Shown here: piece after piece, positions 1 to 46,795 of the stretch
Layout of the letters: each line of letters opens with the position of its first letter
How positions within the stretch are numbered: the first letter of the stretch is position 1
Virus record (IMG/VR): IMGVR_UViG_3300042889_000803
Span: 1-46,795 of that record
From: a virus
Length of the DNA: 46,795 bases
Strand: one strand, 5' to 3'
Made by a program: the position numbers and the translations under genes
The notes under the pieces: generated by a model
What the model saw: the letters and a program-made list of their open reading frames with translations, nothing else
Told to the model about the DNA's origin: nothing
The model's database searches: none

Positions 1-453
1 ATATTAACTCTGGGTGCGCCCGCAGTAATGGGCGGTGAAGCACTATTAACTAGGCAAGTAAGTACAACAGATAGTTATTGGTATTATACGTTTCGTGAAA
101 ACGAAGATGCTAGTGCTATGCGCTTTACTAACAAGTTTAGTATACCGTTAGTTAACGAATGGTTTAGTTACACACCCGAGTTGTTACTCTACTATCTAGA
201 GCACCCCAGCATTAAAGAATTAACTACTAGTACTAACTATAAACTAACATCTGCGTCTAGTAAGAACGCTATCTTAAAACAACTGTATCCTAATTTTAGA
301 ACTAAGAAAAAGATACACGGGTTTGAAAGTTTGTTAGCATTTAACCTAACGGCTTATAAGGACTTAGGACATGATCAAGTTAAGAGGTTAGAGTTTAGCT
401 TGGATGGTGTTGAATACACGCAAGCAATTGCACAACTTAAAGGCCAACAATGA
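1..453 (+). CDS. Hypothetical protein, C-terminal part (possible PP-loop/asparagine synthetase-like)
   Basis: The reading frame is open from base 1, so the gene starts outside the window and only about the last 150 residues are seen. The stretch with SKNAILKQLYPNF and RTKKKIHGFE loosely resembles the C-terminal helices of asparagine synthetase-type PP-loop enzymes, but the nucleotide-binding loop would lie upstream and cannot be checked. The stop overlaps the next start by 4 nt (ATGA), so it is the first visible member of a + strand operon that runs to about 3053. The function is a weak guess; that it is a real coding gene is clear from length, frame and coupling. Confidence 0.6.
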   Translation: MLTLGAPAVMGGEALLTRQVSTTDSYWYYTFRENEDASAMRFTNKFSIPLVNEWFSYTPELLLYYLEHPSIKELTTSTNYKLTSASSKNAILKQLYPNFRTKKKIHGFESLLAFNLTAYKDLGHDQVKRLEFSLDGVEYTQAIAQLKGQQ

Positions 454-1037
454 TTGTAGAATTAGGTCAAACACACAAAGAATTAATTAAGCCTCTTTTT
501 TATAGAGACACTTATATGGGCATGGACCTAAGCTCTAACTATATTGTTGACCCCAGCGAAAAAGTACAAACGGTATTTTACAATACGTTTGTAGATACAT
601 ACCTATCTGGTCTACGTAACTACAAGGCTTTAGGCTTAGTTGAAAATGGCGTAGTAAAATCACTGATATCATTTTATATGAGCCCAGATGAACCTTGTTG
701 GTACGGAACAATGATCCGTAGTCTTAATGATAAGAACTATGTACGACCACTATTAGATTCAGCGATGGCATTTAACGAGACTCGTGGCCGTTTAAAGTTT
801 TACACTCTTTGGAATGCCGACCACGGTAAATTACTACGTAGATTTGCGTTTAGCACAGTCGCAAACACTCGTTACGATTATGTAGATGAAATACTAGTAC
901 CAGCAAGGACTAAATGTGTTTACACTAACTACTGGCAAATACTGTTTAACAGAACTTTACTGCCCGTTGACAGTGTTGTACGCTGTACCTTTTTAAAACA
1001 AGAATACAGAACTACTCCTATAGGAGGTAATATATGA
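450..1037 (+). CDS. GNAT-like acyltransferase (putative)
   Basis: A 195-residue protein. The centre (GLVENGVVKSLISFYMSP, then a long helix, then FYTLWNADHGKLLRRFAF) has the strand-helix order of phage GNAT-fold proteins: a beta hairpin around residue 70, then a conserved helix and a second substrate strand. No textbook acetyl-CoA pyrophosphate loop (Q/RxxGxG/A) is obvious, so catalysis is uncertain. It starts inside the previous stop and its own TGA overlaps the ATG of the next gene (ATGA), so it is translationally coupled to the 2OG oxygenase at 1034. It could modify a virion or cell-surface component together with the oxygenases, but that is inference. Confidence 0.5.
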   Translation: MIVELGQTHKELIKPLFYRDTYMGMDLSSNYIVDPSEKVQTVFYNTFVDTYLSGLRNYKALGLVENGVVKSLISFYMSPDEPCWYGTMIRSLNDKNYVRPLLDSAMAFNETRGRLKFYTLWNADHGKLLRRFAFSTVANTRYDYVDEILVPARTKCVYTNYWQILFNRTLLPVDSVVRCTFLKQEYRTTPIGGNI

Positions 1038-1639
1038 ATATGGTAAGCCCGTTCAAATTGTTTGAACAAGATCTAAACACATTCAAGCTCAGTGCTAATA
1101 TACATCTAGGACAAGAGCTACGTGAATTCTTTACAGACCCCACTAACGATTACCTGTGGCAGTTAAGTACCCATAGACAAACTGTTACTCACGCTCTACG
1201 CTACACAGAAAGTATACCTTTACGCTACTTAAAAGACTTGCCCAAAGGTTCCACAACAATGGAAGCCAATCAGCATATGGCAGTTACCGATTCAAAGCTA
1301 GCTGACATACCTGTATTTAGAAAGACGATCAATTGGTTTGAATCCACACTCGCCGCAACTGGCTGTAGTCGTGTAGAGTTTGGTCGAGTCTTTGCTAGTA
1401 AGCTCTCAGGCAATCAAAAGATAGACATACATACAGATGACGGCAAGTATTTTAGCTATTACGATCGATTTCATTTTACGGTAACAGCCGCCCCCAATAA
1501 TCTGTTTGTTATACGTGATGAAGAATGTGTACTAGAACAGGATTCGTTGTATTGGGTCAATAATCATGTGCCGCACTGGCTTGAGAATAAAAGTACAGAA
1601 GGCAGAATAAATTTTATTATAGATGCTAGATTAATATGA
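1034..1639 (+). CDS. 2OG/Fe(II) oxygenase, aspartyl/asparaginyl beta-hydroxylase-like
   Basis: A 201-residue cupin-type oxygenase. The iron-binding facial triad is visible: H133-x-D135 (IHTDD) and distal H181 (VPHWLENK), with R191 ten residues later as the likely 2-oxoglutarate carboxylate ligand (EGRINFIID). Such enzymes couple oxidative decarboxylation of 2OG to hydroxylation of a protein or small molecule; the substrate is unknown. The gene overlaps its neighbours by 4 nt on both sides. It is the first of 14 oxygenase paralogues in the window; like those at 16198 and 22847 it has a short spacing between the HxD and the distal His. Confidence 0.82.
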   Translation: MNMVSPFKLFEQDLNTFKLSANIHLGQELREFFTDPTNDYLWQLSTHRQTVTHALRYTESIPLRYLKDLPKGSTTMEANQHMAVTDSKLADIPVFRKTINWFESTLAATGCSRVEFGRVFASKLSGNQKIDIHTDDGKYFSYYDRFHFTVTAAPNNLFVIRDEECVLEQDSLYWVNNHVPHWLENKSTEGRINFIIDARLI

Positions 1640-2511
1640 AGATTGAAAACATATATGCCGATTGGGGATCAATAATTTACTTAGAGTCTCCACAAGAATT
1701 TTTTAGTAAGCCACATGGCTACTGGCGTGATCTAATGTACGAGCGTAAATTAATATTTTTTAAAAAAGTAGAATTTACTAAAGCTGAGTACGCAGAATTT
1801 AGTACATATTTTGGTAATCCTTGGACTAGTGAGGACTACAAATACTCTCGTGAAGTTGTAGAGTCTGTAGAAACTAAAAATGGTATTATGACCATAAGCC
1901 CGTTTAGTAATGCCAATTCTAGATTAATTGATGATAGAGAAATGCCGTGGCATGCTGATATTCCTAACAGAGAATTCAAGCCATATCCTTTTAGAAGTTT
2001 ATGGATTACTGCTAATCCTAACCCAGAATTATCAGGTAAAACAAGTTGGCTAAACTTAGAAAAGGGCATGGACTTCCTTACGTCTGAGATGAAAGCAATG
2101 ATACCAACTGTTAAAGTAGTTCAGCAAAGTTGGTACGAAGAAGGCAAAGATATACAGGAATTTGATTTATTAAAAGTACATCCAATCACAGGAAAAGAGT
2201 CGCTACGTTTAAATTATTATAACTGGGGGTTATTAAAAAATGCTTGGATATTAGATGTAAAAATTAATGATGTAGCCCAAGGTCATTGTTTCTTAGTTAG
2301 ACAATGGTTACAGCATTTAGAAAAGTTTTCTGAATTACGTTATCAACACACTTGGGACTTACACGATATTGCTGTTTATGATAATTGGTCTTTTTTACAT
2401 TCTCGGACCGCATTAAAATTTACTGTTGAGCAACCTATTAGACATTTTTACAGAATTAACATAGACCACTTAACTGACGAAGAGTGGAATTTACATAAAC
2501 AACAATTATGA
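1636..2511 (+). CDS. TauD/TfdA-family 2OG/Fe(II) dioxygenase
   Basis: A 291-residue protein of the length expected for taurine dioxygenase-like enzymes. H106-x-D108 lies in the sequence PWHADIP and the distal H255 in NWSFLHSRTAL, followed by R269/R273 in RHFYRINI for 2OG binding. The context fits the TauD family (clavaminate synthase-like) better than the AspH-like paralogues elsewhere in the window. It overlaps the genes on both sides by 4 nt. Substrate unknown; phage TauD-like proteins are generally uncharacterised. Confidence 0.85.
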   Translation: MKIENIYADWGSIIYLESPQEFFSKPHGYWRDLMYERKLIFFKKVEFTKAEYAEFSTYFGNPWTSEDYKYSREVVESVETKNGIMTISPFSNANSRLIDDREMPWHADIPNREFKPYPFRSLWITANPNPELSGKTSWLNLEKGMDFLTSEMKAMIPTVKVVQQSWYEEGKDIQEFDLLKVHPITGKESLRLNYYNWGLLKNAWILDVKINDVAQGHCFLVRQWLQHLEKFSELRYQHTWDLHDIAVYDNWSFLHSRTALKFTVEQPIRHFYRINIDHLTDEEWNLHKQQL

Positions 2512-3053
2512 ATTTATTAATCACTCCTGATAATCAAGGACCCTGGGCTGTACGTTACCTAAGTGTACAGCACAGATTTGATAATACCTCTTTTTATAAT
2601 AACTATTTTTCACCTAGTTTAAAAGAAGCAGGAATGAACATTAGGAAACAAACAGCTGATCTTAAAACAGACTGGTCTGCGCATAATCAAATATTTTATG
2701 ATTCGGCAGCTGACGGAAATCTAGTATGGCGTGTAAAAGTTGGAAATAAAGAAACACGTAGTATTGACTACGTTGAAGTGTGGCGTAGTGTTAATGTTTT
2801 AAATCAGTATTTTGGAAAACAGACCGATATGCCTAATTGGACAACAGCCAGTAGAAAAACATTCAATGAACAGCTATTTGAAAGTGGATTTATTATATCA
2901 GACTTACAAGAATTCCCGTTAATATCAAAAAAACAAGCAATTGAGTATTACAGAATTTTTGTAGACAAATGGAAGTCTAAAGACGACTGTATCATTAATA
3001 CTCCCTGGAACAAAGAACTTAACCCATTAGATCCTGTCGAACATCAGGTTTAA
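2508..3053 (+). CDS. Hypothetical protein
   Basis: A 181-residue protein that I do not recognise. It starts MNLLITPDNQGPWAVRYLSV, is rich in aromatic residues and Asn, and shows no signal peptide, membrane segment or cysteine motif. It begins inside the previous stop (ATGA), so it belongs to the + strand operon. Its 3' end overlaps the 3' end of the convergent oxygenase gene (3019-3777) by 35 bp, which is real double coding of the two C-termini. No function is proposed. Confidence 0.7.
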   Translation: MNLLITPDNQGPWAVRYLSVQHRFDNTSFYNNYFSPSLKEAGMNIRKQTADLKTDWSAHNQIFYDSAADGNLVWRVKVGNKETRSIDYVEVWRSVNVLNQYFGKQTDMPNWTTASRKTFNEQLFESGFIISDLQEFPLISKKQAIEYYRIFVDKWKSKDDCIINTPWNKELNPLDPVEHQV

Positions 3054-3777
3054 ATTTTCCATCGATACGGATAGAAAAACTGAAATGCTTAACGCATTCA
3101 GTTCCGTGAAAATCCATTTCGTTAAACCAAACAAACTTTTTACTAGGATCCGGGTATACTCGTTCTAAGCTAGTTCCATCCATCACATAGACAGATTTAG
3201 ATTCTTGTTTAGTTGTGAACCAAATAAAATCATCATTGGGTTTTTGTTTGCGTTGTTCCTCAGTAAGGACATCGTAATGCGGTACTGTAGAATTATTTGC
3301 TTCAGTCATAAAGAATATAACTCGACCTATACTTTCAAACGGTAGTGTTTCTATAAATTTGACTAGACTAGGAAAATGTTTAGCATTTTCAGTCCAAGCG
3401 CAATCCTTGGCTACTGCTTTATTAAACACTCCCGTTGCTTCAACCCGTTTATTGTTTCTAAGAAATATTAACCAAAAAGGATGTGGGTTGTATGTTAACG
3501 CATTAAGATATTTTATTTTTTCATCAGTTGTAGTTAAGGTACGAAATGTTTCTAACTGTAGGGGTGTTAGTCTATTTTCTACATCAAGTACAATAGTAGT
3601 TATTTCTTGTTCGGCCCAATTAGTGTGGACCCCGCTAGAAACAAAACGCTTGCTCCATTCTGCTCGTGCTATACCTAAACATACTTCGTTATGTAACTGA
3701 TCCCAATCAGGGGCTGTAACATAGTTGTCTAAGTATTTAAATGGAGTATTATTAGAATCTAGTCCGATGATTGGCAT
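3019..3777 (-). CDS. 2OG/Fe(II) oxygenase-like protein
   Basis: A 252-residue protein with a C-terminal oxygenase core: H167-x-D169 (VPHYDVL), distal H224 (MDFHGTEC) and R237 (FSIRIDGKF). The N-terminal 130 residues are extra compared with its short paralogues. The start is supported by a TATAAATA box at 3782-3789, only 4 nt upstream of the ATG, with no Shine-Dalgarno sequence, a pattern shared by many oxygenase genes here. It converges on, and overlaps by 35 bp, the gene at 2508-3053. Confidence 0.78.
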   Translation of the reverse strand: MPIIGLDSNNTPFKYLDNYVTAPDWDQLHNEVCLGIARAEWSKRFVSSGVHTNWAEQEITTIVLDVENRLTPLQLETFRTLTTTDEKIKYLNALTYNPHPFWLIFLRNNKRVEATGVFNKAVAKDCAWTENAKHFPSLVKFIETLPFESIGRVIFFMTEANNSTVPHYDVLTEEQRKQKPNDDFIWFTTKQESKSVYVMDGTSLERVYPDPSKKFVWFNEMDFHGTECVKHFSFSIRIDGKFKPDVRQDLMG

Positions 3778-3781
3778 GAAG

Positions 3782-3789
3782 TATTTATA
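3782..3789 (-). promoter_or_regulatory. TATAAATA late-type promoter, near-leaderless
   Basis: A perfect TATAAATA on the minus strand ends 4 nt before the ATG of the 3019-3777 gene. It matches the T4 late promoter consensus. If transcription starts about 6 nt downstream, the mRNA would begin at or next to the AUG. Confidence 0.65.
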
Positions 3790-3804
3790 GCTTAGAAATT
3801 CTAG

Positions 3805-3828
3805 TCAAAAAAAAGCCCCGAAGGGCTC
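3805..3828 (-). terminator. Rho-independent terminator
   Basis: Minus strand: AGCCC, UUCG tetraloop, GGGCU, then eight U. It starts 5 nt after the stop of the zinc-ribbon gene at 3833-4033 and separates it from the oxygenase gene downstream. Confidence 0.88.
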
Positions 3829-3832
3829 TAAT

Positions 3833-4033
3833 TTATTTGATACCGCGGATAGTATTCATTCGTTCAGTGCGTTCGTAATCTTCTCTACATTCTGTTGAGC
3901 AAAATGCCCCGGGTGTAGGATCATCACATTCTAAACAAAACCCAGTCTTTAATGGAACTTTTGGCCTGTTGCGTAATGCTTCTTGAAGCAACATTTCTGT
4001 TGTTTTGGCTGCGTCATCTAACGGGTCACTCAT
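3833..4033 (-). CDS. Small zinc-ribbon protein
   Basis: A 66-residue protein with a four-cysteine zinc finger: GFCLECDDPTPGAFCSTECRED gives C-x2-C, a nine-residue gap, then C-x3-C. The FCSTECREDY part is typical of small zinc ribbons in which the last pair starts a helix. An N-terminal helix of about 28 residues precedes the finger. It lies between the DUF2828 gene and a strong terminator. A role in nucleic-acid or protein binding is likely for the fold but not shown. Start ATG; no strong ribosome site is evident. Confidence 0.72.
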   Translation of the reverse strand: MSDPLDDAAKTTEMLLQEALRNRPKVPLKTGFCLECDDPTPGAFCSTECREDYERTERMNTIRGIK

Positions 4034-4060
4034 ACGTATTCCTAAAATTAGTAAAATAGC

Positions 4061-4082
4061 AATAGCACCAAAGGGTGCTATT
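4061..4082 (-). terminator. Hairpin, probable weak terminator
   Basis: A perfect 9-bp inverted repeat (AATAGCACC ... GGTGCTATT, 4-nt loop) lies between the DUF2828 gene and the zinc-ribbon gene. The U tract on the minus strand is weak and delayed, so it may act as an mRNA end or partial terminator. Confidence 0.45.
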
Positions 4083-4207
4083 TAAAAATTAGTGATAAGT
4101 TTTTTTGTGTCAGGAAACTTATCAAACCCCGGATACACAGCCCATCCCACATTTCGTGTATCGCGGATGCTGGGTTCTCAGCCTAGGCTAAGGTGGGCCA
4201 GCATTTC

Positions 4208-5620
4208 TTACAGAGCGTAACGATCACTCATTACAGTCTTAAGCATGATGCCTTCTGGAGTGAACTGATCCAAATCAGCGGCTAGCAAGCTAGTCATTAT
4301 ACTTGGGCTAAATCCACTTACCAATGCGGCACCACTCTTGTCTGACGCAACAGGTACGTTGTCTGAACTATTTAGGTTCCAGAAAACAATCTGTGGCATG
4401 CTGTAGCCAGCGGCTTCGAACTTGCGTTCGATCATTTCCATTGCGCTGTCGTCGTGCTTGGCGCATTGGTTGAACTGCATATCTGACAAGATTAGCAACA
4501 TGGCTGGCATGTCGCTAGCTGGAACTGAACCCTTAACCGCAACGCTTAGGATCTTGTCCATAGCGGCATGCAGGTTAGTGCTCATTTCCCAATCACTCTT
4601 AGACATTTGATCAACCTTGTCAACAATGTTACCCTTTAGAGTAACAAGTTGTGGCTTGTCTGAGAAAGTCAAGAATGTGTCCTTGAACACGCCCTTGTTC
4701 TTATCTGCTAGGTACAAGCCCAAGCTGATCGAAACATCCATACATGTTACCGAAGTGTTCTTTCCTGCTGGGCAAGACATAGAACCGCTAACGTCTACGA
4801 TCGGCATGATGCTAGCATCTCCAACGTAGTTTGGCAAAGCATCCCACTGTGCCACAATGTGGTCAGTAGCAGTCTTGTCCAACTTAGTACGATAACTTCC
4901 GATAACACCCTTCAACACATCATGTGGAAAGATTGCGCTGGCGTTAACCTTAACAGTCTTGTCTCCACTTACCAACTTGGCAACATACTCTGCGAACAGA
5001 GGAGTGTGACGGCTGAATGCCTTCTTGTAGTTGCGCGAAGCAACAGATGGTACGTGACTAAAGTTGATGTTATCCCAATCACCTGCACACATTTGGGTTT
5101 CAACAACTGTGGTCATTGTTACCAATGACTTGCGGTACTGCTTTGGAGTCATTCCGAAGAATGCTCGTACTTCAGCCGCAATCTTGCCCTTACGAGGAGT
5201 CCACTTTGCAGCCAGACCGTTCTTAGCACGAAGGGCATCACCCAACATGGTATAAGCGGCTGACTTCAACACTGGTGAAGTGAAGACAAAGATGTCATCC
5301 CAACGGCCCACTTCTGGAACCTTCTTCAACAGAGCCAAAGCGGCGTCTGGGTCACGCTTTTCTAGATGAACTAGAATGTCGCGGAACAATTGACGTTCAC
5401 CGGCACCACCACGGACATCACGTGCCCATTGTGCGATGCGTAGTGCTACGTCAGAGTTTTCTACATAAGCGGCTGTGAAGTCGCCTGTGATGTCCTTACC
5501 ACGGCTTGCGCCAATGTTATAGAACAAGTCAACACAAGCCGAAGCTGTTGACTTACGTGCCTTCATACCGTTTGCGGTACGGGCTTCTTGGTTCGCTACT
5601 GCTGTTACAAATGCGTTCAT
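4208..5620 (-). CDS. DUF2828/Ro60 (TROVE)-like protein with C-terminal VWA domain
   Basis: A protein of about 470 residues. The N-terminal two-thirds is helical repeat-like (RDVRGGAGERQLFRDIL, then VGRWDDIFVF, then HVPSVASRNYKKAF). The C-terminus is a von Willebrand A domain with a MIDAS start DVSGSM. This HEAT-like plus VWA layout is that of DUF2828 proteins and of Ro60/Rsr, which bind misfolded RNAs and Y RNAs. I choose the ATG at 5620 (MNAFVTAV) because AAGG lies about 8 nt upstream; a longer frame from 5686 would translate through a conserved RNA element. Immediately upstream lie three tandem structured RNA modules, and bacterial Ro genes typically sit beside their Y RNA genes. RNA binding is inference. 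Confidence 0.75.
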   Translation of the reverse strand: MNAFVTAVANQEARTANGMKARKSTASACVDLFYNIGASRGKDITGDFTAAYVENSDVALRIAQWARDVRGGAGERQLFRDILVHLEKRDPDAALALLKKVPEVGRWDDIFVFTSPVLKSAAYTMLGDALRAKNGLAAKWTPRKGKIAAEVRAFFGMTPKQYRKSLVTMTTVVETQMCAGDWDNINFSHVPSVASRNYKKAFSRHTPLFAEYVAKLVSGDKTVKVNASAIFPHDVLKGVIGSYRTKLDKTATDHIVAQWDALPNYVGDASIMPIVDVSGSMSCPAGKNTSVTCMDVSISLGLYLADKNKGVFKDTFLTFSDKPQLVTLKGNIVDKVDQMSKSDWEMSTNLHAAMDKILSVAVKGSVPASDMPAMLLILSDMQFNQCAKHDDSAMEMIERKFEAAGYSMPQIVFWNLNSSDNVPVASDKSGAALVSGFSPSIMTSLLAADLDQFTPEGIMLKTVMSDRYAL

Positions 5621-5632
5621 TTCGATTACCTT

Positions 5633-5693
5633 TACAGAATGTGTTTTTTTTCGATATGCTTGAAAATTTAAAGTTGCTGTTAACATTCTAAAA
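5633..5693 (-). ncRNA. Covarying stem RNA element, copy E1
   Basis: Minus strand: terminal stem AGAAUGU/ACAUUCU (5683-5689 with 5636-5642), then conserved ACAGCAA, an inner UUUUC/GAAAA hairpin, and CUGU directly after the closing strand. The ribosome site of the DUF2828-like gene follows within a few nt, so this copy is a 5' UTR element of that gene. Confidence 0.6.
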
Positions 5694-5697
5694 CTTT

Positions 5698-5930
5698 AAC
5701 AGGATGATCGTGCCAATTTGTTTATTATTCTGGTCTGACCAATTACGGCACTCAGACCCTAGCAACATTCATGTTGCCTATTACATGTTTTTCTGTATGT
5801 AAATCATATCCGGACTTTGCCGGCCTATCTATTCCTTGAGCGTCTATTTCTAGAAAGCATTTCTGCCTGTCCTTCGACCACCTTCTATAGCAATTACGTT
5901 AGTAGTTTAAATTGCTGTAGTCATCCAAAA
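5698..5930 (-). ncRNA. Large structured RNA, copy E2 of the covarying element
   Basis: It has the same frame as the small elements (stem GGAUGA/UCAUCC at 5921-5926 and 5702-5707, ACAGCAA after the 5' strand, CUGUU after the 3' strand) but with about 200 nt inside. The inside folds as several clear hairpins, for example AGCAAUU/AAUUGCU, CCGG/CCGG, UUACAU/AUGUAA, GCAACAU/AUGUUGC and GGUCUGA/UCAGACC. There is no open frame of note. It is probably a structured non-coding RNA. Confidence 0.6.
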
Positions 5931-5932
5931 CT

Positions 5933-6104
5933 AACAGGATCGTTGTTGACTGCTTTTATTTTACTCAGGCCATCACTCTGAGCTCGTTAGTCTTATTTCA
6001 ATAGACCCCTTCAACGCTCGGTGTTTTTACGCACTCTGCTCCAGTTTCTACCACAGTGTCTAACAGTTCATAGTATATGAATGTTGCTGTACCGATCCTA
6101 AAAC
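5933..6104 (-). ncRNA. Large structured RNA, copy E3 of the covarying element
   Basis: Terminal stem AGGAUCG/CGAUCCU (6093-6099 with 5936-5942), ACAGCAA 3' of the first strand and CUGUU after the second. Inner hairpins include UUCAUA/UAUGAA, CUCAG/CUGAG and a GUCU/AGAC stem. It is tandem with E2 and E1, in the same orientation, upstream of the Ro60-like gene. Confidence 0.55.
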
Positions 6105-6196
6105 TTGCTACAAGCATTATTGCTTGCTATGTATCTATTATAGTACATTTTGTACTTCTTGTCATTACATTTTGGCTAAACTGCTAAAATATATTT

Positions 6197-6273
6197 TGGA
6201 GTGGGTGACAGGACTCGAACCTGCATAATACGGATTTGCAATCCGGGGCCTAACCATTCAGCGGCACACCCAC
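6197..6273 (-). tRNA. tRNA-Cys (GCA)
   Basis: Acceptor GTGGGTG/CACCCAC, T arm GGTTCGAGTCC, anticodon loop TTGCAAA. CCA is encoded. Confidence 0.9.
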
Positions 6274-6277
6274 ATGT

Positions 6278-6352
6278 TGGTACCTGGTCACGGTTTCGAA
6301 CCGCGGACCTTCGCCGTGTAAAGGCGTTGCTCTACCCCTGAGCTAACCAGGC
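6278..6352 (-). tRNA. tRNA-Val (TAC)
   Basis: Acceptor GCCTGGT/ACCAGGT, anticodon loop TTTACAC, T loop TTCGAAA. CCA is encoded; 4 nt upstream of tRNA-Cys. Confidence 0.92.
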
Positions 6353-6359
6353 AGTATTC

Positions 6360-6617
6360 TTAACGTACTCTACTCAAGTACTCTTTGCCAATCTTGCCTT
6401 CTTGAATTTCTTGTAAGGCAGTTATGATTGGGAAAATATGTTCACGCTTTTCGCTTTCTTTATGTTGTCGGCGAATTTCACGTGCTCTAACAGTTGCAAT
6501 CAGCACTAGATCAAATCTACTAGTACCTACGTTTTCAACACATAATTCTGTATCAATTCCAGGGCCGCGACTAAGGTCAAGCGGTTTACGTACTTCATTG
6601 AATTGTCGTTGTTTCAT
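6360..6617 (-). CDS. rpoZ: RNA polymerase omega subunit homologue
   Basis: An 85-residue protein whose second half matches bacterial RpoZ: RFDLVLIATVRAREIRRQ followed, after a charged loop, by ITALQEIQEGKIGKEYL, corresponding to the usual (R)FxLVLxAxxRARxL ... xIALxEIxxGxI. The length is right for omega. The first 25 residues (MKQRQFNEVRKPLDLSRGPG) differ from host omega proteins. Omega binds the beta-prime C-terminus and helps RNA polymerase assembly and sigma or effector choice; a phage copy could alter host polymerase. SD CGGAG precedes the ATG. It sits between tRNA-Val and tRNA-Arg. Confidence 0.8.
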   Translation of the reverse strand: MKQRQFNEVRKPLDLSRGPGIDTELCVENVGTSRFDLVLIATVRAREIRRQHKESEKREHIFPIITALQEIQEGKIGKEYLSRVR

Positions 6618-6672
6618 ATATGCTCCGTTAAAAGTATATTATATACTCGTTGTTAATGTCTGTCAATTATTT

Positions 6673-6747
6673 TGGCCCCGCCACCAAGAATCGAACTTGG
6701 ATCAAAGGTTTAGGAAACCCCTATACTATCCGTTGTACTATAGCGAG
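6673..6747 (-). tRNA. tRNA-Arg (CCT)
   Basis: Acceptor CTCGCTA/TGGCGGG has three G-T pairs. Anticodon loop TTCCTAA. CCA is encoded. Its 5' end is 4 nt from the stop of the gene at 6752. Confidence 0.8.
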
Positions 6748-6751
6748 TTAT

Positions 6752-7318
6752 TTAAAGTATGTCAACGTCAGCCGCTAGTATATAACGATATTGTTGGCTT
6801 TGTACAATGCCCGGACGATGCCAAACCGCACTCGGATAAATCATCCAAGTATAGTACTGCGGCCTAATATAAAACTTACCGTCACTTTCTGGTCCGTCTG
6901 GGGCCATCTCAGTACCACACGTATCAAAATCATTAACATCATCTGGTATACGTAAGTACATAATTCCGCTTAATGAATTGCCGCTGTGCTTATCGTGATG
7001 ATGCCAATATGTTTCACGATCTTCTACGGTACTTAAATTTGTTTTAAAACTCCATGCCATCATGTTGGCTACACGAGCTTCGTGTCCTAAATACAAGAAT
7101 ATGCTGGTTAAAAATGTCATTCTATATTTTAACCAAATAGGCTCTTGTCTAGCAAAGATGTTTTCTTGTGTTTGATACGGCGGACTGTTTTTAAAGTAGT
7201 TGCCGGAATCAATTATACTATCAATAGTGTAGATAGCCGATTGAGTGTCATCCGGAGTTATCAGTCCGCTAAAATTATATGTGCGACATAAACTATTTTG
7301 ATCAACTACTGTATTCAT
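6752..7318 (-). CDS. 2OG/Fe(II) oxygenase, phage type
   Basis: A 188-residue protein. The iron site is H107-x-D109 in WHHHDKHSG, with distal H167 in PSAVWHRPG and R178 (QYRYILAADVDIL) for 2OG. The core (SGIMYLRIPDD ... TWMIYPSAVWHRPG) is the widespread phage family of short prolyl-hydroxylase-like proteins. SD AAGAGG sits 5 nt before the ATG. It lies between tRNA-Arg and tRNA-Pro and is co-oriented with them, so it is probably carried on a tRNA-containing transcript. Confidence 0.8.
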   Translation of the reverse strand: MNTVVDQNSLCRTYNFSGLITPDDTQSAIYTIDSIIDSGNYFKNSPPYQTQENIFARQEPIWLKYRMTFLTSIFLYLGHEARVANMMAWSFKTNLSTVEDRETYWHHHDKHSGNSLSGIMYLRIPDDVNDFDTCGTEMAPDGPESDGKFYIRPQYYTWMIYPSAVWHRPGIVQSQQYRYILAADVDIL

Positions 7319-7333
7319 ACAGACCTCTTAAAT

Positions 7334-7410
7334 TGGTCGGAGTACAAGGATTCGAACCTTGGACCCCCTGGTCCCAAACCAGGTGCGCTACCAGACTGCG
7401 CTACACTCCG
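7334..7410 (-). tRNA. tRNA-Pro (TGG)
   Basis: Acceptor CGGAGTG/TACTCCG, anticodon loop TTTGGGA, canonical T loop TTCGAAT. CCA is encoded. Confidence 0.93.
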
Positions 7411-7417
7411 AAAAAAC

Positions 7418-7491
7418 TGGAGCGGGATGAGAGAATCGAACTCTCGACAACAGATTGGAAATCTGTAGTTTTGCCATTAAACTAATCCCGC
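7418..7491 (-). tRNA. tRNA-Gly (TCC)
   Basis: Acceptor GCGGGAT/ATCCCGC, anticodon loop TTTCCAA, CCA encoded, 7 nt upstream of tRNA-Pro. Confidence 0.93.
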
Positions 7492-7706
7492 AAAATTAGT
7501 GCCCGGCTACTCACACCACATGAGCCCCGGACTGAGCTGTTACTCTGTCCATAACATTTCTTCTTCTGGAAAGGTGTTAAACCTCACCCAATGCGTTCCC
7601 GGTAGCCCCTAATTGAAGCTCGGATGGTCATAGCATTGAATACCTAGCACTCTCTATGGTGACTGCCCCACCCCCGTTTATTACGTGTACGGGATCACGG
7701 GTTATC
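7492..7706 (-). ncRNA. Multi-hairpin RNA candidate in a tRNA spacer
   Basis: 215 nt between tRNA-Thr and tRNA-Gly with no open frame. The minus strand folds as at least five local hairpins: CCCGU/ACGGG, CAUAG/CUAUG, GGUG/CACC, GGAC-GAG/CUC-GUCC and GGCUCA/UGAGUAGCC. CCCG near the 5' end can pair with CGGG near the 3' end to close it. It is probably a structured RNA; the class is not recognised. Confidence 0.5.
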
Positions 7707-7782
7707 TGGTGCCGCTTGTCGGAATCGAACTGACCACCTGCCGCTTACAAGGCGGCTGCTCTACCAAATGAGCTAAAGCGGC
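7707..7782 (-). tRNA. tRNA-Thr (TGT), copy 1
   Basis: Acceptor GCCGCTT/AAGCGGC, anticodon loop CTTGTAA, CCA encoded. A second, more divergent Thr(TGT) lies at 21300. Confidence 0.93.
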
Positions 7783-7792
7783 ATTACTACTA

Positions 7793-7868
7793 TGGTGGAG
7801 GTGACAAGGATCGAACTTGCTACATCCTGCTTGCAAAGCAGGCGCTCTCCCAAATGAGCTACACCCCC
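7793..7868 (-). tRNA. tRNA-Ala (TGC)
   Basis: Acceptor GGGGGTG/CACCTCC, anticodon loop TTTGCAA, CCA encoded. It starts 1 nt after the stop codon of the 51-residue gene at 7870. Confidence 0.92.
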
Positions 7869-7869
7869 G

Positions 7870-8025
7870 TTATTCTTTCTCAGACTTTTTCTCTTCTTCT
7901 TTTTGTTCTACATCTTTATTTCTTAAGTAGGGCGGAACATACTTACCAAAAATAGTTTCAAACGAATTATCAAAATCCTCTTTAGGCACATTAAACGGCC
8001 TAGGTTTACTGCCTTTACCTGACAT
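7870..8025 (-). CDS. Small conserved phage protein (MSGKGSKPRPF family)
   Basis: A 51-residue protein starting MSGKGSKPRPFNVPKEDF and ending in a charged tail of Glu and Lys. Proteins with this N-terminus are common small genes in T4-like marine phages; the function is unknown to me. SD AAGGAG lies about 8 nt before the ATG at 8025. The stop is 1 nt from the 5' end of tRNA-Ala, so mRNA and tRNA precursor are continuous and must be separated by RNase P cleavage. Confidence 0.85.
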   Translation of the reverse strand: MSGKGSKPRPFNVPKEDFDNSFETIFGKYVPPYLRNKDVEQKEEEKKSEKE

Positions 8026-8038
8026 AACTACAATCTCC

Positions 8039-8635
8039 TTAAACTAAATTTGGCCCGCATATCCAACCAACTAAGGATTTTCGTACTCCCCTAGTAACCG
8101 GTTCTACACTATGCGGTAAAAATGACGGAAATAATACCATATCACCTTTTTTTTCTAAAGTAGCAGTTATTGGATCTTTACATATATGAAACTTTAACTC
8201 ACCACCGTCAAACTCTGATGAATCGTTCAATAAAATACTAAATGATATTTTTCTACTAAATCCACTAGTATTCCGCAATGTGCTGTCACAATGGACATCA
8301 TATTTACCAACGTCTCCTGCGTGATATTCACTGTATTGTAACATCTCAATATAACTAAGGCTATATTTATAATGTACATTATTCACACCCGACACTATGT
8401 CAATAAGTTTGTTGTACATTGGCATGGCTTGCTCTATATCGTCCATCCATAAAATGTTAGAGCTTCTATAAGAAAGGTCTACCCCATTTCCTTGGCCAAC
8501 TGTTTCTGCTATGTGTAACTTATCACTATGTGTTGCCACATAATTGTCCATAAACTTAAAATCTTCTTCTTCGAATACTTTTGATATGTGATAATCCCAC
8601 GATATTGATTGTTCAGGGGGTTCGAACCAAATCAT
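8039..8635 (-). CDS. Prolyl 4-hydroxylase-type 2OG/Fe(II) oxygenase
   Basis: A 198-residue protein with the full P4Hc/PKHD signature: H115-x-D117 (YDVHCDSTLR), the conserved RKISFSILLND and FDGGELKFH strands, then GDMVLFPSFLPH (H175) and R185/K186 for 2OG binding. It is the clearest oxygenase of the window and resembles phage and PiuC-like hydroxylases that act on protein side chains. SD GAGG lies upstream. The small gene at 8645-8857 ends 9 nt upstream and is probably co-transcribed. Confidence 0.9.
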   Translation of the reverse strand: MIWFEPPEQSISWDYHISKVFEEEDFKFMDNYVATHSDKLHIAETVGQGNGVDLSYRSSNILWMDDIEQAMPMYNKLIDIVSGVNNVHYKYSLSYIEMLQYSEYHAGDVGKYDVHCDSTLRNTSGFSRKISFSILLNDSSEFDGGELKFHICKDPITATLEKKGDMVLFPSFLPHSVEPVTRGVRKSLVGWICGPNLV

Positions 8636-8644
8636 AGTTAATCC

Positions 8645-8857
8645 TCACTCTGCCGCTGTAGCACTTGTACTGGTAGTATTATAATTACTACCTGGACGAC
8701 TTTCTTTCTTAATAGTCTTTGGCACAATTGCGGCGCATAATTCTGCGTCAATCATAGCACGTTTCCATGCTCCTCGTTTATGCGGATCTAGAACTCCGCT
8801 GGTTGCTAGACTTATTTTAGTCAAAGATGACATCTTATAATTTGGACCTGGTTTCAT
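8645..8857 (-). CDS. Hypothetical small protein
   Basis: A 70-residue basic protein, MKPGPNYKMSSLTKIS, with a low-complexity Ser/Thr/Ala tail (NYNTTSTSATAAE). No domain is recognised and no membrane segment is seen. The start is preceded by a purine-rich AGAGAG about 9 nt upstream. It is likely in one operon with the prolyl hydroxylase downstream and sits directly after tRNA-Ser(GCT). It may be a minor structural or regulatory peptide; nothing specific can be said. Confidence 0.6.
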   Translation of the reverse strand: MKPGPNYKMSSLTKISLATSGVLDPHKRGAWKRAMIDAELCAAIVPKTIKKESRPGSNYNTTSTSATAAE

Positions 8858-8878
8858 ATATTTTCTCTCTTTTAAAAA

Positions 8879-8967
8879 TGGCGGAGTATGTAGGAATCGA
8901 ACCTACTCACCCATTGCTGAATGACAGATTAGCAATCTGTTGCCTTAACCGGTCGGCCAATACTCCA
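8879..8967 (-). tRNA. tRNA-Ser (GCT)
   Basis: Class II tRNA with a long variable arm; acceptor GGAGTAT/ATACTCC, anticodon loop TTGCTAA, CCA encoded. Confidence 0.93.
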
Positions 8968-8991
8968 TGTACTTTACTTATTACTATATCC

Positions 8992-9077
8992 TGGTGCGAC
9001 TGGCCGGAATCGAACCGGCACGCCCGAAAGCGAGAGATTTTAAGTCTCTTGTGTCTACCTATTTCACCACAGTCGCA
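8992..9077 (-). tRNA. tRNA-Leu (TAA)
   Basis: Class II, long variable arm present, acceptor TGCGACT/AGTCGCA, anticodon loop CTTAAAA, CCA encoded. Confidence 0.93.
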
Positions 9078-9081
9078 TTCT

Positions 9082-9309
9082 TTAAACTCTTTCTCGCTTT
9101 ACACGACCAATACGGCTAGCCTTGTTCCAATCGTAAGCAACGCCATCTGGGCACTTACCATCTGCTACAGAGTCAACTCCGAATCGACCTACTGCTTCAA
9201 AGTTGTTGCCTTTGATAGTTACGAACTCATCCATTGATTTAGCAACATTCATTGCTTCAGCAAGCGTAAGTACTTTAAAGGTTTCTTCTTTGCCTATTAT
9301 TTTATACAT
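9082..9309 (-). CDS. Hypothetical phage protein
   Basis: A 75-residue protein, MYKIIGKEETFKVLTLAEAMNVAKSM, mixed alpha/beta, with one cysteine (CPDGVAYDW) and a basic C-terminus (ASRIGRVKRERV). It resembles small conserved proteins of T4-like phages by composition but I cannot name it. The stop is 4 nt from the 5' end of tRNA-Leu(TAA). The ATG at 9309 has no strong Shine-Dalgarno sequence. Confidence 0.7.
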   Translation of the reverse strand: MYKIIGKEETFKVLTLAEAMNVAKSMDEFVTIKGNNFEAVGRFGVDSVADGKCPDGVAYDWNKASRIGRVKRERV

Positions 9310-9357
9310 GCTGTTATTATACTCTCATCATGTGCTGTTGTCAACACTTATTTTACT

Positions 9358-9431
9358 TGGCGTACCTCCAGGGACTCGAACCCCGACGAACAGTTTTGGA
9401 GACTGTCATGCTGCCATTACATTAGAGATAC
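9358..9431 (-). tRNA. tRNA-Trp (CCA)
   Basis: Acceptor GTATCTC/GAGGTAC, anticodon loop CTCCAAA, CCA encoded. Confidence 0.9.
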
Positions 9432-9436
9432 ATGAT

Positions 9437-9526
9437 TGGCGGAAACGGTGAGATTCGAACTCACGGACCCTTTCGAGCCGGCAGTTTTCAAGACTGCTGC
9501 AATAAACCGGACTCTGCCACATTTCC
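9437..9526 (-). tRNA. tRNA-Ser (TGA)
   Basis: Class II, acceptor GGAAATG/CGTTTCC, anticodon loop CTTGAAA, long variable arm, CCA encoded. Confidence 0.93.
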
Positions 9527-9531
9527 TAATT

Positions 9532-9608
9532 TGGTGCCCCAGAGGAGACTCGAACTCCTAAAATTTGGCTTCTAAGACCAACACGTATACCAATTCCGTC
9601 ACCGGGGC
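9532..9608 (-). tRNA. tRNA-Leu (TAG), short variable arm
   Basis: The 5' half is a typical Leu(TAG) sequence with anticodon loop CTTAGAA and acceptor GCCCCGG/CTGGGGC. The variable region is only about 5 nt, so the class II extra arm has been lost. CCA is encoded. Confidence 0.8.
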
Positions 9609-9627
9609 GATGTATTACTTACCATAT

Positions 9628-9746
9628 AGGTGCTCTCTGCAGGAATCGAACCTGACTGTCTAACTCCGTATCTTCCTGAGCCTTTCACGTACGGGTCGAC
9701 TTATACGCTTCTTATCGGTACTCAGTGTAGTTAAACTTCAGAAAGC
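9628..9746 (-). ncRNA. tRNA-like RNA with no normal D/anticodon domain
   Basis: Acceptor-like helix GCUUUCU/AGAGAGC and a T-arm-like CAGG-UUCGAUU-CCUG are clear, ending ACC without a full CCA. About 70 nt between them form a long stem instead of D and anticodon arms (GUUUAAC/GUUAGAC, then CUGAG/CUCAG). Total about 118 nt. It could be a degenerate tRNA with an insertion or a tRNA mimic such as a Y RNA. Confidence 0.55.
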
Positions 9747-9753
9747 ATTTATA

Positions 9754-9828
9754 TGGAGACCCGTAGGAGAATCGAACTCCTCTTGCCAGGATGAAAACCT
9801 AGTGTCCTAACCGATAGACGAACGGGTC
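9754..9828 (-). tRNA. tRNA-Glu (TTC), copy 1
   Basis: Acceptor GACCCGT/ACGGGTC, anticodon loop TTTTCAT, CCA encoded. A second Glu(TTC) lies at 21519. Confidence 0.92.
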
Positions 9829-9944
9829 AAATTGTCTTTTAAATTTTTAAGGAGCAGTGCTAGTGTTTGCTAGCTAAGTGTTAATTATATAGCCTATGTG
9901 TCACCCTGTCAACGTCTAAATGGACATTTGTGAAAATAAAACAT

Positions 9945-9952
9945 AATAAATA
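9945..9952 (+). promoter_or_regulatory. AATAAATA late-type promoter, near-leaderless
   Basis: AATAAATA ends 5 nt before the ATG of the nitroreductase gene; no ribosome site fits between them. It is the + strand member of the recurring promoter-start arrangement. Confidence 0.55.
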
Positions 9953-9957
9953 ACATC

Positions 9958-10611
9958 ATGCTACTAGATCATTTACGAAATCGTTATACTGCCAAATGGT
10001 GGGATCCAATTCCATTGGAAGATGAAAAAATCAAAGCCATAATTGAGTGTGCGTATCTAGCGCCAAGTAAGCAAGGCAATTATGATTTTGAAATAGTTGT
10101 TCTTACAGACAGTCCTGCTGGCAAAGAATTTAAACAATGGTTGTACTGGGACAACACAGCCTGTTTAGATAAAGTGCGAGGCAAAACTGGTGAAGGACTA
10201 CGTAGATACAATGGACAAGTCTTAGCACCCGTTGTAATGATTTGGTTAGCAAAACAATTTGATCAAGCAGTTAACGATTACAATGAAAACGAGTTCTTAC
10301 GCACCAATAACGATTGTGTTATTAGTGCTACAATGGCCATGTGCCAAGCCGAAGAACTAGGAGTTAATACAGGATTCTGCGGATGTATAGGTGGACAAGA
10401 AATTGCTGATAGATTAAACAAGCCCAAATCAACTGCGATAGTTAGTATGGGATTTGGGTATGCTACTAGCCATACTACAAACCGACCAATAAAAGTTTAT
10501 AATAATAACGTTGAACTAGGCTTTGATCTTGCTAACCATCACTCCTCAATTAGAAATATTCCTAATAGAACTAACAGACTTGAGCTATCTACTATGGTAA
10601 ATTATATATGA
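9958..10611 (+). CDS. Nitroreductase-family flavoprotein
   Basis: A 217-residue protein. MLLDHLRNRYTAKWWDPIPLED and the following helix match the N-terminus of FMN nitroreductases (RRSxxxF), with the conserved LAPSKQGNYDFEIVVL strand. The GVNTGFCGCIGGQEIADRL segment matches the family's glycine-rich AxxxGLxxxxxGG-like part near the flavin. These enzymes reduce substrates with NAD(P)H; the phage substrate is unknown. The stop overlaps the start of the next oxygenase gene by 4 nt (ATGA). It opens a + strand island inside the minus-strand tRNA region. Confidence 0.82.
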   Translation: MLLDHLRNRYTAKWWDPIPLEDEKIKAIIECAYLAPSKQGNYDFEIVVLTDSPAGKEFKQWLYWDNTACLDKVRGKTGEGLRRYNGQVLAPVVMIWLAKQFDQAVNDYNENEFLRTNNDCVISATMAMCQAEELGVNTGFCGCIGGQEIADRLNKPKSTAIVSMGFGYATSHTTNRPIKVYNNNVELGFDLANHHSSIRNIPNRTNRLELSTMVNYI

Positions 10612-11300
10612 AAGTACCTCCAGGCATTAGCGGACGTCCTGCGCTATACAACGGAAACGTTGATCAAACCGCACTCGCAAACGAAGTAGCATTATTAAAT
10701 CTTGGTCCGTTCGAGCCATTGAATTTTCATATTAATCTAAGTCAGTATCTACAAGAAATTAAACAATTTGATAACGACTGGGTTAACTACTTACCGCGTA
10801 CAGATCGTCCTAACAATCGTCGAGCAATGACATTAATGGCGTTACCCGGAAAGACTCACAAAGAAAACACTAGTCTAGCAGAAGCTAGTTATGCCGCAGG
10901 CCGACAACTTAGCGAGTTAGAGTTTGATCAACCAACTGATGTTTATCGTGCTTGTGCTAGTTTACATTCGTTTCTTGATCAATGGCAACCTCTAGGCAGA
11001 ACATTTATTGTACAGAGTAATACAGGAGGATACTTTGTCCCGCATCGTGATCACCCAAGTATGCCTCGTGAATGTTTTAGACTAATTGTATTCTTGAACA
11101 ACTGCGGTCCATTACAGTACGATTGGTTGATGGATGATAGAAAGATGAATATACAAATGGGTCAAGTCTACTACGTTAACACACGTATGACTCATCGTAC
11201 TATAAGCTGGGTTGATAACAGTCAACACTTAATTTTGAACATTCCGTTTACTACAGAGAATGTAGCAAAGGTAATTGCTAATCTAGCCCATACTCATTAA
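10608..11300 (+). CDS. 2OG/Fe(II) oxygenase-like protein
   Basis: A 230-residue protein. H146-x-D148 (VPHRDHPS) and distal H196 (MTHRTISWVDNSQHLILNIP) form the iron site. The usual 2OG-binding Arg after the distal His is not evident; R158 (CFRLIVFLNN) on the neighbouring strand may take its place. It is translationally coupled to the nitroreductase (ATGA overlap) and overlaps the convergent oxygenase at 11278 by 23 bp at the 3' ends. Confidence 0.75.
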   Translation: MKVPPGISGRPALYNGNVDQTALANEVALLNLGPFEPLNFHINLSQYLQEIKQFDNDWVNYLPRTDRPNNRRAMTLMALPGKTHKENTSLAEASYAAGRQLSELEFDQPTDVYRACASLHSFLDQWQPLGRTFIVQSNTGGYFVPHRDHPSMPRECFRLIVFLNNCGPLQYDWLMDDRKMNIQMGQVYYVNTRMTHRTISWVDNSQHLILNIPFTTENVAKVIANLAHTH

Positions 11301-11796
11301 AATATTCTTTAGCTTCGTTGAAGCTAACAGCTAGTCCCCAACTGATGATTAGTCTATGTTGCTTTCCAGCCATAACTGAATGTGGGGCATCAACACGCAC
11401 AAACGATGGTTTAGTCAATGTGAATTCGAATGTTTTATTAACTGTACTTTCAAATTCGTAACCTATTAATTTATCACTATATACTAATTCATCTGTCGGC
11501 ATTTCATAAAATGTAGTAATTGACCCTTGATGGCCTAGTAACGGTATATTTAAAGTAGCGGTGCGTTTAGCATCTATATGTGTTGGGAAACCTGTTTGAG
11601 GTTTTAAAAAATAAAAGTTCCAAACACTACCTAGTATTTTTTTATGTTTTTGAAATAGATAATTTGTATATTCGTAATCAACTGCGTTTTGTTGGTGGTG
11701 TCTAAGGCCACTAACCTTTAAGTTGTTTATGATTGATATGAGCTGTTTAGTATCGAATATAACATCTAATTCGAATACGTACTCATTGTCAATCAT
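11278..11796 (-). CDS. 2OG/Fe(II) oxygenase-like protein
   Basis: A 172-residue AspH-like cupin. H73-x-D75 (PTHIDAKRTATLNIPLLG), distal H139 (DAPHSVMAG) and R148 (QHRLIISWGL) are all present with standard spacing. It starts inside the stop of the gene at 11793 (ATGA overlap) and converges on the 10608-11300 gene. The closest relatives in this window by motif are the proteins at 14257 and 14782. Confidence 0.82.
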   Translation of the reverse strand: MIDNEYVFELDVIFDTKQLISIINNLKVSGLRHHQQNAVDYEYTNYLFQKHKKILGSVWNFYFLKPQTGFPTHIDAKRTATLNIPLLGHQGSITTFYEMPTDELVYSDKLIGYEFESTVNKTFEFTLTKPSFVRVDAPHSVMAGKQHRLIISWGLAVSFNEAKEYFNEYGLD

Positions 11797-12215
11797 GGCA
11801 ATAAACTAATTGCGTCCTCAAATGGTACGTCTGACGGAATCTTAATAGCAAAAAAAAGTGATAGTGTTGCGGCCGGTGATAATTTTTGACGTTCTTTCCC
11901 GTTAATTGCAATAGGTGTGTCAATAAGAAAAGTCTCACCGTCTTCAAATTCAATTGAAATATTGTTAGTGATAGGGAATATAATTAAACCATTGTTATTA
12001 GGTTTAGCGTGCATTATTTCTGCTGTGACTAATTTAGATAGTCCGTATTCTTCTGAATTTAGCGTTCTACTAAAAATATCCATACAAGGCAGTGACTCAG
12101 TACTATACCCAACTGCTGACAAATATTGTTGAATACTACCTTGTTTTTCAGAGATGTTAAACAACGATAATAGTTTTAATCTATCGTACTCTGTATTGAA
12201 TTTTTTGTATTTCAT
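11793..12215 (-). CDS. Hypothetical protein, possible degenerate cupin
   Basis: A 140-residue protein. The second half (NNGLIIFPITNNISIEFEDGETFLIDTPIAINGKERQKLS, read as beta strands) looks like a jelly-roll, as in the neighbouring oxygenases, but no HxD...H iron site is visible. It is coupled by ATGA overlap to the oxygenase downstream. It may be an inactive oxygenase relative or a partner protein. No other family is recognised. Confidence 0.6.
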   Translation of the reverse strand: MKYKKFNTEYDRLKLLSLFNISEKQGSIQQYLSAVGYSTESLPCMDIFSRTLNSEEYGLSKLVTAEIMHAKPNNNGLIIFPITNNISIEFEDGETFLIDTPIAINGKERQKLSPAATLSLFFAIKIPSDVPFEDAISLLP

Positions 12216-12232
12216 TATAATCTATCCTAATA

Positions 12233-12320
12233 TGGAGCGGCCGGGGGATTCGAACCTCCGTAGGCTATATAGCCACCCGGTTTACGGCCGGGCACGTTTG
12301 GCCACTCTGTCACGAACCGC
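12233..12320 (-). tRNA. tRNA-Tyr (GTA), copy 1, unusual C33
   Basis: Class II tRNA with variable arm; anticodon loop CCGTAAA has C instead of the near-universal U at position 33. The acceptor has a C-C mismatch at its base, and the T stem is imperfect. CCA is encoded. The 5' 11 nt overlap the end of the gene at 12310. A second, regular Tyr tRNA is at 22084. Confidence 0.75.
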
Positions 12321-12966
12321 GTACTATATTTAGTATCTTTTCAGCTACTATTATGTTTCCTTCTTCAGTAGTAAGATTTACAAAAAACGGATTTTTTGCT
12401 GGGTATTTTTCAAACACATCCATAATATCATAATCTACTGTTCCTGATTTAAATGTAAACCAACTTGGTACATTGTTTTGTCTAGGAAGAATGTGTAATG
12501 TTTTTATGCGTTTAAACGCAAGATATTGATCTATTTGTAGCAATGCGCCGTAATACCTATTTAGGGTTAAGTCTGGGTCATAAAAATATTGTCGATACGT
12601 GTTAACTGCGTTAAAAAAGTTTTCATTAGTATTAAAGACTTTTTTAAACAACGGCTGATTAGTTGCTGTAAATTCTGTATCTAGATGATCGTTTCTAAAA
12701 ATGTCCTCAGCTCTTTTTGCTCTAAATGAGTTAGTGTCAATGTCTCTATCGCATCCAGGTAAGAATAAAAAACGTGGCAAGCAATGAAATACTATTGCTA
12801 AATCTACATTATGTGTTTTTTTTAATTCGTAAAGTATACGTTCTTCACTACCTTGTTTAACTCCTTGATTAACTGCTGTACCGTTTAATCTATCAGCAAC
12901 AATATCAATAAAACTGGCAGGCCCTCGATAGGCGCAGTTACTATGTCCATAAAATCCTATTCGCAT
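12310..12966 (-). CDS. SGNH hydrolase-like protein (putative)
   Basis: A 218-residue protein. The N-terminus MRIGFYGHSNCAYRGPASF could be the block I strand and nucleophile loop of the SGNH/GDSL fold, and VDLAIVFHCLPRFLF a following parallel strand; the catalytic His block is not clear. The stop codon TGA lies inside the tRNA-Tyr gene, so the last codons are made from tRNA 5' sequence. It overlaps the upstream oxygenase gene by 10 bp. The hydrolase call is tentative. Confidence 0.55.
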   Translation of the reverse strand: MRIGFYGHSNCAYRGPASFIDIVADRLNGTAVNQGVKQGSEERILYELKKTHNVDLAIVFHCLPRFLFLPGCDRDIDTNSFRAKRAEDIFRNDHLDTEFTATNQPLFKKVFNTNENFFNAVNTYRQYFYDPDLTLNRYYGALLQIDQYLAFKRIKTLHILPRQNNVPSWFTFKSGTVDYDIMDVFEKYPAKNPFFVNLTTEEGNIIVAEKILNIVRGS

Positions 12967-13661
12967 AATTTAGTAAAGATGCTTATGCCTAGTTTGCTTT
13001 TAATTCCCTGTTGCCTAAAGTCACTGGCACAATGTAATCTCACGCTGTCAAAAATAATAGCCTGTGTAGGAATCCAATCAATGGCAGAGTGTAGGCTTAA
13101 CCCCTGCAACCAATGAGGCTTTAGGTGTGTAAAATACTGATGCTCATCTATAAACGGCTGATCAACTATATTGTCTACATCGGTGTAGTCGTAAACTTGT
13201 TTGTTGTAGTATGTAGGGATGTCTTTACCATTGTTAAAGAACTTAGCCGGACCATGAAAATAAAATTGATCAAAGAAACATAATTTAGGAATAGCAGTGC
13301 CATCAATATGCAAGGGTATAGTTATTGCCTTATACACATCAGGCAATTCAAACGTATCGTCATTATGTATAATATGCGGAGTTTCTGTATAAAAGAAAAA
13401 AGCCGCAGTAATTTCAAAGGCGCCTAACGTTAATTTTAATTTTTCTATTATGCTAGCAATTACCGGATCTGTAATATAATTTTTTAAATCTAATGTTACT
13501 GGTCCGGTATTTTTATAAACTGCTGGAGAATTTATATTATTGTGTTCGTTTGAGTAAAGCGAAACCAAATGATCGACATCCTCTTTGCTTAAGAAGTGTT
13601 CTATAGCATATGGATTGCTAACTCGAGATTTAATTTTGGCAATACTATCTTTATTCCGCAT
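12957..13661 (-). CDS. 2OG/Fe(II) oxygenase-like protein
   Basis: A 234-residue protein. H99-x-D101 (IIHNDDTF) and distal H210 (DSVRLHCASDFR) mark the iron site, with a basic residue (K221 to K223 region, GIKSKLGISIF) on the last strand for 2OG. The insert between the two parts (about 110 residues) is longer than in its paralogues. The start lies in one arm of a perfect palindrome that also carries the start of the divergent oxygenase gene at 13688. Confidence 0.78.
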   Translation of the reverse strand: MRNKDSIAKIKSRVSNPYAIEHFLSKEDVDHLVSLYSNEHNNINSPAVYKNTGPVTLDLKNYITDPVIASIIEKLKLTLGAFEITAAFFFYTETPHIIHNDDTFELPDVYKAITIPLHIDGTAIPKLCFFDQFYFHGPAKFFNNGKDIPTYYNKQVYDYTDVDNIVDQPFIDEHQYFTHLKPHWLQGLSLHSAIDWIPTQAIIFDSVRLHCASDFRQQGIKSKLGISIFTKLCE

Positions 13662-13690
13662 GGTGTATTTATTAGGTTAAATACACCATG
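13659..13690. promoter_or_regulatory. Perfect palindrome carrying two divergent starts and promoters
   Basis: 13-bp perfect arms (CATGGTGTATTTA / TAAATACACCATG) flank a 6-nt centre. Each arm holds a TAAATA box and, four bases later, the ATG of a 2OG oxygenase gene: 13661 on the minus strand and 13688 on the plus strand. This fixes both starts. There is no room for a Shine-Dalgarno sequence, so both mRNAs are probably leaderless or nearly so. Confidence 0.75.
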
Positions 13691-14260
13691 ACATATTTTA
13701 AAAGAGTAAAATTAGATAATATACCATATGCGGAAATATTAAAAAATCTTACAATTCCAAGCGGCGCAGGGCAAGTTAGCCCATTACCGCATGATGTTAA
13801 ATTTAAACTAGCAGAGCTTTTAAAAATAGATCTAGATCAGTGCGTCCAATCTAGAATAATGATAGTATACTTTCCACCCCTCGGAAGTGTTAATATACAC
13901 TCTGATAAACCAGTAGAAGATTTACCTGAAGGAAAATTGGATCAATGTATAATAGTTCCAATAGACAATTTCCAAGATGTTGAATGGACTTGGTACGAAG
14001 TATTAGATTATTCAAAAATATATCATTACGGTCAAAAAGAAAATTGGAAAACAGTGCCAATGGTGCCAGTCACTGCTACAAAAGCCGTAGAAAAAATTAA
14101 ATGTAACAGCGCATTTATCGCTGACATTGGCACATGGCACTCATTAAAAAATTTTAGTAATAAGCCCGCTGTTGCTCTTAGCATTAGACTGATGCCCTGG
14201 AGTTGGGAGGATTTTAAAACTAGCAGTTTGCCTCCAATGAAGGGTGTAACATTGGGATGA
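13688..14260 (+). CDS. 2OG/Fe(II) oxygenase-like protein
   Basis: A 190-residue protein. H71-x-D73 (NIHSDKP), distal H151 (GTWHSLKNFS) and R167 (ALSIRLMPW) are present. Its start is in the right arm of the divergent palindrome and it overlaps the next gene by 4 nt (ATGA), forming a two-gene operon of paralogous oxygenases. Substrate unknown. Confidence 0.8.
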   Translation: MTYFKRVKLDNIPYAEILKNLTIPSGAGQVSPLPHDVKFKLAELLKIDLDQCVQSRIMIVYFPPLGSVNIHSDKPVEDLPEGKLDQCIIVPIDNFQDVEWTWYEVLDYSKIYHYGQKENWKTVPMVPVTATKAVEKIKCNSAFIADIGTWHSLKNFSNKPAVALSIRLMPWSWEDFKTSSLPPMKGVTLG

Positions 14261-14790
14261 ACTATTTCAAGTACTTAGATTTAAATTGGCAACCTAGTGC
14301 TGTTAAACTAAAACAATACATCTACGATAACGAGCAAGATCTTTTAACAGGATTTCATTCATCATGGAAGGCGGTTGACACTAATGATGTTATCAGCAAA
14401 GTACCTGAACTTATAGATATGCTGTTGCCACTAGGTGTTACTATACGGTATGTTGCATTTTTTATCAGTAATTATCCAGTTGGTACAATTCATATTGACG
14501 CGGATACTTATTCAAAAGTACGGATTAATATTCCAATTATTAATTGCGAGCACACTGAAACTAGATTCTATACTACATCAGCACCACTAATTCGAGTATT
14601 ACAACAAAATGGCATTCCACTATTTAAAATTGATCCTACTAAGTGTACTCACGTTGATCAATTTTATTTAACACAAGCTGTATTATTTAGAAATACTGAA
14701 CCTCATCAAGTAATAAGCAATAATTTAGTACACCCACGAATATCTTGTACTATAGGACTCAACGAAGATTTATCTTATTTGTTAGAGTAG
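14257..14790 (+). CDS. 2OG/Fe(II) oxygenase-like protein
   Basis: A 177-residue protein. H79-x-D81 (TIHIDADTYSKVRINIPI), distal H150 (TEPHQVISN) and R161 (HPRISCTIGL). It is paralogous to the proteins at 11278 and 14782, with the same N-terminal layout. The 3' end overlaps the 3' end of the convergent gene at 14782 by 9 bp. Confidence 0.82.
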   Translation: MNYFKYLDLNWQPSAVKLKQYIYDNEQDLLTGFHSSWKAVDTNDVISKVPELIDMLLPLGVTIRYVAFFISNYPVGTIHIDADTYSKVRINIPIINCEHTETRFYTTSAPLIRVLQQNGIPLFKIDPTKCTHVDQFYLTQAVLFRNTEPHQVISNNLVHPRISCTIGLNEDLSYLLE

Positions 14791-15312
14791 CTCGGGGCTA
14801 AATCTAATACTTAACATACATCGAGGTAATTCCGACATATTATGTACAGTGTGCGGCTTATCGACTCTAACTATCATAGGAGACCCAATAAACACTTTAT
14901 CAATCACTGTTGGTTCACTGTTCCACTTTAAATGAATAGATGGGCGGCCAATTGGATTATTATATAGTTTTTGTTCATAGTCGCCCTCAAACCACATCAT
15001 ACAGCCATCTTGACAATTGTTAATTGGAATATTCAATGCTGAAATAAAGTCTGGAATATTTGCGCGATACCCGTCTATGTGAACACCGCGAGTATGATTG
15101 CCAACTTGGAAAAATATAATAGCATCTCTAATAGTGTGGTGAAGCTTGCCAGTCGCATTAACAACGTCAGCACCCAATTGTTCTACAAGCCATGGGTAGT
15201 CATCTTTTGGCACACTCATAGCGTGAAGTGTGCCAGCGTTTGAAATTAAATGTGTATATCTATCAGCAATATTTGTCCAGTTGCTTATAGTTATTGGTCG
15301 ATAATATTCCAT
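14782..15312 (-). CDS. 2OG/Fe(II) oxygenase-like protein
   Basis: A 176-residue protein. H78-x-D80 (GVHIDGYRAN), distal H154 (DKPHTVHNM) and R164 (LPRCMLSIRF). The start at 15312 is supported by a TATAAATA box ending 5 nt upstream. It converges on the 14257 gene. It stands alone, between an oxygenase operon and tRNA-Arg(TCG). Confidence 0.82.
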   Translation of the reverse strand: MEYYRPITISNWTNIADRYTHLISNAGTLHAMSVPKDDYPWLVEQLGADVVNATGKLHHTIRDAIIFFQVGNHTRGVHIDGYRANIPDFISALNIPINNCQDGCMMWFEGDYEQKLYNNPIGRPSIHLKWNSEPTVIDKVFIGSPMIVRVDKPHTVHNMSELPRCMLSIRFSPELL

Positions 15313-15317
15313 ACTAA

Positions 15318-15325
15318 TATTTATA
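15318..15325 (-). promoter_or_regulatory. TATAAATA late-type promoter, near-leaderless
   Basis: A perfect TATAAATA ends 5 nt before the ATG of the 14782-15312 oxygenase gene, just after tRNA-Arg(TCG). No Shine-Dalgarno sequence is present. Confidence 0.65.
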
Positions 15326-15326
15326 T

Positions 15327-15403
15327 TGGCCGGCCCTGAGAGGTTCGAACTCCCAACTTCCAGTTTCGAAGACTGGCACTCTATCCAATTGAGCTAAGGG
15401 CCG
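15327..15403 (-). tRNA. tRNA-Arg (TCG)
   Basis: Acceptor CGGCCCT/AGGGCCG, anticodon loop CTTCGAA, CCA encoded. Its 5' 23 nt encode the C-terminal residues and stop of the gene at 15381. Confidence 0.92.
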
Positions 15404-16034
15404 TAATTTCATCTACTGACTTATTAAATGCTACAGTAATTAGTAGTCTTGGGCCTGGACTCAAATTAATACTATGAACACAATCTGTTTTAACAAATGC
15501 GCTCGGCGAAGATACGTTTGCTTCTACAATCGGAGCAGTTCCTAGAAAGTCAATTCTACTTTGTATAGTATCACCAGGGACTACCTTTGTTTTGTATTCA
15601 AATCCTGTTTGATTATTCTTTCTAGATATATCACTTAGTGCCGGATGACTATCAGTTATATCTGGCCACCAGTGCATTGTGTCTAACGGATTCCCAAGTA
15701 TTAGGACATTAAATCTACTTAACACATTATTTCGAACACCTTCTTTGCTTGTAATAAAATCAATGTGTGGGTTACACATGGCACTAGTTGCTTGGTTACT
15801 TATGTGGGCTGATATACCAAAATATGATGTACTACAATTATACTGTGCTAGGAAATCAATCAGCTCTTGGCCAGCATTACTGCGGTGCCATTCTTGCTGT
15901 ATTTGAACTGTACCTTGAGTACTATCTAAATTATGATTAAAATATCTATCAAATCGACTAGCATATCGATCTAATATCCAGTCTTTTGCTTGTTGAGAAA
16001 AGTCAAAAGAAGTTCGATGGAAGAATGTAGTCAT
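15381..16034 (-). CDS. 2OG/Fe(II) oxygenase-like protein, ends inside a tRNA gene
   Basis: A 217-residue protein starting MTTFFHRTSF. H90-x-D92 (NPHIDFITS), distal H187 (DCVHSINLS) and R196 (GPRLLITVAF) form the active site. The start at 16034 (not an upstream in-frame codon inside tRNA-Arg(TCT)) is chosen because an ATAAATA box ends 4 nt before it. The last residues (ALSSIG) and the stop TAG are read from the first 23 nt of tRNA-Arg(TCG). Confidence 0.82.
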   Translation of the reverse strand: MTTFFHRTSFDFSQQAKDWILDRYASRFDRYFNHNLDSTQGTVQIQQEWHRSNAGQELIDFLAQYNCSTSYFGISAHISNQATSAMCNPHIDFITSKEGVRNNVLSRFNVLILGNPLDTMHWWPDITDSHPALSDISRKNNQTGFEYKTKVVPGDTIQSRIDFLGTAPIVEANVSSPSAFVKTDCVHSINLSPGPRLLITVAFNKSVDEITALSSIG

Positions 16035-16038
16035 CCTG

Positions 16039-16046
16039 TATTTATG
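16039..16046 (-). promoter_or_regulatory. CATAAATA late-type promoter, overlaps a tRNA 3' end
   Basis: CATAAATA ends 4 nt before the ATG at 16034; its first bases are the CCA end of tRNA-Arg(TCT). The tRNA terminus has been reused as a promoter. Confidence 0.55.
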
Positions 16047-16119
16047 GCACCGCAAGTTGGATTCGAACCAACATTGGACACTTTAGAAGAGTGTTGCCTA
16101 TCCCTTAGACTATTGCGGT
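16045..16119 (-). tRNA. tRNA-Arg (TCT)
   Basis: Acceptor ACCGCAA/TTGCGGT, anticodon loop CTTCTAA, CCA encoded; 1 nt from tRNA-Thr(GGT). Confidence 0.92.
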
Positions 16120-16120
16120 A

Positions 16121-16194
16121 TGGTGCTCGAGTAAGGAATCGAACCTTAATTACTAACGTACCAAGTTAGTGTACTGCCATTGTACTACAAGAGC
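16121..16194 (-). tRNA. tRNA-Thr (GGT)
   Basis: Acceptor GCTCTTG/ACTCGAGC region, anticodon loop TTGGTAC, CCA encoded. It lies 3 nt after the stop of the oxygenase gene at 16198. Confidence 0.9.
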
Positions 16195-16197
16195 ATA

Positions 16198-16803
16198 TTA
16201 AAAACCGCTAGTTAATAACAAGTGTAGCCTTGCAGTATCTGATTGATTACAAAACGTATGTTCTATGCGGCTAGGATCTAAGTACCATATACGACCATCT
16301 GCTGGCATGTGTAGTTTAACAATCTCGGGGTGTCTTTTTAATAACCAAAAACATTGAGTATTAGTTATTAACGGAATATGATACCGATTTGGTGTGTGAA
16401 AATCTTTGTGAAAGTTATAATTTTGATTTGATCCCAACCATATTAGCTGTGCCCTACCTTGAAACTTTTTAGTATGTTGATTGTATATTTTATGAACAAG
16501 TTTTCCTATGTACAAATCTTGGCTCTCAGATAGATGTTCTGTAAAGTCTGATTCATTAACATCTTGTTCAATGACCGACGCATGTTTTCCAGTATATTTG
16601 TTCCAACGATCATCTCCAACTAACTCGGGAAGATGCGTTAAATTTATGGCAAATCCAAACTTTGTTTTGCATCTTTCATTTATATCGTCTAATGTTAATC
16701 CTAACCGATTTAATAGCGTGTTAACACTATCGAGTAATAGTAACATATCTACTCTATCACTTAACGGATAACAAAATGGTAGGAGTGTATCAACTTCTTT
16801 CAT
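16198..16803 (-). CDS. 2OG/Fe(II) oxygenase, AspH-like
   Basis: A 201-residue protein. H132-x-D134 (YNFHKDFHTPNRYHIPLITN), distal H182 (RIEHTFCNQ) and R192 (TARLHLLLTSGF). The core YHIPLITNTQCFW is close to that of the protein at 22847 (IHIPLITNSQCYF), so the two are recent paralogues. A TATAAATA box ends 4 nt before the ATG. Confidence 0.85.
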   Translation of the reverse strand: MKEVDTLLPFCYPLSDRVDMLLLLDSVNTLLNRLGLTLDDINERCKTKFGFAINLTHLPELVGDDRWNKYTGKHASVIEQDVNESDFTEHLSESQDLYIGKLVHKIYNQHTKKFQGRAQLIWLGSNQNYNFHKDFHTPNRYHIPLITNTQCFWLLKRHPEIVKLHMPADGRIWYLDPSRIEHTFCNQSDTARLHLLLTSGF

Positions 16804-16807
16804 CTTC

Positions 16808-16815
16808 TATTTATA
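16808..16815 (-). promoter_or_regulatory. TATAAATA late-type promoter, near-leaderless
   Basis: A perfect TATAAATA ends 4 nt before the ATG at 16803, within the 20-nt gap that follows tRNA-Leu(CAA). Confidence 0.65.
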
Positions 16816-16822
16816 GTGGCAT

Positions 16823-16903
16823 TGGTACCCCAGGCGGGATTTGAACCCGCATTTAAATTTCTCCTTTTGAGAGAGACGACTTTGCCAATTTGTCTACTGG
16901 GGC
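16823..16903 (-). tRNA. tRNA-Leu (CAA), shortened variable arm
   Basis: Acceptor GCCCCAG/CTGGGGT, T loop TTCAAAT, anticodon loop read as CTCAAAA (CAA). The variable region is about 9 nt and unpaired. CCA is encoded. Confidence 0.75.
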
Positions 16904-16909
16904 ATTGTT

Positions 16910-16985
16910 TGGTGCTACCTCCAGGGATCGAACCTGGTTCACCGGTGCTTCAAACCGGCGCTATGACCACATCAGCTAAAGTAGC
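16910..16985 (-). tRNA. tRNA-Phe (GAA)
   Basis: Acceptor GCTACTT/AGGTAGC, anticodon loop TTGAAGC, CCA encoded. Confidence 0.88.
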
Positions 16986-17036
16986 AAAATTAGTACAAGT
17001 TGTTCGCCGCACAACTTGTAAAGCGGGGGTCTGTTC

Positions 17037-17510
17037 TTATACGTACCAAATCTCTTTAAAGCCTTCTTCTAGAGTTGGCTCTTCCCATCCTGCGATCATA
17101 CCGTCAATGACATTCTTTGGAATGTTCTTGCCCGGCCGGCCACTTAATCTTACATCTAACTCGTCTCGATTTGGTGTACGGAATACAACAGCAATATGCT
17201 CGTACTCGGGTAACGCATTAAACTTTCGAGCACGACTCATTACCGTAGTACTGGTCTGATCCCAAACAATATCTAACTGGAATGCGGCCGCCATATTAAC
17301 ATTCACCATCATCTGCTTGACAGCAGTGGGCATGTATTCTTCAAAGACTTCGCTGTATGTTTTACCTTGATCCTTCGCATATCCTTCAACATGCTGATCA
17401 GTACTAACATACTTGTGATCTTTTTTGTCCTCACCTAGCCAGTCCTGATTTTTATACCAAGTACTTTTACCTGCACCTGGAACTCCAATTAATTGATAAC
17501 ACTTAGGCAT
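17037..17510 (-). CDS. P-loop kinase (polynucleotide kinase-like)
   Basis: A 157-residue protein with a Walker A loop near the N-terminus (QLIGVPGAGKSTWY), an acidic VSTDQHVEGYA that matches the substrate/metal segment of 5'-polynucleotide kinase and zeta-type folds, and DIVWDQTSTTVMSRARKF with the lid arginines. T4-like phages use such kinases in RNA repair with ligase, which would suit a tRNA-rich phage. The start at 17510 (MPKCYQLIG) overlaps the end of the upstream 59-residue gene by 8 bp. Confidence 0.8.
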   Translation of the reverse strand: MPKCYQLIGVPGAGKSTWYKNQDWLGEDKKDHKYVSTDQHVEGYAKDQGKTYSEVFEEYMPTAVKQMMVNVNMAAAFQLDIVWDQTSTTVMSRARKFNALPEYEHIAVVFRTPNRDELDVRLSGRPGKNIPKNVIDGMIAGWEEPTLEEGFKEIWYV

Positions 17511-17682
17511 TAGATAATCTCTCAATCTCGTTGGCTGCTTCATCTAATAAGTCTGCTATACGATCGGCAGCACCTTCTTGTACACTTTTACGGGAACCGA
17601 TCTGTCTACGGATCTCTGCCCGCTTACGCAAACGGAATACTAGGCTTTGTTCCGCTACAGGCAAATGGCTTTCATCTTTCAT
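17503..17682 (-). CDS. Small helical hypothetical protein
   Basis: A 59-residue highly charged, all-helical protein starting MKDESHLPVAEQSLVFRL, basic in the middle (RLRKRAEIRRQIGSRK) and acidic at the end (LLDEAANEIERL). It overlaps the metallophosphoesterase stop at its 5' end (4 nt) and the kinase start at its 3' end, so it is the middle cistron of a three-gene coupled operon. Similar small proteins occur in T4-like phages; the function is unknown. Confidence 0.72.
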   Translation of the reverse strand: MKDESHLPVAEQSLVFRLRKRAEIRRQIGSRKSVQEGAADRIADLLDEAANEIERLSNA

Positions 17683-18242
17683 AAGTCGCCTACCTTGTCA
17701 TGATGACTCTTAATTTCTCCCCGCAAGGCTCTTCGAATAGCATCTTCCATTTCTAACACAATCCAACCAGTTGCGTCAATGCCTACATCCAACGCACGAT
17801 ACTTTTCTAAACTACTGGTATTGCCGTGTAAGTGTCCATGAAAGTGAACACTGCCCCTATGCATTTGATCCCATTCAGCAATTGGATAGTGTAACATTAC
17901 TACCTTAGTGCCGTTGTAATTGATATCCAAGTACTTGTGTACTTCGGAAAAACAACTACGAAAGCTAGGATCGTTCAATGCTTTCTTATCGTGGTTGCCT
18001 TCAATTAAAATCTTAGTACCATTTAAACGACGCATAATTTGTGTTGCCTTCTGCGCATTACAAAATGCTACATCGCCTAAGATGTAGACTAAATCGCCAG
18101 GCTCAACAATCTCGTTCCATTCGATGATCATTGCTTCTGTCATGTAGTCTACATCATTTTTAAATCGTGCTCTTGTCACCGGGCAGAATTTCATGATGTT
18201 AGTATGCCCGAAGTGTAAGTCACTTGTGACATACGTCTTCAT
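17679..18242 (-). CDS. Calcineurin-like metallophosphoesterase
   Basis: A 187-residue protein with all five motif blocks: SDLHFGH (7-13), GDLVYILGDVAFC, GNHD, LHYP and FHGHLHG. These supply the two-metal site of phosphodiesterases and phosphatases. The length fits the single-domain phage enzymes. Strong SD AAAAGGAG lies 5 to 8 nt upstream of the ATG. First gene of the operon with the helical protein and the P-loop kinase; together they may form a nucleic-acid end-processing set (inference). Confidence 0.9.
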   Translation of the reverse strand: MKTYVTSDLHFGHTNIMKFCPVTRARFKNDVDYMTEAMIIEWNEIVEPGDLVYILGDVAFCNAQKATQIMRRLNGTKILIEGNHDKKALNDPSFRSCFSEVHKYLDINYNGTKVVMLHYPIAEWDQMHRGSVHFHGHLHGNTSSLEKYRALDVGIDATGWIVLEMEDAIRRALRGEIKSHHDKVGDL

Positions 18243-18254
18243 AAACTTCTCCTT

Positions 18255-18452
18255 TTAAAAGTGGAACTCACGTACCCACTCGAATTGTGTTTCTCTGGCT
18301 TTTACCCATTTGAATTGAGCCTGCTTGCGTACAGGCTTTTCAAAGTCAATACAGATAAAAATCCATCCCTTGTCCTCTGAGAACATGACTGTTTCAGCAA
18401 CTCGGACGATCTCTACGATTTTATCTTTCATCTTAGCTACTGTTACGGTCAT
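18255..18452 (-). CDS. Hypothetical small protein
   Basis: A 65-residue protein starting MTVTVAKMKDKIVEIVRVAE. I take the ATG at 18452 because AAGGAG precedes it by 6 nt; a longer frame would start inside the upstream gene. Beta-rich, with many aromatic residues at the end (FKWVKARETQFEWVREFHF). It is one of three small co-oriented genes (18255-18803), each with its own SD or a TAATG overlap. No function recognised. Confidence 0.68.
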   Translation of the reverse strand: MTVTVAKMKDKIVEIVRVAETVMFSEDKGWIFICIDFEKPVRKQAQFKWVKARETQFEWVREFHF

Positions 18453-18462
18453 TACGTTCTCC

Positions 18463-18630
18463 TTAATGTACAGGCTCCTTTGAGTCAACTTCGCACTCAA
18501 CGATCCATTTGTTAAATTGTGTAAACTTGTTTACTTCAACACCTAGTCCAACTGCTTCGTTTACAAAATGTTGTAACAGCGCATTGTACAATTCGTCGGG
18601 CATTGTTTCTTTACTAAATTTAATCTTCAT
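18463..18630 (-). CDS. Hypothetical small protein
   Basis: A 55-residue protein, MKIKFSKETMPDELYNALLQ, ending KEPVH. Its ATG overlaps the stop of the upstream gene (TAATG), giving translational coupling. Amphipathic helix in the first half, beta-rich second half. The neighbouring small genes point to an early-type cluster of accessory proteins. No function recognised. Confidence 0.68.
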   Translation of the reverse strand: MKIKFSKETMPDELYNALLQHFVNEAVGLGVEVNKFTQFNKWIVECEVDSKEPVH

Positions 18631-18803
18631 TAGTAAGTCTCCTTGACAATGTCAAACTCTGCGGCGGGCCATTTAGCTTTGAACTCATCTGTTTTAACAT
18701 AGTCATTATAAGATTTAGCTTCGAAGAACACCTTGTGGAACACTGTTTTAAATGTGCCTTTCGGGTGAATCGTTAAGTAAACAGATTTTGCTTTGCCTGC
18801 CAT
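18630..18803 (-). CDS. Hypothetical small protein
   Basis: A 57-residue basic protein, MAGKAKSVYLTIHPKGTFKT. The start at 18803 is preceded by AAGGA at 7 nt; an upstream in-frame codon is less likely. It is the first gene of the three-gene small cluster. No domain recognised, no membrane segment. Confidence 0.68.
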   Translation of the reverse strand: MAGKAKSVYLTIHPKGTFKTVFHKVFFEAKSYNDYVKTDEFKAKWPAAEFDIVKETY

Positions 18804-18888
18804 AGTATATCCTTGCTTGTTAGTATACAAGTATTATACACTAAACAGGCAAGGCTGTCAATCAACTGATCTAAAAGTGCGCCAGTCG

Positions 18889-19326
18889 TCAATATTGGGC
18901 TTTTTCATCAGCATCGTAAGTCCAACCCAAATGTTTCATCATACGATGCTTAACTAAAAGATTTGGACTACGAAACCGCTCAGTATCACTGAAGCCCATC
19001 ATGACTCCTAACTCACAAACTGCGCCCGAACGACAAATGCCAGCATAGCAATGAACAACCACATTCATGCGATTTTCCAATGCGTGTTGTAGCAAACGAA
19101 CGAGCTCAGCGGCCTGCTCATGACTACAACGCATGGCTTCCTCTAGGGCAAAGTCTTTTTCTTCGATGTCCAAGAACTCAAAGTTGTGACGCTCTTTGAA
19201 CTGATGCTTGGCTTCAGGTCGCCAGCCGGCTGGATCCACAATGCTGATCAACATACTGTTTGGGCCAGCATCGTGATGGAACCCTGTTGGGATATCAGCG
19301 GCTGCTACATTTTCAATCCACGGCAT
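18889..19326 (-). CDS. CX5R protein phosphatase (tyrosine/d-ual-specificity type)
   Basis: A 145-residue protein with the P-loop signature H92-C93-x5-R99-S (VVHCYAGICRSGAV), the nucleophilic Cys and phosphate-binding Arg. A general-acid Asp is plausible in the segment around FLDIEEKD. The length fits the compact cysteine phosphatases found in T4-like phages; substrates could be phosphoproteins or phosphorylated small molecules or RNA 5' ends. SD AAGGAG lies 6 nt before the ATG. It stands alone between the small-gene cluster and tRNA-His. Confidence 0.85.
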   Translation of the reverse strand: MPWIENVAAADIPTGFHHDAGPNSMLISIVDPAGWRPEAKHQFKERHNFEFLDIEEKDFALEEAMRCSHEQAAELVRLLQHALENRMNVVVHCYAGICRSGAVCELGVMMGFSDTERFRSPNLLVKHRMMKHLGWTYDADEKAQY

Positions 19327-19344
19327 AATATTCTCCTTAAAATT

Positions 19345-19418
19345 TGGGGTGAAAGGGGGAATCGAACCCTCGTCAACTGTTTCACAGACAGCTATGTTAC
19401 CACTACACTACTAACACC
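19345..19418 (-). tRNA. tRNA-His (GTG)
   Basis: Anticodon loop CTGTGAA, C73 and an encoded extra 5' G (G-1) as in His tRNAs. The acceptor has two T-T mismatches. CCA is encoded. Confidence 0.85.
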
Positions 19419-19424
19419 ATAGAT

Positions 19425-19499
19425 TGGTACCGCCGGAAGGAATCGAACCTCCATTTCTACGTTCGTAGCGTAGGGTATACTCCATTATACGACAGCGAT
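19425..19499 (-). tRNA. tRNA-Arg (ACG)
   Basis: Acceptor ATCGCTG/CGGCGGT, anticodon loop CTACGAA (A34, inosine candidate), CCA encoded. Confidence 0.88.
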
Positions 19500-19504
19500 A
19501 AATT

Positions 19505-19577
19505 TGGCAGGCGCATTAGGGATCGAACCTAAACTAACAGAGTCAAAGTCTGTTGTGCTACCATTACACAATGCGCC
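19505..19577 (-). tRNA. tRNA-Gln (TTG)
   Basis: Acceptor GGCGCAT/ATGCGCC, anticodon loop CTTTGAC, CCA encoded. Confidence 0.9.
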
Positions 19578-19584
19578 AACAATA

Positions 19585-19653
19585 AAACAGGATAGCATTT
19601 TTTGGCTTTTTTTCAAGAAAAGATTTTTAATGTTTGCTGTTGCTATCCTAAAC
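19585..19653 (-). ncRNA. Covarying stem RNA element, copy E4
   Basis: Terminal stem AGGAUAGCA/UGCUAUCCU (19641-19649 with 19589-19597), conserved ACAGCAA next to the 5' strand, an inner CUUUU hairpin and CUGUUUU after the stem. It begins directly after the CCA of tRNA-Gly(GCC). Confidence 0.65.
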
Positions 19654-19729
19654 TGGAGCGGGTGATCGGAGTCGAACCGACGACAATCACGTTGGCAACG
19701 TGGCGCTCTACCAGCTGAGCTACACCCGC
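19654..19729 (-). tRNA. tRNA-Gly (GCC)
   Basis: Acceptor GCGGGTG/CACCCGC, anticodon loop TTGCCAA, CCA encoded. Confidence 0.94.
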
Positions 19730-19732
19730 ATA

Positions 19733-19988
19733 TAAAATATTGGAAAAGAACATTGAGAGTTTTGGTCCACAATCAAGTGAAACTTGGCTACCCAGTACAT
19801 ACAGTACTGCTCTACTTGTCTAGCAAACGTGGAGTGCCACTTGCGTTCGAGGATCGCCCAGACTGTATGTCCTGATCCACCACCCGGCTGAAGTGAGATT
19901 TATAACCTCCGGCTAATAACGGCTTCCGACCTTTTATAACCCTTCTTTCGAAACTTCCGAACACCTTATGTTCTTTACCAATATTTTA
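19733..19988 (-). ncRNA. 256-nt RNA closed by a 20-bp terminal helix
   Basis: The ends pair as UAAAAUAUUGG-U-AAAGAACAU with AUGUUCUUU-U-CCAAUAUUUUA: 20 pairs with one U-U mismatch. The inside has clear hairpins (CAAGU/ACUUG, CAGUAC/GUACUG, GUGG/CCAC, GGAUC/GAUCC) and no open frame. Its 5' end is the stop codon of the methyltransferase gene at 19986 and its 3' end is next to tRNA-Gly. Confidence 0.6.
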
Positions 19989-20528
19989 TTTTGTTCCAAT
20001 GATCATGTATCTTGTAAATGACCATGTGGGATATTTAAATTCTAAACTGCCTTCGTATACTACATCTGTAATATTATACAGTTCTTTAAACTCTGTCAAA
20101 CTTTTTGAATACACTATATGATCATCATGTGGCATGTTATTACCTTGTAGTACAACTCGTGTACCGGGCGCAATGGCATCAAACCATGCTAGACTTTCAA
20201 AATGCTCAGTACTAGTGTTAATAACAAGGTCTGGCGCACCCGCAATAGTTTGATTACAATCTACAGTGTACGCTTTGAACTGCCAATTCTTTGAAACCCA
20301 ATTTTCATTGATCATATCGGCGATAGATTCGCATGTTGGGTCCATATCGTAGCTTTCTATTTTTGCTACTTTAAATTGTTCACGGCTTAATAACAAGAAA
20401 GCTAGCACTCCGTACCAACCGCCATATACGTGTGTCAGTTCACTAGTCCATCCTAATTGTTCAAGCTCACGACACACCCATAACTTGCTGTCGATTTGTC
20501 CACTTGTAAAAGCATCTGTATTAAACAT
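19986..20528 (-). CDS. SAM-dependent methyltransferase-like protein
   Basis: A 180-residue protein starting MFNTDAFTSGQID. THVYGGWYGVLAFLLLS looks like motif I (glycine-rich SAM loop) and KIESYDMDPTCESIA like motif II with the ribose-binding acid; DLVINTSTEHFES resembles motif IV. The start at 20528 is chosen because an upstream in-frame start would read through tRNA-Met. Substrate unknown; the short length suggests a small-molecule or RNA methyltransferase. The stop codon lies in the terminal helix of the RNA element downstream. Confidence 0.72.
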   Translation of the reverse strand: MFNTDAFTSGQIDSKLWVCRELEQLGWTSELTHVYGGWYGVLAFLLLSREQFKVAKIESYDMDPTCESIADMINENWVSKNWQFKAYTVDCNQTIAGAPDLVINTSTEHFESLAWFDAIAPGTRVVLQGNNMPHDDHIVYSKSLTEFKELYNITDVVYEGSLEFKYPTWSFTRYMIIGTK

Positions 20529-20548
20529 ACAATACTTATTTTTTATTA

Positions 20549-20623
20549 TGGTGGTAACGGTGAGATTCGAACTCACACCGGGCGCCGTATGAAGGCGGTG
20601 CACAACCATTATGCTACGTTACC
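20549..20623 (-). tRNA. tRNA-Met (CAT), elongator or Ile2
   Basis: Anticodon loop TTCATAC; the acceptor GGTAACG/CGTTACC is fully paired, so it is not an initiator. CAT could be elongator Met or a lysidine-modified Ile. CCA is encoded. Confidence 0.85.
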
Positions 20624-20857
20624 ATAAGGATAACAACTAAGTAGTTCCACCACATTATTGGAACCATTTAACTGATTTAACAAGTCCGGACAGTAGTCGG
20701 TACGTTACTTGAGATTCATCCAGTACAGTCCCCTTTACGGACACTACCCTTCCGAGTAGTTGGGAGTTGAACCCATTAACCTTCTACTATACAGTACCTT
20801 CGAAGAATACTGAATAGCGTGACTTCACTTGCTAACACTCAATTGTTATTCTTATGG
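20622..20857 (-). ncRNA. Multi-hairpin RNA closed by a terminal helix between two tRNAs
   Basis: The ends pair as CCAUAAG-A-AUAACAA with UUGUUAU-C-CUUAUGG. The first strand starts with the CCA of tRNA-Lys and the last ends in the first bases of tRNA-Met. Inside are hairpins CAGUA/UACUG, ACUAC/GUAGU, GUCC/GGAC, GUUCCA/UGGAAC and a T-arm-like GGGUUCAACUCCC. No open frame. Confidence 0.6.
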
Positions 20858-20929
20858 TAGGGGCACAGGGACTCGAACCCTGATAGATCGGTTAAAAGCC
20901 GACTATTCTAGCCTTTGAATTATACCCCC
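20855..20929 (-). tRNA. tRNA-Lys (TTT)
   Basis: Acceptor GGGGGTA/TGCCCCT, anticodon loop CTTTTAA, CCA encoded. Confidence 0.9.
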
Positions 20930-20932
20930 ATA

Positions 20933-21007
20933 TGGTCCACGCTCTGAGAATCGAACTCAGTTAGTCCGGTTAAGAGCCGGGTACTTCGCCACTAAAGTTT
21001 AGCGTGG
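20933..21007 (-). tRNA. tRNA-Lys (CTT)
   Basis: Acceptor CCACGCT/AGCGTGG, anticodon loop CTCTTAA, CCA encoded; 3 nt upstream of Lys(TTT). Confidence 0.9.
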
Positions 21008-21068
21008 ATGGATCGTAAATATTTTCTTTTACGTGCCATCCAGGACCATACGGGGGTCAAAGATGACA

Positions 21069-21089
21069 CTAACGTTTAGCACGTTTCAT
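21069..21089 (-). CDS. Possible six-codon micro-ORF
   Basis: ATG AAA CGT GCT AAA CGT TAG (MKRAKR) has a strong AAAGGAG 7 nt upstream, inside the end of the 42-residue gene. It may be a real micropeptide or a leftover ribosome site; evidence is only the site. Confidence 0.25.
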   Translation of the reverse strand: MKRAKR

Positions 21090-21090
21090 G

Positions 21091-21219
21091 CTATTCTCCT
21101 TTGTTGATATTTTTCTTTTGGGCTTGGCGTTCTGACTTCCAGAATACTCGTTTCCAATCTTTCAAATGCTTCCACCATTGCGGACTGCGTGTTAGAATAC
21201 CTTGTTGCTTGTGTGCCAT
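21091..21219 (-). CDS. Small basic hypothetical protein (42 aa)
   Basis: MAHKQQGILTRSPQWWKHLK and then DWKRVFWKSERQAQKKNIN; strongly basic and Trp-rich. AAAAGG lies 7 nt before the ATG. Directly upstream sits RNA element E5, as E1 sits before the DUF2828-like gene. Basic, aromatic composition suggests nucleic-acid or membrane contact. Too short for family assignment, but the start site and codon content support a real gene. Confidence 0.65.
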   Translation of the reverse strand: MAHKQQGILTRSPQWWKHLKDWKRVFWKSERQAQKKNINKGE

Positions 21220-21235
21220 TGGATTTCCTTTTATA

Positions 21236-21299
21236 AAACAGGATGCTTATTTTTCAATTAAAAGTTGAATTTTTGAATTTGCTGTTCGCATCCTAAAAT
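21236..21299 (-). ncRNA. Covarying stem RNA element, copy E5
   Basis: Terminal stem AGGAUGC/GCAUCCU (21288-21294 with 21240-21246), ACAGCAA, inner hairpin UUCAA-CUUUUAA-UUGAA, CUGUUUU after the stem. It lies between tRNA-Thr and the 42-residue gene, whose ribosome site follows at once. Confidence 0.65.
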
Positions 21300-21373
21300 T
21301 GGTGCCCCATGACAGAATCGAACTGCCGTTAACTGATTACAAAACAGTTGTTCTACCATTAAACTAAAAGGGC
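21300..21373 (-). tRNA. tRNA-Thr (TGT), copy 2, divergent
   Basis: Anticodon loop TTTGTAA; a T-T mismatch closes the anticodon stem and one acceptor pair is lost (GCCCTTT/ATGGGGC). CCA is encoded. It may be a decaying duplicate of the Thr(TGT) function. Confidence 0.75.
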
Positions 21374-21379
21374 TAAATT

Positions 21380-21454
21380 TGGCGCCGCTGATGGGAATCG
21401 AACCCACCTAAGTCTCGCAGACAACGAGTTACCCTCCCAGAGAGCTACAACGGC
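21380..21454 (-). tRNA. tRNA-Asp (GTC), copy 1
   Basis: Acceptor GCCGTTG/CAGCGGC, anticodon loop TTGTCTG, CCA encoded. The second Asp(GTC) is at 22002. Confidence 0.88.
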
Positions 21455-21518
21455 ATATTGAATCATGAGCTTGTAGACTAAACTACAATTTACCGGTTTC
21501 TAGACGAACTCATAAACT

Positions 21519-21593
21519 TGGTACTGTCGACGGGTATCGATCCCGCTTCTCCACCTTGAAAGGGTAGCGTCCTAGCCACTAGACGACGACAGT
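21519..21593 (-). tRNA. tRNA-Glu (TTC), copy 2, variant T loop
   Basis: Acceptor ACTGTCG/CGACAGT, anticodon loop CTTTCAA. The T loop reads ATCGATA, with A instead of T54. CCA is encoded. Confidence 0.8.
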
Positions 21594-21598
21594 GTATA

Positions 21599-21663
21599 AA
21601 ACAGGATAGCATCTTTTTTCCATTAAAAGTAGAATTTTTGAGTTTGCTGTTGCTATCCTAAAC
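21599..21663 (-). ncRNA. Covarying stem RNA element, copy E6
   Basis: Terminal stem AGGAUAGCA/UGCUAUCCU (21651-21659 with 21603-21611), ACAGCAA, inner hairpin UUCUA-CUUUUAA-UGGAA, CUGUUUU. It starts directly after the CCA of the tRNA at 21664. Confidence 0.65.
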
Positions 21664-21755
21664 TGGTACCAGCGTAGGGAATCGAACCCTATCAAGAACG
21701 CTAATCTGGCGCTAAAAGGTATATAAGACCTCTCTGACTACCAAGTCTCGCTGGC
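21664..21755 (-). tRNA. Class II tRNA with UAU anticodon (Ile codon AUA)
   Basis: Acceptor GCCAGCG/CGCTGGT and T arm are regular. Anticodon loop CTTATAT gives UAU. An unusually long variable arm (GCGC/GCGT stem) is present, a feature of Leu, Ser and Tyr tRNAs, not Ile. CCA is encoded. Confidence 0.75.
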
Positions 21756-21760
21756 ATGTA

Positions 21761-21834
21761 TGGTTCCTCCAACAAGAATCGAACTTGTAATGACCGGTTA
21801 TCAGCCGATTGTTATACCATTTAACTACAGAGGA
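21761..21834 (-). tRNA. tRNA-Ile (GAT)
   Basis: Acceptor TCCTCTG/TGGAGGA, anticodon loop CTGATAA, CCA encoded. Confidence 0.9.
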
Positions 21835-21838
21835 ATAT

Positions 21839-21912
21839 TGGTTGCGGGTCCAGGATTTGAACCTGGGATGCTCCTGGCTTATGAGACCGGAGTGGTGGCC
21901 GCCCTACCCGCG
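21839..21912 (-). tRNA. Initiator tRNA-fMet (CAT)
   Basis: The initiator hallmarks are present: unpaired C1 against A72 (CGCGGGT ... ACCCGCA), anticodon loop CTCATAA, T arm GGTTCAAATCC, end CGCAACCA. The D arm is degenerate. Confidence 0.85.
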
Positions 21913-21918
21913 ATTGAT

Positions 21919-21994
21919 TGGCTCCACAGCCTGGGCTCGAACCAGGGACCAAATGATTAACAGTCATCTACTCTACCAACTGAGCTACTGCGGA
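21919..21994 (-). tRNA. tRNA-Asn (GTT)
   Basis: Acceptor TCCGCAG/CTGTGGA, anticodon loop CTGTTAA, CCA encoded. Confidence 0.92.
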
Positions 21995-22001
21995 ATAAAA
22001 T

Positions 22002-22076
22002 TGGCGGTCTGTGGGGGAATCGAACCCCCGTAAGTGGATAGACAATCCACAGTAATAACCTCTATACGAACAGACC
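22002..22076 (-). tRNA. tRNA-Asp (GTC), copy 2
   Basis: Acceptor GGTCTGT/ACAGACC, anticodon loop TTGTCTA, CCA encoded. Confidence 0.9.
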
Positions 22077-22083
22077 TTAAACT

Positions 22084-22170
22084 TGGTGGAGTATCCTGGG
22101 ATCGAACCAGGCGTGCCATTACGACGGCGGATTTACAGTCCACTGCATCACCATTGATGCTTCTACTCCA
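22084..22170 (-). tRNA. tRNA-Tyr (GTA), copy 2
   Basis: Class II; acceptor GGAGTAG/ATACTCC region, anticodon loop CTGTAAA with normal U33, variable arm present, CCA encoded. First tRNA of the array in the transcription direction. Confidence 0.9.
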
Positions 22171-22223
22171 TGCTTAAATTATAACACTCTCCCTCTATGA
22201 TGTCAACCGCGTCGTAGGCGGAG

Positions 22224-22320
22224 GTGGAAAGTGTTTATTAAAGCATACTCGGCTTGTGACCTTATCCCCTAAACATTCTAGTTTCGGAATATGCTTTAAT
22301 AACTAGTATTTTCTTCCCAC
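22224..22320 (-). ncRNA. 97-nt hairpin RNA candidate with 13-bp perfect helix
   Basis: Minus strand: outer GUGGGAAG/CUUUCCAC, inner perfect UUAUUAAAGCAUA/UAUGCUUUAAUAA, and a 42-nt apical region. It lies upstream of tRNA-Tyr. No coding frame. Confidence 0.55.
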
Positions 22321-22441
22321 AAGAGGGAATGCCATCCACTAGTCCGCCCGTTCGCTACGTGTTTTAAGTGCGTAGCAGAGTCCTCGTTACTCTATATTCA
22401 CACTTTGCGTCAACGACTGCCTTGGCAATCTCAGCGTTAAA
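22321..22441 (-). other. Intergenic stretch with no supported gene
   Basis: Between the hairpin RNA and the terminator. A short minus-strand frame (about 24 codons ending near 22366) has no ATG and is not called. UGCUACG/CGUAGCG forms a hairpin near 22345-22377. Nothing else is supported. Confidence 0.4.
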
Positions 22442-22478
22442 AACAAAAAACCCCAGGGTTTTAATCCTAGGGTCCTTG
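22441..22478 (-). terminator. Rho-independent terminator
   Basis: Minus strand: ACCCUAGG / CCUGGGGU stem followed by U5-G-U5. It ends the transcript of the 46-residue gene and isolates it from the tRNA array. Confidence 0.8.
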
Positions 22479-22505
22479 AAGTTTCGAAATGTATTAAGTT
22501 GTTAC

Positions 22506-22646
22506 TTAACCATCCCAGCCCTCCCGGACCCTGGTAATCTCTGGTGTGCGATCATATGATAGACTATTAATCGCTAACCAGCAAGAGGCTATAACGCCTG
22601 CCTGTTTTGGCATCGGATTAAAATGATGTCTGTTAAATGATTGCAT
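22506..22646 (-). CDS. Hypothetical small protein (46 aa)
   Basis: MQSFNRHHFNPMPKQAGVIA then SCWLAINSLSYDRTPEI; the end is REGWDG. It has an ATG start at 22646 with a purine-rich AGAGAG/GAGAACC leader, and a good terminator 30 nt after the stop. A weakly hydrophobic central helix (GVIASCWLAI) could touch a membrane. Not recognised. The clear terminator is the best evidence that it is a transcribed gene. Confidence 0.5.
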   Translation of the reverse strand: MQSFNRHHFNPMPKQAGVIASCWLAINSLSYDRTPEITRVREGWDG

Positions 22647-22846
22647 TTTGGTTCTCGTTTACTCTCTTAAAATTTACTAGCGGAATGCTAGTGTCTTGTG
22701 TTAATTATAGTGTCTTTCAACACCTCTGTCAACATGTTTTGGCTAACTACAAAAAATATTTATCTCTTGCTGTTAATTAGTTTCTATTATAAGAGTATTT
22801 ATATCTCTTGTCAAGAACTATATGATAATGTGGTATTTTTACAACT

Positions 22847-23335
22847 TTAGGTTCGAACCGCCCCGACTAAGTGTAATCTTGGTTCCTCAGAACAGTTCAT
22901 AAATGAGTGGAACCGTGTGGTATCAGTTAAGTAAACATTGTTTACTGCCAAGTGGTACGGGGAAATTTCTTTAAAAGTAAAATAGCATTGACTGTTAGTT
23001 ATTAATGGAATATGAATGCGAGGGCTTTCATCTTTGTGCATGCTGTAACATGCGTAGGGATTCAACCACATCAGTCGTGTTTTAAATAATTTGTATTTGT
23101 TAATTAGCTCTTCAAATACAGTATCTTTAAAAAATGGATTTAAAATTGTTGAGGCAAATTCATCACCGCTACTTCGACCAACCGCACTCGCCCAAACGTC
23201 TTCGTTTATTTTATGTTGTAGACCAACTTGTTTTCCCTTAAATCCATAGTCGGCCCAAATCATATTAGGCTCGAGTCTAGTGTACTCATCTATAATTGGG
23301 GTGACATTGATTGTGTCAAGTATTTTTATTAGCAT
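22847..23335 (-). CDS. 2OG/Fe(II) oxygenase, AspH-like
   Basis: A 162-residue protein. H100-x-D102 (SMHKDESPRIHIPLITNSQC), distal H143 (TRFHSFMNCS) and R153 (EPRLHLVGAV). A paralogue of the protein at 16198 (shared HIPLITN-QC core). A CTAAATA box ends 4 nt before the ATG. A terminator lies just upstream, so the gene has its own transcript. Confidence 0.85.
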   Translation of the reverse strand: MLIKILDTINVTPIIDEYTRLEPNMIWADYGFKGKQVGLQHKINEDVWASAVGRSSGDEFASTILNPFFKDTVFEELINKYKLFKTRLMWLNPYACYSMHKDESPRIHIPLITNSQCYFTFKEISPYHLAVNNVYLTDTTRFHSFMNCSEEPRLHLVGAVRT

Positions 23336-23339
23336 AAAA

Positions 23340-23346
23340 TATTTAG
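23340..23346 (-). promoter_or_regulatory. CTAAATA late-type promoter, near-leaderless
   Basis: CTAAATA ends 4 nt before the ATG at 23335, immediately after the rubredoxin terminator. Confidence 0.55.
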
Positions 23347-23347
23347 T

Positions 23348-23374
23348 CGTAAAAAAAGCCCCTGCGGGCTTTTT
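23348..23374 (-). terminator. Rho-independent terminator after rubredoxin
   Basis: Minus strand AGCCCGCAGGGGCU then U7. It is symmetrical enough to work on both strands and starts a few nt after the rubredoxin stop. Confidence 0.88.
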
Positions 23375-23375
23375 C

Positions 23376-23510
23376 TTAGAATGCCATTTCTTCGTATTCG
23401 TCTTTACCTACTCCGCATTCTGGACACTCAAAAGTTGCTGGAAGTTCATCCCATTTGCCTTCTAGTTCTTCATCGTGGACATGTCCACATACAATACATA
23501 CGTGTTCCAT
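23376..23510 (-). CDS. Rubredoxin
   Basis: A 44-residue protein with the rubredoxin iron site C5-x2-C8-G and C29-x2-C32-G (CIVCGHVHDE ... FECPECGVGKDEYE). It is short, like the rubredoxin domain fused to classic rubrerythrin. The ATG overlaps the rubrerythrin stop (TAATG), so the two are made together. It likely passes electrons to the rubrerythrin diiron site. A terminator follows. Confidence 0.9.
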   Translation of the reverse strand: MEHVCIVCGHVHDEELEGKWDELPATFECPECGVGKDEYEEMAF

Positions 23511-23959
23511 TATAGTGCCTCCAAAACTTGTTTATAAGCATTAGCATGGCGTTGCTCAACTTTTTGTAGAGCGGCAAAACGCTTTTCTGCTTTGGCTAAT
23601 ACTTGGGCAAATTGTTCTGCGTGTTCTTTGCTTTCTTCAATTTGATGACCTGCTTCAAAGGCAGCTTTAGTATTACCTTCGATCTCTGCGGCACGTTTAA
23701 AGTCTGGATACATTGTAGTGAATTCATATGTTTCACCCTCGATAGCTTTTTCTAAACATTCTTTAGTTGTTGGCTTACCGATGAGCAATTCTAAATGGCC
23801 CCATGCGTGTAGCAGTTCTTGATCTGCTGTATGTTCAAAATGTTTAGCAACATCTTCATACCCTTCTTCACGAGCAATCTTTGCAAAATAGCGATACTTA
23901 GTATGTGCTTGACTTTCACCTGCGAAAGCGGCCTCTAAGTTTTTAATTGTAATTGACAT
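23510..23959 (-). CDS. Rubrerythrin (diiron domain only)
   Basis: A 149-residue protein, MSITIKNLEAAFAGESQAHT. The four-helix ferritin-like fold carries the ExxH-type ligands in GYEDVAKHFEHTADQELLHA and in the second half (EIEGNTKAAFEAGHQIEESKE). The C-terminal rubredoxin domain of classic rubrerythrin is missing and is instead the next gene. Rubrerythrins reduce hydrogen peroxide. The start at 23959 has SD AAGGAG at 6 nt; a longer frame to 24121 would run into the tmRNA terminator. Confidence 0.92.
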   Translation of the reverse strand: MSITIKNLEAAFAGESQAHTKYRYFAKIAREEGYEDVAKHFEHTADQELLHAWGHLELLIGKPTTKECLEKAIEGETYEFTTMYPDFKRAAEIEGNTKAAFEAGHQIEESKEHAEQFAQVLAKAEKRFAALQKVEQRHANAYKQVLEAL

Positions 23960-24059
23960 AGTGTCTCCTTGTGTGTTTGTGCTATTATATAGCCTATTAA
24001 ACTCCAAGGTCAATAGTTTTTCACTATAATTATTTCTATTAGGCTTATAGCTTTGTTTA

Positions 24060-24085
24060 ATAAAGAAACCCGCCGGAGCGGGTTC
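24060..24085 (-). terminator. Terminator of the tmRNA transcript
   Basis: Minus strand AACCCG-CUCCGG-CGGGUU followed by UCUUUA. It lies just after the tag-coding part. Confidence 0.85.
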
Positions 24086-24094
24086 TGCTATTTT

Positions 24095-24455
24095 GGATGA
24101 CAAGGTATAACTACCTCGCAAGTGCTGTTTCTTAGGCAGCTAGTGCAAATGCGTCATCGTTTAAGGCGACGTCGACTTGCATGTACTTGAATGTATTTGC
24201 GTTTGCATTTACGATTTTTGTATTTTACGTGACCCCACGTGTTGAGTCGTTATCCTATCTCACCCTGTCGAAACCATGGCAGGCCCATTTAAACACACTT
24301 TGGTTTATTAAGAGTTATAGCTATGCTAAAGAGCTCCTGGGATACCAAACCTGATCTTTTTACAGATTCAAGTATGCTTAGGTGGACCTGGCGGGAGTCG
24401 AACCCGCGTCCAGAACGCCTTACTTTACAACTTTGTCCATTCAAGGACTACAACA
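24095..24455 (-). ncRNA. ssrA: Circularly permuted (two-piece) tmRNA
   Basis: The acceptor piece comes first: T arm GCGGG-UUCGACU-CCCGC and 3' end CAGGUCC-A-CC at 24390-24381. The 5' piece starts downstream at 24286 with GGGCCUG, which pairs over 7 bp with CAGGUCC, then CCAUGGUUUCGACAGGGUGAG, typical of tmRNA. A pseudoknot (GACUC/GGGUC with ACGU/ACGU) precedes the tag frame, GCA at 24206 to TAA at 24132: 24 codons ending NDDAFALAA. The 94-nt intervening segment would be removed. Full CCA is not encoded. Boundaries of the acceptor 5' end and the coding 3' end are approximate. Confidence 0.88.
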
Positions 24456-24460
24456 ATTCC

Positions 24461-24529
24461 TTACATAAAAACATGTATCAAAACAAATATAACAATTAAA
24501 ACTGTTACAATGAATTGATACGCTTTCAT
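24461..24529 (-). CDS. 22-residue membrane micropeptide (candidate)
   Basis: MKAYQFIVTVLIVIFVLIHV then FM and stop: one complete transmembrane helix. It starts 1 nt after the stop of the cold shock gene, so it could be made by termination-reinitiation, and ends just before the tmRNA acceptor part. No family known. Composition alone (17 hydrophobic of 22) argues against chance only weakly. Confidence 0.4.
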   Translation of the reverse strand: MKAYQFIVTVLIVIFVLIHVFM

Positions 24530-24530
24530 T

Positions 24531-24734
24531 TTACTCTGGATGAATATTACTAGCTTGCTTACCCTTCATTCCCTGTACTACATCAAACGTTACTGCTTGA
24601 TTTTCTTGTAGAACTTTAAAACCTGGAGTCTGTATTGCTGAGTAGTGAGCAAATAAATCCTCACCGCCGTTGTCTGGAGTAATAAATCCAAAACCTTTGG
24701 TTTCATTAAACCATTTTACTTTACCTGTTGCCAT
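24531..24734 (-). CDS. Cold shock protein (CspA family)
   Basis: A 67-residue single cold shock domain of standard length: [21 protein letters not shown] with RNP1 (KGFGFI) and RNP2 (DLFAHYSAI). It binds single-stranded RNA and DNA and melts RNA structure; in a phage full of structured RNAs and thermometers this fits. It lies directly upstream of the membrane micropeptide and the tmRNA, likely on one transcript. Confidence 0.95.
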
Positions 24735-24809
24735 TATACTAATTTACCTTGTTAAAACACTATTATAGTGCCAGTTATTTATCAACGCAATCATTTTGGC
24801 AAATAATAC

Positions 24810-24817
24810 TATAAATA
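24810..24817 (+). promoter_or_regulatory. TATAAATA late-type promoter with leader
   Basis: A perfect TATAAATA 29 nt upstream of the ATG at 24847, which has a GGGAG ribosome site. This is the leadered version of the promoter class and drives the + strand cluster to about 26544. Confidence 0.7.
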
Positions 24818-24846
24818 ACTATGTAGTTAAATCCGGGAGCGAATCG

Positions 24847-25128
24847 ATGGGTGATATTTTCAAAATTATTGGAGATCTAGGATTTCCAGTTGCAGCGGCA
24901 CTAGCGGGCGGGTATTTTGTATACCTAACAATCAAATTACTTTTGCAGGGCGTTTTAAGTTCAGTTAAAGGTATGGCTGGCATTATTACAGCACTTGATA
25001 ACCGTGTTAAAACTATGAATCACGATGTTATACGTATTGATACTATTGTATCCAATGCGCTAGGGCTACGTCCTGACGCAGACCGTATTGCACGAGCAGA
25101 CGGTAAAAATGACGCTAGGAGAGATTAA
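24847..25128 (+). CDS. Small membrane protein, single N-terminal helix
   Basis: A 93-residue protein, MGDIFKIIGDLGFPVAAALA, with one TM helix (about residues 10-35) and a charged C-terminal domain (ALDNRVKTMNHDVIRIDTIV). The start at 24847 is fixed by GGGAG 5-8 nt upstream; the 16-nt leader is identical to that of csgF. Its layout matches the protein at 25461 (FPIVMAVGMGF ... LIDRIRMLDNDLIRLNQKVN), so the two are paralogues. Holin-like topology is possible. Confidence 0.75.
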   Translation: MGDIFKIIGDLGFPVAAALAGGYFVYLTIKLLLQGVLSSVKGMAGIITALDNRVKTMNHDVIRIDTIVSNALGLRPDADRIARADGKNDARRD

Positions 25129-25322
25129 TGCGTCACTTTGATTACGAATGGGATTTGGAGACATGGGGCATTAAATTTGACCCAGAACTCAACATAGATA
25201 AACTAGGTTGGCGCCATGGTGATTGTTTTAAGATTACTAATGTTAACGGCCGTGCTATGTTAGTTAAACTAGATCCCGTAGAACAGTTTGCACGAGGACA
25301 CAAGGTGAATAGCGATGAATAA
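25128..25322 (+). CDS. Small conserved phage protein
   Basis: A 64-residue protein, MRHFDYEWDLETWGIKFDPE, beta-rich, with GWRHGDCFKITNVNGRAMLVKLDP. It starts on the last base of the upstream stop (TAATG). This type of short protein (WDLxxWGIxFDPELNIDKLGW) is frequent in marine T4-like phages; the function is unknown to me. Confidence 0.78.
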   Translation: MRHFDYEWDLETWGIKFDPELNIDKLGWRHGDCFKITNVNGRAMLVKLDPVEQFARGHKVNSDE

Positions 25323-25461
25323 ATGGACCGCATGGTATGACAGCTTGCCTGAACATACAAAACAATATTTAAAAGCACAACCTATATGGCACGATAGAGA
25401 CATGTGGAAAGCAGGGCTACTAGGTTGCGCTATTGGACTAGTAATAGGAGCAATACTATAA
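25315..25461 (+). CDS. Small membrane-anchored protein (48 aa)
   Basis: MNKWTAWYDSLPEHTKQYLK then a C-terminal helix (AGLLGCAIGLVIGAIL) that spans the membrane. It overlaps the upstream gene by 8 bp and the downstream gene by one base (TAATG). Possibly a lysis or envelope accessory protein in the same operon; no family recognised. Confidence 0.7.
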   Translation: MNKWTAWYDSLPEHTKQYLKAQPIWHDRDMWKAGLLGCAIGLVIGAIL

Positions 25462-25778
25462 TGGATGTAGTAGAACTAGTAAACAAATATGGTTTCCCTA
25501 TTGTCATGGCGGTGGGCATGGGATTCATCATTAAGTATGTATGGACTTGGGCTACTACTGAAGTCAAGCCGGTTATTAGCGATGCTAATACTGTTCTTAT
25601 CGCACTAATAGATCGCATACGGATGTTAGACAACGACTTGATCCGTTTAAATCAAAAGGTTAATACTGTACTTCATTTGCGTGGCAAGACAATTGAATAC
25701 GAACGGGTTGAAGCAGAAAAGAAAATAAATCAGCCTGAACAACCGGATGATAAAGAAGCAAAGGGCGGAAGCTCGTAA
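25461..25778 (+). CDS. Small membrane protein, paralogue of the 24847 protein
   Basis: A 105-residue protein, MDVVELVNKYGFPIVMAVGM, one TM helix (about residues 11-33), then a charged coiled region (LIDRIRMLDNDLIRLNQKVN) and a hydrophilic tail. The start at 25461 shares its A with the upstream stop. The shared layout with the 24847 protein suggests a duplicated pair, for example holin/antiholin-like or spanin-like partners (inference). Confidence 0.75.
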   Translation: MDVVELVNKYGFPIVMAVGMGFIIKYVWTWATTEVKPVISDANTVLIALIDRIRMLDNDLIRLNQKVNTVLHLRGKTIEYERVEAEKKINQPEQPDDKEAKGGSS

Positions 25779-25906
25779 AGAACACACCTTAGGACCGGTA
25801 CTTGTTACCGTAAGTGTGGGGTGGCTACTACCCTAGGGAAACAATTCGCTACTGCGTACCTTAAAGTGTAGCATTTTTACGGAGAACGCATTTAGGAGTA
25901 ACTACT

Positions 25907-26065
25907 ATGGTAAATGCTATTGCTTCACTGTTACTAGCAGGCATGCTATCAAACGAGCCTCGATGTGTTAAATGGACATGGACTGGCGATGTCTACAATC
26001 GTCGAGTGGTATGTGTAGAATGGTCTAAGCCTCCGCCCAAAGATAAGGATCCTAAGAAAACATGA
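25907..26065 (+). CDS. Small hypothetical protein with signal-like N-terminus
   Basis: A 52-residue protein: MVNAIASLLLAGMLSNEPRC then VKWTWTGDVYNRRVVCVEW and a Pro/Lys tail. The N-terminus looks like a short signal or lipoprotein-type segment; two cysteines (C20, C36) could form a disulfide outside the cytoplasm. SD AGGAG 6 nt upstream of the ATG. The stop overlaps the next start (ATGA). Confidence 0.7.
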   Translation: MVNAIASLLLAGMLSNEPRCVKWTWTGDVYNRRVVCVEWSKPPPKDKDPKKT

Positions 26066-26544
26066 TTGATCCTATAACAATCGGCCTTGCTTTCACAGCC
26101 GCACAACAATCAGTGGGCTATATCAAAAAGGCCATTGCTCTAGGCAAGGATGTCAACAGCCTCTACGGACAGTTTGCCAAATTCTTTGAAAACAGCGATA
26201 AAATTCATGGTGCTAATGTAGCGGCACAAAACAGCAAGAATATTCTCACCGACGGTCAGATTAGATCGATGTCTATACAAATTGCCATGCAGAGTAAAGC
26301 ACTCAGAGACGCAGAAAAACAACTCAAAGAACTGTTGATATATTCTGGAAATGGTGATGTGTGGGAGCAAATGATGGCTGAACGTGTGAGGATGTATAAA
26401 GAACGTGCCAAGTTACAAGCAGACTTGGCAAACGCTAGGATCCAAGCCAAAGCAGATTTAATAGACAGAGTGCTTATAGGTACAAGTTTTATGGCAATAG
26501 CAGTCCCTACAGTAATGTTTACTTTTGCTATGATAGTTAGATAA
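26062..26544 (+). CDS. Coiled-coil protein with C-terminal membrane helix
   Basis: A 160-residue protein. Residues 1-45 are a hydrophobic/amphipathic helix (MIDPITIGLAFTAAQQSVGY), residues 70-135 a long charged coiled coil (KALRDAEKQLKELL ... RMYKERAKLQADLANARIQ), and residues 137-158 a TM helix (LIGTSFMAIAVPTVMFTFAM). Coupled to the previous gene by ATGA. A virion or membrane accessory protein is likely for this layout; no family named. Confidence 0.72.
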   Translation: MIDPITIGLAFTAAQQSVGYIKKAIALGKDVNSLYGQFAKFFENSDKIHGANVAAQNSKNILTDGQIRSMSIQIAMQSKALRDAEKQLKELLIYSGNGDVWEQMMAERVRMYKERAKLQADLANARIQAKADLIDRVLIGTSFMAIAVPTVMFTFAMIVR

Positions 26545-26569
26545 TTTATTTTTAGACGGTATAACCCAG

Positions 26570-26576
26570 CTAAATA
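26570..26576 (+). promoter_or_regulatory. CTAAATA late-type promoter, near-leaderless
   Basis: CTAAATA ends 4 nt before the ATG of the desaturase at 26581; no ribosome site. Confidence 0.55.
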
Positions 26577-26580
26577 TTGT

Positions 26581-27285
26581 ATGGATAAAATTATAGCAAC
26601 GTTAGTGATGACGCATATCACAATAGTGTGTGTTACACTATACCTACATAGAAGCCAAGCACATAGGGGGCTTGAATTCCACCCAATTTTAAGTCACTTT
26701 ATGCGAGCATGGTTATGGCTAACTACAGGCATGACTACCAAGCAATGGGTAGCAGTACATCGCAAACATCATCAGAACACAGACGTAGAAGGTGATCCGC
26801 ACTCGCCCCATGTATTTGGAATTTGGAATTTAGTTTTTGGTGGAGTCAAGTATTATAATCAAGCAGGTAGTGACGCTCATATGGTTATGAAATACGGAAT
26901 GGGAACTCCCAAGGACTGGATTGAACGTAAACTTTATACACCCCACCATCGCCTTGGAGTTCTTGTAATGCTGATCATAGATCTATTGTTATTTGGGCCA
27001 TGGGGATTTCTAGTGTGGGGTGTTCAGATGATATGGATTCCATTCTGGGCCGCTGGCTTTATTAATGGCATAGGACATTGGTGGGGATATCGCAATGGGG
27101 AAACTAAAGACTACAGTCGCAATGTAGTTCCTTGGGGTATATTAATCGGTGGTGAAGAACTACACAACAATCATCACTTGGATCCTGCTAATCCCAAACT
27201 GAGTCGTCGTTGGTTTGAATTTGATATTGGTTGGATGTGGTTTAAATTTTTCAGCTACGTGGGCTTGGCAAAACTTAGAAGTTAG
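26581..27285 (+). CDS. Fatty acid desaturase (acyl-CoA/acyl-lipid delta-9 type)
   Basis: A 234-residue membrane diiron enzyme. The three His boxes are present: H23RSQAH28, H60RKHH64 and HNNHH (about residues 195-199), with the typical hydrophobic spans between and the late GIGHWWGYRN. It introduces double bonds into acyl chains and would make membranes more fluid. It is shorter than cellular desaturases (about 300) but keeps all metal ligands. The 3' end overlaps the convergent peptidase gene by 11 bp. Confidence 0.9.
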   Translation: MDKIIATLVMTHITIVCVTLYLHRSQAHRGLEFHPILSHFMRAWLWLTTGMTTKQWVAVHRKHHQNTDVEGDPHSPHVFGIWNLVFGGVKYYNQAGSDAHMVMKYGMGTPKDWIERKLYTPHHRLGVLVMLIIDLLLFGPWGFLVWGVQMIWIPFWAAGFINGIGHWWGYRNGETKDYSRNVVPWGILIGGEELHNNHHLDPANPKLSRRWFEFDIGWMWFKFFSYVGLAKLRS

Positions 27286-27997
27286 TAGCAATAAATTCTG
27301 CTTCGGGTATACGGGTACGAGTATTCTTACTGCCCAGTACTACAACAATTCTGCGTCCAATCTCAGTGTCCATCATTATAACAACGCATCCGCCCGACGC
27401 ATTAATAAATCCAGTCTTGCTAACTACAAAGTCGTGACGCTTGCCTATACTAGGATTAGTGTTATGAAATATAAACCATTTCTTTCTAATTTTAATTTTA
27501 ACTTCGCTAGTACGTGAAGCTAACACAATCTCTGGATATTTTGCAGCTTCCATTATAATGGAAATTAAATCTTCAGCAGTACTAATATTCATTAGATTAA
27601 GCCCACTAGATTCAACAAAACGAGTTTTTGTTAAACCTAATGATTCTACTTTATTGTTCATTGCTCTAACACAAGATGCCGAACCGCCTGGGTAGTGTTT
27701 ACATAAATCTAAACTTGATCGATTGTCTGATTTAACCAACGCTAATTGTATCATCTCCCCCCGTGTATAGGGTTTAATATATTCATTTAAATCTTGTTTA
27801 GCATCTAACACAACCATGGCCGTGACAAGTTTAGTTATACTGGCAATACTTCGTTGTTGGTCAGTATTTTCTCCATCTATAATCTTACCTTTGCTGTCTG
27901 CTACTAACCAGCTTTTAGCAGTAAGCGTTATGCCGCTTGATGGACTACTTACTAGTAGCGCGAAAGATACCATCCCAATCTTTAGGAAGTTTAACAT
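27275..27997 (-). CDS. D,D-carboxypeptidase/endopeptidase (peptidase S11, PBP-like)
   Basis: A 240-residue protein with signal peptide (LKIGMVSFALLVSSPSSG). The three penicillin-binding motifs are present: S53-x-x-K56 (ASITKLVTAM), SDN (VKSDNRSS) and KTG (VSKTGFINASGG). Enzymes of this type trim or cut peptidoglycan cross-links in the periplasm. It overlaps the end of the cyclase gene by 53 bp, so the two are coupled. It could remodel the wall for fibre export or help lysis. Confidence 0.9.
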   Translation of the reverse strand: MLNFLKIGMVSFALLVSSPSSGITLTAKSWLVADSKGKIIDGENTDQQRSIASITKLVTAMVVLDAKQDLNEYIKPYTRGEMIQLALVKSDNRSSLDLCKHYPGGSASCVRAMNNKVESLGLTKTRFVESSGLNLMNISTAEDLISIIMEAAKYPEIVLASRTSEVKIKIRKKWFIFHNTNPSIGKRHDFVVSKTGFINASGGCVVIMMDTEIGRRIVVVLGSKNTRTRIPEAEFIATNF

Positions 27998-30005
27998 TCT
28001 TCATATCCTTACAACGATCTATCCATAACTCGTAACTGTGATCCATTTGGCCGTTAAATGATCCTATTAAGTTTTTGCTCAATTCAATAGCTTGATCAAA
28101 CTGTTGATCTCTATACGATTGTAGCATCTGATTATGGTTTAGTCTAGCCGCTTGGTAAGAAGCCATGTTTACACCCTCTGTGTGTAATGGTGTGTAAATG
28201 CGTAGACCAATTGTTTTGCCTTTGACTGCGATGTTGTCCAATTCCAGTGTAAAAATTTCATCTTTAACTATGTCATTAGTATTAGGTCCAATAATTAACA
28301 ATACACCGTATGACTTTGTTTGTCCTTCTAAACGTGCAGCAGTGCTTACACTATCACCTAGCACGTCATAGCCGAACTTACTTTTAGCACCAATGTTACC
28401 AATCAATGTTTCGCCGGTGTTAACACCAGCACCCATACCAACTGGAGGTTTTCCACTGGCTGTAAGTTCTACGTTGAAATCTTCAATTGCTTTAATCATT
28501 TGCTGTGCTGTTTTGACAGCAGTGAACGCATGTCGAGGATCATCTAACGGAGCACCGTGTACGTGTAAACTGGCATCTCCAATGAACTTAATCAGTGTGC
28601 CATCGTTTGCTAATACAGGAATACTCAACGCTGTCATGTAGTCATTCATAATCTGTGTGAGTCCTTCTACATCATCACCAAAGCTTTCACCCAGTGTTGT
28701 AAAGCCACGCAGGTCGGTCATGACAATTGAAAGCTCTTTACGTTCGCCGCCTAATTTAATAAGCTCTGGATTCTTTTGTAGTCGTTCTACTATAGTAGGA
28801 TTAACATAACTACCAAATTGTTTCTTTATTTGTTGCTTCTGTAAGAACTCACTTACAAACTTAACACCATAAGTGTGAAGAGCAACAAGAATAAGACCAA
28901 ACGAGATTGCCGTCGCATCTGATAAGATGAGCCAACTACTGAAAGCCCACATAGTACCAGGGACGACGGCACCAACAATAACCACAGTAGCACCAATGCC
29001 AACATAAGTCCACCTCGATAAGAAAATTAATAATAAACCAAATGCTACAAGTGCTAGAATCTCAGCGCCATCCGCATAATCAGGACGCTGTATAACAACA
29101 CCATTAGCCATGGTTGTTATAACTGCAGCGTGTAATTGATGCGGGAACACTGCGCCAACTGCTGTGGGTACTGGATTAGAGATGCCCGCGGCTGTGGGAC
29201 CAACCACAACTATTGCTCGATTAAAATCTTTAGGAAGATCAGTAAGACTATACGATTGATTAGTTTGGCTCCAATCGATCCATATGCGTCCAAGGTTGTC
29301 TGTGGTAACAGGACCAAACTTGGGAATACGCATTTTCTCAACGCCACCTTCAAATAATTTTACTTGGAATGTTGAGTCGCCTGCGGCCACACGCAATGTT
29401 TCCATGGCTATGCTGGGATACAGTTTATCGTCAACTGACACAATTAGTGGCATACGACGATTAACGCCGTCTACTTCTGGTAGTGTACTAACGATACCAA
29501 CACCTGCCGCATTATTTTCTAGTTGCGGAATATTAGCAATAAGTCCTGGGTACTGAACTATTTGGTCTAACCATTCTGGCCCCATTACAGCACTGCCTGG
29601 AGCACGGGGAGTATTTTTAGTCTTATCGCTAGGCACTGATCCCAGTACTACAGGATACTGTTTAAGAGCAGTTCCGAGAACTGCGTCACCACCAGTACGA
29701 TCAGGCTCAGCCATAAGAACGTTGAGCACAACAAGGCCAGCACCACGAGCATACAGGTCTTTAATAATTTTAGCATATTCTGCCCTTGGTAATGGCCATT
29801 GGCCGTATTTGTCTAACGCGGCTTCATCTATATTAACTGTAACAATATTGTCAGGAGCAGGAACTGCTCTTGGTTGTGTAACCAGTGTGTCAAAATAACG
29901 TAGTCTTACGCTTTCAACAAATGAGGGGTCTGCAATTCGTATACCCACTACTAACGTTAGGGTTAATAGAGCAGTCCAAGGGCTTGTTAAGATTTTTTTT
30001 AGCAT
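27945..30005 (-). CDS. CHASE2-domain class III adenylyl/guanylyl cyclase
   Basis: A 686-residue sensor enzyme: N-terminal TM helix (about 8-25), periplasmic CHASE2 domain (about 30-300), three TM helices (about 305-390) and a class III cyclase domain (about 425-600). Metal aspartates are in VMTDLRGFT and KFIGDASL; the K of KFIGD and D of YDVLGD fit ATP binding. The usual VNxAARLE Asn is Ser here (VSTAARLEG), so turnover needs testing. It lies just downstream of the curli-like cluster. An ATAAATA box sits 4 nt before the ATG. Confidence 0.88.
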   Translation of the reverse strand: MLKKILTSPWTALLTLTLVVGIRIADPSFVESVRLRYFDTLVTQPRAVPAPDNIVTVNIDEAALDKYGQWPLPRAEYAKIIKDLYARGAGLVVLNVLMAEPDRTGGDAVLGTALKQYPVVLGSVPSDKTKNTPRAPGSAVMGPEWLDQIVQYPGLIANIPQLENNAAGVGIVSTLPEVDGVNRRMPLIVSVDDKLYPSIAMETLRVAAGDSTFQVKLFEGGVEKMRIPKFGPVTTDNLGRIWIDWSQTNQSYSLTDLPKDFNRAIVVVGPTAAGISNPVPTAVGAVFPHQLHAAVITTMANGVVIQRPDYADGAEILALVAFGLLLIFLSRWTYVGIGATVVIVGAVVPGTMWAFSSWLILSDATAISFGLILVALHTYGVKFVSEFLQKQQIKKQFGSYVNPTIVERLQKNPELIKLGGERKELSIVMTDLRGFTTLGESFGDDVEGLTQIMNDYMTALSIPVLANDGTLIKFIGDASLHVHGAPLDDPRHAFTAVKTAQQMIKAIEDFNVELTASGKPPVGMGAGVNTGETLIGNIGAKSKFGYDVLGDSVSTAARLEGQTKSYGVLLIIGPNTNDIVKDEIFTLELDNIAVKGKTIGLRIYTPLHTEGVNMASYQAARLNHNQMLQSYRDQQFDQAIELSKNLIGSFNGQMDHSYELWIDRCKDMKNVKLPKDWDGIFRATSK

Positions 30006-30009
30006 CCAA

Positions 30010-30017
30010 TATTTATG
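30010..30017 (-). promoter_or_regulatory. CATAAATA late-type promoter, near-leaderless
   Basis: CATAAATA ends 4 nt before the ATG of the cyclase gene, placing it under its own late-type promoter. Confidence 0.6.
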
Positions 30018-30035
30018 CTGTTTTTAGTTTGAAAC

Positions 30036-30233
30036 TTAATAAGCTAGCGGAATTTCTTCTAAAAACGGAAATTTTATTAATACAAACTCTCTGTATCGTT
30101 CTTCTACTACAAATTCAACATCGTTCCTGCGTACATAAAATTCCCCGCCGCATTCTTGTATATAATATCCTACTTCGTCGCTATACATCTTGTATTCTGG
30201 CGCATACATACGTAAGCTAAACATTATTATCAT
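30036..30233 (-). CDS. Hypothetical protein (65 aa)
   Basis: MIIMFSLRMYAPEYKMYSDE then a beta-rich part (VGYYIQECGGEFYVRRNDVE). The start at 30233 overlaps the stop of the curlin-repeat gene (TAATG), so it is the last cistron of the curli-like cluster. No secretion signal is clear. It could be a chaperone or regulator for the cluster but has no recognised family. Confidence 0.6.
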   Translation of the reverse strand: MIIMFSLRMYAPEYKMYSDEVGYYIQECGGEFYVRRNDVEFVVEERYREFVLIKFPFLEEIPLAY

Positions 30234-31381
30234 TATCTGCCCTGCGTGACTGTAATAGGGGCGCACCCGCCAGCTGTAGTACAGTTGTTTGTAATGGAGT
30301 AATACTGCTGTGTTGTGCCAGACTGTATTAGATTTAAACTAGAAGGTTGCGGTCCAGTTAATGTAACACTGGCCATATGGCTGGCGGTTCCTTCTTGTAG
30401 AACATCAACAGTTTTATTTCCACCACTTAGATTAACTTCAGCATAGTGACTTCCGCTGCCTTGTTGTTTTAGTATAAGACTATTGTTATTATCTTGAACA
30501 TTAACAAACGCACCTTTGGCGCCGCCGGTACTAGTCTGTTCAATTTTTACAGTATTGAAATTTCCAATAACTTGTAGATCAACATAGTTTACCTGCGTAG
30601 AACCGTTTCCTGTTTGTTTAATATCAATGTCGTTGCTCAACCCATTTCCATAGTAGTTAACGTAGTTTTGTTTAGTCCCAGATTGATCTACTACTACTTC
30701 GTTTTGTGTGCCAAGTTGTTCTATATTCACTCGACTGTCATTAGTTGTACGATTTACAAACGATTGTATTTTGGCTACATTAGTAGCACTAGCATTAAAC
30801 GGTGAAGCACTCCCTCCGCAACACAACGCCGGGGGCGGCGGCCCTGCTGGAGCGGCTGTTTGTCCAGCGGCTAACGGTTCTGAGCTCGGTGGAGTATATG
30901 CTTGTAATTGTGTGTTATTTGGATTGTCTTGAGTCACTGCCCAGTTGCCACTTTGTCCGTTATTATAACCAGCCCCAGTAGTGATCAATGTGCCCCACAT
31001 GCCGTTGCCGTTATAGAAGATAGCACCATCTGCTAGTGCTCTAAACGATCCTGTGTTGTTGATTGTTTTGTATCTTGTGCCGTCGCTATTGAACACTGCC
31101 ATACCATATGTACCGGGATTAGTAGTGCTATTGAAGAATCCAATATAACGACCATTTGCGCTAGCATCCTGCGTTTGTGCTTGAGTCCAACGTGCCGCCT
31201 GAGTAGTTTGAGTGGCATAGTTCACTGACGCATAGATATAACTAAAACCACTGGCATATAATCTGCCACCACTAATGTACCACTGTACATCAAATATCTG
31301 TGCTGTGCTAAGTTTTAGATCAGTAATGCCACCAAAGGCATTTGAACATACAAATAGTAAGAATATTAAAAAACGTTTCAT
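30233..31381 (-). CDS. Secreted curlin-repeat protein with N-terminal domain
   Basis: A 382-residue protein with signal peptide (MKRFLIFLLFVCSNAFG). Residues 20-190 are an Asn/Gly/Thr-rich beta domain; a Pro/Ala linker (APAGPPPPALCCGG) follows; residues 200-375 carry repeats of the curlin type (VNIEQLGTQNEVVVDQSG, DIDIKQTGNGSTQVNY, VKIEQTSTGG, LILKQQGSGS). Curlin repeats stack as amyloid beta-helices in CsgA/CsgB. The added N-terminal domain is not found in CsgA and may be an adhesin or receptor-binding part. ATGA overlap with the upstream FecR gene. Confidence 0.82.
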   Translation of the reverse strand: MKRFLIFLLFVCSNAFGGITDLKLSTAQIFDVQWYISGGRLYASGFSYIYASVNYATQTTQAARWTQAQTQDASANGRYIGFFNSTTNPGTYGMAVFNSDGTRYKTINNTGSFRALADGAIFYNGNGMWGTLITTGAGYNNGQSGNWAVTQDNPNNTQLQAYTPPSSEPLAAGQTAAPAGPPPPALCCGGSASPFNASATNVAKIQSFVNRTTNDSRVNIEQLGTQNEVVVDQSGTKQNYVNYYGNGLSNDIDIKQTGNGSTQVNYVDLQVIGNFNTVKIEQTSTGGAKGAFVNVQDNNNSLILKQQGSGSHYAEVNLSGGNKTVDVLQEGTASHMASVTLTGPQPSSLNLIQSGTTQQYYSITNNCTTAGGCAPITVTQGR

Positions 31382-32472
31382 GGTCTTCTCAATACACCAG
31401 TCTTCTGTACGATGTTTACTACGTTGCCTCCTGGATCTCCGCTACCAACAAACGTAAACGCATACTGATCGTTGTGACTAATAGCTACAAATGTGTTTGA
31501 ATCATATCCAGATGTTTTTACTTCAGCGTAATGATCTGTATTGCTTCTATATGCTGTACCCTTACCTTTGCTTTGTATATCAGGTGAATCATTCTTTTCC
31601 CATGCTACACAAACTGTAGTACTTGGATTACAACCTTTCTTACCATCGGCAAATGTATCTGGTAATAGTACAGGGTCGCTTTTCTCGTTGGCTTTTTCAA
31701 CACGCATGGCTATTTGTCGTTGGGCGTCTGCCTCCATTTCTTCCAGTTCAGTATCACGTTTACTTCTGCCAGACTCCTTAATTGCTTGTTGAATTTCTTG
31801 AGGCTTAACTAAGATAAGATTGTTACCAATTTTACCCTCAATAGTACTAACTACTACCGGAGCAGTTGGCATCATTGAGTTACTTGTTACGTAAGTAGCT
31901 TCAAAGGCTTTATCTAGGGTTACTGATCCCATACCTGTACTTACAGTAATACTACCCACTTTACAACGTTGTTCGTCTAATTCAAATTGTTTAGTATCTT
32001 TTTCATCTTTACAACTAGGCACTAGCATAATAAGACTTTGGCCTGTTTCGTCTACAGTCATGGTAAAGTCAGTGCCACGCACTGCTACTGTAGCTGTTGG
32101 AGTTTTGATGTTTACCTGTTGCGGATTATTTTTAGCAATCTGTCCGCTAGCATATCGAACAGTGCCCATACCGACCCTAAGAGCAAGTTTGCCCGCGTCT
32201 GATGCCTTAGGATCAAAAACAAAGTCGTCGATAAGTAGTCGACTGTTTTCTGTAATTTTGACTTTGGTATCATCTTTGAATGTAATGTTGCTTACACAAG
32301 CACCGGTAGTATATGTGTCCATGCTTTCAATCTCAGCACCCTTAACCCCTGACATCTTTTTCTTGTTGCGTTCAACTTCACAGGCTGTGCCCTTGTTTTC
32401 TGAAACCGTGCCGATACCAGCCCAAGAAGGGCTGGCAAATGTTAGCAGTAGGGCTAACAGTAAGACACGCAT
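31378..32472 (-). CDS. Secreted FecR-domain protein
   Basis: A 364-residue protein with signal peptide (MRVLLLALLLTFASPSWAG). Residues 20-160 match the FecR domain: TVSENKGTACEVER, KDDTKVKITENSRLLIDDF, VGMGTVRYASG and the closing TPTATVAVRGTDFTM. A helix-rich segment with coiled-coil character follows (about 230-270, AIKESGRSKRDTELEEMEAD), then a C-terminal beta domain. FecR domains are extracytoplasmic and often anchor or regulate surface structures. It sits between two curlin-repeat genes and overlaps one of them by ATGA. Confidence 0.82.
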   Translation of the reverse strand: MRVLLLALLLTFASPSWAGIGTVSENKGTACEVERNKKKMSGVKGAEIESMDTYTTGACVSNITFKDDTKVKITENSRLLIDDFVFDPKASDAGKLALRVGMGTVRYASGQIAKNNPQQVNIKTPTATVAVRGTDFTMTVDETGQSLIMLVPSCKDEKDTKQFELDEQRCKVGSITVSTGMGSVTLDKAFEATYVTSNSMMPTAPVVVSTIEGKIGNNLILVKPQEIQQAIKESGRSKRDTELEEMEADAQRQIAMRVEKANEKSDPVLLPDTFADGKKGCNPSTTVCVAWEKNDSPDIQSKGKGTAYRSNTDHYAEVKTSGYDSNTFVAISHNDQYAFTFVGSGDPGGNVVNIVQKTGVLRRP

Positions 32473-32474
32473 AA

Positions 32475-33302
32475 TTACCTCGCAATAGCTGTAGCTGGTG
32501 ACGCAATAGTTGTACTGCTAGTACGAACTGTGATAGTATTGTTGCTACCTTGTGTTTGAATATTTACAGTAGTATCGTTAGTACCTTGTTGCTGTGTAGT
32601 AATACTGTTGTAATCGCCAGTAGTCATCATAGCAAGATTATGGCCGTTTGCGCCAGCTGCATCTAACTGCTGTAGATTGAATACATTGGCATTTCCTGTA
32701 ACTACGTTTGACACTGTGCCTCTACTACTAAGCAAACTACTGGTCACTTGGTTATCATTACCAATCAAGTTTGTGCTAGTAACAATATTGCTACCAACTA
32801 GGTCTTGAATGATCATGTTGTTGTTACCAATAATCTGTTCTGTAATAACGTTTTGGCTATTTGTAGCGGCATTAGGATTACCAATAGTTAGTCTAGTTTG
32901 ATTACCATTACCTAACATATTAGTAGTGTAGCTGTTATTGCTGCCACGAATATTATATTGGCTACTGTTAGCATTTCCAGTTTGTGTAATGTCAACTATG
33001 TTTGTACTTCCAGTAATAGTGCCGTAGTTAGTAGAACTTGGTGCGTCTGGAGTCAGTGTGGTAATACCTGTTCCTGCTACTGCGGTTGCCACAGTTGTAG
33101 TAACACCACCAACATTGTTGGTCCCACCAACTTGCTCGATAGTGATAGTATTGCTACTACCCACTTGTTCGATATAAACCTTGTTAGGACCTGTTGCTGT
33201 CTGAGCACCACTTATGGTGGCAAAGCCCAAAAGCATCACTGTGAGTAATTTTCTCGACAACCCACAACCGCCTGTCATTGTTTGTTTCATTTTTGTTAAC
33301 AT
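32475..33302 (-). CDS. Curlin (CsgA/CsgB)-like repeat protein
   Basis: A 275-residue protein with signal peptide (SRKLLTVMLLGFATISGAQ). The mature part is a run of curlin-like repeats: VYIEQVGSSNTITIEQVGG, NIVDITQTGNANSSQY, LQQLDAAGANGHN, ITTQQQGTNDTTVNIQTQGS, with the Q-x-G-x-x-N pattern that forms the amyloid core. It is longer than E. coli CsgA (about 151). The start may be 33302 or the ATG at 33290; no strong SD lies directly before either. Confidence 0.85.
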   Translation of the reverse strand: MLTKMKQTMTGGCGLSRKLLTVMLLGFATISGAQTATGPNKVYIEQVGSSNTITIEQVGGTNNVGGVTTTVATAVAGTGITTLTPDAPSSTNYGTITGSTNIVDITQTGNANSSQYNIRGSNNSYTTNMLGNGNQTRLTIGNPNAATNSQNVITEQIIGNNNMIIQDLVGSNIVTSTNLIGNDNQVTSSLLSSRGTVSNVVTGNANVFNLQQLDAAGANGHNLAMMTTGDYNSITTQQQGTNDTTVNIQTQGSNNTITVRTSSTTIASPATAIAR

Positions 33303-33482
33303 TAGATTATTATTCTCTAATGTTGCTCCTTGGGGATTATCCCTCTTTTAGTTAATTTTATTTCTTACAACTTACCTCTTTACGAAAATATTTACTCAAT
33401 TAGCTGTAGAAATTATACTCTGCTGTTATTTTCTCAACATGTAAAAAAATTTACACTGTTAAAAAATCAACACTTTCTCTGT
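33303..33482 (-). promoter_or_regulatory. AT-rich gap between csgG-like and curlin genes
   Basis: 180 nt with no gene. On the minus strand it holds a weak hairpin (UGUAAA/UUUACA with U run) after csgG, a TATAAT box near 33415 and an AAGGAGCAAC ribosome-like site near 33325. It may separate expression of the pore genes from the fibre genes. Confidence 0.35.
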
Positions 33483-34685
33483 TTAATTACCTAACTTGCT
33501 GTTTTGAATCCAACCGCCACGGCCGGTTCCATCTGACATTGTTACTCTCCACCACCCTTCTATTCCGGGTTGTTTTACATCTACTACGGTGCCTTTAGGT
33601 ATCCACCATTTACGTGTACTTGCTTCATTTTCACTTGCGTACAAGAAAGAATTTTCTAGTAGTGTACGTTGACCAAACAATGCCTTAGGTTCTTCTTTCT
33701 TTACTTCTGCGGGGGCACTGGGTACGGCCTCGGTTTGGGTTTTGGGTTGGGCTTGTGATTGAACCACGACATCTTTCTTCTCCTCTACTACCGGCGCAGG
33801 CACTATATTTGGTATAGGTGCTTCTATAGTTGGAATTACTGCGACTGGAGCACTTACTTTATTACTTTTAAATGCCCAGTGTCCCTTACGGGCGCCTTCG
33901 TTAATTGTGTTTACCACTGCTGCCTGTACTGCTACATCAATAGCCCTGTTAATGCTTTCGTTTATACTGCCGCCAACTTCACCTTCAAGGGCATTAGCGC
34001 CAGCGCCATATTGTGTACCATCGTCAACAAACCGAAGTAATGTTAGTTTGTCCATATAACTTAGGACTGTTTTAGTTACTGTGACCGTAGTTAATATTTC
34101 ACCCGTTGCTACACTAACTGTTCGTAAAGTAACTGTTACTGTATCTGATTGGTATTGTGTACTAGCACCTATGCCAAATATTCTTACGCCACTTCCACCA
34201 GTAAGTGTATTTGAATCGTAGCCAACAATGCCGCCTTCCATGATAATTCCAGCAAACATCATAGGAGGAAGAGCCTTAGCATCTTTGCCTTGATATTGTT
34301 CGCGCATCTGTCGAATCATTTGACGTTCTTTGATTAGGTTTTCTAATCCTACACGTTCTAACACAGTAAACCAACGAGCATCGCCCACATCTTGTAACGC
34401 TTTAATTAGATAGTTTTCAGCTCCCTGAGTAACTGCCGAACTTAAACTAGCAATTAACGGTTGTGACTTACGTTGGCCAGTTAAATCTCGGAACCCATAT
34501 ACTGCTACAGCAACAGGACCGCCTTCTGGTGGCAATAATTTATTTGAATCTTTCTTTAAAAATTTACTAGTTTCAACCGTTGGTTCGTCAAACTGATTAC
34601 CAGTTAACTTTTGTTTAATAGCTGAACCCGTGGCGCAGCCAGACAACACTGCTACAACTGCCAAGGATAAAAATGTTTGTCTCAT
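33483..34685 (-). CDS. csgG: CsgG-like curli secretion pore lipoprotein with C-terminal SH3 domain
   Basis: A 400-residue protein. The signal peptide ends in the lipobox LSGC (C17). Residues 40-270 match CsgG: VAVYGFRDLTGQRK, WFTVLERVGLENLIKERQMI, MFAGIIMEGGIVGYDSN, TQYQSDTVTVTLRTVSVATGEIL and the following TVTVTKTVLS. CsgG forms a nonameric outer-membrane pore. After a Pro/Glu/Lys linker (about 285-345) it has an SH3-like domain (about 345-400, RKWWIPKGTVVDVKQPG ... GGWIQNSKLG) that cellular CsgG lacks. SD AAGGA before the ATG; 9 nt after csgF. Confidence 0.9.
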   Translation of the reverse strand: MRQTFLSLAVVAVLSGCATGSAIKQKLTGNQFDEPTVETSKFLKKDSNKLLPPEGGPVAVAVYGFRDLTGQRKSQPLIASLSSAVTQGAENYLIKALQDVGDARWFTVLERVGLENLIKERQMIRQMREQYQGKDAKALPPMMFAGIIMEGGIVGYDSNTLTGGSGVRIFGIGASTQYQSDTVTVTLRTVSVATGEILTTVTVTKTVLSYMDKLTLLRFVDDGTQYGAGANALEGEVGGSINESINRAIDVAVQAAVVNTINEGARKGHWAFKSNKVSAPVAVIPTIEAPIPNIVPAPVVEEKKDVVVQSQAQPKTQTEAVPSAPAEVKKEEPKALFGQRTLLENSFLYASENEASTRKWWIPKGTVVDVKQPGIEGWWRVTMSDGTGRGGWIQNSKLGN

Positions 34686-34694
34686 AATTTATCC

Positions 34695-35168
34695 TTAAAA
34701 TCCAAATGTACCACTTGGTACTTTCATTTCTGTAAATTGTCTTGGGTCAAGAGCGTTTTCAATACGAACAATAATAAATGTGCCGTCTACTTTCCATGTG
34801 ATGTTATTGCCAGCTACTGTCATTTCTCCGCAAACTCCGTTGGTTACAGCGCATTGTGGAGCACCATTAGTGCCAAAAAGGCTATCTGTAATTTGTTTGG
34901 CTAATTGTGAGTAAATGCGACTTTCTAAGTTTGCTTGAAATTTAGCTTGCGGGGTGTTTAGTTTGTCACTTTCTTCTTTTGCTTTTAATGCTTCGCCAGC
35001 CGCCTTATTTTTGTCTTTAGCTTGAGTTTCTAATTGATAAAGTGTTAAGACGTGAGAACCGTAGCCAATACCGCTAAAGGATGGACTACTAAAATTATGT
35101 TGTAATTCTGCTGAATTAGATGCCGATGCAACTAATATAGCCCCAATTGCTACTAGTAAGGTTTTCAT
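34695..35168 (-). CDS. csgF: CsgF-like curli assembly protein
   Basis: A 157-residue protein with signal peptide (MKTLLVAIGAILVASASNS). The mature N-terminus LQHNFSSPSFSGIGYGSHVL matches the CsgF segment that plugs the CsgG pore (F-x-NPxFGG). The rest (SRIYSQLAKQITDSLFG ... CGEMTVAGNNITWKVDGTFI) follows the CsgF helix-strand order. The leader before the ATG is identical over 16 nt to that of the 24847 gene. It is the first gene of the pore part of the cluster. Confidence 0.85.
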   Translation of the reverse strand: MKTLLVAIGAILVASASNSAELQHNFSSPSFSGIGYGSHVLTLYQLETQAKDKNKAAGEALKAKEESDKLNTPQAKFQANLESRIYSQLAKQITDSLFGTNGAPQCAVTNGVCGEMTVAGNNITWKVDGTFIIVRIENALDPRQFTEMKVPSGTFGF

Positions 35169-35260
35169 CGATTCGCTCCCGATATACCGTATAGTATTTA
35201 CGGTAAAGGGGCAACTAATTATAATAGTGTATAATTTGTTCTAGATTAAGAACTTGATGA

Positions 35261-37153
35261 TTATTTGACGAAGTAATCTAATAAGAAACTGTCTACTTCT
35301 TTAAGAGCACGTTTTTTTGAAACAGTTGTTTTCTTTGGTCTACCAACCGGTTCTCCTAGTTCGTTACCGGGTAAGTATCCGCCAGTATCTATACCGTTAT
35401 TCCACGCATCAGCAGTTTTTTGGCCTTTACTAATTTTTAGTGTTATGCCGGCTTCTTTTCGCTTTTCATTTAGATAAGCTTCTGCTTCGGGACTATCCAT
35501 TAATGGGCCAAAATAAATTCCAGGCGCACTCTTTCTTGTACTAGTAGATTTGCCACTGATAGTAATAGTTTGCTTTAGGAAGTTAACACCAAATGCGCTA
35601 GGTTGTTCTTTTAATAAACTGGCTATACCTTCAGCACCATTAATAACTCTAAATGTTTGTGTAGAAGAGTTGTACAAAATAAAGTTAGCTTGATAATGAC
35701 CTAAATTATATTGTAGCATAGCCATGATACCTTGTTCTCTTGCTATTACATCGGCTTTGTCTTCCATGATAGCAACAAAAATTCTACCACATGCCGATCT
35801 TAAACTATAATTCGAAATCTTTGCTTTAGCAAGGTCTGGATACATAGCTTTATGAAACTCATATATTATAGTTTTGCTGTTAGCGGCTATTTTCCTACTT
35901 ATCAAGAACTTTCTCATGTTCTCAAGCGATTGTGGTCTAAAGTCAACGTTAGTAGGCACTTTTACATTAGGAGAGTAATTTGCTACTTGACCTGTAAAAA
36001 CTGCTCTGGCAGAAGCCGGTGATTGTTCGCCCCCGGAATCTAACCATGCGTTACTGTACGCACCGTTAATGGACTTTCCACTTTTAACATCACTTAGTAC
36101 TGGTCTAATACTTCCACTTTTAACTTCGTAATGTTGTCCATTAATTAGTAAATCGCCTTCTTTAGCTTTTACGGCACCACCCATAATGGCTAATAGTGCT
36201 TCAAATGGCCCAGTTGCAGCACCTTGGCCGTCACTTAGACTAATATCTAATAACGTAGTTTTAATCGAACTGTAAACTTCTCTAATATCACCTTCTGCTA
36301 CAAAAGTGTCAACGTTGCCTTGCCCGGCAGACATCATAGCATTAAGATCTAAAGCTGTGCCATTTTCACACGCTGCCATGAATGAGTTACGTTTAAATTT
36401 ATCCATCTTAGCGCCAAACATTCCAATTAAATTTCTAGCCCAGCGCATTGGTAAGTTAAGTTTATTTGATATTTTTAAAGCAAATGCCTCTAACTCTTCG
36501 TCTTGTTTAACCAGCTCTTCAAAAGCAGTAAGTTTAATGTACGCTTCGTGTGATTTGTGTGCTTTTTGGTATTCTTTACTTTGGCTAGCTTCTATAGCAA
36601 GAGCATCAGTTGCTAATTGATCAGCTTGTCGCATAAATTCGACTGCTTCTGCAATAGTTTTAAATCCTTTTCTTTCTAAAACTGCCATCATAGACATGCT
36701 ACTAGCTTGAATCAGTTTGAGTTCTGTAGGTTCAATACTTTCTTGTAAGTTGTCAGTTAACCCAGAAAATGTAAACAATATCTTATAAGCAAATCTTCTT
36801 ACAGGATTAGTTGTAGATAACTTTTTTGCTTTAGTTAACAAACTAGTTGAGAGTTTTTCAAACTCTTTAATATTTTCTAAATCTACTTTTGTAGGTTCTA
36901 CAGATGGCGCCTGTGGCGGCATAAACAACTCAGGTTCAAGATTTTTTCCGATTGAGGTTGTTGACGTAGGCTCGGTTGGTGGCGCAATTGCTGGTTGCGG
37001 TTCTGCAACTTCTGGTTCAGCTACTTCTGGTTCAGCTACTTCTGGTTCTGTAACTTCTGGCTCATCCTCTAATTCTTCAGGAGGAATGTTAGGGTCAATT
37101 ACCCCAGGTGCTGGTGCTAATTCAAGTAAGTTATCTAAGTCTGTTATACGCAT
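35261..37153 (-). CDS. Large phage protein with PD-(D/E)XK-like nuclease motif
   Basis: A 630-residue protein. The start at 37153 (MRITDLDNLLELAPAPG) follows a CTAAATA box. Residues 25-60 carry tandem acidic PEVAE repeats; 90-300 are helical. The segment GDLLINGQHYEVKSGS (about residue 345-360), preceded by EALLAIMGG, fits the PD-(D/E)XK core (D-x8-ExK) of restriction-like nucleases. A Lys-rich tail ends the protein. Possibly a virion-packaged or recombination protein. Confidence 0.6.
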   Translation of the reverse strand: MRITDLDNLLELAPAPGVIDPNIPPEELEDEPEVTEPEVAEPEVAEPEVAEPQPAIAPPTEPTSTTSIGKNLEPELFMPPQAPSVEPTKVDLENIKEFEKLSTSLLTKAKKLSTTNPVRRFAYKILFTFSGLTDNLQESIEPTELKLIQASSMSMMAVLERKGFKTIAEAVEFMRQADQLATDALAIEASQSKEYQKAHKSHEAYIKLTAFEELVKQDEELEAFALKISNKLNLPMRWARNLIGMFGAKMDKFKRNSFMAACENGTALDLNAMMSAGQGNVDTFVAEGDIREVYSSIKTTLLDISLSDGQGAATGPFEALLAIMGGAVKAKEGDLLINGQHYEVKSGSIRPVLSDVKSGKSINGAYSNAWLDSGGEQSPASARAVFTGQVANYSPNVKVPTNVDFRPQSLENMRKFLISRKIAANSKTIIYEFHKAMYPDLAKAKISNYSLRSACGRIFVAIMEDKADVIAREQGIMAMLQYNLGHYQANFILYNSSTQTFRVINGAEGIASLLKEQPSAFGVNFLKQTITISGKSTSTRKSAPGIYFGPLMDSPEAEAYLNEKRKEAGITLKISKGQKTADAWNNGIDTGGYLPGNELGEPVGRPKKTTVSKKRALKEVDSFLLDYFVK

Positions 37154-37160
37154 AGTACAG

Positions 37161-37167
37161 TATTTAG
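37161..37167 (-). promoter_or_regulatory. CTAAATA late-type promoter
   Basis: CTAAATA lies 7 nt before the ATG at 37153, slightly further than the 4-5 nt of its relatives, inside the end of the bilin reductase gene region. Confidence 0.5.
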
Positions 37168-37850
37168 TGGATTTCTGGGAAGAGGCATTCCTGTATGAAT
37201 ACTTGTACATCCTCTTCAGATAGCCCTAAACTGACCATTACACGGGGGGTATGTGGGTTACATTTCTGATTTTGTGCGTAATAGTTCTGCGCTTCAGTAG
37301 TATTTTCTGCTGTATTATTTGTTTCTGCTACAGTTTCTAAGTAATGCGCTAGGGTAGTTTTAGCCATACTAAAGATTTGCTCTAGTTCTGCTTCATCGCT
37401 AACATTGCCCGCGGCTACCATACTAGGACTAAAGATGTTAGTGGCCCATTCTGGAAGAGCACGTGGCTTACGCCATTCTAACTTACTAACTTCTCCAGCA
37501 AACCATTCCATCATAGGATGGTCAGGATCACCAGCCCGGCTGTAGTCGTGAAAACAGCCAGTCATTTTGTTCTTACCAGCTATTACATCAAAGCCGTATA
37601 TTGGAGCAGGGTTGTGCGTATGTGGAAAGATACAACAGTGCATCATCCATAATCCTTTTGTTGCTCTAGCATCCACCACATCAACGTGAGCACGACGATA
37701 TCTATCACTACTCCACACGCGATTAACCCATCCCGGCTGGTTAAAACGGTCCATACCTGGTTCATGAATTGCAGTTCCAGTAGCATCAAATGACTCCTCG
37801 AGGAGATATTGGATTTCTATTAAGGTATCCCAGACTTTACTTTGACTCAT
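37164..37850 (-). CDS. Ferredoxin-dependent bilin reductase (PcyA/PebS/PcyX-like)
   Basis: A 228-residue protein with the family fold marks: RRAHVDVVDARATKGLWMMH, then FPHTHNPAPIYGFDVIAGKNKMTG with the conserved Asp of the active site, CFHDYSRAGDPDHPM, and a C-terminal helical part. These enzymes reduce biliverdin with electrons from ferredoxin. It overlaps the heme oxygenase stop by 14 bp, giving a coupled heme-to-bilin cassette. The exact product cannot be told by eye. Confidence 0.85.
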   Translation of the reverse strand: MSQSKVWDTLIEIQYLLEESFDATGTAIHEPGMDRFNQPGWVNRVWSSDRYRRAHVDVVDARATKGLWMMHCCIFPHTHNPAPIYGFDVIAGKNKMTGCFHDYSRAGDPDHPMMEWFAGEVSKLEWRKPRALPEWATNIFSPSMVAAGNVSDEAELEQIFSMAKTTLAHYLETVAETNNTAENTTEAQNYYAQNQKCNPHTPRVMVSLGLSEEDVQVFIQECLFPEIH

Positions 37851-38394
37851 CAGTGTACTCTACTAACTCGAGCATTTCCTTAAACATATCTGCGGCGTAT
37901 TGGAAACATACTTTAGCTTCATCGGCCATGCTGTCGTCTAGTCGTTCACGAATGGCAATCTTAAGAGCGTCAGGATCACTAAACTGATAATATTTTCCAG
38001 ATCCTGGAACTCGTTTGGCAATCATTTGACCACCTGCTAAATCGCCCATGTGCCGCACATACAAGTGTGCCATTAGTCGTTTAGGATCGTCCTTAATACT
38101 TAGAATATATTTGATATAGTTTTCAACTGCTGGCAATATAGTAGGCTCAGCGTCATCCTTGTTGTGTAATTCTAGATAGTCTGCTAAGATAGCAGGTGCC
38201 CGACGCATATCAGGAAGGCCAGTAAGTAGCCCATGTGGCATTGAACAAACTTCTAAAATCTCGTAGCACGGATGCTGGTTTTTTAAATATGCTGAATATA
38301 ATTTAGGATTAATTTTTCCTGAAAATAATATTTTAACAAATGGTTGCGTTTCGGCATTTTTATGTGCTTCGTGGGTTAACTCTTTTAAGCTCAT
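37837..38394 (-). CDS. Heme oxygenase
   Basis: A 185-residue protein. The proximal heme ligand is probably H11 (LTHEAHKNAE) and the distal helix carries the glycine motif MGDLAGGQMIAKRV. It opens heme to biliverdin, CO and iron, using ferredoxin or similar electrons. The start overlaps the ClpS stop by 4 nt and its stop overlaps the bilin reductase start, making ClpS-HO-reductase a coupled series. Lengths and motifs fit bacterial and cyanophage heme oxygenases. Confidence 0.9.
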   Translation of the reverse strand: MSLKELTHEAHKNAETQPFVKILFSGKINPKLYSAYLKNQHPCYEILEVCSMPHGLLTGLPDMRRAPAILADYLELHNKDDAEPTILPAVENYIKYILSIKDDPKRLMAHLYVRHMGDLAGGQMIAKRVPGSGKYYQFSDPDALKIAIRERLDDSMADEAKVCFQYAADMFKEMLELVEYTDESK

Positions 38395-38693
38395 TCTTCT
38401 TCCATTTTAATTTGTAAGGGATGTCCATTTGTGCGAGCAAGGTTAGTAGATTCAACTGCTTTGGCTTCAGCAATTTCAAAACTATAAACGCCAGCAACAC
38501 CGCTACCAGTCTCGTGAACTTGAATCATAACATCGTCAGCACTAGTGGGATTGTGTTTGAATATTTCAATCAATAGTCCTACTACAAACTCCATAGGGGT
38601 ACTGTCGTCATTCAATAGAATAACTTTCCATTGTCTAGGCTCGTTCACAGTTACTTTAATTTTTTCATCTAGTTGGATATCGGTACTAGGCAT
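38391..38693 (-). CDS. clpS: ClpS adaptor protein
   Basis: A 100-residue protein with the ClpS core: QWKVILLNDDSTPMEFVVGL, then VMIQVHETGSGVAGVYSFEIAEAKA. ClpS binds ClpA and delivers N-degron substrates to ClpAP. The acidic N-terminal extension is short. A terminator precedes it, so it starts a new transcription unit (ClpS, heme oxygenase, bilin reductase). It may redirect host proteolysis. Confidence 0.9.
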   Translation of the reverse strand: MPSTDIQLDEKIKVTVNEPRQWKVILLNDDSTPMEFVVGLLIEIFKHNPTSADDVMIQVHETGSGVAGVYSFEIAEAKAVESTNLARTNGHPLQIKMEEE

Positions 38694-38711
38694 TGTGTTC
38701 TCTTTTTCTAA

Positions 38712-38737
38712 AAATGGGGGAATTTCTTCCCCCGGGT
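38712..38737 (-). terminator. Rho-independent terminator after hsp20
   Basis: Minus strand GGGGGAA-GAAA-UUCCCCC then AUUUUU, 14 nt after the hsp20 stop. Confidence 0.85.
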
Positions 38738-38746
38738 TATTTAACT

Positions 38747-39169
38747 TTATTTAATCTTAATCTGACGAGGTTTGAGCGCATCGGGAATAATACGCATGAT
38801 TTCAATTACCAGCATACCATCCTTAACCTCCGCCGCATTAACTTCCATATACTCGGCAAGAGTAAATTGTTGTTCAAAGTCTCTAGCGGCTAACCCTCTA
38901 TGTAGATATTCGAAACGGCTATCTGCCTGATTTAGTTTGCATCCTTTTACAGTAAGTTGATCTTGATCAACTTCTACGGTAATTTCTTCTCTACTAAAAC
39001 CAGATACAGCAATTTCAATTCCGTAATGGGTCTCGTCGTATTTTACGATGTTATGTGGTGGATAGTTACCATTATGGTGACTAGGGGCATTAAAATAACG
39101 ATCGAAGCCTACTAGGGCTCTACTTAGGTGGGCAAGGTCTGCCGCGTTTACAGTTCTTAGTTGTGTCAT
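38747..39169 (-). CDS. hsp20: Small heat shock protein (Hsp20/alpha-crystallin)
   Basis: A 140-residue protein of IbpA type. The alpha-crystallin domain covers about residues 45-130 (YGIEIAVSGFSREEITVEVD, the SRFEYLHRGLAARDFEQQFTL signature) and a C-terminal IKIK-type tail ends it. Class A small Hsps of this type are usually ROSE-controlled, and the 5' UTR here has such a structure. AAGGAG 9 nt before the ATG. It lies downstream of dnaK. Confidence 0.93.
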   Translation of the reverse strand: MTQLRTVNAADLAHLSRALVGFDRYFNAPSHHNGNYPPHNIVKYDETHYGIEIAVSGFSREEITVEVDQDQLTVKGCKLNQADSRFEYLHRGLAARDFEQQFTLAEYMEVNAAEVKDGMLVIEIMRIIPDALKPRQIKIK

Positions 39170-39171
39170 GA

Positions 39172-39230
39172 TTTATATCTCCTTTATTAAGCAAGAACTT
39201 TGTGGGACCCCGAAGGCATCCCACATGTTT
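39172..39230 (-). promoter_or_regulatory. ROSE-like RNA thermometer of hsp20
   Basis: Hairpin I is UGUGGGA/UCCCACA (39219-39225 with 39201-39207). Hairpin II pairs CUUGCUU (39195-39189) with the ribosome site AAAGGAG (39185-39179), leaving one G bulged in UUGCU. That bulged G against the SD is the hallmark of ROSE thermometers. Melting would free the ribosome site. Confidence 0.7.
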
Positions 39231-39238
39231 ACATTGTA

Positions 39239-41143
39239 TTACTTCTTCTCTGTGTCATCAACCTCTTTGAACTCCGCATCTACGGTTTGTTCACCCTGTG
39301 GTTGTGTAGGGCTTGCGTTGGCTGATTCTGCTGCCTGTTTCTTTGTTAAGATAGGGCTAGCAGATTCAAATAGCTTTGAAATAGCTTCGTTAATCTTTTC
39401 GACTTCCTCGCCTTTCAATGCTTCATCCAAACTTGTCTTAGCTGTTGTATACGCAGTTGTTTCTTCTTCAGATAATTCAGCTTTAAATTCTTCAAAGTCT
39501 TTACCTAGACTGTGTGCTGTCGACTCAGCTTGATTACGTGCGTTGACTAGTTCAACAGTCTTCTTATCAGACTCTGCGTTTTCTTCAGCTTCTTGTACCA
39601 TACGTTTGATTTCAGCTTCAGTTAATCCTGAATCAGACTTGATAGTAATCTTATTTTCTTTGCCAGTGTTTTTATCTTTGGCACTTACGTTAAGAATACC
39701 GTTGGCGTCAATGTCTAGGGTAACTTCAATCTGTGGAGTACCACGTAATGCTGGAGCAATACCTTCAAGATTAAACTCGCCTAACAACTTATTATACTTA
39801 AACAGTTCACGCTCACCTTGGGCAACTTTAATAGTTACTGCTGGCTGATTGTCTTCTGCTGTTGAGAATGTTTGTGAGTGTTTAGTTGGAATAGTTGTGT
39901 TCTTTTGAATCAACTTGGTAAACACACCGCCCATTGTTTCAATGCCCAATGTCAATGGTGTTACGTCTAACAACAACACGTCTGTCTTGTCGCCTGACAA
40001 CACTGCTCCTTGGATGGCAGCACCAGCGGCAACTGCTTCGTCTGGGTTAACGTCTTTACGTGGAGCCTTGCCAAACAGTTTCTCAACTGCTTCTTGTACT
40101 TTAGGCATACGTGTTTGACCACCAACAAGGATAACTTCGTCAATGTCAGCGGCAGTAACATTAGCGTCTTTCATTGCTGTCTTACATGGCTCAATTGACC
40201 GTTGAATCAATGCTTCAACCATCGATTCAAATTTAGCACGACTGATAGTCACGTTCATATGCTTAGGGCCACTTGCGTCTGCTGTAATGTATGGCAAGTT
40301 AACACTAGTGCTTGCGGCGCTAGATAATTCAATCTTGGCTTTTTCAGCTGACTCTTTTAAACGTTGTAGGGCCAACATATCTTTCTTAAGATCAACACCG
40401 TTGTCTTTCTTAAACTCATCTACTAGGTAATCCATAATAGCTTGGTCAAAGTCTTCACCGCCAAGGAATGTGTCGCCGTTTGTGCTTAGTACTTCGATTT
40501 GTTTATCGCCGTCAACGTTGGCAATTTCAATAATGGAGATATCAAATGTACCGCCACCTAAGTCGTATACAGCAATCTTACGATCACGTTTGTCTGCTTT
40601 GTCAACTCCGTATGCGAGTGCGGCCGCAGTTGGTTCGTTGATAATACGCAATACTTCTAAGCCGGCAATACGGCCTGCGTCTTTGGTTGCTTGACGTTGG
40701 CTGTCATTGAAATAAGCCGGGACTGTAATAACAGCCTGTGTAACAGCATGACCGAGATAGTCTTCTGCTGTCTTTTTCATTTTTCTGAGTACTTCAGCTG
40801 ATACTTGTTGCGGTGCTAGTTTTTCGCCGTTGGCTTCGATCCATGCGTCACCGTTGTCTGCCTTGACAATACTGTAAGGCATCAAGTTGATATCCTTTTG
40901 GACTTCTTTTTCGTCAAACTTACGTCCAATAAGACGCTTGCTTGCGTAGATAGTATTTTTGGGGTTTGTAACTGCTTGTCGTTTTGCTGTTGCGCCAACT
41001 AGGATTTCGTCTTTGGCATACGCAATAACTGATGGTGTTGTTCTAGCACCTTCGCTGTTTTCAATTACTTTAGCAATTCCGTTTTCTAGGATCGCTACAC
41101 AGCTATTTGTTGTACCTAAATCGATACCGATGATTTTGCTCAT
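39239..41143 (-). CDS. dnaK: DnaK (Hsp70) chaperone
   Basis: A 634-residue Hsp70 of normal bacterial length. N-terminal signature [54 protein letters not shown]; substrate domain from about 390; an acidic-end tail ([14 protein letters not shown]). It is a complete chaperone, likely functional with host DnaJ and GrpE, which are absent from the window. The 5' UTR carries a ROSE-like thermometer. Confidence 0.97.
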
Positions 41144-41145
41144 AA

Positions 41146-41205
41146 TAATCTCCTTTTAATTAAGCAAGAAATTTGTAGGCCCTTTACGGCGCTCTACAAA
41201 TTTAT
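41146..41205 (-). promoter_or_regulatory. ROSE-like RNA thermometer of dnaK
   Basis: Hairpin I is AAAUUUGUAG/CUACAAAUUU (41203-41194 with 41178-41169). Hairpin II pairs CUUGCUU (41168-41162) with AAAGGAG (41156-41150), again with one bulged G. The layout and linker are the same as in front of hsp20. Confidence 0.7.
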
Positions 41206-41210
41206 TTATC

Positions 41211-41546
41211 TCAGATATTCTCTAAATTCTGAATATTTGACCATTTTTTTAGTTTTTCTATTTTGGCAGCTTGTGCCCGTTCAATATTAGTATATGATAC
41301 AATATCCATACTGTGTAGAATATCTATCATAGCCAACATATCACCAAGTTCTTCTTCCAAGTGTTCCTTGTTAGTCTTAGGTTTACCAGGCTTGTAGTTG
41401 TCCAGGCCAAAGCGGCTGATTTTACTTACCGCTTGTATAACTTCGGCACATTCTTCTTGGAGAATGTCCATTACTTCTTTAGTTTGTGGATCCATTTTAG
41501 TTATCTTCGGAAAATCAATTGGATCGTCTGTATTTGTATAGTGCAT
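41211..41546 (-). CDS. MazG-like nucleotide pyrophosphohydrolase
   Basis: A 111-residue all-helical protein. The metal motif EECAEVIQAVSK (ExxE) and EEELGDMLAMIDIL (ExxD) is that of MazG/dUTPase-superfamily NTP pyrophosphatases. The start at 41546 (MHYTNTDD) lies one base after the stop of the exonuclease gene. Phage MazG proteins can lower (p)ppGpp or clean nucleotide pools; the exact substrate is open. Confidence 0.85.
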   Translation of the reverse strand: MHYTNTDDPIDFPKITKMDPQTKEVMDILQEECAEVIQAVSKISRFGLDNYKPGKPKTNKEHLEEELGDMLAMIDILHSMDIVSYTNIERAQAAKIEKLKKWSNIQNLENI

Positions 41547-41547
41547 T

Positions 41548-42132
41548 TTAGTTAGTCTTTGAAAAAGGTGCGATGTAAGTACCACCGCTAGTTGTACTAG
41601 TACGTAAAACTCCGTAGACGTTTTGAATACCTACTGCTTGGTTCCAAGCATCTTGTAACGCATGGTGGGCAAGCACTGGAGGACGATGCGGATTGATACC
41701 TAAATCAAATGCTGTACGTACATCACGTACTGCCCAATATTGCCAAGGAACTGCTTTGTTTAGTTTTTTGTAAACGTGTTCACAAATTGGAATGTCAAAT
41801 GCCGCACCGTTTGACCAAACACGTTTTGCGCCCCAACAGAATTTATATAGTTGATCAAACGCTTCACGAATGTGAATTCGATCAGTGCCTTCAAATGCTT
41901 CTGCTTGTGCGGCTTTGTCTTGTTGTGCCCACCAAGCTATAGTATCGTCGTTTGCGACTAATCCTAGCTCATCACAACTGTCAATATCAATTTTGACATA
42001 GAAGGAATTCATTGCGGGTTCTTTGATATCAGATCCAAACGGATCAAATTTTACTGCGCCGATTGTAAGTACAACAGCATCAGTACTAGTTGCCAATGTT
42101 TCCAAATCAATCATTACGTCTGTGTTAGCCAT
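41548..42132 (-). CDS. DEDD 3'-5' exonuclease (Rv2179c/DexA-like)
   Basis: A 194-residue protein with DEDD-type motifs: MIDLETLATS (Exo I, D8-x-E10), an Exo II-like segment (VWSNGAAFDIPI, with N and D) and Exo III HHALQDAWNQ with the last acids. The closest families are the Rv2179c-like 3'-5' exoribonucleases and T4 DexA. It could process tRNA or mRNA 3' ends. Followed directly by the MazG-like gene. Confidence 0.85.
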   Translation of the reverse strand: MANTDVMIDLETLATSTDAVVLTIGAVKFDPFGSDIKEPAMNSFYVKIDIDSCDELGLVANDDTIAWWAQQDKAAQAEAFEGTDRIHIREAFDQLYKFCWGAKRVWSNGAAFDIPICEHVYKKLNKAVPWQYWAVRDVRTAFDLGINPHRPPVLAHHALQDAWNQAVGIQNVYGVLRTSTTSGGTYIAPFSKTN

Positions 42133-42185
42133 TTAAGTTCTTTCTTTATTATGAGCTTAAATTATAACACAGAGTATTTAGATTG

Positions 42186-42416
42186 TCAATATAATTTCTT
42201 TGGTAATTGGTCTTTTTCGAGCTTCTTGCGCCAGCGTGATTTGGCGGCACCTTTGGCTTTTTTACGGGCAGTGGTTGGCTTTTCGTAAAATTCTTTTTTA
42301 CGGAGATCTTCCAAAATACCAGCATCTTCAATCTTACGCTTAAAACGGCGTAGAGCTTGATTGATATTTTCGTTATCTCTAACAGTAATGCCTGTACCTT
42401 TACTCTTCTGATTCAT
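42186..42416 (-). CDS. rpsU: Ribosomal protein bS21
   Basis: A 76-residue protein with the bS21 core [19 protein letters not shown] and the basic tail [20 protein letters not shown]. Free bS21 can join the 30S subunit and aids initiation; phages, mostly of aquatic habitats, often carry it. The start overlaps the end of the upstream acidic-protein gene by 17 bp. Confidence 0.93.
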
Positions 42417-42819
42417 CTGAGTCCTCGTCTTCTTCTTGATCTTGTTTGAACTGTTCTACAATACTATCCAAGTTGTAAATACGATTTTTGGATATTAAAT
42501 TATAGGGCGTTAGTTCGTCGTTAGTTATATAGTAAGAATTACCCTGTGCTAACATGAATGTGATAAACTTATGTGTAATAAGATCACAATTGTCAACGTC
42601 AATTATAACCACATCAACTTGTTGAGCAGTACTTAGTAACCAACTAATATCCGTTTCATCCTGATCAAAAATAAAGACATTTAAATCATCAATGCTTTGA
42701 CTTAGAATAGCTTGAAACTGTTCTTTTACTACTAGGCTGGGTTTGACTAACAAATAACTTAAGGTTAAATTGAATAGTTTATCCGGCGGTGTTATTACTG
42801 TTATCTTTCCTAAGTTCAT
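42400..42819 (-). CDS. Hypothetical protein with acidic tail
   Basis: A 139-residue alpha/beta protein, [20 protein letters not shown], with a repeated strand-helix pattern ([20 protein letters not shown]) and a strongly acidic end ([12 protein letters not shown]). Such tails suit DNA-mimic or assembly chaperone-like proteins in phages. Not recognised. Its 5' end overlaps the end of the frameshift product at 42779 by 41 bp. Confidence 0.7.
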
Positions 42820-43126
42820 ATATCCTACTTACAAATGTTTCTACTGTTTCTGTAGTATAGTTACTAAATCTTGGACCTTTAGTTCGAGTCTCTTCAACAA
42901 ACTCAAATAACTTTGGATCTGTTGTTGCGTCTACTTCTAATGTGTCAAAAACTTTATTACTATACAACTTATATAATTCGTCTTTGGCTCGTGCTCCAGT
43001 ACGTTCTACAACACGTGACCAAATTGTACTAGTGTCTTGTTCAGCGTTTTGAATATAGCCTATGCTTCCCTGTTCTTGATTTGTATCTTGCCCGTAAGGT
43101 CCTTGGTCATATAAGTCTTTTTTTTT
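42779..43126 (-). CDS. -1 frame extension of the membrane coiled-coil protein
   Basis: An open frame with no ATG runs from the A9 tract at 43126-43118 to a stop at 42779, about 115 codons: KKKDLYDQGPYGQDTNQEQ through [12 protein letters not shown]. It has coding-like content (TLEVDATTDPKLFEFVEETR). A -1 slip on A-AAA-AAG in the upstream gene would fuse it to the 43060 protein. A TTG at 42967 is the only alternative start and has no good ribosome site. Confidence 0.6.
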   Translation of the reverse strand, partial: KKKDLYDQGPYGQDTNQEQGSIGYIQNAEQDTSTIWSRVVERTGARAKDELYKLYSNKVFDTLEVDATTDPKLFEFVEETRTKGPRFSNYTTETVETFVSRIYELRKDNSNNTAG

Positions 43127-44271
43127 AGGTCTGATAATTCTACTGAGTCTGCTTCTATTACTTCTGTTAGGTCAGGTTTAATTCTATCACCTGTAACTTC
43201 AGTATATTGCGTTTCAGTTGGATGATATTTTTCGGCTTCAGCAGACGCTAACTCTTTTTCTTTAGCAACTTCCTGCTCGGCCTGTTCAATCATCTTGTTC
43301 CATTTTTCAAGCTCTGATTCAGTAGTACCTGGTATTACTGGTTCCTCCGGCGCCGTTATATCACCTCCTAGTGCGGTCGACGGTGTATCGCTTGTTACTT
43401 CTGTGTGTGCGTGTTCTTTAATTTGTTCAACTTGATCAGCAGTCAATGGACCATCATCCTTAGGATACGATGGTTCCAGTTTAGCTGTTTCAATTGGTTC
43501 TGCTACTGGTGCGGGCTCTTCTTTTCTCCAGCCAAATGTCATTTGTGCGGCTAACAACATGATGATTGCTAATGGATCAAACACTACAATAATTGTAATG
43601 ATTACCCAAGTAACTGCTTTCTCTAAAAGTGTCTCATTTGTTTCACCGTATATAAAGGCGGCGATGTACTTTAGTGGACCAACTTCTGCCTCAACTTTAC
43701 GTATTTCAGCGGCAATAGGAGCACGTTCTTCATTTAGGGTAGCAATAGTTTTTTGCGACTTGGTAATGTCAGCTTGGATCTGTGTTCTTTCTTTTGCTTG
43801 ACGTTGGCGCATAGCATTAGCATTTACCGCACCTTGATCAGTTTTACTACGAGCAATAGTTTCGTCAATAGTAGCATCCATTTGTTTTAATGCTTTGCGA
43901 TTAGCTTCGATATTTTCTCGTTCAGTTTTTATCTTTTCGTCATAGATGGCAATCTTACTAGTAACGTCGCCTGACACTAAACTTTGATCGCTGTGTGCTT
44001 TTGATAAGAATCCAAAAATACCCATGCTAGTAATAAGCATTAATACAATGACTGCTGTAGTCATGTACACTTTCATCAGACGTGGAGCACGTTCCCAGTT
44101 GGCCTTAAGCCAGCTGGCGCAGACTAGTTTAGCTATTTCAAGAGCTGAGCCCATAACTATGATGGGGATAACTGCGGCTGAGAAAATAGCAGCCAAACCT
44201 ATTACACTGTAATAGATTGCGACTGCTGAAAGTACTAAACCGGTGAGAAGTAACAACCAGGCAAGAATCAT
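43060..44271 (-). CDS. Membrane/coiled-coil phage protein with A9 slippery site
   Basis: A 403-residue protein. Two or three TM helices lie at the N-terminus (MILAWLLLLTGLVLSAVAIY, IFSAAVIPIIVMGSALEIAK, MTTAVIVLMLITSMGIFGFL), a coiled coil covers about 105-200 (KIAIYDEKIKTERENIEANR), one or two TM helices about 215-245, then a Pro/Glu-rich tail. The A9 at codons 382-385 (CTA AAA AAA AAG) lies 20 codons before the stop, so a -1 shift would swap the last residues for the 42779 extension. SD AGGA before the ATG. Confidence 0.78.
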   Translation of the reverse strand: MILAWLLLLTGLVLSAVAIYYSVIGLAAIFSAAVIPIIVMGSALEIAKLVCASWLKANWERAPRLMKVYMTTAVIVLMLITSMGIFGFLSKAHSDQSLVSGDVTSKIAIYDEKIKTERENIEANRKALKQMDATIDETIARSKTDQGAVNANAMRQRQAKERTQIQADITKSQKTIATLNEERAPIAAEIRKVEAEVGPLKYIAAFIYGETNETLLEKAVTWVIITIIVVFDPLAIIMLLAAQMTFGWRKEEPAPVAEPIETAKLEPSYPKDDGPLTADQVEQIKEHAHTEVTSDTPSTALGGDITAPEEPVIPGTTESELEKWNKMIEQAEQEVAKEKELASAEAEKYHPTETQYTEVTGDRIKPDLTEVIEADSVELSDLKKKTYMTKDLTGKIQIKNREA

Positions 44272-44281
44272 CTAGGTCCTA

Positions 44282-44920
44282 TTATTCTGCGGCGCCGGCA
44301 GCGTCGATGGTTGTAAGTTCAGTACCGTCAATTTGAGCAACGGTAACGTCTGCTAAAATATCAGCGGCTGTGTCCGGTGCGGCAACAGTAATAGCTGTCT
44401 GGCTATCAGTTGGAGCACTAGATAATACGCGAGTTGTTGATGTAGTAGCATCGCGGAACCCACGAACAACTGCGTCTTCAATAGCAAGTGCTAATGTAGT
44501 AATTGCTACGGTAGCAACGTTAGTAGCAACTCCAGTTTCTTGTACATTACGTGCCTTTTGAGCATCAATGATACCCGCTGTACGATCGTACTTAACTGTG
44601 AATGCCAAACTTGTAGCAACATCGTCGCCAACTAGTTCTGCGCCGCCACCTGCGATACCAGTTTCGATATCTAAAATTTGGCAGTCACCTAACCCACTTA
44701 GACGATTAACTACGTTACGGAAACGAAGGTTACCACGTGCTCGTGCTTTTGCCTTAACTAGAGTAGTTGGCAAAGTTGCAAAACTATCTGCTGAGTTTGG
44801 GGTAATAGCACCATTGTCATTGCCGTCGGCAGTTGGGTATGTTCCTGTGCTAGCGGCCCAAACTACACGAAATAGACCTGGGTTTAATTGATTGCTGTCT
44901 TGTTGAAATCCTGATGGCAT
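44282..44920 (-). CDS. Probable virion structural protein
   Basis: A 212-residue protein, MPSGFQQDSNQLNPGLFRVV, rich in Ala and Thr, beta-rich, no membrane segment, with repeats of the TAADILADVTVAQ kind at the end. Proteins starting MPSGFQQDSNQ are common near structural genes in marine T4-like phages, so a tail or head role is likely but not proven. SD AAGGAG 9 nt before the ATG and a GATAAATA box 22 nt upstream. Confidence 0.65.
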   Translation of the reverse strand: MPSGFQQDSNQLNPGLFRVVWAASTGTYPTADGNDNGAITPNSADSFATLPTTLVKAKARARGNLRFRNVVNRLSGLGDCQILDIETGIAGGGAELVGDDVATSLAFTVKYDRTAGIIDAQKARNVQETGVATNVATVAITTLALAIEDAVVRGFRDATTSTTRVLSSAPTDSQTAITVAAPDTAADILADVTVAQIDGTELTTIDAAGAAE

Positions 44921-44942
44921 TTGAATGCTCCTTAATATCTAA

Positions 44943-44950
44943 TATTTATC
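44943..44950 (-). promoter_or_regulatory. GATAAATA late-type promoter with leader
   Basis: GATAAATA about 22 nt before the ATG at 44920, with AAGGAG between them. Leadered member of the promoter class. Confidence 0.5.
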
Positions 44951-44951
44951 G

Positions 44952-45287
44952 TTACTTGAACACAATTAAGGCTAACAAGGATGCTTGTACAAAGAATCCA
45001 AAGCCGATTGTGACAATGTTTAACAGATCTTTTTGGATCGTTGCTTTAATAAAAAAGCAAAATAACCCAACCCAACTAAACAATACCATGTCCACTGGCG
45101 GCATCTTTTCAGTAAGCCCTGTTAGCACAGCAATCATAGTAGGAATTGTTGCTAGATGCATAAGAATCACAGCAATCCATCCCATTGTTTCCGCGCTTAC
45201 ATGCGGTGCGTGTTCCTTAACGTTTTTAACCCAAAGATCGAGATTAAAAAAATCAGTTACACTTTTTTTAAGTTGTTCAGTGTTCAT
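44952..45287 (-). CDS. Small membrane protein (111 aa)
   Basis: MNTEQLKKSVTDFFNLDLWV then three TM helices (TMGWIAVILMHLATIPTMIA, MVLFSWVGLFCFFIKATI, IVTIGFGFFVQASLLALIVF). The gene lies 8 nt after the cell-wall hydrolase gene, which ends at 45296, a usual position for holin-type proteins, but sequence alone does not prove that role. SD AAGGA before the ATG. Confidence 0.72.
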   Translation of the reverse strand: MNTEQLKKSVTDFFNLDLWVKNVKEHAPHVSAETMGWIAVILMHLATIPTMIAVLTGLTEKMPPVDMVLFSWVGLFCFFIKATIQKDLLNIVTIGFGFFVQASLLALIVFK

Positions 45288-45295
45288 GCTAGTCC

Positions 45296-45826
45296 TTATT
45301 TGTAAAAAATATGTCGGCCAATTTTAGCCACTTTTTCCCGTTTCCACCCAGGATTAATATAATCACCATGGAAATACATAGCATCTTTAACAGATGGTAA
45401 CCGGAATCCTTCTAGTAATACCTTTTTTGCCACTTCCATTGATTCGGTATACACTGGACCGTTCATTGGCTTTTTAAGCGATGCTGAATCACAGTACCAG
45501 CTGAACTGGCAAAGTACCTTTTCGTAGACAATATTTTTTTGGTAAACTACTTGACAAATATCAGATGGAAATTGTACGTTTTCCGTTCTGTTAATTGTAA
45601 CTTGTGCTACAGCAACTTTACCTTCAAATGGCTCACCACCTGCTTCATGGTAAATGTTACGTGCTAGACAGTCTAGTTGTTTCTGCCTTAGCTGTGCTGT
45701 AACTGGGCTCACTTGTGCGTGAGCATCCTTTAGGACTGTCAGCTTATGGTCAACTGCGTTATATCCTACTACTGATACCACTAGCAGTGCTAGGGCATAT
45801 ACAAAAAACTTAATGATGCGTATCAT
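45296..45826 (-). CDS. Cell-wall hydrolase, SleB/Hydrolase_2 family (endolysin candidate)
   Basis: A 176-residue protein with an N-terminal membrane/signal helix (FFVYALALLVVSVVGYNAV). The catalytic domain (about 55-175) has the SleB marks: CLARNIYHEAGGEPFEGKVAVAQVTINR with the active Glu (YHEAGGEP), QFSWYCD and the C-terminal MYFHGDYINPGW. This family cuts peptidoglycan glycan strands (lytic transglycosylase-type). The signal anchor suggests a SAR-type or secreted endolysin. SD AAAGGAG. Confidence 0.9.
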   Translation of the reverse strand: MIRIIKFFVYALALLVVSVVGYNAVDHKLTVLKDAHAQVSPVTAQLRQKQLDCLARNIYHEAGGEPFEGKVAVAQVTINRTENVQFPSDICQVVYQKNIVYEKVLCQFSWYCDSASLKKPMNGPVYTESMEVAKKVLLEGFRLPSVKDAMYFHGDYINPGWKREKVAKIGRHIFYK

Positions 45827-46001
45827 AATTATTTCTCCTTTACGCTGGAATAGGAATTGCTAGTTCCGTCTTTAATATGGCTCCGATACATCTCCTTGTG
45901 CGTTAAAAGCCTACTGCTTCTGTACCCCAAACCTTTGAGGTACAATAAGTAATTATCCAAAAAATAGACCAGGAAAACCACTACTTTTACTTAGTAAGAG
46001 T
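45827..46001 (-). other. Intergenic region with one hairpin
   Basis: 175 nt with no supported gene. A strong UGUACC ... GGUACA hairpin (near 45922-45945) is present without a U tract. Confidence 0.4.
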
Positions 46002-46385
46002 TTAACGTCTCATTTTGGAAATGTCAATTGCTTCTTCATCCGAAAATACAGGTACTGCGTTACTCTTATGCATAGTGGCAATTCCCTTTACTTTAGTTCC
46101 TGTATAAACCTTGGCTGGTGCTAGTGTAGCTGTTCCTCCACCGGAATCACGACTAGGAATTTTTGGAAGTTCGGCACCTCGATATAATTTTGGGCCCGGA
46201 CTATATGTGTCAGCTGTTAGCGCACGACTGCGTTTCTTGTCTTCGGCCTCGACACCCCAACGCCGTTGTAGTTCTTTCCAATCTGCGTCTGCTTGTTCAG
46301 CTTTACGCTTATGTTCTGCTGACGCAAATTTCTTTCGGCCTTTTTGTTTGCCAGTGGTACTAAGCCACGGACCTTCTAAATGCAT
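46002..46385 (-). CDS. Conserved hypothetical phage protein
   Basis: A 127-residue basic protein starting MHLEGPWLSTTGKQKGRKKF, with a helical basic middle (ASAEHKRKAEQADADWKELQ) and a low-complexity linker. The LEGPWLSTTGKxKGKKKFASA N-terminus is seen in many T4-like marine phages, but has no known function. I use the ATG at 46385 instead of an upstream TTG. Lies next to the Fe-S carrier gene. Confidence 0.75.
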   Translation of the reverse strand: MHLEGPWLSTTGKQKGRKKFASAEHKRKAEQADADWKELQRRWGVEAEDKKRSRALTADTYSPGPKLYRGAELPKIPSRDSGGGTATLAPAKVYTGTKVKGIATMHKSNAVPVFSDEEAIDISKMRR

Positions 46386-46458
46386 ACTCAATTTAAACTC
46401 CAAAAGTTTTACACATAAGCTATATTATACAGCTTAACCTATTGTGTGTCAACTGGGA

Positions 46459-46785
46459 TTATACTCGAAAACTTTCACCACATCCGCATTTGTCACGTTC
46501 ATTTGGATTGATAAAATCAAAGCCTTCATTGAGTCCATTGCGGACCCAATCCATAGTTAAGCCGTTTAGATATGCTAAACTTTTGGCATCTACTAATACT
46601 ACAAAGTCTTTTTGAGCGTAATTAGTAACGCCAACTTCTGCGGTATAGTCGTCTACATACTCAATAGTGTAAGCTAGACCGCTACACCCGGTAGTTCTTA
46701 CACCCAAACGTATACCCACACCCTTTCCACGTTTGTCTAAATTTTGTTTAATCTTTTTACTTGCTATGTCGGTTACGGTAATCAT
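46459..46785 (-). CDS. A-type iron-sulfur carrier (IscA/ErpA family)
   Basis: A 108-residue HesB/IscA protein: MITVTDIASKKIKQNLDKRG, with the three ligand cysteines C34 (TTGCSGLAYTI) and C100/C102 (KCGCGESFRV at the very C-terminus). It would carry Fe-S clusters to apoproteins and fits the iron theme (Fe(II) oxygenases, rubrerythrin, rubredoxin, heme oxygenase). Complete, with the ATG 10 nt from the window end; whether IscU/IscS homologues exist lies outside the window. Confidence 0.92.
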   Translation of the reverse strand: MITVTDIASKKIKQNLDKRGKGVGIRLGVRTTGCSGLAYTIEYVDDYTAEVGVTNYAQKDFVVLVDAKSLAYLNGLTMDWVRNGLNEGFDFINPNERDKCGCGESFRV

Positions 46786-46795
46786 TCACGGCCGC

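Follow-up and report, generated by a model that had tools for sequence, protein, structure and literature searches.

Curli-type gene sets have been described in phages before. The same set has been published for the pelagimyophages (HTVC008M) and the methylophage Melnitz (PMC7029224, PMC9004378), and for pelagiphages of the HTVC023P type (PMC9599517). In the open-access literature we found no phage curli papers beyond these three, a subscription journal may hold one, and the literature yielded no amyloid or secretion experiment on any phage curli. The genes have been puzzling since 2020, with proposals that range from a lysis pore to 'sibling capture'. In HTVC008M (gp14-19) and in Melnitz, which are T4-like phages, CsgF, CsgG, a curlin, a FecR-domain protein, another curlin and a cyclase lie on one strand, and CsgE is missing. 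The type VIII secretion system of the HTVC023P-type podoviruses comprises CsgF, CsgG, one or two CsgA/B proteins, FecR and often the cyclase; this set is alphaproteobacterial-like and lacks CsgC, CsgD and CsgE (PMC9599517). Among bacterial systems, a Burkholderiales biofilm operon, as far as the accessible part of its description goes, has a secreted FecR-domain protein (FecR-LysM) next to a CHASE2 sensor, here a kinase in place of a cyclase, and no curli genes are described there (PMC5192318).

We have analysed IMG/VR record IMGVR_UViG_3300042889_000803, a stretch of 46,795 nt (the window), which carries such a cluster on its minus strand, in the following order:

34695..35168, minus strand: CsgF homologue, 157 aa (Pfam CsgF, 3.1e-10; PHROG 35372, 4e-30)
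33483..34685, minus strand: CsgG homologue, 400 aa (Pfam CsgG, 3.9e-45; E. coli CsgG structures, 3e-46)
32475..33302, minus strand: curlin 1, 275 aa (Curlin_rpt, 7e-4, just below the family's cut-off)
31378..32472, minus strand: secreted FecR-domain protein, 364 aa (Pfam FecR, 6.2e-10)
30233..31381, minus strand: curlin 2, 382 aa (Curlin_rpt, 6e-5)
30036..30233, minus strand: small ORF, 65 aa (weak similarity to Pfam DUF1330, 4.8e-5)
27945..30005, minus strand: CHASE2-domain class III adenylate/guanylate cyclase, 686 aa (Pfam CHASE2, 3e-41; Guanylate_cyc, 1e-15)

The first-pass annotation had listed the first six of these genes as one co-oriented cluster, and Pfam matches find them all on the minus strand, with the reported overlaps in place (ATGA between FecR and curlin 2, TAATG between curlin 2 and the small ORF). 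Two details had to be corrected: CsgG and curlin 1 are separated by 180 bp, and the small ORF naturally starts with the ATG at 30233 rather than with the GTG at 30266. The small ORF is coupled to curlin 2 by its TAATG and, judged by the relatives, is only a possible member of the module. The cyclase gene, the last conserved gene of the cluster, had been overlooked. The occurrence of curli genes in a phage is in itself no novelty, since the module had already been published for pelagiphages and the methylophage.

The gene order is that of the viral type VIII systems of the pelagiphage type, and most proteins are 31-46% identical to those of HTVC008M and Melnitz. The lineage of the window differs from these two phages in its jumbo-size relatives, an SH3b tail on CsgG, another head type, and its neighbouring genes (heme oxygenase, bilin reductase, ClpS). 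Where the HTVC023P type has a histidine kinase before CsgF, the window has a 649-aa ORF of unknown function in which Pfam finds no kinase domain; HTVC008M also lacks the kinase in the stretch annotated upstream. Compared to E. coli curli (csgBAC/csgDEFG), the CsgG pore, CsgF homology and curlin repeats are shared, whereas CsgE is missing, a FecR-domain protein and a cyclase are added, curlin 2 bears a large head and the constriction residues of the pore differ.

The order from CsgF through CsgG, curlin 1 and FecR to curlin 2 is retained in every fetched relative of sufficient length, and the cyclase is also found in most relatives that are long enough. Values of dN/dS between 0.04 and 0.26 across the module genes indicate purifying selection on all of them, which argues against passenger DNA without function. 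Within the 46.8 kb window no capsid or terminase match was found. The assignment to a phage holds through the relatives: those of 280-353 kb carry a T4-type gp23 capsid gene, and both gp23 and a terminase are encoded on three contigs (353, 280 and 285 kb) that have the CsgG-to-curlin 2 cluster. Judged from sequence, this is a large T4-like phage whose genes for curli-type secretion and for the fibre are complete and actively maintained. A scan of genome contigs for a cellular origin gave mostly phage-like contigs inside MAGs, and hence the origin is not readable from that scan. A FecR search for a donor operon in 289 genomes of one bacterial class returned widespread FecR-domain proteins only and no clear donor.

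Of the parts of a type VIII secretion system, the pore lipoprotein, CsgF and the curlin subunits are present (curlin 2 passes the Pfam threshold, which curlin 1 narrowly misses), whereas the CsgE gate is lacking. The CsgF homologue has a signal peptide followed by a CsgF-type start (HNFSSPSFSGIGYGS), evolves with a dN/dS of 0.07-0.15 and is probably the extracellular plug or adaptor of the pore. The lipobox claimed for CsgG is real (LSGC, residues 14-17). It is followed by the pore domain (residues 58-272), a Pro/Lys/Glu-rich linker and a C-terminal SH3b-like domain (residues 344-399). Taken alone, this last segment matches Pfam SH3_4 at 0.0098. In the relative L024 the match is to Pfam SH3_3 at 8e-14, and the family profile gives 2.4e-5 in the window and matches 19 of 59 distinct CsgG proteins. 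As far as this can be checked, the proline-rich linker and SH3b domain on CsgG of the window's subclade are new. The residues aligned with the Tyr-Asn-Phe constriction of E. coli CsgG differ in the window. A phage-specific constriction was considered, yet the bacterial relatives L091 and L095 are without Tyr-Asn-Phe too, so its loss is not a phage trait. A search with PF10627 confirmed the absence of CsgE from the window and found none in nine long relatives, HTVC008M or Melnitz, while the E. coli control was positive. The missing CsgE leaves the gating of the pore unexplained, which counts against fibre export. It does not bar membership of the viral type, since the viral and alphaproteobacterial sets described in the literature also lack CsgE (PMC9599517).

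Curlin 1, found in the relatives that are long enough, has CsgA-like repeats and no head domain, and is the probable main fibre subunit. Curlin-type motifs occur 3-5 times compared to 0.2-0.5 in shuffled protein, except for a single one of the three curlin 2 motifs, which shows no excess. In the C-terminus of the FecR-domain protein, where curlin-like repeats were also considered, motif counts are no higher than in shuffles. The large N-terminal domain noticed earlier on one curlin proved the most informative part of the cluster. Curlin 2 consists of a signal peptide, a head of family 'A' (residues about 18-165), a proline linker, a CCGG motif and a curlin beta-solenoid (about 209-382). The AlphaFold model of the tail is a beta-solenoid of 14 strands with pLDDT mostly 85-97, and the tail alignment shows a ladder of invariant Gln about every 24 residues (Q37, Q48, Q97, Q121, Q144, Q168, Q195). 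Structurally the protein matches viral proteins named 'Curlin associated' (2.7e-15); a Foldseek search of the PDB returned no significant match (best E 1.2; the CsgA fibril 8enq reached only E 4.9). The model of the head in the window has low confidence, and this head matched no known fold in the PDB. Among relatives, the head architectures are A, A+B, B, C, D, E+B, E+C, F or none; named heads are F5/F8-type C (up to 2e-12) and PA14 (up to 1e-11), and several families are without a name. HTVC008M gp18 has a PA14 head (2.7e-6), the domain scan found no head on Melnitz curlin 2, and PMC9599517, as far as its text was searched, contains no mention of binding heads on the second curlin. In the pairs L015/L022, L062/L078 and L021/L040 the head is replaced while neighbouring genes and tail are 72-89% identical, and between HTVC008M and L187 of the marine group the tails are 81% identical with unrelated heads. 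On the CsgG tree, 22 head-state changes are counted for 9 states. Curlin 2 is thus a conserved curlin solenoid with exchanged N-terminal heads, an arrangement that is new within what we could check. Heads that can be exchanged, and that include known binding folds, fit something displayed outside, and a head can pass CsgG, since CsgA-VHH fusions are exported with their VHH domains functional on curli (PMC9477280).

With moderate confidence, we interpret the locus as a viral type VIII (curli) secretion module by which the infected cell would export and display an adhesive fibre. The products of five genes carry Sec signal peptides or a lipobox, and their genes share one order and purifying selection. 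Of the amyloid surface fibre suggested earlier, the fibre and its secretion are the supported part, with curlins, pore and plug maintained together and the heads of curlin 2 exchangeable. The CsgG lipoproteins would assemble into an outer-membrane ring capped by CsgF, and in the window's subclade the SH3b tail would keep this ring close to the peptidoglycan. Curlin 1 may exit through the pore and build the shaft, which curlin 2 would join as a minor or tip subunit, presenting a head that could bind glycans or other surface structures. For the FecR-domain protein we envisage a role as an anchor or, in the periplasm, as a partner with which the CHASE2-cyclase would monitor the envelope or the assembly of the fibre and alter cAMP, a pairing also known from the Burkholderiales biofilm operon. 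Fibres would be made late in infection if the region before CsgF holds a late promoter of the T4 type. The most likely benefit would be either that infected cells stick to siblings or to host cells nearby, which would bring released phages to new hosts, or that the fibre shields the infected cell from rival phages. Since curlin 2 keeps the fibre part and exchanges the front domain, infected cells may wear sticky, re-targetable fibres whose heads would change with changing host surfaces. More tentatively, phages may have made curli into an adhesive that can be re-targeted: the exported amyloid shaft would be conserved, the binding head on a minor subunit would be traded in the manner of tail-fibre tips, and the infected cell would display this adhesive late in infection to capture neighbouring hosts or exclude rivals. 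Head exchange in the window lineage and in the relatives of HTVC008M points to display and makes it testable; HTVC008M is a cultured phage that can be grown. If true, infection would alter cell-to-cell sticking in lakes and seas. No cell clumping was seen with Melnitz (PMC9004378).

The module might instead chiefly signal: the FecR-domain protein and the CHASE2-cyclase would sense the envelope, raise cAMP and reprogram the host, the fibre being ligand or by-product. The FecR-domain protein, whose gene had earlier been read as an iron regulator, has a signal peptide and a FecR domain from residue 52 with no other N-terminal domain. In regulators of the FecI/FecR type, a membrane helix and the FecR domain follow a cytoplasmic anti-sigma part; since that part is missing here, the protein is not such a regulator. 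Its model resembles the C-terminal signalling domain of PupR (Foldseek 1.6e-4) and, weakly, the cell-surface anchoring domain 5ix9. The cyclase is a probable periplasmic sensor and lies downstream of curlin 2 in most relatives, HTVC008M and Melnitz; FecR-CHASE2 pairs also occur in bacterial biofilm operons (PMC5192318). This would favour signalling, but at some loci CsgF to curlin 2 stay together although the cyclase has shifted position, is inverted (L049) or does not appear near the module, and in the window's subset the catalytic Asn is Ser, with the metal-binding Asp residues retained. We regard a chiefly signalling role as unlikely.

For Melnitz, structural modelling and a glutamine-riboswitch argument led to the proposal that CsgG/CsgF is a lysis or depolarisation device, a gated secretin or pinholin-like, with accessory curlins (PMC9004378). 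Without a CsgE gate the pore could indeed be leaky. Against this, the window encodes a separate endolysin:

45296-45826: endolysin (PHROG 938, 1e-18)

Moreover, CsgG sits in the outer membrane and would not depolarise the inner one. A constant gene order and purifying selection hold for both curlins and the secreted FecR-domain protein, and two curlins with head exchange are not expected of a hole. The lysis or export hole offered earlier as an alternative therefore appears quite unlikely. That the curlins are virion parts, extra tail or capsid fibres with the heads as receptor-binding parts of the particle, is suggested by head swapping that resembles tail-fibre evolution and by a weak match of the F5/F8C head to a PHROG labelled tail protein (3e-7); we consider it very unlikely, because the Sec signal peptides on the curlins, CsgF and the FecR-domain protein and the lipobox on CsgG direct the products out of the cytoplasm, where virions assemble. 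Uptake of large nutrients (iron or vitamin complexes) through the pore during infection, with the FecR-domain protein in an iron response, was suggested in PMC7029224 and PMC9599517 and by the FecR name, but is highly improbable given the signal peptide and missing anti-sigma part of this protein and the lack of need for curlins with exchangeable heads.

Preferring the exported fibre, we find a possible signal for its timing at the head of the operon:

35168..35205, minus strand: region just upstream of CsgF with TAAATA at 35200, a candidate promoter of late type for the operon

Of 59 distinct regions upstream of CsgF, 47 contain TAAATA, where 10.9 are expected; upstream of CsgG or curlin 2 there is none. 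To the extent that it can be checked, this enrichment before CsgF is new, and by analogy TAAATA is a candidate late promoter. Directly before gp23 it was not found in HTVC008M or the jumbo relatives read; it does occur before gp23 of Melnitz. At the other end, a further gene overlaps that of the cyclase:

27275..27997, minus strand: S11 D-Ala-D-Ala carboxypeptidase/endopeptidase (Pfam Peptidase_S11, 2.7e-37)

It adjoins the module in some relatives only (L004, L030, L032, L043, L050), and its possible role would be peptidoglycan trimming for the pore.

On the minus strand of the window, an IMG/VR record, the genes read, in order, CsgF, CsgG, curlin 1, a FecR-domain protein, curlin 2, a 65-amino-acid ORF and a class III cyclase with a CHASE2 domain. 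The first-pass annotation had placed the first six of these in one co-oriented cluster with ATGA and TAATG overlaps, and the genes, their shared orientation and the overlaps were all recovered. However, it had overlooked the cyclase (27945-30005) and set the start of the small ORF 33 bases too far upstream. Pfam scores are 3.1e-10 for CsgF, 3.9e-45 for CsgG, 6e-10 for FecR, 3e-41 for CHASE2 and 1e-15 for the cyclase, with Curlin_rpt at 6e-5 in curlin 2 and 7e-4 in curlin 1. Residues 2-274 of CsgG match the solved E. coli CsgG (3e-46). The first five proteins start with a Sec signal peptide or lipobox, as read from the sequence, and their relatives are alike. Curlin motifs are more numerous than in shuffled proteins: curlin 1, for instance, has 5 copies where shuffling gives 0.52, and curlin 2 has 5 where it gives 0.2. 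However, one of the three motifs, Q.G..N, shows no excess in curlin 2, and no excess was seen in CsgG and the FecR-domain protein. Other genes in the window are:

6200-22169, one strand: more than 30 tRNA genes with small ORFs in between
24041-24480: permuted two-piece tmRNA (best Rfam matches tmRNA_permuted, 105.9 bits, and beta_tmRNA, 94.6 bits)
26581-27285, plus strand: fatty acid desaturase, converging with a D-Ala-D-Ala peptidase gene
37164-38693: ClpS, heme oxygenase and ferredoxin-dependent bilin reductase (Fe_bilin_red 5.5e-15), a single series of overlapping genes a short way upstream of the cluster
39239-41143: full-length DnaK/HSP70 (7e-257), near ClpS

The cluster is real and maintained. 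A CsgG scan of viral contigs gave 80 loci, and the gene order that the annotation had proposed to look for in phages, CsgF-CsgG-curlin 1-FecR-curlin 2, recurs in every locus long enough. The cyclase lies downstream in most loci, and ClpS, heme oxygenase and bilin reductase are retained upstream in many. The loci are metagenomic and partly near-identical, and counts were made after removal of duplicates; several source samples are, we presume, lake samples. Between the window genes and close relatives dN/dS is 0.04-0.26. The cultured phages HTVC008M (gp14-gp19) and Melnitz share six of the window genes, CsgF, CsgG, curlin 1, FecR, curlin 2 and cyclase, with unchanged order, and the window proteins are 31-46% identical to those of HTVC008M, except curlin 1, which matches weakly. 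Zaragoza-Solas et al. (PMC7029224) described csgF and csgG in pelagimyophages and proposed 'sibling capture', and a study of HTVC023P-type phages (PMC9599517) reported podoviral CsgA/B, FecR and cyclase and re-identified these proteins in myoviruses. Since the module is already published for pelagimyophages, Melnitz and HTVC023P-type phages, curli in a phage is not a new discovery.

What appears to be new is the exchangeable N-terminal domain (head) of curlin 2; the main texts of PMC7029224, PMC9004378 and PMC9599517 were found to name neither PA14 nor discoidin nor lectin. The C-terminal curlin part (tail) is conserved, with invariant glutamines about 24 positions apart; AlphaFold predicts 14 strands for it (pLDDT mostly 85-97), and a CCGG motif introduces it in the window's lineage. 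The heads, single or in series, are family A (the window's own, with no Pfam name), F5/F8-type C (best score 2e-12), PA14 (1e-11), a family with weak similarity to NCBIfam NF038132 (2e-8), E and F, or there is none, and a second scan using the tail alone returned the same repertoire. No known fold was assigned to head family A, whose model has low confidence. Two loci, L015 and L022, are 87% identical in CsgF, 88% in CsgG, 79% in curlin 1, 75% in FecR and 81% in the curlin 2 tail, whereas their heads are not significantly similar (E 0.40). The same pattern is seen in L062/L078 and L021/L040. On the CsgG tree the nine head states need 22 changes, a soft figure because several inner branches are weakly supported, obtained without the marine rows on account of their long branches; with shuffled labels the mean is 30 and the minimum 25. 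Thus, heads partly track ancestry yet have often been exchanged. The exchange holds in sea relatives as well: HTVC008M gp18 (curlin 2) has a PA14 head (2.7e-6), the L187 tail is 81% identical to that of gp18 with an unrelated head, and in L133, L139 and L140 the FecR gene shares 84-91% identity with that of HTVC008M and the heads are again different.

A further detail that appears new is a tail on CsgG. In 19 of 59 distinct CsgG proteins a proline-rich linker and then one or two SH3b domains come after the pore domain (2.4e-5 with a family profile in the window, up to 8e-14 with Pfam SH3_3 in relatives), while CsgG of HTVC008M and Melnitz stops short of this part. SH3b domains often bind the cell wall, and the extension may therefore tether the pore.

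We think that the infected cell exports a putative adhesive fibre. CsgG would form the pore and CsgF its cap, curlin 1 the shaft, and curlin 2 a tip or minor subunit carrying the predicted binding head. Export of the head through CsgG is plausible, because CsgA-VHH fusions pass CsgG and remain active (PMC9477280). Against a fibre role count the missing CsgE gate, not found in the window, nine long relatives, HTVC008M or Melnitz, and the observation that Melnitz caused no clumping (PMC9004378); curlin 2 of Melnitz had no head in our scan. For Melnitz, Buchholz et al. (PMC9004378) suggested a function in lysis. Such a role of the pore is less likely here, as the window encodes a separate endolysin, both curlins are conserved and the curlin 2 heads change between relatives. 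An exported fibre may help to capture neighbours or to shield the cell from rivals.

The FecR-domain protein is no FecI/FecR iron regulator, since it is secreted and no anti-sigma part was seen in it. The structure predicted for it is similar to the PupR periplasmic domain (1.6e-4) and, along a stretch of 62 residues, to the cell-surface anchoring domain 5ix9 (TM 0.71 on target, E 0.028). In a Burkholderiales operon a FecR-domain gene lies beside a CHASE2 kinase gene, and disruption of the operon's response-regulator gene left a strain without biofilm (PMC5192318). The likeliest reading, from the PupR-like model and this operon, is that FecR and the CHASE2 cyclase form a periplasmic sensor pair. 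The cyclase keeps both metal-binding Asp residues; the catalytic Asn is Ser in the window's subset (VSTAARLE) but Asn in another subset that shares the gene order (VNLASRLE), which may reflect two cyclase lineages or gene exchange.

Of 59 relatives, 47 have TAAATA in the 150 bp preceding CsgF, against 10.9 expected from shuffles, and in none does it precede CsgG or curlin 2. The motif also stands 10 bp ahead of the cyclase gene in the window and in some of the relatives. It resembles the T4 late promoter TATAAATA, which is found 40 bp upstream of Melnitz gp23 and was not seen directly before gp23 in HTVC008M or in the jumbo relatives examined. It is a reasonable guess that the genes form one late operon. 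Across the window, six minus-strand ORFs (3777, 13661, 15312, 16803, 23335, 30005) are preceded by TAAATA at a distance of exactly 10-11 bp from the start codon, and 15 of 34 minus-strand copies fall in the 120 bp ahead of a start, where 3.3 are expected. These sites are a candidate promoter class that would give nearly leaderless mRNAs.

The window probably belongs to a T4-like lineage of jumbo size, because cluster-bearing contigs of 353, 280 and 285 kb carry a T4-type gp23 capsid gene and terminase; both are absent from the 46,795-base window itself. The permuted tmRNA also meets the cut-off of the betaproteobacterial model, only a hint at a betaproteobacterial host. PcyX-type bilin genes are already known from phages (PMC11480375 and others). 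Contigs from MAGs named Flavobacteriaceae, Rhodobacteraceae, Pelagibacter and Pirellulales (L084-L090, L092, L093, L097) hold the phage-type curli module in part or in full; they appear to be phage DNA binned in error, which could give rise to false claims of curli in those bacteria. OR851715.1 (1,499 bases, "Salmonella phage S.Kent 1-2-1"), which encodes a CsgG, is possibly host chromosome deposited as phage.
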